Virus record (IMG/VR): IMGVR_UViG_3300017967_000052
Coordinates: 1-44,045 of that record
Length of the DNA: 44,045 bases
Reading direction: 5' to 3' (one strand)
Origin: a virus
Shown here: positions 1-44,045 of the stretch, one piece after another
Layout: each line of letters starts with the position of its first letter
Position numbering within the stretch: the first letter of the stretch is position 1
Program-made: the position numbers and the translations under genes
Notes under the pieces: generated by a model
What the model was told of the DNA's origin: nothing
Seen by the model: the letters and a program-made list of their open reading frames with translations, nothing else
Database searches by the model: none

Positions 1-3000
1 ACTCGTGCCGTACTTGGATCATCTAGTGCAGAAATGCTACATGGTCCTGAACCGCTAACAGGTGAAAGACTCCAGTTGTAAGTCCATCTCGAATCTGATT
101 TACCACCTGTAACTGTTGCGGTTGTTAATGCCGTTACACCTTGGACCAAACCGTCTGGATCGCCCTGTGTCTTATTTGCATCAGTCAGCGTTATTTTTAT
201 GTCTTCGTATGCTTTCTTGATATTAAATAATTTTGAGCCTTTACCGCCCAGTGTTCCTGCAGGGTAGAATGCATAAACACCGCCAGTGCCATCTTCAGAT
301 ATGGTTGCTGCATCATCACTAAATCTAAGAATAGCGTATCTGTTATTAAAAAAATTGCCAGTAACTTTTCTAGGTTGTCCCGGCAGGTCGATATACAACA
401 AGTTTCTTTCCTGGGTACCTGTGCTGTTTAGATTACTTCTTACTTCGAAATCTCCAATAAAATCTTCTTTGTCATAATGTTTCAGCAACTCAGCGTCTGG
501 TATCACTTGCCAGGTATCTTTATCTCGTATAGTCCATGTTATCTTTACTGTTCCAGGTGGTGTTTGATCTCCTGGTGCATCAAAAGCAATTCTCCAAGTT
601 GGAGGCTTGGGCTGTCTGCTTTTTATATATAGTGTTTTCGTTCTGCTGGGTGACCCTTGTGAAGTGCTGTAAATAGTAAACCACTTAGTTGGGAACCATT
701 TACCATTAGGCTTATCTGCACTTATTGTGGGATTCAGAATAGGTATTGTTGCTGCTGGATTATTAGCAGTACCTGCGTAATAGTTATTATCTCTCAGTGA
801 GCGTGCATAATCATTGGTGCCGTCATTAGGAGATCCAACTACATTAAAACTAAACTTATGCCAGTTTGAAGCATAAAAAACTAGCTCACTGGGTACCGGT
901 ACCCCGGCTTCCTCAGCATATACCATGGAAGTGTGAGGTTCAAACCAGTGTTCAGGATTGTTACTGATCCCCGTTTCGTCTACTGCTGGTTGATCATTTT
1001 GTCTTACAATATACCAACCTGCACCAGCTTGTATGGTGCCGCCATGGCCATGAAGTATGCCTCTTTCCTGTACGTTTGTGCCTGTAAAATAAAGTTTCAG
1101 CGGCCACTTAGGGTATGGCTGGTTTGCATTAGGTGCATATAGCTCTATCCTGTTAGGATCCAAAGAAGTTGGTGAACGCATGTATACTTGAGGAGTGGCG
1201 TCTTTTACATAGTGATTGCCAGATCTTTCATAATTCTCAGGGTCATATCTAAAACCAGGTTGATTTGGTGCTATGTATACCCTGCCTCTAATATAAGTTC
1301 GATCTGGTGTACTCAGTCCGCCTATCATTTCATAGCCTGTATCTTCTCTGAAGTTATACTGGGTGAACACTGAACCCATGTTTATCTCCATGTAGTCCTT
1401 TGTAATTATGAGTTCCTTATTTTTGGTAGTGGGATCCACATACTCACTCACAGGGTGACTATAATCTGGATGCTGTGGACCAAACTGTGGCCAGCCTACC
1501 AGTCTATAACTTCCAGGGCCACCCTCATCCAGCATAATTTTAACCTTTTTCTGATTCATTCTGGAAGTACGTATTCCTATTATGAGGTTCATATCCTCAC
1601 CTTCTTTGTATCTTCTGCCGTTTGTTACACTTACTATACCTGTGGGAACGTATACACGATTTTCTGTAATGTTGGCTTTAACCTTAGAAGTAGTGTTAAC
1701 TGCTTTGCCATAGCCATTGGCTGCAATGGCAAGGAACTGTAGACCCCAGGTAACATTTTGAATATAGTTTTGTAAATCGCTTCGCCACCCACTTTTCCAG
1801 TTACTGAATACCAGGTTATTATACCCTTGGTTAGTGATTACATTCTGACTATTGTTTGTCCCAAAGGTTGTATTCGGTCTAGAGCCAACCGGCGCCCAAC
1901 CATCTTTAGAACTACCGCTGAAAGCACTGGTGGCCCAAAACCAATTATAACCATCATTAAAAGCCGCCTTGTTACCCCAATATGGATTATATACAACCCA
2001 TCTATAATAAAGTGTGCCTTCACCATACGTGTGCCAACTCACATGTGGTGTATTAGAGTGAGTAATACTTTTTGTAGGGGCGGCGGCAGTTACACTACCG
2101 CCATCAATGTTTTCGGTATATGTCCATTGTGAACTGAAGCCATACGATGTGCCCCACTCATTAATCTCATAAGTTGTAAAATCGTAAACTCTTAGATTAA
2201 ACTGGTCACGAACTACACCACCAACCAGTAATTCAATTTTAAATTGCTCAAAGTTTGTCGCAACACCACCATATGGTGAGTCCTTGCGAGCATACATGGT
2301 AAATTTATCTCCGGCCCTAATCTTTGTATCTGTTGATTCAGTAACTGTAGCGTCACGATTATATGTGGTGTTAGTAGGTATCGAGTTAAAATTACCAATA
2401 TAAGAAAAATCGGCTTCACCAGTACCATCATTACCAGCATAAGTTCTGGTGTACCGCCACTGGTATCCTACGTCCCCCAGATTATCTATTATGGTTTCCA
2501 CCGTAAATGCTGTGTCTTCATTAGTACTCCAGGTCTTTACTCCATCAATGTAACCTATGTAGTCCACCTCGGGTACCCGGGTTTGGACAAAAATTTTATA
2601 AGCCGGTGGGCCATATACAATGGTTAGATTTTTAGAAACCGCAGGAGTCGAAGTGCTGGTTGGATTCTCTGTGAACATTTGTAGGATAAATTTTTCTGTG
2701 GCTGTATCGCCATCGAATCGAGTTGTTATCTGAAACACCTTTTCACCTATGTTCCTGGGATTAGTAAATTCCATAGGCAGTTCAAAGTCACCACTATCAG
2801 ATACAAAATCACCGCTAGTAGGGTTGCCGCTGGAAGTAGGGTCTGCAATCACTCGCCAGTAGTAATGGTGGTCATCTGGCATATTGACTGCTCTAAACTT
2901 CTCAGTGAAAACACCCCCGTTAACTACACCACTAGTACCAGTTAAAGTATAATCGGGTGTCAAGGGCATTATATCCACATTAATCAGGTAATCATCATAA

Positions 3001-4193
3001 GTATAATTTACTGTGATGTTCGTTTCCTGTGGGTCGTACAGTGCTTGTGTTGCTGTACATTTCATACGAAATTTAATCTGATCCAGTGAGGTATCAGTAA
3101 CACTGTTCCATTGTATCCTGTGATGCCCACCGGTTCCGTACTCCACGTCATCAGGATAAGGAACTATTGGATACTCGGAATCATTAATAGATCTCCAGCC
3201 CACATCTCCTACTGTGAGATCATCGTACTTTGTATCTATAGCCGGATCATAGTATTCCCAATCATATACTACAGTTTCTTGTGGGCTTCTACCGTATGCT
3301 GGATCAAACACAACTTTTAATCCAAGTTTATTTGGATTATATTGAGTTCCTCGCCACCTTAGCATTGGGTCTGGAGGAACAGGAAAACTATTGTCAAAGG
3401 TGTACTTAGCTATACTATAAGTACCTACACGGGCTCCGTCATCCCCCCTATAGTCATTCCAAAACGCATCTTCTGCAGATGGTGTTACTATTGGATCCGC
3501 TGGTTGATAAGGTGTATAATCTACTGTAATAGTATCACTAATTTTTTCACTTCTGGAAACTTCTCTTAGTGCTCCTAATTCACCACCGTACGGTACCAGG
3601 TCATCGTTTAAAGCATATGATATTGCTGTGGTTTTAACTCTGAAATAATATGTATTTTCAGCCCTTGTAGACAAGCCGAAACTGTCTGCAGCTTGACCTA
3701 CATCAGTAAAAGTACGAGTTTGCGATGTGCTCCAAGTATTATTACCGGTGTTCAGTTCTTGCCACTCCACAATAATTTCTCTTCTGGTGATGTCTGGACG
3801 CCAAGGAACAATCTCGCTATTACGTGAATCTACATTAACCACCACATCCATATTAATCAGGGTGTAATTGCTCCAACCATTAAATGTATCATTGCCTAAG
3901 GCAAGCGTAATTGTTGGATCAGGATATGCGGCAAAATATCCCACAGAACCCAAAAAGTCGCTAAATGATAGTGGTCCGTTTTCTGGTAGTACTCTGGCAA
4001 GTTGTATCTCACCACTGGGTGTTAGTATGGGAGTTCCGTCAGGTCTGCGACGACCATTGGGATAATATATGGGCATGCCATAGTAATCCGATATCTGAAA
4101 GACATCGATTGGCGCTTCGTTGGGATTGTCAGTTAAAAAGTAACTGAACTCATCTCTTATATCGCTGGCTCTTATTGGGATTTCAATGGCCAT
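1..4193 (-). CDS. Very large putative tail adhesin or fibre, C-terminus beyond the window edge
   Basis: Translating the minus strand from the ATG at 4193 gives one uninterrupted frame to base 1, at least 1397 residues with no stop, so the gene continues past the left edge. A TAGGA ribosome site precedes the ATG by about nine bases, and the upstream fibre gene ends at 4218. The N-terminus has two short motifs, ASDIRDEFS (about residues 9-17) and LSFSDFLG (about 75-82), resembling the SDI..EFG and SLSDF motifs that start many phage tail adhesins. The rest is rich in Tyr, Trp, Thr and Asn, with many beta-strand-like segments such as YYWRVIAD and YQWRYTRTY, as in Ig-like or fibronectin-like modules. 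No catalytic motif was recognised. It is probably a host-recognition protein, the last known gene of the unit starting at the 6901 promoter. The adhesin role is inferred; the open frame is directly seen. Confidence 0.75.
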   Translation of the reverse strand, partial: MAIEIPIRASDIRDEFSYFLTDNPNEAPIDVFQISDYYGMPIYYPNGRRRPDGTPILTPSGEIQLARVLPENGPLSFSDFLGSVGYFAAYPDPTITLALGNDTFNGWSNYTLINMDVVVNVDSRNSEIVPWRPDITRREIIVEWQELNTGNNTWSTSQTRTFTDVGQAADSFGLSTRAENTYYFRVKTTAISYALNDDLVPYGGELGALREVSRSEKISDTITVDYTPYQPADPIVTPSAEDAFWNDYRGDDGARVGTYSIAKYTFDNSFPVPPDPMLRWRGTQYNPNKLGLKVVFDPAYGRSPQETVVYDWEYYDPAIDTKYDDLTVGDVGWRSINDSEYPIVPYPDDVEYGTGGHHRIQWNSVTDTSLDQIKFRMKCTATQALYDPQETNITVNYTYDDYLINVDIMPLTPDYTLTGTSGVVNGGVFTEKFRAVNMPDDHHYYWRVIADPTSSGNPTSGDFVSDSGDFELPMEFTNPRNIGEKVFQITTRFDGDTATEKFILQMFTENPTSTSTPAVSKNLTIVYGPPAYKIFVQTRVPEVDYIGYIDGVKTWSTNEDTAFTVETIIDNLGDVGYQWRYTRTYAGNDGTGEADFSYIGNFNSIPTNTTYNRDATVTESTDTKIRAGDKFTMYARKDSPYGGVATNFEQFKIELLVGGVVRDQFNLRVYDFTTYEINEWGTSYGFSSQWTYTENIDGGSVTAAAPTKSITHSNTPHVSWHTYGEGTLYYRWVVYNPYWGNKAAFNDGYNWFWATSAFSGSSKDGWAPVGSRPNTTFGTNNSQNVITNQGYNNLVFSNWKSGWRSDLQNYIQNVTWGLQFLAIAANGYGKAVNTTSKVKANITENRVYVPTGIVSVTNGRRYKEGEDMNLIIGIRTSRMNQKKVKIMLDEGGPGSYRLVGWPQFGPQHPDYSHPVSEYVDPTTKNKELIITKDYMEINMGSVFTQYNFREDTGYEMIGGLSTPDRTYIRGRVYIAPNQPGFRYDPENYERSGNHYVKDATPQVYMRSPTSLDPNRIELYAPNANQPYPKWPLKLYFTGTNVQERGILHGHGGTIQAGAGWYIVRQNDQPAVDETGISNNPEHWFEPHTSMVYAEEAGVPVPSELVFYASNWHKFSFNVVGSPNDGTNDYARSLRDNNYYAGTANNPAATIPILNPTISADKPNGKWFPTKWFTIYSTSQGSPSRTKTLYIKSRQPKPPTWRIAFDAPGDQTPPGTVKITWTIRDKDTWQVIPDAELLKHYDKEDFIGDFEVRSNLNSTGTQERNLLYIDLPGQPRKVTGNFFNNRYAILRFSDDAATISEDGTGGVYAFYPAGTLGGKGSKLFNIKKAYEDIKITLTDANKTQGDPDGLVQGVTALTTATVTGGKSDSRWTYNWSLSPVSGSGPCSISALDDPSTAR

Positions 4194-4217
4194 TAAAACA
4201 ATTCCTACCTTTACCTA

Positions 4218-6212
4218 TTATTTGGAACGCTCTAGCTCATCTATCTTAGCCTGCAATTCCTCCACTGTACCACTTAGTTCTTTGACGGCTTCCACAAGCA
4301 GTCCCACCATGTTGCCGTATGCTACTCCCAACATACCATCTGGTGTACTGTCGTCCTGTGTTACTGCTTCAGGCAGTACTTGTTGCACTTCTTGTGCTAC
4401 TAAGCCGGTGTAACGTTTAGTATCTTGTGGTTTATCTGATCTATTGTATGTATAACCTGTTAATTCTTTTACTTTATCAAGTGCATGCGGTATAGCACTT
4501 AAATTTTTCTTTAATCTTAAATCACTGAATGCTGTGATGTCACCATCTGCTGTGATGCCACCAGTTGTGTTGAACCTGATTGTTTGTCCCTCAGAGTCCA
4601 CAAAATCCAATGTACCAGTATGGTTAATTCTCGTACCGCCCAGTGTAATATTAGCATTTATTGTTGTGTGACCCTGAAAAGTTTTTTCACCTAGCACAGT
4701 TTGATTATAGTTTCCGGTACGCACAAAATCCCCTGGCTCAAATCCGTCCAGTGGTGTAACACGGGTTATGTCAAACTCACCTGACACAGAGTTATAAGAT
4801 AAGTTTGAAGTGTTAGCCACACCAAATTGACCACGCATATATGGTACATTTGCTCTGTAATCATAATCGTATGTTACAAGTGTAACTCCGTTAACTGCGT
4901 CTTCCACAGTAGTTGTGGTTTCAGTAAAATCTATACTGTTGGTAGTGCTTGTGAGATTAGCAATGCGTTTGGGTTGAGGTTTGAACACCACATTGCCTGT
5001 GCTACCCAGTACTAGCATGTCGTCATCATTACCGGCACTTGTTGGTAGAGTATAACCGTCTATTATTACAGTATTAGCATTTATAGTGTTTGCGTATAGA
5101 TTTTCAATTCTGTTGTCCGCATTACCAATGTTGCCACCGCCTCGTGTTTCTAGGTCTCCATACACAACAACATTTGTGATGTATGCATTGTTTAGCGGAG
5201 ACAGTGCTGTACCAATATCAACTACACTACTACCATTATTTTGTATACCGCCAGATGTACCATTACCTAAAAATAAATTTGTGATATAACCATCATTAAA
5301 TGTAGTTGTTGCATTACCTAAATCGTAAGTGTCATGTTGATTGGAAATCAGGTGTGCATTTTTATGATAAACATTGCTTGCTGTGATATTGGCACCATCA
5401 GCACCAAACTCACCAGTGTTTAAATTGTAACTGGCATTTGCACGTTCGGATACTTCTGCAAAATTAACACGGCCCTGATCATCTGTTCTTATATTGATAC
5501 CCGGACGTATAGTTATGCCTATTCCACCTGATTGACTTAGTTGGTTATAAAAATTGTGTGCTGTACCACTTACCCCACTATTACCATCTGCGGCTGTGAA
5601 AATGTCTGAGTGTCCACTAAAAATCGCAATTATTTTTTCGTTATTGTAATAGTCAGCACTCTGATATAACTGCTGGTTTGTATACACCAATGCTAATACA
5701 CTGCGTGATACACCATCAGTGTCTAATAAAAATATATGTCTTATTCTGCTACCATACTCTGTGGGTGTGCCACCAATACTGGCGCCTGAGTATGTAGACT
5801 GTGTATCAATTACACCTGCAGCTAATGAAGATTGTCTAAAATCTGTTCCATCATGAATATAAAATAAGTTTTCTGTTGTATTAAAATATGCTGTACCAGG
5901 CTGTTTTTGGCTAAAATCATTATTGGGTGCAGTAGCCGATACTATAATACCTGTGGGTATCCATGCACCTGATGTGCCATCTTTAACACGAATTTTTTTA
6001 TATACGTTATCGTACCATAATTGGCCGTCAACTGCTTTATTTGGAGGACTACTGTGTGCAAAATTGTCTAACATGTCCACAGTTGTGGACGCCACAACTG
6101 CACCATAATTTTCATAATTACGACCTATTAAATCAACACTGTAGTCCTGATTAAGATCGCCATCAGGTATAATTATGGAATCGCCGCTTCTGTTATTAAT
6201 TACATATGGCAC
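4218..6212 (-). CDS. Tail fibre protein with C-terminal S74 intramolecular chaperone
   Basis: This 664-residue protein starts at GTG 6212. An AGAGGA ribosome site (6219-6224) overlaps the stop codon of the preceding gene. Residues 1-90 carry the fibre N-terminal pattern seen in marine T4-like phages, including SPPNKAVDGQLWYD near 54-67, likely for attachment to the particle. About residues 290-375 hold three tandem repeats beginning DLGNATTTF, DIGTALSPL and NIGNADNRI, each followed by a Tyr, typical of trimeric beta-structured shafts. The last 102 residues match the peptidase S74 (endosialidase chaperone) family: SDLRLKK with candidate catalytic Ser563 and Lys568, then GLVAQEVQQVLPEAV, VAYGNMVGLLVEAVKEL and a C-terminal coiled coil. 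In this family the domain trimerises the fibre and then cleaves itself off. Assignment to S74 is strong; the receptor is unknown. Confidence 0.88.
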   Translation of the reverse strand: MPYVINNRSGDSIIIPDGDLNQDYSVDLIGRNYENYGAVVASTTVDMLDNFAHSSPPNKAVDGQLWYDNVYKKIRVKDGTSGAWIPTGIIVSATAPNNDFSQKQPGTAYFNTTENLFYIHDGTDFRQSSLAAGVIDTQSTYSGASIGGTPTEYGSRIRHIFLLDTDGVSRSVLALVYTNQQLYQSADYYNNEKIIAIFSGHSDIFTAADGNSGVSGTAHNFYNQLSQSGGIGITIRPGINIRTDDQGRVNFAEVSERANASYNLNTGEFGADGANITASNVYHKNAHLISNQHDTYDLGNATTTFNDGYITNLFLGNGTSGGIQNNGSSVVDIGTALSPLNNAYITNVVVYGDLETRGGGNIGNADNRIENLYANTINANTVIIDGYTLPTSAGNDDDMLVLGSTGNVVFKPQPKRIANLTSTTNSIDFTETTTTVEDAVNGVTLVTYDYDYRANVPYMRGQFGVANTSNLSYNSVSGEFDITRVTPLDGFEPGDFVRTGNYNQTVLGEKTFQGHTTINANITLGGTRINHTGTLDFVDSEGQTIRFNTTGGITADGDITAFSDLRLKKNLSAIPHALDKVKELTGYTYNRSDKPQDTKRYTGLVAQEVQQVLPEAVTQDDSTPDGMLGVAYGNMVGLLVEAVKELSGTVEELQAKIDELERSK

Positions 6213-6223
6213 GTTTTATCCTC

Positions 6224-6895
6224 TTAACTTAACTGTACTCTTACTGTGTAGATAACTTCTATCACACGGTTAGCACTTTTTTGCACAGGGTGGAATATCA
6301 CATGTGTCAACATAGTGCTTGTATTAATTCTTTCTTCTTCTGTTGCCAAGGTATCATCACTTGGGTAACTAAACAGTGCTAATTCATCGAAAACATATTC
6401 ACCTTCGTTCGTTAAACTGTTATCAAATTTACTTTGCCCGGAAGGCTCGCCATATGATAATGTACAAGTAACTTTGATGTCAGTATAACTACTTCCTGGT
6501 ATGATATCAATTCTGTTATTATCTTGGTCTGTATTTACAGAGCTTGCACTTACTGGCTTCCAGTATGTTCTACTATATAAGTTAGCACCTGATTCGTATG
6601 CTTCTGTTACCCTGGGTGCTTTGTAGGAAACTTTACCAGCAGTGTCAACACTTGTTGCACCATTACCAAACACCATGTAATGAATGTATGCACCTGATTG
6701 GTTGTTCAATGCCTGTGCAACCATGTACGCCATGTTACCGTAGTGGATAGCATTTCTCTTGTTTACTAACTCTTCTCCGGTTTCTTTATCTCTGATTAGA
6801 ATATGACCGCTTACATTGACGCCCATTTTATCATCAGGCTTGCTTGTGCTGGATTTCATTTCTTTTAGTTCCTGTTCTTTTTGATTGTTGCTCAT
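6224..6895 (-). CDS. Conserved phage structural protein, baseplate or fibre-associated, function unknown
   Basis: The protein is 223 residues from ATG 6895. A TTG further upstream (6925) would add ten residues, but that stretch is the GATAAATA promoter itself, so the ATG is preferred. The N-terminal 25 residues are charged (Lys/Glu-rich). The core includes SGHILIRDKETGEELVNKRN, then HYGNMAYMVAQAL, then YMVFGNGATSVD. I associate this pattern with small structural proteins encoded near fibres in T4-like marine phages, but that is from memory and unverified. No enzyme motif is present. It is the first gene of the unit that also carries the S74 fibre and the large adhesin, so a role as a connector between baseplate and fibre is a reasonable inference. 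The predicted transcript start falls on the ATG, so the mRNA may be leaderless. Confidence 0.7.
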   Translation of the reverse strand: MSNNQKEQELKEMKSSTSKPDDKMGVNVSGHILIRDKETGEELVNKRNAIHYGNMAYMVAQALNNQSGAYIHYMVFGNGATSVDTAGKVSYKAPRVTEAYESGANLYSRTYWKPVSASSVNTDQDNNRIDIIPGSSYTDIKVTCTLSYGEPSGQSKFDNSLTNEGEYVFDELALFSYPSDDTLATEEERINTSTMLTHVIFHPVQKSANRVIEVIYTVRVQLS

Positions 6896-6900
6896 ACTCT

Positions 6901-6908
6901 TATTTATC
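6901..6908 (-). promoter_or_regulatory. T4-type late promoter octamer GATAAATA, fibre unit
   Basis: The minus strand reads GATAAATA followed by AGAGT and then the ATG at 6895. T4 late promoters are TATAAATA, and T4-like cyanophages are known to use NATAAATA, with transcription starting about six bases after the octamer. That places +1 on the A of the ATG. There is no usable Shine-Dalgarno site between promoter and start. It should drive the 223-residue gene, the S74 fibre and the adhesin. Confidence 0.7.
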
Positions 6909-6931
6909 GCTTTTATTAAATACAATGTTAA

Positions 6932-9900
6932 TTATAAGTTATGCAAGAACCTCATAATACTGTTAAGTGTTGTGTAGTCTGCGTTAGCTCTGTCAGCCAA
7001 ACTTTGTGCAGACTGTCCAGCAATAACTGCGTTGTCCCAAGTATCTCCTGCTTCTTGGCCAGCATAATTGAACGACGACAATGTAACTGTAGCACTTTGT
7101 ACAAACACATTACTAAACATTACATCTCTGTGATCAGCAACCAGTGTTACATTAGAACCGCTAATTTGATCCACTAATACAACTTGTGCGTTACTGCCAT
7201 TTGTTATTCTGACACCTTCGTCCACTGCAAGATTAGCATTACCACTTAATTCTAATACTGCTGATGTAACATTACCATTTGCTGTTGTTACCGTTGTAAC
7301 ATTAGCAGATACATTACTGATTGTGATATTACTGTTGGATATTTCGTCCCATGCAACTTGTACGTTCCAAAGGTTATCGTTAGGATTACTTGGTGTCAAG
7401 TCTATCGCTTCGTCCCAACTTGCAGGCAGCTCGTATCTGGTACCTGTATCCAACCATATATTTGCTGCTGGGTTCAAGTGGTTAAACAGTTCAGTAAACT
7501 CTCCACTGTATACCTCTGTACCATCTACGTGATCCTGTATTGTGGTGCCTGCAACACCGCGTGTTAGCAAACTAATTGTTTTTCCACTGCGCCTTGCATA
7601 TTTTATCTGCTCACTGCCTACCCAAATAACACCAGGGTCTCTGGTTGTAGGATCAATTAGGAAATTGTCATTGTCCAGTGTTATCTTTTCACTATACGAA
7701 TAAACATTGCCCACAATATGTGTAGTGGTTTCTGGTCTGATTCTTAAGTAATCTGTAGAACCAAATAAATTTAGATGAACCCTGTGCTTAACTTCTGCAC
7801 CATAAGGAATCTTTTCAACCACTAGTGCTGTTGCATCATTTGTTTGAACATCAAAAGAGCCTTGAGCTGCGTCTACATTTGCTGTGTCCCAACCGTTAAC
7901 AGTGTCTACATAATATACAGCATCTGTTTCATCAGGGTCACTGCCTGAAATAATATTTGTTATTGTGCCATCATTAAAATGTCTGAATTCCACATTTGCA
8001 ACGGACACATAATCGTTATTACCGGACACACTGCTAAATGTATATGAAACATTTTCCCAGGACTGTATGACATAGTCTTTGTCCACTAACACTGTTTGTG
8101 TGGTTGTTGGCACAACAGCCCTTGCATAAAAATCCTTGCCTGATGCTGATAATGTGCTGCCTGTTGGTATAAACAAACTTAACGGAGAGCTTAATGTTAT
8201 GGTGTTATTATTAATATCTAAAATTTCACCCAGCAGATTTGAATTATAATATAGTATCTGCCCAACTCTAGCATTTACATTACTTAATAGTTCTATGGTG
8301 TTTTCAGTAATTGATTTATCACCAAATGTTGTTAATCTTATGTCATCTGTTAATGTAAATCTAAAGGAATTATATCCGCTACCACTAACAACGTTAGCAA
8401 ACCCAGTTATACTACCACTTGAATTAACTATTACATTTGCACTTGCTGGTGTGGTTGGGCCATACCCTGTGCTGTCTGTAATACGTAATGTTGGATTTAC
8501 ATAGCCTATACCTGGATTAACAATTTCTATATCACTAAGTGAAATTCCACTGTGAATTACATTTGCATTTGCAACATCATGCGGATCGTATTGTGTAGTA
8601 ATAACATTTTCACCCAGTGCAAATTCTGAGGTAGTAACGGTCATAACTAAACTTTCTAGTGGATCAATCAGCGCCATTTCTTCTGGACGTTCTTCGCCGT
8701 ACAATACTCTCTGGAATGTTACTCCATCAAAACCTTCGTAATTTTCTTCATTTCTACGTAGTGTTACATTGCCTTGCTTATCAGTATCAAAAACGCCTTG
8801 GTAATTTACTAATTCTTTTGTGCTGTCCCATGACGTATCACCAACACCTATTGTTGTTACTATACCGTAATTATTTGCATTACGGTCGTCAGTATATGTG
8901 GTATCATTGATGCTTAACATGCTGTCAAAGCCTTGGCTATCAAATCCAAACTCTTTGATAATTTGATTTATGTAATTTACATCATCAATTATGGTTTGAA
9001 ATTTTTGTGCATCCAGTGTTTCGCCACGGAAGTTACCACCCACTTCTTTCTTAAGCAGAGCAAGAGTCCTATCCAGTCCACCATCTTCTATCATGTTGTA
9101 AAGTACAGTGCTGTTTGTTATGATATCTGCGTTATTGTAAGCAGTGACATCATCAAAATACGTATTAATTTCAGCAATAAATGTAGCCTTAGCATCTGGT
9201 GAGTATGCCAAAATTCTGTCAACAGCACGAATTTCATTCGCCACTTGTAGATACCCTTGAGCATCTGCTTGTAGCGATATATTAGATGTATATAGAGGAA
9301 CAATGTTAGCAAAGTTTTCTGCAATACTCATATTAACTGGAGTAGTTTCCTTGTTCCAGTTTCTCATGGTTGGTAACCAGTTAGTGCGGTCAAACACTAA
9401 TTTGGTATTTGCTGTACGTATTGGAGATTGACTTTTATCTGTGACTGTAATATAATCACTGTGTGCAATACTGTTTTGCATTATTTTTAAATCTTCTGGA
9501 TTGGTTTCATCCAGTATAATCACAGTGTTACTGATATTATCCACATATGGTGGATTATCAAAATCGCTTAATGAGCTCTCACCTATATATTCTATAGGAG
9601 TTTTCTTACCATCTTTGTATTCTCTGATTTTACTTGTATAAGGCTTGACCTCATTCATGTAATCCAATACTTTCTGGAAGTTATCTGGTTTAAATCCAGA
9701 CACTGCTATTAAGTCGTCTTCTTCTTTTTCTACATACAAATAAGAAGTCTTAAATGCCCAATCTAACTGATTTTGTTCCATATATGCATGCTTTAACATA
9801 GCAAAGAACAATTTGTTCCACTTGTTAGTGTTTACAAACACTTTGTCTCTGAGAGCGATCAATACACTTCTGAGTTCAGCACTCAGTAGAGGAGTTGTGC

Positions 9901-12900
9901 TATCAGTAAACACTGCATCATTAAATTGTAGTGTTTCGTCACTAATACTGATTTGTTTAAAATCTGCTGTATTAGAAATATAAATCCACAACTCGCTGGA
10001 GTTGTTTTGTTCATTATCAACCTGTATCACTGTACCGTCAGGTAAGTCTTTAAATTTGTATAGCTCTGCTACACTTGAAGTTTTATAAACAGGCTTGTAA
10101 CTGTCGTCATATCTAATAACTTTATTTGTTTGATTATCAGTTCTGAGTTTTTCATACCAGTTTGTTCTTGACCAGGTATAGCCATAATGCTCTACGTCTG
10201 AATCCCATTCAGGATATTGCGTTTCCAGTTTTATGTCTGCAAGTAATTCATTCAGTACATTTGCCATCACTCTACGTGCTTCGCGAATGTCTACAAACAT
10301 GGTTTGTCGTGGACGGAATCCTATACCGTATTTCTCAGCATAACTTAAAGTGAAATCAGGTACAGTTTGTCCTATAGCATCTTGTGATGCTAAACTGTCT
10401 ATCAGTTTATCTGACAAGTGCTGTGGCACGTCGCTAGCATCATCATTCTCACGCATTAATTTCCATGCGGTATGCTTTAAGCCGTCTGGATTTAAATTAC
10501 TGCTATAATTAATTTGTATATGAGTATCGTTATCAGTGATATACTGATTAGTGTTATATAAATTAAAACTTTCTGGACTTACAAATGCAACAACATTTAA
10601 GCCATAGCCCACAGGATTACTAATATACTTCGCAATAGTTTCTACATCAAACTGCCTGTTCCAATTTCTCTTTACTCTGTCATCCAGTATTGTGCGGTTT
10701 TGTACCCAGTAATAGTAATATTGTTCGTATTCACCTGTAACAGGATCATGATGGCGCTCTGTGATATATCTGTCTCTCCATCTTGGAGAGCCGTTGCCGT
10801 TCCAGTTTTGTGGTAATGCTTTACTCTCTACCCATTCACATACTGTAACAGATGATCCTGGGAATGTTCTACCCCAATGTCTGTGACGTTCCTCATTGGT
10901 GCCTTGTTCGTACCACTCGTACCTAATAGTACTAGTATCCCACCAAACTTGACCTACCTTGGTTCTACCAAAACTACTTCTGGTATTTGTGTATGCAACA
11001 GGATCAACTTCATTGATGTGATGTATTTCATTTTGTATCACGCCAGGCAGTACACCTTTGAATGGATCCCATAAATTTAGATCACTGTTCTTGATTCCAG
11101 TGTCTCTATCATATGCTAAAACATTAGTTATAAATTTAGTGTCTGTTAAATTACTCTGGGACCTGATTGTTTTACCATTTTCTAAATACGCCCAACCACC
11201 ATTATAATTGTCTACCCATGCATTTGCTTGGTTGTGTACTTCTGGTATTACTATGGTATCTTCAATAGGAGTTGCATATAAACTTATACTATTAAAGTCG
11301 TTAAATCGTTTACTGCTGAAAATAGATACATCAGTAGTTTGCTTGGGTTCTGTAGAACCCAGCCTTAATTTATCACCATAAATGTTTGTTAGATCGTATT
11401 TGAAAAGCTCTGTAATAACCGTTTTGTAACCACCATTAAAAATACTGTTATTATCATTTAATGGAACTGCAGGCGGCATTCCAGTATATGGAGCACCTGT
11501 AGCACCTGGACTCAAATATAGTGGAGGATTATTAGCAGGGCCAACTTTGTCCACACAAAGTAAACTTAGCACCGCGGTGTTTTCCAGACTTTGTAAGTCT
11601 GACGGCAGTCCTGTTACATTTGCTAAATCACTTCCTGTCAGTGCACCAAAATATTCTGAATCATAAAACTGATCTATTATGGCATTAGCAGAGTCGTTTG
11701 TTAATGTGGGATCATTCAGAGTGGCTTCTATACAAAGCATTGCTGTATTGTATGTGCCTTTTGGTAATCCAAGTTTTTCTATGAAGCCTGGGTTTGGTTC
11801 ATCAATTTCAAAACCAGGATAAGTACTAACTAAATCTATCTGTCCAATGTCACCTAAATCTGTAAATTTAAATTTAATATCAGTTGGACTATAGCCTGCA
11901 CCAGTTAATGCATTGTTTAATGCTCTGGTAAACGCTCTGGGTGTATTTACTTCTACAACTTCGTCTGGCAAGTTAAGAGATTCTTTAGCAGTTCCTTTTT
12001 CACTACAGTTAGGCACTTCTTGTGCTGTTAAGAATACCCTAGCACCTGTACCACCTGCAAGTTGATATTCACCTGTTGTTCTGGTACCTTTGTACAGTCC
12101 GTATTCAATACTTTTAGGATCCAGTTCTATCAGTCTGTCTTTTCTAAGTAGTTTGCCCTCTGCAAACATTTTTGCCGGACCTTTAAGTCTTAACTCTGTG
12201 GGATTAAGAGCAACATAAGTGCTAGGGTCATACGCACCAGGTGAACCAGTATAAGGCTGGAACGATTTACCGTCGTAAAAGAACTCCTGATAAGATGCCC
12301 AATCTCCGTGTTTGTATGGTATGAGATCTGATCTATTGGCTAGTGCTGCTTGGCTCTCTCTGTAGGAAGCAAGAATTTCTTTTGGATTGTACGTGATGCC
12401 ACCAACTGTCTCTGAATCTTCTAAAGATTCTTCTGTTCTGTTTAACAAATCTGCCAGGTAAGATGATTCCACAGGAAACTGTAAACGGTACTGTGTTTTA
12501 GGTCTGCCGGCGGCCAACCATCTCATGTACCAGATAACAACCTTGTTGCCCCATTGATCTTGTGTTGCAGCCAACAGGGCTGCAAGACCGGCTGAGTTAG
12601 CAGGGCCCTGCCCATTGTCTTCCACTTTGCCCACAATCCAGTCTTTGCGGCCCTCCCACTCCTCTGGATCGTCCATACCATCAATAACCAAGTCACTGTC
12701 ATTGACAAATATGCCTCTGCCCGATTTAAAGTTACTGTATCTGGTATACTCTGGATGTTCTTTGGTACCGTATGCTATATTGTTCCTGGAGGGGTCTACC
12801 ACACCCAGGGTATTACCCCTGATGTCTTGCCCTACAGAAGTGCCTGCTTTACCTTCTGGGATACTCACAGAGCCATCAGTAGCATAGTCGTATTCTAGTG

Positions 12901-15900
12901 GGATACCATATGTTAAATCACTAGGGAAGTTTGCGTATAAACCGCGGTCGATCACACGTAAACTGGTGATAGCACCTTGACTATCTACACCTGTTACAAT
13001 AAACTTGGCCGCTCTTATGGGGCCTGCAAAAGTTTTGTAGTTTCTGCCACCCTCACTATCATCTAAAAACTCGCCAGTATCACCATCTATACCGATTTTA
13101 GCACTTAGTACTGGTTCATTTTTAGGTGTACGTGGATCAATACTGTCTATAAACGGAGGGTTACTAACGTTTCTGATACCATTCCACCATGGTTGTATAT
13201 TATAAACTTTCACATCTGTGTTAGCTGGGAAAGCCTGAGATACTGCCGCATCAGTGGAAAAGTCAGGATGATTAATCACAAAATAAGGAGTACTTGTATC
13301 AGTGTCTCCAAAAACAGAACCGTCATCATAATGTTCTGGTATCCAAAATTTGCTCACAGTGCTAGGGCAAATCCACACGTTGCCACCATCTGCTAAACTG
13401 TTTGTAGCATTAGCCAGTACCGGATTACCTGATGTATCATAAATTTGGCTTAATGTGATATTACCACCATCACTACTGTCATTAGGGTTATACATATAAG
13501 AGTGGCCAACACATTCTATATTACCAGAAACATTTGCATACAGTGCTACTTCTCGTCTAGAAACTTGAATATCTGTTATAGGAGATGTGGTCCTACTGTT
13601 TTGGTTTAAATAAGTTTGTTCCAGTTGTGGATTGTACTCAACACTGTATTCAAAATTTACTGTAGCATTTCCTGTATGCCCTAAAATTTCTAATGGACCA
13701 GTAATTGCACCCACTGGATAGTGAGTAACCATTACATAACTATTTGGTCTCATACCTTTACCAGTGCCAGGAGTAACTAAGTCTGATGTATTAGCAAGTG
13801 TAAACTTAACACGATTCTTATACTTGTTATCCTCTATACGTTCTATATTAGTTACATTGTTCGTGCCAGTGAATAGTTCTTTTTTAGCCACTTCAACCAT
13901 CTCACCAAATGCATGATCGCCGGTTGCCAGTAAGTATCTGCTCTGAACTTCGTTGCCCACTACTTTACCTAATGCATCTAAAACTTCTGTTTGTGCATCA
14001 ATTCTAACATACTGATTTGCAGTTACTTCTATATTAGCACCGTAAGGTTGTGCTGGCCATGCTGCATCTATACTGGTATATTCTGTTGTTGTGGGTGTTG
14101 CATCGTAAATTGATACTTTTGGTGGTTTTTTAAAATCATATCCAGCGCCACCATTACGCATTACAATTTCTGCAATACCGCCATTTTCATCTAACGCTGT
14201 TACAACTGCAACTGCACCTATACCTGAGTTATCTGAAGAGTCAAATAATATTTGTAGGTTGGCTGGATTTTTATATCCACTACCTGCATTTTCTATACAA
14301 ACTTTTGTAATTGGTCCTTTACTGTTTGTTACAGGAGTACCACCAACCAATCTCAATCTGTCACCCACTCTGTATCCACTACCTGATGTAGTAAATGTAG
14401 TTGTTGTACTCTCAGTATCTATAAAAAACGGATTTGCTTTACTGCCTATTTCAGAAATGTCGTTAGTACTTGCAGGAACAGGATAAAACTTTAAGTATTC
14501 TTGTTTACCAATTTCTGGATTTAAATCCTTGGCGTTGCCGCCTGGGCCAAAATATCCAAAGTTTGTTTTATTTAGACTGCCGTCCTCATCTTTGTATGTG
14601 CTTAAACTGGATGATATTAAATGTGCATTAGAGTTTACTGTTTTATTTCGCTGTTGTTCAAAACCTCTGTTAATATGGAAGTCACCTACTTGCTGATAAG
14701 TTCCACCACCGCAACCATTAGCAATAGTAAACGGATTGCCATTACAACTTACCAGTGTGATTGTATCTTGTTCTTCACTATCGCCTTTTTCTATAAATGC
14801 CTCAACACCCATACTGCCGCAGTTTACTTGCGTTTTGATATCAGACAAACCACCACCGCGTATGATTACTTTTCTACCATTAATTAATAGTTCTGTATTT
14901 TCTGCTATGCCAAACAAATCGTTTGCCGGGAAACTGACTTCCGGGGTAGGACTACTCATATATGCTCTGGCTTTAGGACCACCAGCAAAATAATTACCCT
15001 GGCTATCAATTTCCAGGGGAGTAATATCTATAGCAGGCTTTTGATTAAATCTTACACCATTAATATCCAGCAGATTAAATTGTGGTGCGTCAGGATCAAC
15101 AATATTGGGGCCGCCGCCACCGCCGCCACCGCCGCCACCGCCATCTCCGCCTCCGCCGCCTCCGCCGCCGCCATTACCAATGGGGTCACCAGGACCTTTA
15201 ACAGGTGGTACGCCTTCGAAGCCGCTTCCGCCGGGCAACTGAATGTTTTGGAATGTTTGTCCATTAACACTTACTGTTGTGCCTACTTTAGGAGGTTGAG
15301 TATAAAATTTTGTAGTCTGATTTAATCCTGAAAGATTTTTTAAAGTCTTGCTTTGGTCACCTTCTTGTAGTACAATGTAATTAAGTGTTTTTGGTACTCT
15401 GGGTACAACAGTGAGCTTTCTCCTGTTTTCTACAATATTACCACCAGATACTCGCTGGTGTGTTACACTAATGAATCGATTTTCGCTTATACCGTTGGTA
15501 CCATCAGTAGCGTAGCCATATAGTTCAGGTGAGACTGTTTGTTTTTTAGGTTGTGCAAATGAGCTAGGCATGCTTCTCCACACTGCCATTTCAGGTGTGC
15601 CGGCACCGCTATTGTTACCATATGTGGTAATATATTTTGTACCATTCCAAACTCTTTCGTTTGTGGCTCTTGCATTTAGTGTTCTATTTTTAGATACTTT
15701 TACTTGTTTATTATTTAAACTGGCCATTGGTGAGATGCCAGGAGCAGGACTAATAAAAGGTGTATCACTGCCATAGTCCAAACTCAAAACTCTGCATTTG
15801 TTTTCGTACCCAGGAGGACATTTGCCCATTGCACGGGCTGCTAATCTTAATTGTTCATTAGTGTAACCACCAGAAGTTGTATACGCAGAAACTTTTTCCT

Positions 15901-16000
15901 GAGCCAACAGATTTTGGTATCTTCTATATTGCCAAGGTGCAATATAGTCTGGAACTCCTGGAAGTGGTGGAGCAGTAACAACTGTGGGTTTGATCTTCAT
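6932..16000 (-). CDS. Giant virion structural protein (3022 residues) with polyglycine hinge
   Basis: Starts at ATG 16000, with an AAGGAG ribosome site at 16013-16018 and an unusually long 12-base spacing. Residues 1-260 are a basic, Tyr-rich N-terminal region containing a close Cys pair (CPPGYENKC near 60). A nearly pure glycine hinge covers about 274-297. G-x-G-Y beta modules lie near 537-620 and again near 2490-2550. Around residue 1680 is a Trp/Tyr-rich block with GQVWWDTS and WYEQGTNEERHRHWG. Near 2100 is YMNEVKPYTSKIRE. I recall such blocks in giant structural proteins of other T4-like phages, but could not check. Near the C-terminus, RYELPASWDEA resembles KYELPLSWGHN in the neighbouring giant. 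No signal peptide, membrane segment or enzyme site was recognised. Its position after gp6 and the first giant suggests a baseplate-periphery or tail-appendage component. The exact role is unknown. Confidence 0.8.
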   Translation of the reverse strand: MKIKPTVVTAPPLPGVPDYIAPWQYRRYQNLLAQEKVSAYTTSGGYTNEQLRLAARAMGKCPPGYENKCRVLSLDYGSDTPFISPAPGISPMASLNNKQVKVSKNRTLNARATNERVWNGTKYITTYGNNSGAGTPEMAVWRSMPSSFAQPKKQTVSPELYGYATDGTNGISENRFISVTHQRVSGGNIVENRRKLTVVPRVPKTLNYIVLQEGDQSKTLKNLSGLNQTTKFYTQPPKVGTTVSVNGQTFQNIQLPGGSGFEGVPPVKGPGDPIGNGGGGGGGGGDGGGGGGGGGGGPNIVDPDAPQFNLLDINGVRFNQKPAIDITPLEIDSQGNYFAGGPKARAYMSSPTPEVSFPANDLFGIAENTELLINGRKVIIRGGGLSDIKTQVNCGSMGVEAFIEKGDSEEQDTITLVSCNGNPFTIANGCGGGTYQQVGDFHINRGFEQQRNKTVNSNAHLISSSLSTYKDEDGSLNKTNFGYFGPGGNAKDLNPEIGKQEYLKFYPVPASTNDISEIGSKANPFFIDTESTTTTFTTSGSGYRVGDRLRLVGGTPVTNSKGPITKVCIENAGSGYKNPANLQILFDSSDNSGIGAVAVVTALDENGGIAEIVMRNGGAGYDFKKPPKVSIYDATPTTTEYTSIDAAWPAQPYGANIEVTANQYVRIDAQTEVLDALGKVVGNEVQSRYLLATGDHAFGEMVEVAKKELFTGTNNVTNIERIEDNKYKNRVKFTLANTSDLVTPGTGKGMRPNSYVMVTHYPVGAITGPLEILGHTGNATVNFEYSVEYNPQLEQTYLNQNSRTTSPITDIQVSRREVALYANVSGNIECVGHSYMYNPNDSSDGGNITLSQIYDTSGNPVLANATNSLADGGNVWICPSTVSKFWIPEHYDDGSVFGDTDTSTPYFVINHPDFSTDAAVSQAFPANTDVKVYNIQPWWNGIRNVSNPPFIDSIDPRTPKNEPVLSAKIGIDGDTGEFLDDSEGGRNYKTFAGPIRAAKFIVTGVDSQGAITSLRVIDRGLYANFPSDLTYGIPLEYDYATDGSVSIPEGKAGTSVGQDIRGNTLGVVDPSRNNIAYGTKEHPEYTRYSNFKSGRGIFVNDSDLVIDGMDDPEEWEGRKDWIVGKVEDNGQGPANSAGLAALLAATQDQWGNKVVIWYMRWLAAGRPKTQYRLQFPVESSYLADLLNRTEESLEDSETVGGITYNPKEILASYRESQAALANRSDLIPYKHGDWASYQEFFYDGKSFQPYTGSPGAYDPSTYVALNPTELRLKGPAKMFAEGKLLRKDRLIELDPKSIEYGLYKGTRTTGEYQLAGGTGARVFLTAQEVPNCSEKGTAKESLNLPDEVVEVNTPRAFTRALNNALTGAGYSPTDIKFKFTDLGDIGQIDLVSTYPGFEIDEPNPGFIEKLGLPKGTYNTAMLCIEATLNDPTLTNDSANAIIDQFYDSEYFGALTGSDLANVTGLPSDLQSLENTAVLSLLCVDKVGPANNPPLYLSPGATGAPYTGMPPAVPLNDNNSIFNGGYKTVITELFKYDLTNIYGDKLRLGSTEPKQTTDVSIFSSKRFNDFNSISLYATPIEDTIVIPEVHNQANAWVDNYNGGWAYLENGKTIRSQSNLTDTKFITNVLAYDRDTGIKNSDLNLWDPFKGVLPGVIQNEIHHINEVDPVAYTNTRSSFGRTKVGQVWWDTSTIRYEWYEQGTNEERHRHWGRTFPGSSVTVCEWVESKALPQNWNGNGSPRWRDRYITERHHDPVTGEYEQYYYYWVQNRTILDDRVKRNWNRQFDVETIAKYISNPVGYGLNVVAFVSPESFNLYNTNQYITDNDTHIQINYSSNLNPDGLKHTAWKLMRENDDASDVPQHLSDKLIDSLASQDAIGQTVPDFTLSYAEKYGIGFRPRQTMFVDIREARRVMANVLNELLADIKLETQYPEWDSDVEHYGYTWSRTNWYEKLRTDNQTNKVIRYDDSYKPVYKTSSVAELYKFKDLPDGTVIQVDNEQNNSSELWIYISNTADFKQISISDETLQFNDAVFTDSTTPLLSAELRSVLIALRDKVFVNTNKWNKLFFAMLKHAYMEQNQLDWAFKTSYLYVEKEEDDLIAVSGFKPDNFQKVLDYMNEVKPYTSKIREYKDGKKTPIEYIGESSLSDFDNPPYVDNISNTVIILDETNPEDLKIMQNSIAHSDYITVTDKSQSPIRTANTKLVFDRTNWLPTMRNWNKETTPVNMSIAENFANIVPLYTSNISLQADAQGYLQVANEIRAVDRILAYSPDAKATFIAEINTYFDDVTAYNNADIITNSTVLYNMIEDGGLDRTLALLKKEVGGNFRGETLDAQKFQTIIDDVNYINQIIKEFGFDSQGFDSMLSINDTTYTDDRNANNYGIVTTIGVGDTSWDSTKELVNYQGVFDTDKQGNVTLRRNEENYEGFDGVTFQRVLYGEERPEEMALIDPLESLVMTVTTSEFALGENVITTQYDPHDVANANVIHSGISLSDIEIVNPGIGYVNPTLRITDSTGYGPTTPASANVIVNSSGSITGFANVVSGSGYNSFRFTLTDDIRLTTFGDKSITENTIELLSNVNARVGQILYYNSNLLGEILDINNNTITLSSPLSLFIPTGSTLSASGKDFYARAVVPTTTQTVLVDKDYVIQSWENVSYTFSSVSGNNDYVSVANVEFRHFNDGTITNIISGSDPDETDAVYYVDTVNGWDTANVDAAQGSFDVQTNDATALVVEKIPYGAEVKHRVHLNLFGSTDYLRIRPETTTHIVGNVYSYSEKITLDNDNFLIDPTTRDPGVIWVGSEQIKYARRSGKTISLLTRGVAGTTIQDHVDGTEVYSGEFTELFNHLNPAANIWLDTGTRYELPASWDEAIDLTPSNPNDNLWNVQVAWDEISNSNITISNVSANVTTVTTANGNVTSAVLELSGNANLAVDEGVRITNGSNAQVVLVDQISGSNVTLVADHRDVMFSNVFVQSATVTLSSFNYAGQEAGDTWDNAVIAGQSAQSLADRANADYTTLNSIMRFLHNL
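15108..15176 (-). repeat. GGN-repeat tract encoding a polyglycine hinge
   Basis: About 69 bases of CCN/GGN triplets stand out as highly GC-rich in an AT-rich sequence. On the coding strand they give runs of nine and eleven glycines separated by one Asp, followed by a Pro. The codons are mixed (GGC, GGA, GGT), so the tract is not a pure microsatellite and seems kept for its amino acids. It separates the N-terminal 270 residues of the 3022-residue protein from the rest, as a flexible linker would. Confidence 0.85.
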
Positions 16001-16023
16001 TAACTGATATTACTCCTTAAATT

Positions 16024-19000
16024 TTAGGCGAAACCTGTTGTTCCAATAGGACATTCGCCTAAATTAACTACTTTAATTTCACTTGATCCGCCATTACCGT
16101 CGGCAACTTGTTGTATTAACATACCTGTATTTATCACAAAATTTGTACCCAGAACATTAATAACTTTGGTTTCACATATCTGTGCAAGCACTGTGCCTGC
16201 AGCTGGATAGCCAGAACCAGTGCCAGAACCAGTACCAGTACCATCATCTGTGTCATTCACTGTGCCGTCATCGCCCGAATCTCCACCATCATCATCGGTA
16301 CCATCATCTGCACCGTCAATTTGAGTATCACCCTCATCAGAATCATCATTGTCAGGGGTGCCACCGCCGTTAAACCAATCTTCCTCATCTTGTGAACCCA
16401 CTATAGTGTCCTTGGGGGGACATCTGTCACCTGAATCCTCTTCTTGTCTGGTGTACCCTCCTTCACCATCTGCTACCTTGTAATAGTATTTGCCTGTATA
16501 ATAATATAGGTTTTCACCAGTTTCTGGATCTTTATCAAAGCTCATGGTGGTAGCACAACCTTCCTCAAGAATAGTACCTGCCTCTGCAGGTGGTGCGGTA
16601 TCAGCCGCGGCTGCTTCCTCTACCTGTTCTGCTAAACTGCCAGTTACATCACGTGCATGTCTACCATATGATTTATAGTAGCAAACCAAACCAGGAATGT
16701 CATCTTCAGTCCAGTCAACTGCAATTCCAGCCATTGCATCATTTGCTTTTTGTTTGGCATCGTTAGCACCATTGTCTGCAATACATTTCTGATAAGCCTT
16801 GTCTTGTGCTGATGCTGTGTTATCATCACCGCCATCATCGGGGTCACCAGATGTTTCTTTATCATCGGCGCCCTTTACTGACCCCAATAAACCTGCCTGT
16901 ACAGTGTTTGTATTCAAACTAAACGAATAAACTCTACGTGCGCCTGTGCCTGGTCCTGTTTGACCTAAGACGTATGGCTTTTGTGTTCTTTGTCCAGACT
17001 CTATTAACGTAGTGCCATAGGTAACACTATACGTCCATGTGACATCGCCTTCTCTCTCCGCGACAAATCTCCAACCCGGATCTACTGTCAATGATGTATC
17101 TGTAGTTGTTTCAGCACCATTTCCAGTTTGAGTTTCATCAACTTCGCTTGGGTTATCATCTGGACAATATCTGCCTCCAAATGTCATAGCACCTTGTGTA
17201 CCGTTTGTGATATTACGCCAAGTAAATCTACCATAACCAGGACCTCTGTTGTTACCGGCAATGACTCTGACCAGATAATATTCACCACCTTTTAATTCTG
17301 TTAACACTCTACAACTAAACGGATTAGCACGACATCTATTAGGATAATCAATACCTGTCTGATTACTGGATGAACTTTCGTGGTCAGTTGTTAACCAGCC
17401 TGTGCGTAAAACAGAGTTTTCATGGTGGTAAAATTTGGAATCCATGTATGAGTTGTTAGCCTCATAGGTTGTCCAGGTTCCATAACCTGGTTTGCCGTTG
17501 TATCTGTGGTTGCCACCTTTTGCATAAGTTTTCCAATTATAACCACCAGTCGCAGATTCTGATGTTAATGTATTCTTATCCAAGGGCTTATCTTCAGTGA
17601 AATATTCACCAACTTCTTGACCATCTTCATATGTGATTGGGCCTGCAGTAGTACCCCATTTAGTTATCTCTCCCAGATCGTTAACGCCAATTCTGTGAGC
17701 ATATTTGCCTCCATATGGGTGATTTTGGAATCCGCCCCATGCACTGGAGATCCATACATGCAAACCATCGTCACTATAACCTGAGACTTCGTATAAGCCA
17801 TCAGACGGGCATAGCCAGTATCCTTTACCTACTAGAGTCCTGCGTTCTCTGTTATAGGCATCGTAATTAAAGTTCCAACTGCTGAACGATGAATACCATC
17901 CTGACTTGATTTTAGATGTGTAGGTGGCCTGTTTAGAGTAAGGACTAAAGTTTCCTGTAACTTCTTTAGGCGTACCTGACTTGTAAGGAGTATCTGGGTG
18001 CCAGGACAACACAGTGCTAGGAGGACTGTGATCAAAGTAAATGTTATCCAGGTTATTACGTCCAGTTCCTTTGTCGTATTCACCGTTGTCATCATGTTGT
18101 CCAAAGTAGCCATTATCAGAACTTGCTTGGTATTCTGTTATAAACATGCCCTGCTGGTAAGCTCTACTGCTGGCGTTTTCATATGCACACACAACTTCAC
18201 CGTTGTCATCAGTACCATCCTCTGGATCATCAGTGTTGTCTAAGATAATTTTTTCTGTTTGATACTTGATAACAGCACTCCAAACTTTATCGGGATCACC
18301 TTTAATTGTTTCACCATCCGCTGGACCTCTGACTCCACCACTGGTATCGGTACATTGTGTCATGATGAACAATGTTAACCATTGACCTTGGCTACAATCT
18401 ACACCGTATTTGGTTAATGCACCAATACCTTCCACTATTACATTTTGCTTGGCGCCGCCACCAGTTTTTAAAATGTCTTTCAAAGGTACTTCATCTGAAA
18501 AATATGCACCACTAGGTAAGTGTGAACCATTCCAGTACTGTGAGCCATCACCTGGTATAGGAGTATGTGTAAACCATGGATGGTCTACAGCCAATCCCAA
18601 TTGGTCTTCCACAAATAAATCTCTGCTTTCTTCTGTTCTTTGATCAAAGTTTTCAAAGCCGTAATAAATTATCTGATCACCATCGTTGCTGTCGTTACTG
18701 CCGCTATGTTCTGTACTGAACAGAATATTTCTAATATCGCTTACCCACGCAGCTTTATCTTCATCAGTTCCATCAGCGGGGTACTGATCTTGATGTTGTA
18801 CAAGAACAAAACCTAAAGGTGTATCCGATTGTGTATATTCGCTAGTAGCAACACCAGGTATGTGTTGTACTGTGTTAAAGAATAAACTTACATCACCTTC
18901 ACCAAACACTTTAAAACTGTGATATCCCCAGGATTCATCTGGACCCAGTATAACTCTGCCGGTATTTTCATCATTAATTTGTGCGGCGCTCAATTGAACA

Positions 19001-22000
19001 TATTTTGTAACAACGTCTACTTCACCACATGCAATATCACCGTTCACATTGGGCACTGTGTTTTTACTTGGATCATCTGGTGGTACACAAGGTCCAGGTA
19101 GCCCATCAAATATAGAGCCTGTTAAAATAGGTCCTACAGGTGTAGTAGGTACCAAATCATCATTTTTAAACGGATCGTCCACAATTAGAGTACCGTCATT
19201 TGTTACTGTAGTACCAGCGTCGGTAGGCTGTGTGGTATTACCTCTATCTCCCACATTAACTGTTCTAGGACCTCCTTCTCCGCCGGTGCTACCAGCAGTG
19301 TAGTTGTCAGGATTAAACAGTTCCCAAATCTCATCTTCGTTGGCGTCAGTAAAATCTAGAGTAACTGTATCAACCTGTCTGTTTGTCCAACCTTTACCAG
19401 CATATCCGGTATCTGGTATAAGTCTTCTGGTTACTGCTGTCTCAGGTAACTCAGTTAATCTGATGTATTTAAATCTTACTACGGTGCCGTCATAATCTTC
19501 TGTAATTTCTTTAGGTGTGCCATCAGCATACAGGTTGTTATAGTCCCAACCCACAATCTGATCCACGTATGTAAAGTCTTCTGTCCAGAAGCAGGCAACA
19601 AAAATATTTTCTGCTACCAGTTTACCATCACCTGCACCCTGTACGCCAAATTCAGGATTAATTGTGCGTAGTATCAGTTCATCTAATGGGTAAGCACCAA
19701 TTGATGTAAGTCCATTATCAACTGCATCTTGGTATTGTTCTTGTGTAAATCTGGTGCCGTCACCTTCAACTGCAAACGATTCATTCCTTGCTAAATCAGC
19801 TGTTAGTGGTTGGCTTAGTGTTATAACATTTCCGTTTACTTCTGTTATTGTACCTATTTCTGTTCCACTAATGATTACCCAATCGTCTACTTGTACATTT
19901 GCCACGGTATCATCAGTAATTGTGACATTACTTTCTCCTGACACAACATCGATATTGGCTACAACATTACCAAAATGTTCCCACATATCAAATACGTAGT
20001 TACGTGATTCAGGATATACCGGAACATTTCTGCTGTATGCCAATCGCTGTATAGGTCTATCATAAGTTAATGTGGCAGTTTCAGGATAATCTGCTGGGAA
20101 GTCATTTACACCTGGTTGATAATATCCTCTACCAAACCCTAGTGTGCTTGGTGTGCCATCATAACCTGGCAGTCTGCCTGGACCTGCGGCATCTGGAATA
20201 CGGGTGGCTGGTTTTAAACCTCCTGTCCATAACAAGAAACTGTCGTATCCGTTTGTTTCTACTTCTATCGTGGCGCCAGTATTTAAGTCTGGACTAGACA
20301 CTCTCATCTGAGCCGCCGCTAAAATATTTTGTTGTGCATCAGTTCCGTTACCACCAGATACAGCAAACGGCTCTGTTACTTTTTGTAAACCTATATAAGC
20401 CGCTGGCTCTACTTCTCCTAGTGAAAGAACATAACCAGTATTCTGTAATCTGATAGGATCGTCTGCATTAGTAATCTGATTGCTAACATTAACAGTTGGA
20501 ATGATTTCATTATCGTAATAATAATTTGTGAGTGGTAATGTATTAAAGTCGCTCCAAAAACTCACAGTTGCATAAAAATCATGTTCTACTAATGGTGGCG
20601 GTACTTTATCTACCAAAATGTAGTATAAATCTTCATCATCATTTTGCACACCCTCATATACTTCGTACACATTATAGTTGTTGGGTGCTAAACGATATTT
20701 AGGTATAACACTTACATTACTATTGACTGTGTAGGAAACATTGGCTTGCATATCGTATACAGGCTGTGTATATCCAGGAGCACCAATAATTACACCTTCC
20801 CTGGATCCAGGAATCGATGTCAAGATATCTGGATCAACAATGGTGGTATTGCTTTGATCACCTTCTTTATACTCATACTCTTTATTTTTCGTTTGATATT
20901 CGTGATCTTCTGCTCTGTCATCTTCACGCTCATCAACGTCGCCTACATCGGGCGGTATATACTTAACTTTATATCTTTGTAATGCCGGGCTCCAACAATA
21001 TTCTACACCAGTATTCTCATCAGTATAAGTCAATCCCTTGTGTGGACCCACTTGCTTATTGGCTTTACTAAAGTTAGGATCTATTCTTTCTTCATCAGTA
21101 TTACCTATTGACATTTCACCAGTAGCAGATAGTTTACCGCCACTAAGTAACTCAATTATGTTCTTGTCGCGAATATAAGGACCGTAGTCACTGATTTCAC
21201 CAGCACTAAAATCTTCATAAATTGCAGTATTTGGATTTTTTAACATAGCAAAACGTAAACCAAAGTTACCATTGTCGGTGTTGGTAAACTGTCTGCGTTT
21301 TTCCATTTCGCGATTTAAACTTGATGCCACTGCCTGTGGATTATTGTAACTTGGTACGCTAACTGTGCTTCCGTTTAATGTGACTTTATCATGGTCTATT
21401 GTGGTAAGCATAGCATAGCGATTACCACCTCTATACATTTGTCTTTGCACTGAAACTTCTGTACTAATACTGGTGTTTCCAGGCAATGCTGTTGGTGAAA
21501 CTTCCAGATAATTTCCGTGCCATGTTAGATGTGCAGAAGAAACCACATCGCTATTTGAAGTATATTGAATCAAATGGTCAGCCATTCTGATATTTTCTGT
21601 TACAGCAATGGTGTTTGTGGCATTCGCCAAACTTACTACACCTTCCTGATATGGAGAGGATCCGTTTAGTAATTTTTGTTTATGCTCATAGTAAACATGT
21701 GTTCTGGCATCTCTTGGCCAGTAGTCATCCACAAATAATTTATCAGCAGTTAAACTGCTAATTGGATATACTTTATTATAGTATAGTGGTTCAGCAAAGT
21801 GTACTGCTATTCGTTTGCCTGATGCGGCATATAGTGGACTTATACCATGGTTACCCACAGTTTTAATTTCTAAACCTTCGCTGATTATTTCACCGTCTGT
21901 AAATCCAGGAACATATTTTGCAGGAATAGTAAATTTGTTCTGAGTAGCATGCTCAATTTTAAACATGCCAGAAATCTTATTAGTACGTATTCTGACAACA

Positions 22001-25000
22001 TCGCCTTCCTGATACCCATGATTAGCACTTGTAATTTTACTCTGGTTGTAGTGTCTCATTGACACTGCATAGCTCTTTACTGAATTAGGTCTGTTGATAG
22101 TAATAGTGGTAGGAGTACGTGTTAGTACTTCATAGTCTTGATTATCAAAAGTTTCATAAACATTGATAGAATAACCTGTGCCGTACACATTACTTCTGAT
22201 TATATTATTACCCAACACTGTTACATCAGTTACTGCATCATTAACGATTGTGATGTTGCCGGATACAGCATCTACACTTTGTACTTTTTGTGCTCTGCCA
22301 AACAGTGCAGTTATATTAGCCGCTGTGGCTTTTTGCTCGGCAGTTAAATCCACATTATTAAGATACAAAAAGTCTGTTTGATATTGTGCTGATAATTTGA
22401 TTGATACATTGCCTGCTCCTACTTGAGCAAATCGAGCTGCTACTTCATCAACACCACTTTGCATGTTAATGGTTGCTGTTGCTGGCGATGTATTGGCTGC
22501 ATCCAGGGTCATTGTCACAGTGTCAGTGGTCGCATATCCTGCACCCTTACGTATTAAACCTATATGTGTAACTTCTGCATTCAGTATTGCTGTAGCACCA
22601 GTTACCTCACCGTTGTCTATGGTAACTTCTGGCACAAAGTCGTATCCGTCACCCACACTGGTCATTGTTACTGAAAGGTTACCACGTAGTATAGGTCTCA
22701 CCACTGCTGGGTTACCGGAAGAGCCCACAGTTACTTGTATATCTAATTCTGAATATCCTGCACCACGGTCTTCTATATCTATGTAATCAATTCTGCCTTC
22801 GGAGTCAGTGTGTCCATGTGCAACTGCTAGAGTAGTGTTTGCACCAGTAATTGTAACCGCTATATTTTGATTATCTTTTGCATAATCTGATCCAGGATTA
22901 ATTATTTCAAATCCCACAATTTCGGCACCGGTAATCTCACCAGTTGCTGTTGCGGTGTTACCACTGTCTGGTGCTTGTATTGTTATTTCTGGTGCTGGTG
23001 TTTGAACATTACCTGTGTCAGTAATACTGATGCTTGCAACGTTACCCAAAATGTACGCAGTGCCTGCTGCAACATCTAAATTACCACCATTGCTTGGGCT
23101 GCTGAATGTCACTATAGGTACACTCTGGTATCCCTGACCACCATTTGTGATTTCAACGTTTGCAATACCTCTGGCATTGATAGTCAACACATTTCCTGAA
23201 GCAGTCATGTTGGCATCATATTGTGATACTACACCAGCATTGTCTAATAAACGAATATAATCGCCCACTTCAATTTCACTAAAGTTATTACCTGCTATGG
23301 TAATTTGGTTTGTGGTATCATTTACATTTGTAATTTGCAGACCATTATAATATCTTCCAGTTTCAGGTTCTACATTTGAAATTGTTCTTAGATTACGTGG
23401 TCTGATACTGGCGATTCTGGCTTCCACCATTTGCGGAGCATCAAACGCAGTGATTGTGGTCTGCTTGCTTTGTATAACAGATTCATTGTTCCAAACAACA
23501 ACTTTATCTGACAATGTGGCGTTGTTTAGTGTTAGGAAATAATCCAGATATCTGCCAGTGTTTGGCTCTCCAATCTGGTTAGTGTCTAAATAATTAAACA
23601 AACTGTAGTCAGTGTAAAGTGATACATTACCACCTTCTTCCCTCATCAGGAATTCTGTTTGGGCTGCTGTATTCTCTAGTCTGTATACGTTCCAATCATT
23701 GTTTTCACTTTTTGCAACATGAATTAAATCGCCCTGTTGCGGTTTAAGCAAGACGTTTTCGTCAAATAAATCTGGTAAACTTGCTAGATCAAATGCACGA
23801 TACTTAACATCTTCTGGGTGCACGTAACCTGCATTTGGTATTGTTGGATAATCCTTATCAGTAATACCAGTATGATCTACTTTGCCAGTTACTGGCCAAA
23901 TACTGTATCCTATCTGTCCTGTGGGCTTCTTGACAAATCTATTTTTGTCGTCAATGTCTATAGTAATAACACGATCACTCTTTAGATCAGGTGTTATTTC
24001 AAACGTTCTTTGTGGTGCAATTTTTACTGACAGACCTTCCTGCACAAGTACCACACCTTTAACAGTGCTACCTGGAAGATCTTTCTTTAGTGAATCATCA
24101 AACTCAATTGCGCCACGCTCTATAACTTCTATCTTGCTGCCGGCTGGCAGTGCATAAACTGTTTCGCGTTGTCCTGATAAACTATAATTTTCAGGAGGAT
24201 TTTTAAATGCTGTTAGTAGCTCTTGTGGTAAGTTCTTAACGTCTGGGAACGTGATAGTATTTTGAGTTAAAATAAACCTAGTACTATTCCACTTGAATGT
24301 AATATGCTGACTGGTTTCTGCTTGTATGTCAGAAGCCAAAACAGTACCCACATGAGTCCATGTATTATTGTTTGTTAGTTCTTGTGCTAGATATATTTTT
24401 AATTCATCACGTACCACATAAGCCTGTCCTAATGCACTTGCCAATGGAGGTAAGTTTGCATAAGTGGCAACAACTGGTAATCTTTCTGAATCAGTTAAGT
24501 TTTTAACTCTGGTACCATTAATATAAACTTCTACAAACTCGTATACTCCGTCTTTGCTTAAATTAATATTGTTAGCATCTAGTGGAGAACTCAAATTAAA
24601 TGTTACACTGTTATTGATTAAATCAAATTGATCAGCATTGCCTCTAGGAGAGTTAGTGTCTATAGTAGGGTGGTTTACACTTGTTGTAATGGTGTTTACA
24701 TTACCAGGAACATATACCCAGTTTGTTGTTGTAACATTGTCTATTGTTGCCTGATTTGGTATCGATACTCCATCTATATAAACCTTGACATCTTCCACAC
24801 TTGTGTTATAATCATTAGTATAAACAGTAGTTACTAGTGGGAATCGTTGTTTAGGTTGATACGTACCATTAACCAGGGAAATATTTGCTCCATCAACAAC
24901 AGTAAAATCTTTACCACTTAGTATAATATGACTACCAACAGTACTTCCTTGGTGGCTACTTATTTCTTTGGCTGTTATATTCACATTCAAAGATGCATTA

Positions 25001-28000
25001 CTATTAATTGCATCCACAATATCTGCCACAGTGATGTTTGCAGGAGCAGTGTCTACCAATAATGTAATATTACCTGAACCTGAAATATTATCAGCCAGTG
25101 TAACTGTTACATTAGTTTTATTGGTGTCTATAAAACTGTTGCTGGTATCAATATCTGCGACTGCATTATTTAATAATGTATCAGTATTATTTGACTGAAC
25201 CTCTGCACCTATAACCATTGCACAGGCTTCATTTAATCTATAGCCATTACCTGCATTTGTGACTGTTACACTTTCAATTTTTCCTTCACTGTTAAGATTA
25301 GCCTTGGCTTCTGCTTGTACACCAGTTTTGTCTGCAGGACTGCTTATCACAATCTGTGGTGGAGTATCATAAGTATATCTGGCTTGTAATACTTCTACTC
25401 CTGTTACTGAGTAAGTGATATCTACTGGTGTTCTGGTTGTTATTAATTGTGGCTCTTGTACAATTTCTGATTTTGTTAATTTTAGCTCAACACTCTGTGA
25501 GTTATCCAGATCACCAAATTCACCCGCCTTGAGTGCCCACTCGTCATATACTGTTACATTACCCTGTACAACTGCACTACTACGTGCGATACGTGTTAAA
25601 CTTTCAGCAGTACCTTTACTTTGTATCATTCCACGATAAAAGTCAAATTGTTCTTCATCAGCAACATCTAAATCACGCAAATAATCTCTCTGATTAAATC
25701 CGTATTGCTGTCTGCTTATATCGTATATTTGTTTTTCAACCGGAATAAAGCCAAGTTCAGTATAGCGGCCCATTGTTTCTGCTAAATTATCTAGGTTAGG
25801 CAACAGCTCATCATCATTAACCAGGAAGCCTTCTGTAAATAATTTACCAGTCCAATTTTTTGTTCTTGTTGCTTTAACTTTAATACGTGAGTGTTTCTGA
25901 TATAATAAATCATCATATATCACATCATTAAAATCTGTTTTGTTATCTAAAATTAAAGCATGTTCTACTTCTTTGGTGAACAGCATCACTGCATAAATTT
26001 GGCTTCCTGTTGGCGGTTTAATTTCTATCTTGTTGTTTTCTCTGATAATTTCACATTCTTCTGGAGGGATAACTCCACCGTCCTGATCCAGGATACTAAA
26101 CTGCTCGCGTTCACTACGATTTATTTTTGCAATAAATCCACGTGGTACTTCAAAATTTGCTTTATTGGCTAACGGACTTAGTAATATAGTATTACCTATT
26201 TCCCATTTACCCACAGTCCAGAATAAGAATTGTTTAGCTGCATACTGCCAATTGCGAACCTCACCAATTACAGGATCGTATTCGCCAAAGTCATAACCAT
26301 GACTTTCTTGGTGTCTTCCTAAACTGATTAAAAAGTCATAAACTTCTTGGACTGTTTCATATACTGTATTATAATTAACACGCAGTATCTTGCCTGTGGT
26401 TTCCTGATACAGCACACCTTTTGCACCATTTTGCTGTGGTAGACTAGGTAAGTTAGTCCAACCAGTAGGATCAAAAGTATCTCCCACTGTTAAATTTGCT
26501 TCTGATTGATAGAAACCGTCCCTATATTTAACGATAGTTCCTTTAGTATAAGTTTCATTAGGTCGCCATTGTATAAAATCTACACCTTCACCACCTACTT
26601 CTACGGATTGCCTTCTACCACCAACAACTTTGCTTTCTAAAATTTCAAAATAATTTTTAGTTCTATCATAACCGCGTAAACGATAGCCAGTAGCGGTCTT
26701 TTCTATTAATACACCAGTATAAAAATGTCTGTCCTTGTAGTTACTGCTATGTACAGTCACGTCCACATTATTGTTAGGTATAATTAAACTGGTTGCTTTA
26801 CCGTCATTACTATATTGATCAGTTCTAACAATCATGGTGTCTTTATCGACATAGCCATTCATGCGATGAGCCAGTTTCATATTCAGTGTACGTAGTTGTG
26901 GCGCAAAATCAGTGTCTATGTTAAGACCCTGGAATTTCAACCAACTGTTGATGAATTGAGTGTATCCAACATTTGTTATAAACTTTCCGTCACTATCTCT
27001 ATCACCGTGTATCCTAAAGTGATTTTTATTTGTAAACTTCCAACGTTTTTTGTCCACGTTGGACATTAAGTATCCGCCAACGACTGGCTTATACAAGTTT
27101 GTGGGGTCACTAAACACACTGGCAAATCTACCTGGCTTGGCTAATAGCAATGCTTCAGATTGTACAAAGCCAAAGTTTTCTGATTTTTTCCATGCATATT
27201 CTACTGGGCTAGTATCACCAAATTTCCATTCTTTACTGATATCTCCGATAATACGTAACTCTACTTCTTTTGTACTAGTATATGCGGGGGTTGCTTCTGA
27301 GTTAACAGTCGCACTATTTCGTGCATTGTCTACGTCACTTAAATTAATTTTTAATTTAGCACGTACACCATCACCACTAATTGCCACAGTTGCCTGAGTA
27401 TAGTTACTTCCGGGATTGGTAATAACCACACTGGTAATTTTTCCGTCCTCTATAACAGCATTTGCTGTTGCACCAAATCCATCTCCACTAATTGTGATGT
27501 TTGCTGTAGTATATAAACCACCTTCATCTAAAACTTCGATATTGCCGATTCTGCCCAGTGCAGTTGAACTAGCATAGTAATTACCAGCCCAGTGGTCAAC
27601 ATTTTCTATGCCACCACCCACATGATAAGGGAATGCCGGTTGTAAATTTTCGTCCAACGTACAAACATAATGCCAAATTGGTGCTGTAGGACTATCTGGT
27701 GTTACACTATAACGTACATTAAATCTATTTGTATAACCTGATGCTGCTTCCAGGGTAGCGTCTAATCGATAGTCTTGTATGTACACACCAGTGTGTGCAC
27801 CGCCAGGGCCTGAAGTTCTTAATCCTTCACGTAGTACCCATGGTGATTTTATTCTGACAATCTCACTTGTGTTGTCTGTAGGATCACTATAACCATATGG
27901 ACCATAAACTGGTAGTCCATCAAATGCCCAAGCCACTATAGGAGAATGCTCAGTTGTACTCCATTCTTGTAAGCCTACTATTTCAGGTATTAATACGTGA

Positions 28001-31000
28001 TAGTGGAATAAACCCTTGTTATCAGATTCGTAATTTAGGTCCCTGCGTCTTTCACGACGTACTCTGTCCTCATACCACACACCTTCATTTTGCCAACTGT
28101 TTCCATAGTCAACTCCATACAGAGGTAATCCGTTTACAGCAACAGCAACAGCACCGTTTTTAGCCATTGGCGTGGGATTCGATAGAACAGTGTTTAGTGG
28201 CGTCGTACCAATCACATATGATATAGGCTGTTCTTTAAGTGGCTCTCCATATAAAGTAGTATACTGAGTTAACACATTTTGATCAATAGGCAAGGAATGA
28301 TTAACTATCGCACTGCTTTGTACATATACATTGCTTGAATCGTAACTGACATTTAATCCGTCAACATTTAAGAAACTGCTTGTTTTAAATCCTGAATGAT
28401 TTCCAGTATCGGTATTGACCCACTCTACAGTTTTTCTTGTTGTGCCTGTTGTAAACAATCTATATGGTGAGATCAAGTTACCGTTAGCATCTACAGGTAT
28501 AATTGCTTTTAATCCTTTTCTGCGGAATGGGTTGTTATACAGATAATTTTCATTTTGTAAATTTTCTCTAGGACCTCGACGAATAATACCCTCTTCTAAA
28601 TCGTCCCACATGGCAACATTGGTAACTGAGTAGTCGCTACCATATTGCTCATCCCACCATAGTGGTTTTTCTGTAAAGCCCAACATTTCCCATGGATGGC
28701 TATTAGGGCGATCAGTATCATAATAAAATTCGTAAATGCCTCTCCAGTGTCCTGGGAAGGAATCATCTCCATAGTTCCAGGTCCACTCGTTGTCCTCGTC
28801 ATAAAACTCATTAATAATAGGGTTTACAGGGTTTATATTTGTCCAAACACTAAATCCATGACGTAATAGATCCTGCCATTCTGTATACTTGTAATTATTA
28901 TCGCGGAAGGCGCCACCTCTGACATCAACTGTACTGTAATCCAGTATGCTATTTCTTTCTCTAAACTCTCCTTTAGCACTGTTATAAATTCTGGTTTCAA
29001 AATTCATTAATACATCATCGCGATAATCGCCATATGCTGGAGTTTTACTGCCATCATGTCCTATAATTACTTCTATAGGAGTTTGGAATGTTGAGTCTAA
29101 AACTTTTTCTGGTTGATGTAATGGTAGCAGTCCCATAGTACTAGGCGTAGGAGGACATTGAGCACTATCTCTTTCTGCATCATATAATTTAGCAACAATT
29201 TTATCGCCAGCTTTCAAGTTTGCATTACTTAAAATGTTAATGCTGATTGGTGAGAAACTGCTTATTTCATAATCTTTGTCAATGCACAACAAATTGTCAT
29301 TCAGATAAATTAATAAACTGTTTTCAATTTTATCCAAGTCTGCAGAATTTTTTAGCACAAACTGTGTTTGATTTAGTGCAGCTACAAAAGTTTCTTCCAG
29401 GAAATTATCACCAAATGGCACAATGTATGTTCTGTTGAATACATCTGTACCTATTTTAAAACTTATTAGGTTACGCAAAGTGGTTTCAAGCATCTGCTCA
29501 ACACTTGGACCTTCACCATAATCTGACTCGTACAGTTTTTGTATTTCGTTTCGCAATCTATGTTTGTATTTTACATATTCGTGTCCACAAAATCTTAAAG
29601 CATCTACCAAATTATGTGGTTGGTCGTCTACCAGGAATGCACCCAATACTAAATCATGATTGGTTTGTACTATGGTTCTGGCTTTGTTTACGTTTTTAGG
29701 TCCGTTGGAAAAATTATTACTGCCCAGCGGTTCGCCTGCAAATCCGTCCTGATTAGACATGTACTTAGAAAAATGTTCTAAATATTCTGGTTCACTGATT
29801 TGGCGTATGTCTTGTTTTGTATAGTTATGTCCCCAACTTAATGGTAATTCATATTTGCTGTTACTGTTAATTCTTAATAAACCTGTATCAGTACCTGCTG
29901 ATATTTCTATAAAGTCGCCTGCACTAATACTACCTCCAGTTAGTTCAATATAACCTTCAAGAGTATTACTGTATACAAAATTTTCAAAGTTATTACCATT
30001 AATTTTTACTTCAATGTCATAGCCGCTATTTTTATTAGTGTTGCGTCTGGGTACGCATCCTATACTGTATCTGGTTAGTGAACGATCAATATCGACCTGT
30101 GTCAGTGTATACGTTGTATATACACGCTGTTCATTCACATCAGTTGCATTTTTCCATGCAGAATAAAATTTATTATCACTTAAATTTTTGTAGTACCTGT
30201 AACCATTTATAACTGACGCACTTGATGCATTTAGTGGCGTAAACTTATAAGTTGTTGTGTCCTGGAAATTTTCAAAAACTATTTCGCTTGAGGACTTATA
30301 TTGTTGATATACCAACGGGAAGCCTAACACTTTGTCTTTTACAGTGCTTAAAATACTATCTGATGTTGCAGACCTAGCATAACCAAATATCTTGTTTCCT
30401 TTAAATGTGCTAGAAGGATATTTTGTATCGTCGTCAAGCAAAACGCCACTGTCATCATATAGTTTAAATAACGGTGCTTGATTGGCTTTTACTTTTTCCT
30501 GTCCAATCATCCATTCAACACCGTTGTATACAAACTCCTTACCTATGTTTTCACCACCAGATAATATTTGTACACTTTGATTTTTCTTGATCTCAAAAGG
30601 TATAAAGCCAGAATCGCCATCAACAGTATTTGCTGGATTCAACAACGGATCACCAGCACGTATAACTTCTAAAACACCTGTATTAATATTTAATTTTGCT
30701 GTATAGATGTATTTGTTTGCATCTTTACTTTCGTTAGTTACAATAAATGTGGAGTTTTCCAGCGGTACACTGTCTAGTGTAAAGCCAGGTTTCTGCCCTT
30801 CAATGTCTGCAATAAGTGCACCAGTTACAGCCATAGTGACTGTACCTGCTGTGGTATCAGCATGGTTATAAAGTTCTAGATTTCTATCAAATTCAATAAT
30901 AGGACGTTCTGCACGATACTCTCTGTTAGGTAAACTGTCACCTGCATCCAGGAAGTTATCTCTGTGGTACCAGAAATTAACTCTACTCCAGACGTTTTTA

Positions 31001-32640
31001 TTTTTTGCTCCGCGTTGCTGTATTATATAATCTGCTGAACTGTTTGCTACAGTACCTCCCCAAAAACCATCACCAGTGCCGTCGCCGTCTAGGTCTACGT
31101 CATAACTACGAGTGCCGCCTACAAAATAGTAATCCTTGGGGTTATTAGGATTGACACCTACTTTAGCCTGGGTACTTTGTAAATTAACTGTGCCGTCACC
31201 ATATACAGCATTGCTCATTCTGGCCACTGCACTAAAGTCTACACCTTTAAATGTAAGTGTAGGGTTAGCTGCAAACAGAGTAGAATTGAAATCTATATTA
31301 TCATTTAAAACAACTTGTGCAGCAATGCCGGCAGGTACATCAACAGGTATAACTTGTTTTACTGTGCTAGTAAAATCATAACCAGTAACACTTTGCCCTA
31401 CTTTTATGTTTGTGGTAGTGTCAACCAAAATTGTATCAGTAACAATAGCGTTTCCATGCTGGGCTACCATTTCAGTGACGTTTGCTGTTGCTTGTACAAT
31501 GGTATCAAATACTAAAATATCTGTTTCGCCAGTATAGCCTGCCCCACCGCTTACAGTTGCTTCTATACCATTAAAAGTATTCAGTGTTATATTAGCCTGA
31601 GCTAGTGTGGCTGGTTGCTCAGTGCCAGATGAATCTATATATGTTCTGCCAAATGCATTTATAATTGTAACAATATTACTATAATCTGTTAAACTCTGTT
31701 CACCCAGATTAGACTCTATTGTTTTGGCTAATGAGATAACGTTTGTTGTTTGTTCAAATTCATTAGTATATTCTATTCTGCCTTCTGGATATGCTAGGGC
31801 TAAATTCGCATAATCAGAACCAGTGTCATCTTCGTACACATAAACATTATCATAAATTAAAATCTCTGGGTCTACATAACCTCTACCGTGAGAAGTTATG
31901 TGTAACTCTTGTACATAAGCCGCACTATGAACTGCTTCTGATAAATCGTTAGTAAAATAGTCAAACTCTGCTTCTTTTACGTCTGTAAATCTAGTGCTAA
32001 AGTTATCTTTTTTGTTTACCAGTTGAATGTTTTCGCCAACACCTGTAACAATATATTCGCTAATAGTTAATGTTTGTGGTGTAACATACTCACCGTCAAA
32101 TCTAACAATCATACCATTACGGAAAGGTTTGCCGGATGGTGGTGTAAAATGTGCTTTACCAATTACATCAGTATGTATGTCAATAGGATTGGTTGCTGTA
32201 CCACGCACATTAATAGTTGAAGGGCCTTCAGGATACCAATAGTATTCTGAATAATTTAGTAACTTATCAGGATCTATTGGTGGTAAAAATGCACTGTATC
32301 TATCACCGAACAGTTTGTTATGATCACTTACATCTACACCATATGTTTTTAGAGTATCTACTAATTCATCATAAAATATTAAATTTTCACTATCCCCAGT
32401 ATCTGGATTGATAGTGTTGACTGTAGGACTCAGTCCATAAAATCTTTTAGTTACTGTGGGCTCTTGAAGGTACTGTCCGCTAAGGTTTATGTCATCACTG
32501 CTTCTGGAACCAATATAACCCTGAATAGATTCTGTATTAGATTTACTAAACAGTTGTTCGACTGTGCTCTCAAAAAAGTTTTTAATAGCAGTAGTTTGAT
32601 GTACTACTGGTAACTTTTTATATAACTTTTTGTCTGACAT
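16024..32640 (-). CDS. Giant virion structural protein (5538 residues), probable baseplate-periphery or adhesion protein
   Basis: One uninterrupted frame from ATG 32640, with an AAGGG ribosome site (32651-32655) overlapping the gp6 stop. The N-terminus has SIQGYIGSRSSDDINLSG and then YSEYYWYPEGP, and near 1190 comes IGHDGSKTPAYGDYRDD, with HPWEMLGFTEKPLWW following. I recall these as conserved in a family of very large T4-like-phage structural proteins (unverified). About 1460-1670 resembles a YHYH domain: NGLPLYG, FHYHVLIPE, FDGLPVYGPYGY, WHYVCTLDE. G-x-G-Y repeats occur near 1707-1760 and 3150-3400. About 4920-5150 looks PA14-like (PSDGLYEVSGYSDDGLHVWI). The C-terminus has two related Cys-containing modules around an Asp-rich linker (about 5420-5477). 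It follows gp25 and gp6, where T4 has gp7 and gp8. A structural role is well supported; the detailed function is inferred. Confidence 0.82.
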   Translation of the reverse strand: MSDKKLYKKLPVVHQTTAIKNFFESTVEQLFSKSNTESIQGYIGSRSSDDINLSGQYLQEPTVTKRFYGLSPTVNTINPDTGDSENLIFYDELVDTLKTYGVDVSDHNKLFGDRYSAFLPPIDPDKLLNYSEYYWYPEGPSTINVRGTATNPIDIHTDVIGKAHFTPPSGKPFRNGMIVRFDGEYVTPQTLTISEYIVTGVGENIQLVNKKDNFSTRFTDVKEAEFDYFTNDLSEAVHSAAYVQELHITSHGRGYVDPEILIYDNVYVYEDDTGSDYANLALAYPEGRIEYTNEFEQTTNVISLAKTIESNLGEQSLTDYSNIVTIINAFGRTYIDSSGTEQPATLAQANITLNTFNGIEATVSGGAGYTGETDILVFDTIVQATANVTEMVAQHGNAIVTDTILVDTTTNIKVGQSVTGYDFTSTVKQVIPVDVPAGIAAQVVLNDNIDFNSTLFAANPTLTFKGVDFSAVARMSNAVYGDGTVNLQSTQAKVGVNPNNPKDYYFVGGTRSYDVDLDGDGTGDGFWGGTVANSSADYIIQQRGAKNKNVWSRVNFWYHRDNFLDAGDSLPNREYRAERPIIEFDRNLELYNHADTTAGTVTMAVTGALIADIEGQKPGFTLDSVPLENSTFIVTNESKDANKYIYTAKLNINTGVLEVIRAGDPLLNPANTVDGDSGFIPFEIKKNQSVQILSGGENIGKEFVYNGVEWMIGQEKVKANQAPLFKLYDDSGVLLDDDTKYPSSTFKGNKIFGYARSATSDSILSTVKDKVLGFPLVYQQYKSSSEIVFENFQDTTTYKFTPLNASSASVINGYRYYKNLSDNKFYSAWKNATDVNEQRVYTTYTLTQVDIDRSLTRYSIGCVPRRNTNKNSGYDIEVKINGNNFENFVYSNTLEGYIELTGGSISAGDFIEISAGTDTGLLRINSNSKYELPLSWGHNYTKQDIRQISEPEYLEHFSKYMSNQDGFAGEPLGSNNFSNGPKNVNKARTIVQTNHDLVLGAFLVDDQPHNLVDALRFCGHEYVKYKHRLRNEIQKLYESDYGEGPSVEQMLETTLRNLISFKIGTDVFNRTYIVPFGDNFLEETFVAALNQTQFVLKNSADLDKIENSLLIYLNDNLLCIDKDYEISSFSPISINILSNANLKAGDKIVAKLYDAERDSAQCPPTPSTMGLLPLHQPEKVLDSTFQTPIEVIIGHDGSKTPAYGDYRDDVLMNFETRIYNSAKGEFRERNSILDYSTVDVRGGAFRDNNYKYTEWQDLLRHGFSVWTNINPVNPIINEFYDEDNEWTWNYGDDSFPGHWRGIYEFYYDTDRPNSHPWEMLGFTEKPLWWDEQYGSDYSVTNVAMWDDLEEGIIRRGPRENLQNENYLYNNPFRRKGLKAIIPVDANGNLISPYRLFTTGTTRKTVEWVNTDTGNHSGFKTSSFLNVDGLNVSYDSSNVYVQSSAIVNHSLPIDQNVLTQYTTLYGEPLKEQPISYVIGTTPLNTVLSNPTPMAKNGAVAVAVNGLPLYGVDYGNSWQNEGVWYEDRVRRERRRDLNYESDNKGLFHYHVLIPEIVGLQEWSTTEHSPIVAWAFDGLPVYGPYGYSDPTDNTSEIVRIKSPWVLREGLRTSGPGGAHTGVYIQDYRLDATLEAASGYTNRFNVRYSVTPDSPTAPIWHYVCTLDENLQPAFPYHVGGGIENVDHWAGNYYASSTALGRIGNIEVLDEGGLYTTANITISGDGFGATANAVIEDGKITSVVITNPGSNYTQATVAISGDGVRAKLKINLSDVDNARNSATVNSEATPAYTSTKEVELRIIGDISKEWKFGDTSPVEYAWKKSENFGFVQSEALLLAKPGRFASVFSDPTNLYKPVVGGYLMSNVDKKRWKFTNKNHFRIHGDRDSDGKFITNVGYTQFINSWLKFQGLNIDTDFAPQLRTLNMKLAHRMNGYVDKDTMIVRTDQYSNDGKATSLIIPNNNVDVTVHSSNYKDRHFYTGVLIEKTATGYRLRGYDRTKNYFEILESKVVGGRRQSVEVGGEGVDFIQWRPNETYTKGTIVKYRDGFYQSEANLTVGDTFDPTGWTNLPSLPQQNGAKGVLYQETTGKILRVNYNTVYETVQEVYDFLISLGRHQESHGYDFGEYDPVIGEVRNWQYAAKQFLFWTVGKWEIGNTILLSPLANKANFEVPRGFIAKINRSEREQFSILDQDGGVIPPEECEIIRENNKIEIKPPTGSQIYAVMLFTKEVEHALILDNKTDFNDVIYDDLLYQKHSRIKVKATRTKNWTGKLFTEGFLVNDDELLPNLDNLAETMGRYTELGFIPVEKQIYDISRQQYGFNQRDYLRDLDVADEEQFDFYRGMIQSKGTAESLTRIARSSAVVQGNVTVYDEWALKAGEFGDLDNSQSVELKLTKSEIVQEPQLITTRTPVDITYSVTGVEVLQARYTYDTPPQIVISSPADKTGVQAEAKANLNSEGKIESVTVTNAGNGYRLNEACAMVIGAEVQSNNTDTLLNNAVADIDTSNSFIDTNKTNVTVTLADNISGSGNITLLVDTAPANITVADIVDAINSNASLNVNITAKEISSHQGSTVGSHIILSGKDFTVVDGANISLVNGTYQPKQRFPLVTTVYTNDYNTSVEDVKVYIDGVSIPNQATIDNVTTTNWVYVPGNVNTITTSVNHPTIDTNSPRGNADQFDLINNSVTFNLSSPLDANNINLSKDGVYEFVEVYINGTRVKNLTDSERLPVVATYANLPPLASALGQAYVVRDELKIYLAQELTNNNTWTHVGTVLASDIQAETSQHITFKWNSTRFILTQNTITFPDVKNLPQELLTAFKNPPENYSLSGQRETVYALPAGSKIEVIERGAIEFDDSLKKDLPGSTVKGVVLVQEGLSVKIAPQRTFEITPDLKSDRVITIDIDDKNRFVKKPTGQIGYSIWPVTGKVDHTGITDKDYPTIPNAGYVHPEDVKYRAFDLASLPDLFDENVLLKPQQGDLIHVAKSENNDWNVYRLENTAAQTEFLMREEGGNVSLYTDYSLFNYLDTNQIGEPNTGRYLDYFLTLNNATLSDKVVVWNNESVIQSKQTTITAFDAPQMVEARIASIRPRNLRTISNVEPETGRYYNGLQITNVNDTTNQITIAGNNFSEIEVGDYIRLLDNAGVVSQYDANMTASGNVLTINARGIANVEITNGGQGYQSVPIVTFSSPSNGGNLDVAAGTAYILGNVASISITDTGNVQTPAPEITIQAPDSGNTATATGEITGAEIVGFEIINPGSDYAKDNQNIAVTITGANTTLAVAHGHTDSEGRIDYIDIEDRGAGYSELDIQVTVGSSGNPAVVRPILRGNLSVTMTSVGDGYDFVPEVTIDNGEVTGATAILNAEVTHIGLIRKGAGYATTDTVTMTLDAANTSPATATINMQSGVDEVAARFAQVGAGNVSIKLSAQYQTDFLYLNNVDLTAEQKATAANITALFGRAQKVQSVDAVSGNITIVNDAVTDVTVLGNNIIRSNVYGTGYSINVYETFDNQDYEVLTRTPTTITINRPNSVKSYAVSMRHYNQSKITSANHGYQEGDVVRIRTNKISGMFKIEHATQNKFTIPAKYVPGFTDGEIISEGLEIKTVGNHGISPLYAASGKRIAVHFAEPLYYNKVYPISSLTADKLFVDDYWPRDARTHVYYEHKQKLLNGSSPYQEGVVSLANATNTIAVTENIRMADHLIQYTSNSDVVSSAHLTWHGNYLEVSPTALPGNTSISTEVSVQRQMYRGGNRYAMLTTIDHDKVTLNGSTVSVPSYNNPQAVASSLNREMEKRRQFTNTDNGNFGLRFAMLKNPNTAIYEDFSAGEISDYGPYIRDKNIIELLSGGKLSATGEMSIGNTDEERIDPNFSKANKQVGPHKGLTYTDENTGVEYCWSPALQRYKVKYIPPDVGDVDEREDDRAEDHEYQTKNKEYEYKEGDQSNTTIVDPDILTSIPGSREGVIIGAPGYTQPVYDMQANVSYTVNSNVSVIPKYRLAPNNYNVYEVYEGVQNDDEDLYYILVDKVPPPLVEHDFYATVSFWSDFNTLPLTNYYYDNEIIPTVNVSNQITNADDPIRLQNTGYVLSLGEVEPAAYIGLQKVTEPFAVSGGNGTDAQQNILAAAQMRVSSPDLNTGATIEVETNGYDSFLLWTGGLKPATRIPDAAGPGRLPGYDGTPSTLGFGRGYYQPGVNDFPADYPETATLTYDRPIQRLAYSRNVPVYPESRNYVFDMWEHFGNVVANIDVVSGESNVTITDDTVANVQVDDWVIISGTEIGTITEVNGNVITLSQPLTADLARNESFAVEGDGTRFTQEQYQDAVDNGLTSIGAYPLDELILRTINPEFGVQGAGDGKLVAENIFVACFWTEDFTYVDQIVGWDYNNLYADGTPKEITEDYDGTVVRFKYIRLTELPETAVTRRLIPDTGYAGKGWTNRQVDTVTLDFTDANEDEIWELFNPDNYTAGSTGGEGGPRTVNVGDRGNTTQPTDAGTTVTNDGTLIVDDPFKNDDLVPTTPVGPILTGSIFDGLPGPCVPPDDPSKNTVPNVNGDIACGEVDVVTKYVQLSAAQINDENTGRVILGPDESWGYHSFKVFGEGDVSLFFNTVQHIPGVATSEYTQSDTPLGFVLVQHQDQYPADGTDEDKAAWVSDIRNILFSTEHSGSNDSNDGDQIIYYGFENFDQRTEESRDLFVEDQLGLAVDHPWFTHTPIPGDGSQYWNGSHLPSGAYFSDEVPLKDILKTGGGAKQNVIVEGIGALTKYGVDCSQGQWLTLFIMTQCTDTSGGVRGPADGETIKGDPDKVWSAVIKYQTEKIILDNTDDPEDGTDDNGEVVCAYENASSRAYQQGMFITEYQASSDNGYFGQHDDNGEYDKGTGRNNLDNIYFDHSPPSTVLSWHPDTPYKSGTPKEVTGNFSPYSKQATYTSKIKSGWYSSFSSWNFNYDAYNRERRTLVGKGYWLCPSDGLYEVSGYSDDGLHVWISSAWGGFQNHPYGGKYAHRIGVNDLGEITKWGTTAGPITYEDGQEVGEYFTEDKPLDKNTLTSESATGGYNWKTYAKGGNHRYNGKPGYGTWTTYEANNSYMDSKFYHHENSVLRTGWLTTDHESSSSNQTGIDYPNRCRANPFSCRVLTELKGGEYYLVRVIAGNNRGPGYGRFTWRNITNGTQGAMTFGGRYCPDDNPSEVDETQTGNGAETTTDTSLTVDPGWRFVAEREGDVTWTYSVTYGTTLIESGQRTQKPYVLGQTGPGTGARRVYSFSLNTNTVQAGLLGSVKGADDKETSGDPDDGGDDNTASAQDKAYQKCIADNGANDAKQKANDAMAGIAVDWTEDDIPGLVCYYKSYGRHARDVTGSLAEQVEEAAAADTAPPAEAGTILEEGCATTMSFDKDPETGENLYYYTGKYYYKVADGEGGYTRQEEDSGDRCPPKDTIVGSQDEEDWFNGGGTPDNDDSDEGDTQIDGADDGTDDDGGDSGDDGTVNDTDDGTGTGSGTGSGYPAAGTVLAQICETKVINVLGTNFVINTGMLIQQVADGNGGSSEIKVVNLGECPIGTTGFA
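16128..16135 (-). promoter_or_regulatory. Possible internal late promoter GATAAATA before the 3022-residue gene
   Basis: The minus strand reads GATAAATA, then CAGGT, then an in-frame ATG at 16122, all inside the last 35 codons of the 5538-residue gene. The five-base spacing to ATG is the same as at the gp25 and 223-residue starts. It could supply an independent late transcript for the 3022-residue gene, with a leader of about 120 bases, or a 32-residue C-terminal peptide ending at 16024. One or two chance copies of the octamer are expected on this strand, so this one is uncertain. Confidence 0.4.
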
Positions 32641-32653
32641 TTAATTATAACCC

Positions 32654-35600
32654 TTAACGATCAGTTCGCAGTGTTTGGTTATCCAATCTGCTAATAATTT
32701 CTATATCATCTACTGTTGCTGTGCTAATGAATAACTCATTTGCTTCTGCCTGCACCTGGAACATTTCTCCAAATTTACCTGTTGTGGTTTTAGGTAGAAT
32801 AACAATACTACCTATACTTGAGCCTAAACGCTGATGTATATAGGTGCTTAATTCTGTAAAATAGAACGTTTCTCCAAACTCCCAGTTGTTAACATCAAAG
32901 TAACTGTTAATTGTGGAAATAATTTGTGTTTTAAGTTCGTTATCACTTAGTTGATCACTCAGTTTAACGACACGGAATCTTGCTTTGTACTGACTTTTTG
33001 CATAATCACCAAACAGTAATTTAAACTTAGCACTGCGGAACACTAAAGAATCACTAGCACTCTTGTATGTATTTAGTCCCTGGAATTCTGTTGCCAGCTC
33101 ATTGCTGGTAGGCTCCAATGGGAAATCTACAGTAGGTTGTGCTTGCCATTTAACCACGTCACTATAGTAACTTGATGTTAACACCAGCATCTCTACAATG
33201 TTAGAAATACTTGGATCAATACGTACATCATTTGGTGCCACGTGTTGCCATCTGATAAAACAATCGTTAATTAATTTTGCTTGTGTATTTTGTGTTTTAC
33301 CTCGTCCATGCTTTACAAAATGTTCTTTGCTGGGCACTAATAAAATTTCTGAATTAATTGCTGTGCTACTAGGTTTTAACTGGTATACTTTTTCTTCATC
33401 TGCTACATATACCACCATACCTGATGCATAACTCTTGTTTTCTAATGCTCTCGCTATACTTAACGTGTCAACCAATATCCAATCCACTGAACGCAATTGG
33501 GTTGTATTAAGAATATCAGAGCCACGTGATATCAGGTTACGTGGATTATCTACTGATATTGTGGACTCGCCGCGGTAATCTAGTATGTGCCCCATTACTG
33601 GACGATCGTAAGTGTAGCCATTTAAATCCTGATAGTATTCAAACAGTATTAAATCATTTACACCCACAAACTTTGCAAATTGGCGTGGATCATCAGGAAC
33701 CAAATCACTGTCCGAGTCATAAGGAGCAACTTTTACTTTACGTGGATCTGTATAGCCATCACTTTCACGATAAACGTCTGTAACATGCCACTTAACAGGT
33801 TGTTCTAAATTACTCTTGTTTGTCAAGTAAGTGATATTCAGTTTGTCCTGACTTATTATACCTGAACCGTCTTTACTCCAGTGCATGTCGTTTTCTTGTA
33901 TATTGGAATATAATAAATTACCTGCTTGCTTAGTAGCATCATAATCAAGTAATGTTAAACGTCCTGTTACACTGGTGTTTTCCATTGAACCATTTACACC
34001 CCAACTGTATGCTGAGCTTTGTCCAACCTTGGCCACAAATATTTCTTCTGTGCCGTATGTGCTTCCGGTGGGTATCTGTCGGTATGTAACAAAAGTATTA
34101 CCACCAGCAACCTTCACAATATTTTCACCAAAGGTTGTGTTGTTAAATCTAATTCTGAATTTGTTAGGTAAACTGGTAACTTGTCCTATGTTAGAGCCAA
34201 TAACCACATTACTGTCTTGTGTGATAGCACCTACCTCTTTATATGTATTGAGTGTAATACTAGCGTCTTTAACATAGTTGTTGTCCTCTGCAATCAACTG
34301 TGGACTTACTTGACTGGGTCTTAAAATACCAAAATTACTTACCCATGTAGCATTAACGTCTTTCCAGGTTGTATCTCTGGATCGTAGTGGTAGGTTTACC
34401 CTGTTTGCTTGTGGGCGATGGAATGTATTAGTTGCTTCGTTTTGCCAAGTTTGTGTAGAGCCGTCCCAACTAAATGTTTCAGTATCAGCAGGTCTAGCAT
34501 TTGCTGTGGTGAATGTGATTGTATCCTGTGAACTCTTGTTAGTTCTGTCTACAACTTTTACATTTTTAACATTATAAAATTTTAAGTCTGCAACACTTTG
34601 TACCACATAATCCTGACTTCTGCTTGTTAATGTATAACGATAGCTATTTTGATCTATGGGTGAATATTCCATTAATAATATCCAACTGTGTGCACCTCGA
34701 TTAGAAGAATCTAATTTATAATGTCCCTCTTTGACCACAGTGGTAAGATCTGAACTTGGTATAATGTACCATGCGTCTGCAATAAAATCATATCCTAAAC
34801 CAAATGTTTCTCTGTTTTTAATTGCCGCTTCTATTAATTGTGCTTCTATTTTTGTATACAGTGAACGTATAGTTACAATGGTTTCTGCTAACTGCCAGCC
34901 GGCTTCTACTTCTTCACTTAGAGTCCATGGACCGTTACTTGTAGAAATACCTGCATTAAGTTGCCCACCGTTTTCCACACTAATAATTCTAACCCATTTA
35001 TAAATTGATGGATCTTCAGGATCTCTCCATTTCATGAAGGTGTTTGGTTTAAATTGTCTGCTTCTGATATTATTTGTTACAAGTACGTTTTTACTACCTG
35101 TACTAAATTCTTCTTTCATGTAACCAGTATTACTAATCTCTTTAATAGGTAAACAATTCCAGGTTACATTATCTTGTGGTGTAAACTTAAAGTTATTAAC
35201 ACTACCACCGTAAACTGGATTGGTCCATACGTTTCTGGCGCCATAATAAGCAAAGTTTGACATTCCTAGAGATTTAAGTCTGTTAGGTAATACACTTGCA
35301 ACTACATCCAGTGCAGTAGTATTACTGTTTAAAATAACGTTGTCTGTTTGCTTTTTGTCTTCGACATATAAAAAAGCATCATCAGCAAATGTATCTACAT
35401 TTTGATAAGTTCCTGTGGGATCGTTCAAATCAATATAGCGACTATGACCTGCATGTGTTTTATTAACTGCTTTTAATTTGGTAATATTGCTGTTCTGACT
35501 TTGTGGGAAAACATTATAATCCTGTGCACTTACCATTCTGTTTTGTGTATAGTAAGTGTTAGGAGCACGTTCTTTGATTGCGGCCACTGTCTCAGGTGGT

Positions 35601-36820
35601 AAACTATTGCCCACGCTGTAAGTTAAACTAAAGCGAACAGTTAATGAATAATCTCTGCCTTGTGCATTTTGATAAGGAATTTGTATACTGACGTTTCTGG
35701 CATCTTCTGGTTGTATTGTGTAACGTGAAGGGTCGCTAATGCGATGCCAAAATCTGTATATACCCACTGGTACATTACCAAAATTACCGTCTGTAAATCT
35801 TAATCTAACACCAGTTGTTCCTGTATTTTCTATTGCGTATAGGTTTCTGGTATTTAAACTGGTGCTGTTGTAATTAATTGTTTGGCCCACAGTGTTAGGC
35901 ACACGGCTCCATTTGTTTAATGGAATACCTGAGCTGTTTATTTCTTGTAGGTAAACATCATTCTCTGTGATATTTGGTTTGTCAATATCTTCCAAACGAT
36001 TTTCTATAGGGTTTGTATAATTAAAATCTTCAAACTCTAATACACCCTGACGGAAAAATACAAAAAATCCAGTATCATCACTGCTGAGTCCACCACCATC
36101 GTTTCTGTAAATCATGTTTAACAGGTTCGTAGGATCTGGATGGCGCTCATAAAAATGACTGTTGTCTTTGAATTCAGGGTTTACAACATTGAACGGCTTG
36201 TCTCTGCCGTTTACTTTTAAATTAAAATTATAAACAATCGGTGCTGCTTGTGGTGTATTAAGTTGATATAGTTCTGTTCTAATACCACCCACGATGCCCT
36301 GTTTGATAGGGGAACTGAATCGGTTAGTCTTACTCATTGCAGCGTTCATTACAGTAATGAATTGTTCGTAACTTTGATTGTTGTTTGCATCGTCCCAGTA
36401 AATTGTTTTGTTACTTAGGTCAGTACCCAAACTGTCTGTTAGGGGCTCGCTTGTTTTAATACTAGTAATCTTCATTAATCCGCTTGCTGGTATATTTCTC
36501 TTAGGATTGTAACCCAACATACGTGCTAGTTTAAATACACTTTCACGACTCTCTGCTGTCTCTAGGAAGTTTTCCCTGGTATTGACATCCATTCTGAATG
36601 CTAAACTTTGACTTAGGTATGCTAACAATTCAATGATTGCGATAAACTCTGAACTTTCAATGTAGTCGTTGAAGTTTTCTGGGAAGTTGGCTCTTACATA
36701 CTCCACTAATGCACCACGGATGGTGTCAAAATCGTAGGCCTGGAAATTTATTTCACTGTATGCTTTATAGGCAATTTTCCAATCTTCTGCCGCGAATAAG
36801 TTTTGCTGTCTACTAGCCAT
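32654..36820 (-). CDS. 6: Baseplate wedge protein gp6, enlarged
   Basis: A 1388-residue homologue of T4 gp6, the wedge protein that forms the ring joining neighbouring baseplate wedges. Residues 1-120 carry the conserved start: FDTIRGALVEYVRANFPENF, then DYIESSEFIAIIELLAYLSQ, RMDVNTRENFLETAESRESV and LARMLGYNPKRNIPASG. The C-terminal 110 residues carry the other conserved end, with NSYFDVNNWEFGETFYFTEL, THIHQ-like YIHQRLGSSIGSIVILP and a final IISRLDNQTL. T4 gp6 has 660 residues, so roughly 700 extra residues lie between these ends, mostly beta-rich segments with virion-surface character. The start ATG overlaps the gp25 stop as TAATG, implying translational coupling. An AAGGG ribosome site lies within the end of gp25. 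Confidence 0.93.
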   Translation of the reverse strand: MASRQQNLFAAEDWKIAYKAYSEINFQAYDFDTIRGALVEYVRANFPENFNDYIESSEFIAIIELLAYLSQSLAFRMDVNTRENFLETAESRESVFKLARMLGYNPKRNIPASGLMKITSIKTSEPLTDSLGTDLSNKTIYWDDANNNQSYEQFITVMNAAMSKTNRFSSPIKQGIVGGIRTELYQLNTPQAAPIVYNFNLKVNGRDKPFNVVNPEFKDNSHFYERHPDPTNLLNMIYRNDGGGLSSDDTGFFVFFRQGVLEFEDFNYTNPIENRLEDIDKPNITENDVYLQEINSSGIPLNKWSRVPNTVGQTINYNSTSLNTRNLYAIENTGTTGVRLRFTDGNFGNVPVGIYRFWHRISDPSRYTIQPEDARNVSIQIPYQNAQGRDYSLTVRFSLTYSVGNSLPPETVAAIKERAPNTYYTQNRMVSAQDYNVFPQSQNSNITKLKAVNKTHAGHSRYIDLNDPTGTYQNVDTFADDAFLYVEDKKQTDNVILNSNTTALDVVASVLPNRLKSLGMSNFAYYGARNVWTNPVYGGSVNNFKFTPQDNVTWNCLPIKEISNTGYMKEEFSTGSKNVLVTNNIRSRQFKPNTFMKWRDPEDPSIYKWVRIISVENGGQLNAGISTSNGPWTLSEEVEAGWQLAETIVTIRSLYTKIEAQLIEAAIKNRETFGLGYDFIADAWYIIPSSDLTTVVKEGHYKLDSSNRGAHSWILLMEYSPIDQNSYRYTLTSRSQDYVVQSVADLKFYNVKNVKVVDRTNKSSQDTITFTTANARPADTETFSWDGSTQTWQNEATNTFHRPQANRVNLPLRSRDTTWKDVNATWVSNFGILRPSQVSPQLIAEDNNYVKDASITLNTYKEVGAITQDSNVVIGSNIGQVTSLPNKFRIRFNNTTFGENIVKVAGGNTFVTYRQIPTGSTYGTEEIFVAKVGQSSAYSWGVNGSMENTSVTGRLTLLDYDATKQAGNLLYSNIQENDMHWSKDGSGIISQDKLNITYLTNKSNLEQPVKWHVTDVYRESDGYTDPRKVKVAPYDSDSDLVPDDPRQFAKFVGVNDLILFEYYQDLNGYTYDRPVMGHILDYRGESTISVDNPRNLISRGSDILNTTQLRSVDWILVDTLSIARALENKSYASGMVVYVADEEKVYQLKPSSTAINSEILLVPSKEHFVKHGRGKTQNTQAKLINDCFIRWQHVAPNDVRIDPSISNIVEMLVLTSSYYSDVVKWQAQPTVDFPLEPTSNELATEFQGLNTYKSASDSLVFRSAKFKLLFGDYAKSQYKARFRVVKLSDQLSDNELKTQIISTINSYFDVNNWEFGETFYFTELSTYIHQRLGSSIGSIVILPKTTTGKFGEMFQVQAEANELFISTATVDDIEIISRLDNQTLRTDR

Positions 36821-37194
36821 TATTGTAACCCTTCAGTAATTTCCCTTGTATATTCTAAGTAAAGTTGTTCTACATCGCCCTGTGGTAGAATTTCTATATT
36901 GATCTCAATTCTTATAGCATGGTCTAAAACATATATAGATGTATTTTTATGCTCCACTCTAGGGTCGCGGCCAAGTATTTTGACTACATCATCACGTATT
37001 TGACCTTCCAGCATGGGTGTACTAGGATCCATAACAATATCCCAAATAATGCTACCATATTCTGGTCTCATCACACGCTCGCCACGCTTGGTATAAAACT
37101 CATTCAGCAAATCACGTTTCACTAATTCACTGTCCACCAATGTATATGGAGCTCTTACTCTGTTTATAGTACTAAAACCCTTGAACTTTGCCAT
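36820..37194 (-). CDS. 25: Baseplate wedge protein gp25
   Basis: A 124-residue homologue of T4 gp25, which helps sheath-to-baseplate attachment and wedge assembly and is conserved in contractile systems, including type VI secretion TssE. Diagnostic segments are TKRGERVMRPEYGSIIWDIV (about residues 38-57), the region ending GQIRDDVVKILGRDPRV, and the C-terminal EYTREI. Length matches the T4 protein (132). The ATG at 37194 is chosen over a TTG at 37221, because the extra nine residues would be encoded by the GATAAATA promoter sequence. The gene is first in a unit with gp6 and the 5538-residue giant, and its stop overlaps the gp6 start. The predicted transcription start is on the ATG, so the mRNA may be leaderless. 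Confidence 0.93.
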   Translation of the reverse strand: MAKFKGFSTINRVRAPYTLVDSELVKRDLLNEFYTKRGERVMRPEYGSIIWDIVMDPSTPMLEGQIRDDVVKILGRDPRVEHKNTSIYVLDHAIRIEINIEILPQGDVEQLYLEYTREITEGLQ

Positions 37195-37199
37195 ACTGT

Positions 37200-37207
37200 T
37201 ATTTATC
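37200..37207 (-). promoter_or_regulatory. T4-type late promoter octamer GATAAATA, gp25 unit
   Basis: The minus strand reads GATAAATA, then ACAGT, then the gp25 ATG at 37194. This is the same layout as ahead of the 223-residue protein: identical octamer, five bases, four of them the same (A-AGT). With T4 late-promoter spacing, +1 is the A of the ATG. It restarts late transcription just after the opposed plus-strand unit. Confidence 0.72.
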
Positions 37208-37209
37208 GT

Positions 37210-37226
37210 AACTATTAACAATAGTT
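37210..37226. repeat. AT-rich inverted repeat beside the gp25 late promoter
   Basis: Perfect seven-base arms, AACTATT and AATAGTT, around a three-base centre, beginning two bases upstream of the late promoter octamer. It has no T-run in the orientation needed for a strong terminator of minus-strand transcription. It also lies between two divergent promoters, so a binding site or a weak hairpin are both possible. Confidence 0.4.
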
Positions 37227-37246
37227 TTAATTAGGGTCCAAAATTG

Positions 37247-37275
37247 TTGACATTTGATACAAAGTGTGCTTAAAT
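37247..37275 (+). promoter_or_regulatory. Sigma70-type promoter with extended -10 for the plus-strand gene
   Basis: The consensus -35 TTGACA (37247-37252) is followed after 17 bases by TTAAAT (37270-37275), which matches the -10 in four of six positions and is preceded by TGC, an extended -10 element. This differs completely from the GATAAATA late motif used by the other genes. It fits early transcription by unmodified host RNA polymerase, with a start near 37282. Confidence 0.62.
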
Positions 37276-37309
37276 ACTATTAAGCATTTAGAAATAAATG
37301 TGAAGCCGG

Positions 37310-37327
37310 ATTTCATTGCCATGAAAT
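37310..37327 (+). other. Leader hairpin before the plus-strand gene
   Basis: Perfect seven-base arms ATTTCAT and ATGAAAT enclose the four-base loop TGCC, in the transcribed leader about 30 bases before the start codon. There is no following T-run, so it is not a terminator. It could affect mRNA stability or simply be chance in AT-rich DNA. Confidence 0.35.
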
Positions 37328-37358
37328 TCTCAACGTTAACGTGCAAAGGTACGACACA

Positions 37359-37601
37359 ATGCGTAAAATTGCTAGGAAGTTCGAAGAAATTTGGGCTAAG
37401 GCAGAAGAACGTAACGGTCAATACGGGCAGCGATACTTTAAGTGCTACAATCAGTACAAGCGATATGTGAGTATGGGCATTTATGACTCAGAAACTAAAA
37501 AGTATGTGTTGTTTGATACCATCAACCTTGCAGGTAACTTTAGATATAATTCTAAAGAAGTTCCTGCAGAGTTTAACGAGATGGAAAAATTGATCGACTA
37601 A
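37359..37601 (+). CDS. Small protein of unknown function, opposite strand to the late genes
   Basis: An 80-residue protein, the only plausible plus-strand gene in the window. ATG 37359 is chosen because AAAGG (37345-37349) sits nine bases ahead of it; an in-frame GTG at 37341 would add six residues and overlap that site. The N-terminal half is basic and helical-looking (KIARKFEEIWAKAEERN, then Tyr-rich QYGQRYFKCYNQYKRY). The C-terminal half includes MGIYDSETKKYVLFDTINLA and ends acidic. There is one Cys, no membrane segment and no signal peptide. It has its own sigma70-type promoter and terminator, so it forms a self-contained unit between gp5 and gp25, convergent with gp5 and divergent from gp25. 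I do not recognise the family. An early host-interaction role is suggested only by the promoter type. Confidence 0.75.
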   Translation: MRKIARKFEEIWAKAEERNGQYGQRYFKCYNQYKRYVSMGIYDSETKKYVLFDTINLAGNFRYNSKEVPAEFNEMEKLID

Positions 37602-37604
37602 TTG

Positions 37605-37629
37605 AATCCCGGCTTGTCCGGGATTTTTT
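37605..37629 (+). terminator. Intrinsic terminator of the plus-strand gene
   Basis: Eight-base-pair stem AATCCCGG (37605-37612) and CCGGGATT (37618-37625), loop CTTGT, followed by a T-run to 37629. It begins three bases after the stop codon. On the minus strand the same hairpin is followed by CAATTAG, not T, so it should act only in the plus direction. Its tail reaches the gp5 stop codon at 37628-37630. Confidence 0.88.
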
Positions 37630-40330
37630 ATGCAGCAGTGTGTGCGTCCAGGGCGGCCTGCAATCGGTCTGCCAAATCGTCAAAGTTAGCACTGCCCGGC
37701 AAGTAACCTGCATCAGTGATATAACTGGTTACATCCATATCATCTGGGCATTGGAACAAAATAGATTCAAATCTTCTCATGCCAGCCAAGCCAGGCTGAA
37801 TAACTGGTGACTCTCCTGGTGCATTTGGTGCTGTCTTCCAGGATTGCATTTCCCTTAGGACATTACCTTTTGCTACAGCATATCCAATAGTGTTGCTTGC
37901 GTCTATATCACTTAAACCATTTAGTTTTGATAACACATCACTCTTTAAAAAGTTTTCTGTACCAATTTGTCTGGCAAAATTTGACATTGCCAGTGTTTCG
38001 TTTGCAGTTAACGGTGTTTTTACTGCACTTGAAATATCATTAAAACTTTGTGTTAAATCACCCACAAGTCCCAGTGTTGCTCCTGCAGGTCCTAAACCAC
38101 CAGCAAAGTCTACCAGTTTGTTACCTGCAGCATCCTGGAATATAGTACCTGGACCATCCTGTATCATTTGTATACCTGACTCGCTTAACAGTTGTCCTAG
38201 TTGTGCACCATTTTGTGCTTGTGCCACTGCTTGCTGTATTTTGTTTTTCATGTTAGCAATTTTAGGGAAGTCTAAATCCATTGGCAGATTCAATGAATCA
38301 AGTGCAAACTGTTTTAGTTGTGCTTCCATTTCTTTTAATTGCTTGGCAACACCAATTACTTTTTGTGCTAATGCATTTGTGGTTGGGAATCTGATAGGAG
38401 GTAATGCTATTTGTATACCTGCAACAAGTCCTGCCAATCCACTGATTGCCGCTAAATCAAATTCTGATAATGCTTTAAGGTTGCCGGCGATATCTCCCAT
38501 GGCTTCAAAGTTGGGAATGCCTGCCGCAAGATCGCCTGCCGCATCTTTTACTGCACCAGTTGCGGCATCCACTGCACCTTGTGCTACACCTTGTGCTTTG
38601 TCGTAAAGTCCTTGTACTTGGTCTACTGCCTGTGATGCACCACCAGTGATAGGGTTTCCATTCTCATCTGTGTAGCCGGTGCCTTTAAGGTAACCGTTAG
38701 GAGTGTTTACATTTACAGGCTTTCCGCTCATGTCCACAGCCGCGGCTGGCAGTTGTTCTATCAGTTTGGGATCTGGTGCTGGCGCTTTTCCACTTTCAGC
38801 AACAGGGTCATATTTGGCATGTCCCTTAAACGGCTCTGTTGTGATCAACTTACTCACAATGGTTTTTATTTTGTCTTTTTTGCCAGTTCTTTCACCAGCA
38901 GTAGGTGCGGATGTTTTTCCTTCCATAGCCGCATCACGATCAAATTTTGGTGGGTCTTTGGGATTGTCTTCGTGTTCGTTAGTACCAATTTGCGGAGCCG
39001 CAATGGCTGGCAATGCTGGAATTGCAGGTGGTCCGCCACTGTTTAATAATATCAAGGGTGCTATAATACTGGTAGGTGCGCCACTAGTAACATTAAACCC
39101 TGCGGCACTTAACACACTGGTTGGCAATGTGCTTTGCATTTTGATAGGACCAGTTGCTGCAAGTAAGTCCATGCCCAGTGGTCCACTGGCTGTGGCTGCA
39201 ACTCTGCTACCTGCACTGATATCCACATCACCACCGTTTGCTGTCAGTTGGGTGTTCAATCCTGCATATAAACTTAAATCAGCAGTACCTTCTATTCTGA
39301 CATCACCGCCGTTACCTAGTGGTGGGATACCTAAAGCACCAACATCTGGTATGCCTAAATATTGATCTCCTGAGTTATCTCCAGCGGCTTTGATGTGTAC
39401 ATTTTGTCCTGCTTCTATATTAATGTTTTTATCTGCACGTAGGTCAAAATTACCTTTTGCTCTCATAGCAATGGTTCCTTCACTGTGCATGTATATGTCG
39501 CCGTAAGTATTTAATTCAAGCCATGCTGTACCTTTGCGGTTTATAATATAAACAATACCACTGGTATCGTCCATTAAAAGTTGATTACCGCCAGCAGTTC
39601 TTAATCTAACCAACCTGCTGTCCAGTTTATCGTCCATGATTAATTGGTGTCCGCCTAGGCGGTGTCCAGTTTCTTTATTGTCTGGATCTTTAGGACCAGG
39701 TGTCAGGATTCCATAAACATCATTTATGTCTCCTCTACGCATACCTGATGTTCCTGCACCACGCAACGGATCATTAATTAATCCTTGTGTTACGATACCT
39801 TCTGCTATGTCAACATGCAGTGGACGAGTTGCGTCATTGTGTGTTACACGTTCGTCAAATTTGTTCTTTTCTGCAACCGGCATTAGCATACTTGGGTCGC
39901 TGTAACTTTTACCAGCAGGCATGCCAGGCACCATGTGGGTCATTCTGTCAGGGAAAATACAACTTATAATGTAACCCAGTTTGCTGTTGCCATCACCAAA
40001 TGCAACCAAAACCAAATTACCCTCATCTGGGGGTGGCATCCACAACCCGTAACTTTTTAATGTGTCAGTATAACTTTCAATATTTTTACCAACTTTGTTA
40101 GGGTTTGTACTGCCTGCAAATGGAGAAGTCCAAAAGCAAGGATATGTTGTACTGTCTTCTCCGCCTTTGTTAAGTGATGGAATTTCTACTTCGTATCTGC
40201 CTGAACGATGTTGGTCTAATGGCGACCTGATGATACCCACATAGATGCCCATTAGCGGGTGAGCTGAGTCAGCCGCTTTCTGGCTCCTATTACTGTAGTA
40301 TCTACCACCTACATCGTTGTTGGATATCAT
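37628..40330 (-). CDS. 5: Baseplate hub spike protein gp5, without lysozyme domain
   Basis: A 900-residue gp5/VgrG-type protein. Residues about 25-130 form the OB-fold region (MGIYVGIIRSPLDQHRSGRY, then YGLWMPPPDEGNLVLVAFGD, then GYIISCIFPDRMTHMVPG). About 225-440 is spike-like beta-helix sequence with short repeats such as GGHQLIMDD, GGNQLLMDD, GTIAMRAKGNFDLRADKNIN and IEAGQNVHIKA. T4 gp5 carries a lysozyme between these parts; no T4-lysozyme-like segment is seen here. The C-terminal half is instead Ala-, Pro- and Gln-rich with helical stretches (about 570-720) and ends in a compact acidic region. The AGGAGG ribosome site (40340-40345) lies in the hub gene, and the ATG overlaps that gene's stop as TAATG. 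Together with the hub protein it should form the central puncturing device. Confidence 0.85.
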   Translation of the reverse strand: MISNNDVGGRYYSNRSQKAADSAHPLMGIYVGIIRSPLDQHRSGRYEVEIPSLNKGGEDSTTYPCFWTSPFAGSTNPNKVGKNIESYTDTLKSYGLWMPPPDEGNLVLVAFGDGNSKLGYIISCIFPDRMTHMVPGMPAGKSYSDPSMLMPVAEKNKFDERVTHNDATRPLHVDIAEGIVTQGLINDPLRGAGTSGMRRGDINDVYGILTPGPKDPDNKETGHRLGGHQLIMDDKLDSRLVRLRTAGGNQLLMDDTSGIVYIINRKGTAWLELNTYGDIYMHSEGTIAMRAKGNFDLRADKNINIEAGQNVHIKAAGDNSGDQYLGIPDVGALGIPPLGNGGDVRIEGTADLSLYAGLNTQLTANGGDVDISAGSRVAATASGPLGMDLLAATGPIKMQSTLPTSVLSAAGFNVTSGAPTSIIAPLILLNSGGPPAIPALPAIAAPQIGTNEHEDNPKDPPKFDRDAAMEGKTSAPTAGERTGKKDKIKTIVSKLITTEPFKGHAKYDPVAESGKAPAPDPKLIEQLPAAAVDMSGKPVNVNTPNGYLKGTGYTDENGNPITGGASQAVDQVQGLYDKAQGVAQGAVDAATGAVKDAAGDLAAGIPNFEAMGDIAGNLKALSEFDLAAISGLAGLVAGIQIALPPIRFPTTNALAQKVIGVAKQLKEMEAQLKQFALDSLNLPMDLDFPKIANMKNKIQQAVAQAQNGAQLGQLLSESGIQMIQDGPGTIFQDAAGNKLVDFAGGLGPAGATLGLVGDLTQSFNDISSAVKTPLTANETLAMSNFARQIGTENFLKSDVLSKLNGLSDIDASNTIGYAVAKGNVLREMQSWKTAPNAPGESPVIQPGLAGMRRFESILFQCPDDMDVTSYITDAGYLPGSANFDDLADRLQAALDAHTAA

Positions 40331-42702
40331 TATTCAGTGCCTCCTGAAGGCTTGGGTTCTATTAATGTAGCATCTAAACCTGTTCTTTGGCCGTGTAAGT
40401 CCACAGTAAATGCCCCTTTACTAAAACTGCATTTGGTGGTTGCTATGGTGTATGCGGCTGTAAATGTTTTACTTACACCCTTATACTGCCAATACCCACT
40501 GTTAAGATCACTATCTTCGTCTTGCCAATCAGGATCGTATGTAATGGGTGCTCTGATTTCTAACCAAAAAACATTTGTATCTTTAAAATAATTTACTTGT
40601 TCTTCTGTGCTTTGCTCTGTAGATATTGGTCCGCTTAGGTACCAAGGATCACCGCGCAGTTGTAAATCTACAGTTTGTAAAAATTGGTTTGCATTTTGCT
40701 GTTCTACCAAAAAACCAAACAGTTTATTTCTGGCACTACCGGATTTGTATGACGCCGCGCCTGCCTTGTTTGGAATGTCTTTTGTGGAATCTACTTGTTG
40801 TTTTACCCTTGTTACACCGCCAGCAGTTGCATAGCCCAGTCTGTCAACCAGGTCTGCTGCAAATGTCTCTCCATCATCAGGATTTAATATATCTTTGCTG
40901 TACACAAAACCACTAAATTCAGGTTTATAATTTTCTCTATCCACAGACAGTAATGTGGCAGGGTCTTCTGTAGGACGTTTTGATGCCGGCTGTTCTGTTT
41001 CTTGCTTACCAGCCAATGCCGCTATTTGTTTTTTATCCAGTGCATCTATAAGTTGTTGTGCTTGTTGTCCTGTTGCGTCAGTTATTGCATTTTTAATAGT
41101 ACCAGAATCTAAACCTATTACATCAGATAATTGTCCTAAAACACCGTCAGTTAGTTTGTTGCCTAAATCTTTGAGATCGTCAAATAACGATCCCACTTTA
41201 CCTTTGTCCACAACATCTTTTAATTCATTAAAAAAGTCCACTGCGCCTTCCAGTGACGGATCTGTGTCTTCACTTACTTGGGCAGAAAGTTGATTACTGG
41301 CAACCAGAGAAATATCACCCACCGTACCACCTGCTGGCGGCTGTAGGATAGCGGCTGATTGCTTGTATCTGATATCTAATCCCAATATTTGATCGTTTAA
41401 ACCTGTAAACAAATAACTGTATGCTTTTAATATACTTTTGTTTGCAATCAGTTGCTTCATTCTGGCTTCTGCATCTTCAGGTGAAAAATCTAGTTCTTCA
41501 GGAGTAAGGGCAATATCCTCCCTAGGGGTTTTGTATAACACCGGAGTGTAGATATATCTTCTGGCCATTACTCCACGTTTTTTATCGTAGCCTAAAATTT
41601 CTGATTCGGCTAATATTCTGAACCAACTAACAAATGCTTGGTCTTTTTTAACTGGTGATTCAGGATCCAGCGGATCTTCCTTTCTGCTAACTTTGCTGTA
41701 AAACTGCGGACACATACTTAATAAAGTAGCAAAAACCCTATCGTAAGTTGCACCTTCGCGATGTTTGATAGCATCCTGATCGTAAACTGGCTCAGCACCT
41801 GTACCAGTATACACAGGAGCATTCTCCAATTCCTGTTGTCTGTCTATAATGCTACCAGCCTTCCAGATCTCACTCTGTAGTCTGTTTAAATCTTCTATTT
41901 CCACACTTTCGCTGGTAAGCATGGAGTCGTCACTTAGTGTGTCCTGACTGTTAGTACCTCCACTGCCAGTGCTGGTTGCCACTAACTTGGATAAATCAAA
42001 TTTGTATTCATCAGGAACATCCATACCTGCCGCTGCTTCACCACTGTGCCAATCATTTAATTTTTTTTCTAAATCCTGAATGTGTTCTGTTAATGTTTTA
42101 CCCACAGTGTCTATACTTCTGGGCAAAGTGTAAGAAGTATCTTTGTAGGCGGTCATAGCACCAGGTGAATCCATCAGGCATTCCATGTTGTATATGCTGC
42201 CTGTTTCATTTATTTCGACTTCTATAGAATTCAATTGCAGTCTATATCTGTAAGGCCCAGCAATAATGTCAACTTCGCCACCCTCGTCTTCGTCGTCAGC
42301 AAACGCAGTATATCCCTGAAATCTGATTTCAAGCCATAGCAATGTTTGTGCTTGCATTTCTAAACCTAAATATGCTTTTGCTAACTGTATTTGGTCTAGA
42401 AAATCTGCCGCTCCGGGTTGGGTGACTGAAAAGGTTATTTTTTGTGCAGTTGTATTTGAGGTATCGTACTGAAAGTCTATAACTAAATCATCTATACTAG
42501 CACCAGTTACACCTGTTTGTGCAAGTACTACGGTGTTTTTTGGATCGTCATAAAGAGTATCGTTATCCATCTTTTTAATCATGTACAATTTAAGATTATA
42601 AGAGGGATTGGCGTATCTGTCCAGTATGTTACCGTATACGTTGCCGCCAACGTACTCATTATATTCTACTGGGATTTTTTCTGAACCTGCGCCGAGTGCC
42701 AT
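40330..42702 (-). CDS. Baseplate hub protein, gp27-like by position and domain style
   Basis: 790 residues, lying between gp53 and gp5. The N-terminal 220 residues are beta-rich and hub-like: VLAQTGVTGASIDDLVIDFQ, then TLLWLEIRFQGY, GPYRYRLQLNSIEVEINETG and YNMECLMDSPGAM. An acidic loop (ADDEDEGGEVD) interrupts this part. The C-terminal region has a second set of structural motifs, LQLRGDPWYLSGP and FWLEIRAPITYDPDW, then GVSKTFTAAYTIATTKCSF. Between them are helical and Gln/Ala-rich stretches (about 490-590). T4 gp27 has 391 residues, so this is about twice as long. Identity as the gp27 counterpart rests on gene order and these patterns, not on a clear sequence signature. It starts 12 bases after gp53 and its stop overlaps the gp5 start. 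Confidence 0.65.
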   Translation of the reverse strand: MALGAGSEKIPVEYNEYVGGNVYGNILDRYANPSYNLKLYMIKKMDNDTLYDDPKNTVVLAQTGVTGASIDDLVIDFQYDTSNTTAQKITFSVTQPGAADFLDQIQLAKAYLGLEMQAQTLLWLEIRFQGYTAFADDEDEGGEVDIIAGPYRYRLQLNSIEVEINETGSIYNMECLMDSPGAMTAYKDTSYTLPRSIDTVGKTLTEHIQDLEKKLNDWHSGEAAAGMDVPDEYKFDLSKLVATSTGSGGTNSQDTLSDDSMLTSESVEIEDLNRLQSEIWKAGSIIDRQQELENAPVYTGTGAEPVYDQDAIKHREGATYDRVFATLLSMCPQFYSKVSRKEDPLDPESPVKKDQAFVSWFRILAESEILGYDKKRGVMARRYIYTPVLYKTPREDIALTPEELDFSPEDAEARMKQLIANKSILKAYSYLFTGLNDQILGLDIRYKQSAAILQPPAGGTVGDISLVASNQLSAQVSEDTDPSLEGAVDFFNELKDVVDKGKVGSLFDDLKDLGNKLTDGVLGQLSDVIGLDSGTIKNAITDATGQQAQQLIDALDKKQIAALAGKQETEQPASKRPTEDPATLLSVDRENYKPEFSGFVYSKDILNPDDGETFAADLVDRLGYATAGGVTRVKQQVDSTKDIPNKAGAASYKSGSARNKLFGFLVEQQNANQFLQTVDLQLRGDPWYLSGPISTEQSTEEQVNYFKDTNVFWLEIRAPITYDPDWQDEDSDLNSGYWQYKGVSKTFTAAYTIATTKCSFSKGAFTVDLHGQRTGLDATLIEPKPSGGTE

Positions 42703-42714
42703 AATTTATGCTAC

Positions 42715-43023
42715 TTACTGTTGTGTGATATTACCAAGTGCTCCACGAGACGGTAATATAATTTTTTTGCCTGCTTTAAAATCCCTGATAGGATCTTTGA
42801 GGACATCAGGATTCCTCATACTAAACACCCACCAAAGTCTGCTATTACCATACATTTTGTGTGCTAACAAGTCTGGTCGTTCGTCAAAAGCATGGCTTAT
42901 TTCATAAACTTCGTCATTTACTGATCTGGGAATTTTGGGTAATTTATTTAAACCCAGAAACAAACCATCAGCACTTGTTGGTGCGTTCTTTAAAAAACTA
43001 TCTCTTCTGTGTATCTTAGCCAT
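42715..43023 (-). CDS. 53: Baseplate wedge protein gp53, LysM-like
   Basis: A 102-residue protein matching the core of T4 gp53, which joins wedges into the complete baseplate. The diagnostic stretch is the LysM-like HAFDERPDLLAHKMYGNSRL followed by WWVFSMRNPDVLKDPIRDF and then KAGKKIILPS. T4 gp53 is 196 residues, so this is a short form. The start codon overlaps the stop of the gp48-like gene as TAATG, and the hub gene begins 12 bases downstream. Confidence 0.8.
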   Translation of the reverse strand: MAKIHRRDSFLKNAPTSADGLFLGLNKLPKIPRSVNDEVYEISHAFDERPDLLAHKMYGNSRLWWVFSMRNPDVLKDPIRDFKAGKKIILPSRGALGNITQQ

Positions 43024-43976
43024 TAGATAAATCCACCATTTCCATCAGTATATAACTTACCTGTAGTTAATTCTTCCAAATTAAATCTTCTGCGAAGTTT
43101 GTGTGGTGTATATGTTGGCGTTAAGTTAATTGTAATGTTAGATCTAGTGGGCACATAAGTTACCTCTGTGCCTGTATCAGATCCTGGCGTTGCCGCGGCC
43201 GCCTGTGCATCCTGATTAACACCTGTAACAACTGGAACATAATCCACATCATCTGGTAGCTGCATAGTATAGTTACTAACAACTACTGGTACTTTATCAA
43301 AACCGTGGTCGCCCAAGTATTCGAATAAAAGTACTGGAGGAGGCGTACCGTAACGTCCACTAGCAACTGCACTATCACCATAATATGCTTTGGTACATAT
43401 TCGTAGGAAAACAATGACTGCAAGCAAATATCTGGCTTCATAGGTATCGTTGGCTGTGAAGTCTGCGGTTACTGGAATGTCTGGAGCTCTGCCATTAATA
43501 AACGTGTTAATAGGATAATTAGAACCTTGTGGTTCAAACGAGTTGTAGTTTGCTGTACCACTCATAAAAATTGTAGGAGTGTATTGCCAAACAAGTCCGC
43601 CTGTTTCCTGAATAGGTCTTAGCAAATAATCAGCGCCGTCTGCAGAATAAAATTGATCGGCACCGCCTCTCTTAGGTCGTAGTCTTGCTCTCCAATCTTT
43701 AGATGCTTGCAACACACCTGAGCCGGCTGTTCTGCTGTTTCTGATAGCCGTTTCTTCTGCTTCTGATTGTGCATATTTTTCTGCAATCAGTTTAGCATAC
43801 GTATTGTCTGACATATCTGGTATGCCACCAGCCAAGCCAGGGAAAAACGCATTACCTAGTGCACCCAACGCTTCACCCAGTAGAAGGTTTTTATTTTTAA
43901 TCTTGTTTAATTGGTTAGCAAAAAAATTATCGCCTTCACTGCCTAGGGCTACTTTAGATCTGGAAAAGTCTGCCAT
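43023..43976 (-). CDS. Baseplate tail-tube cap/initiator, gp48-like
   Basis: 317 residues, starting at ATG 43976 with an AGGAGA ribosome site (43983-43988) six bases upstream. The N-terminal 100 residues are helical and charged. The conserved core contains GGLVWQYTPTIFMSGTANYN, then TADFTANDTYEARYLLAVIV, FLRICTKAYYGDS, GTPPPVLLFEYLGDHGFDKV and PVVVSNYTMQLPDDVDYVPV. It ends with NITINLTPTYTPHKLRRRFN. This pattern fits the gp48-type baseplate tail-tube proteins of T4-like marine phages; gp54, its partner, is the main alternative (T4 gp48 364 residues, gp54 320). It is the first gene of a four-gene baseplate unit behind a late promoter. Confidence 0.7.
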   Translation of the reverse strand: MADFSRSKVALGSEGDNFFANQLNKIKNKNLLLGEALGALGNAFFPGLAGGIPDMSDNTYAKLIAEKYAQSEAEETAIRNSRTAGSGVLQASKDWRARLRPKRGGADQFYSADGADYLLRPIQETGGLVWQYTPTIFMSGTANYNSFEPQGSNYPINTFINGRAPDIPVTADFTANDTYEARYLLAVIVFLRICTKAYYGDSAVASGRYGTPPPVLLFEYLGDHGFDKVPVVVSNYTMQLPDDVDYVPVVTGVNQDAQAAAATPGSDTGTEVTYVPTRSNITINLTPTYTPHKLRRRFNLEELTTGKLYTDGNGGFI

Positions 43977-43995
43977 AAAATATCTCCTATAGCAA

Positions 43996-44003
43996 TATTT
44001 ATC
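43996..44003 (-). promoter_or_regulatory. T4-type late promoter octamer GATAAATA, gp48-hub-gp5 unit
   Basis: The minus strand reads GATAAATA, then TTGCT, then a predicted +1. The transcript would have a 14-base leader containing AGGAGA before the ATG at 43976. Here the arrangement is the ordinary one, in contrast to the two starts where the ATG itself is at the predicted +1. Confidence 0.7.
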
Positions 44004-44010
44004 AGTATCA

Positions 44011-44026
44011 TTAAAACTAGTTTTAA
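44011..44026. repeat. 16-base perfect palindrome upstream of a late promoter
   Basis: TTAAAACTAGTTTTAA is its own reverse complement and lies seven bases upstream of the late promoter octamer. It could be a protein-binding site or part of the 3' end of the gene beyond the window. The remaining bases to the right edge (44027-44045) show nothing further. Confidence 0.4.
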
Positions 44027-44045
44027 CAAAACTCAGATTCTGGAC

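Follow-up and report, generated by a model that had tools for sequence, protein, structure and literature searches.

The record analysed here is a 44-kb viral fragment, the whole of which we refer to as the window. A single gene, an 80-amino-acid (aa) open reading frame that we call p80 (37359-37601), lies on its plus strand; all other real genes are on the minus strand, as the original prediction had stated. The minus-strand genes that could be identified are structural and include gp6, gp25, gp5, genes for further virion and baseplate proteins, and a tail fibre gene. Next to gp6 lie two giant genes, also on the minus strand, with 5538 and 3022 codons (regions 16024-32640 and 6932-16000). The neighbours of p80 are gp25, encoding a baseplate wedge protein (36820-37194, minus strand, phrog_43; divergent), and gp5, encoding the baseplate hub and tail lysozyme (37628-40330, minus strand, phrog_13211; convergent).

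The plus-strand unit opens with a -35 box, TTGACA (37247-37252), that is kept in relatives and, after a 17-bp spacer, a -10 box, TTAAAT (37270-37275), that is conserved in the clade and extended by an upstream TG-C. Folding places a 5′-terminal leader hairpin, GCATTTA-GAAA-TAAATGT (37284-37301), about 4 nt past the predicted transcript start (~37281), and a second leader hairpin of 9 bp at 37308-37329, the equivalent of which covaries in a sister clade. A ribosome-binding site, AAAGG (37345-37349), precedes p80, the core gene of the cassette, which encodes a basic protein (pI 9.0) and whose ATG start is kept in relatives. The unit closes with an intrinsic terminator (37604-37629) that overlaps the gp5 stop codon and is predicted for the plus direction only (-12.8 kcal/mol; z, -3.8; 0 of 200 shuffles as stable); no minus-strand terminator was predicted in the window. 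The sequence contains every part originally described, namely, a sigma70-type promoter, a ribosome site, an 80-residue gene, and a plus-only terminator. A generic promoter and terminator scan of the window listed neither the unit's promoter nor its terminator, the former because the scan demands an A at position 2 of the -10 box, which is missing here; comparative evidence from relatives makes both credible.

The late motif GATAAATA lies on the minus strand (37200-37207), 5 nt before the gp25 ATG. This motif precedes gp25, with the ATG exactly 5 nt after it, in 59 of the 74 distinct junctions that we compared, and the same arrangement is found at 10 of 36 GATAAATA sites in two relative contigs and the window (e.g., 37194-37207 and 6895-6908). 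Late mRNAs starting at such sites are predicted to be leaderless. In the window, GATAAATA stands before gp25 and two other gene starts, always on the minus strand, which agrees with the earlier statement that the p80 promoter differs in class from the late motif. An upstream element, ATTAAAAC...GTTTTAAT, lies 6 to 7 bp from GATAAATA, and its consensus form is an 18-bp palindrome. Here it takes the form of the near-palindrome ATTAACAATAGTTTTAAT (consensus, ATTAAAACTAGTTTTAAT; 37214-37231, no strand assigned), placed between the two divergent promoters. The ATTAAAACTAGTTTTAAT near-palindrome recurs at 44010-44027 and, in weaker form, at 6915-6932; the former belongs to a pair of GATAAATA and palindrome (43996-44027) ahead of a virion gene starting at 43976. 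T4 late promoters are not known to have a -35 element, and the late promoters here are unlike them in carrying the ATTAAAACTAGTTTTAAT near-palindrome upstream of GATAAATA. The early-class plus-strand promoter and the gp25 late promoter diverge and are only 40 bp apart, so their simultaneous occupancy is unlikely.

Homologues of p80 were found at 6 viral loci with a single-protein scan and at 48 with a small-alignment profile. A further 80 loci were gathered via gp25 alone, so as not to pick only p80 carriers, and near-identical junctions were merged to give 51 distinct gp25-selected junctions and 74 distinct junctions overall. The window protein belongs to this family, matching its profile over the G-[IL]-Y-D-x3-K-K-Y core and lying between gp25 and gp5 on the opposite strand. 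The junction comparison suggested with the original prediction showed that relatives mostly keep p80 between gp5 and gp25 (37 of the 51 gp25-selected junctions), and 50 of those 51 have an opposite-strand cassette at the site. Besides p80, cassettes may contain a hydrolase gene and a coiled-coil gene. Among the 74 junctions, 21 have p80-hydrolase-coiled coil, 20 have p80 alone, 16 have p80-coiled coil, 12 have hydrolase-coiled coil, and one each has p80-hydrolase and coiled coil only; the cassette is absent from 3, two of which are from GAP32-like phages. Every one of the 235 family open reading frames runs opposite to gp5 and gp25, and p80-hydrolase-coiled coil is the invariant order. The near-universal conservation of the unit had been passed over in the earlier reading, as had the 18-bp near-palindrome and the two leader hairpins.

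The protein is under strong purifying selection, with dN/dS values of 0.02 to 0.12 in comparable pairs, mostly below 0.1. These are similar to or lower than those of gp25, in a rough comparison in which the gp25 frames included some upstream sequence. An unconserved frame, or one free of purifying selection, had been named as the outcome that would overturn the original prediction, and the frame proved to be conserved and constrained. Pairwise distances among p80 proteins correlate with those of gp6 (Mantel r, 0.85; 0 of 999 permutations), the presence of p80 changes about twice on the gp6 tree, and no p80 copies were found in bacterial genome contigs. By these sequence comparisons, p80 is vertically inherited and an old core part of these jumbo phages, not a recent insertion. 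A BLAST search of p80 against a phage collection returned only PA5oct-like matches, with an E value of 0.6, and the PA5oct homologue was recognised through synteny and pairwise comparison. DNA-level comparison with phages gave matches only to pieces of gp6 and gp25.

Upstream of the cassettes, a TTGACA/TATAAT-type promoter scoring at least 10 of 12 occurs in 47 of 70 regions, versus 7% of shuffled sequences; the best site has TTGAC in 49 of the 70, and the spacer is 16 or 17 bp in all but one. In the window's clade, the -10 box is TTAAATAC and the spacer is constant at 17 bp. The window's own -10 box is weak (TTAAAT, not a perfect TATAAT), and the close relatives L025, L077, and L085 keep TTAAATAC with the recognisable -35 box missing, which together make a phage-specific or middle promoter class possible. 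A clear TTGAC promoter is absent from several relatives (L093, L117, L121, L123, L124, L126, and L130). In two long relative contigs, the same promoter class precedes genes for DNA polymerase, an exonuclease, an ATPase, and an HNH nuclease, as well as those for GTP cyclohydrolase, an SbcC-like protein, single-stranded-DNA-binding protein (SSB), and the late sigma factor. Because it lies upstream of replication and late sigma genes, the class of the p80 promoter is read as early or replication.

The start of the predicted transcript is structured. A 26-nt segment at the predicted +1 position forms a hairpin with a mean z of -2.85, 92% of values being below -1 (51 leaders, with relatives counted as independent), while segments 10 nt to either side have a mean z near 0. 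About half of the leaders have a second hairpin. In one sister clade of 8 sequences, two hairpins have 95.5% of cells paired and 14 double-sided changes; this covariation was reached in 0 of 500 shuffles and was lost when the partner strand was slid. The window's clade has a double change at one hairpin pair. Comparable 5′ hairpins accompany few of the other sigma70-type intergenic sites in the two contigs, namely, those of DNA polymerase, SSB, and an 88-aa gene. An Rfam search gave no reliable match. Cassettes that start with the hydrolase gene (L060, L065, L066, L069, L075, L080, L082, L084, L087, L089, L091, and L095) have a TATAAT-like box 5 to 7 nt before the start codon and a predicted leaderless early mRNA; p80-first cassettes, unlike these, carry a structured leader. 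Stem-loops at the 5′ and 3′ ends can protect bacterial mRNAs (reviewed in PMC7509114), and the p80 mRNA may likewise be protected by its 5′ hairpin and 3′ terminator hairpin.

A cassette-end terminator was found in 19 of 71 cassettes, versus 0.4% of shuffles, and nearly all cassettes consisting of p80 alone have one before or at the gp5 stop codon. None was seen in cassettes ending with the coiled-coil gene, which usually abuts or overlaps the 3′ end of gp5; such units are not self-contained. Across loci L001 to L134, a terminator and a coiled-coil gene at the cassette end are nearly mutually exclusive. Where the coiled-coil gene ends the cassette and the terminator is missing, read-through is unblocked both ways; in the window, the plus direction alone is blocked. 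Since no minus-strand terminator is predicted in the window, late read-through from gp5 could yield antisense RNA to p80. The companion hydrolase is lipase-like, matching alpha/beta hydrolases and lipases, with Ser, Asp, and His invariant in lipase-like motifs. Other genes also occupy the junction. Loci L003 to L006 have a plus-strand gene of the outer-membrane Gcw_chp type between gp25 and p80 (Pfam PF09694; E value, 4e-18), apparently a captured bacterial gene. Three extra plus-strand genes are present in L016/L018, and L037 has an extra 155-aa early gene, a relative of which lies elsewhere in the L039 contig.

The structure prediction and profile search proposed for the 80-residue protein yielded a predicted fold and no library match. 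With the PA5oct row excluded from the input, the model is alpha-beta-beta-beta-alpha (pLDDT, 84), and Foldseek found no significant match to it in the PDB or among viral models. Its elements follow one another as in double-stranded-RNA-binding domains (dsRBDs); the dsRBD match is not significant (TM score, 0.40; E value, 0.93), and the resemblance is no more than a lead. Pfam gave no family at E values up to 10, dsRBD included; PHROGs and NCBIfam gave no significant match, and 0 of 51 p80 members matched the PADLOC models of anti-phage defence. The family is thus undescribed in Pfam, PHROGs, NCBIfam, PADLOC, and the PDB. Six members have pI values of 9.0 to 9.8, and we infer that p80 is a small basic nonvirion protein; host takeover or transcript control would be a guess at its task. 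A more specific role, as an RNA-binding early regulator that binds structured RNA, for example its own leader hairpin or the sense-antisense duplex formed by late transcription across the junction, and so times the early-to-late switch at the promoter pair, seems unlikely.

The original prediction took the unit for an inserted accessory gene. Recent insertion of a mobile, moron-like gene at the gp5-gp25 junction would fit the opposite strand and the separate promoter and terminator, and the junction does admit other early genes in relatives (L003 to L006, L016/L018, and L037). Yet p80 is at the same site and on the same strand in 58 of the 74 distinct junctions, including that of PA5oct, and its divergence from relative to relative tracks that of gp6, with only the two or so presence changes and the lack of bacterial copies noted above. 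At the scale of this clade, its position, gp6 tracking, and few presence changes refute recent mobile insertion for p80, an origin that we regard as very unlikely overall; accessory insertion holds in part for the companions, as the hydrolase, coiled-coil, and other early genes vary. A place among the baseplate genes that stays constant across deep divergence could instead suggest that p80, its strand notwithstanding, is expressed together with the late genes and serves in baseplate assembly or as a minor component of the virion. The opposite strand, the early-class promoter, and the absence of a plus-strand late motif upstream make this highly improbable, as does the PA5oct record, in which a mass-spectrometry note is attached to the neighbouring baseplate proteins but not to the p80 homologue.

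Two further readings place the function in the RNA or in replication. That the leader or the late antisense transcript is the functional product, a regulatory RNA with the protein secondary, is favoured by the covarying leader hairpins, the short self-contained transcript with its terminator, and the likely late antisense reading; against this, it is the protein that is strongly constrained, while hairpin sequences vary freely between clades and cassettes that begin with the hydrolase lack a leader altogether, so that we give this reading little credence. The strong early promoter adjoining gp5 also recalls the T4 origin oriE; at an oriE-like origin here, the early opposite-strand transcript would prime replication and p80 would act like RepEB. 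However, the region from 36700 to 38300 in the window has no iteron-like direct repeats, the main coding strand does not switch (both flanking genes are minus), repEA and repEB lie inside gene 5 and not beside it, and the p80 profile matches T4 only in a frame with three stops. An oriE-like origin is accordingly unlikely.

We consider it probable that the unit represents an early cassette, conserved and vertically inherited, that opposes the late baseplate operon in a large group of T4-related jumbo phages. Sequence evidence directly establishes the strand, the gene order, the promoter classes, the leader hairpin, and the terminator, along with conservation of the gene. Soon after infection, host RNA polymerase would read the sigma70-type promoter and produce a short mRNA, with both end hairpins likely protective, from which p80 is made; in relatives, the lipase-like hydrolase and the coiled-coil protein would be added to this transcript. 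Once the phage late sigma factor takes over, the divergent GATAAATA promoter would drive gp25 and gp6 and, with the promoters too close for joint occupancy, the junction would serve as an early-to-late strand switch, to which late read-through from gp5 could add p80 antisense RNA. On our best reading of the sequence, the cassette would be shut off or opposed once the late promoter becomes active. This analysis gives a name to one of the core protein families of a jumbo phage group that is widespread and mostly uncultured, and it shows that a gene oriented against a late operon can be a long-established feature. As the early and late promoters sit within 40 bp of each other, on either side of a conserved palindrome, the early-to-late switch could be tested at one short site.

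Among known systems, T4 repEA and repEB at oriE (PMC3016281) are likewise small early genes with an early promoter, opposite the late baseplate gene 5. An early-mode promoter opposing late gp5 transcription, as in the T4 oriE system, is found here by sequence and comparative evidence. The T4 genes are nested inside gene 5, whereas the p80 unit is at the gp5-gp25 junction. The p80 profile (A3) run against the whole T4 record gave only the three-stop frame, at 65 kb (E value, 0.015), far from repEA and repEB. Lacking both homology and iterons, the cassette is not a member of the oriE system; it would, on our best reading, work somewhat like repEA/repEB.

Salicola phage SCTP-2 gp269 is a distant p80-like protein (E value, 9e-7 over 53 positions) that shares a VYNYKTKKY core; it differs in its extra basic N-terminal tail and in its location, which is close to the terminase gene and away from the gp25-gp5 junction. 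The Rak2-like jumbo phages CBB, GAP32, and Hallingskeid have the gp6-gp25-gp5 order found here, and the RpoD-like early and ATAAATA late promoters of CBB (PMC5259590) resemble the classes described above. GAP32 and Hallingskeid differ in having no opposite-strand cassette; in both, the gene after gp25 is lysozyme-like and shares its strand. In Phosso (L136, 4010-4918) and Atu_ph07 (L135, 4336-4908), the region immediately upstream of gp25 also contains divergent genes on the opposite strand, among which the p80 profile search found no acceptable match. The closest counterpart is EST35_0131 of PA5oct (Wroclawvirus, Arenbergviridae; GenBank accession number MK797984), an 80-aa protein annotated as hypothetical, encoded between gp25 and gp5 on the opposite strand, and recognisable as a p80 homologue with only 34% identity over 50 residues. 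As in the window, it has its own promoter (TTGACG-17-TATACT) and 5′ hairpin; unlike in the window, a different 94-aa plus-strand gene follows it. PA5oct thereby provides a cultured carrier of p80.
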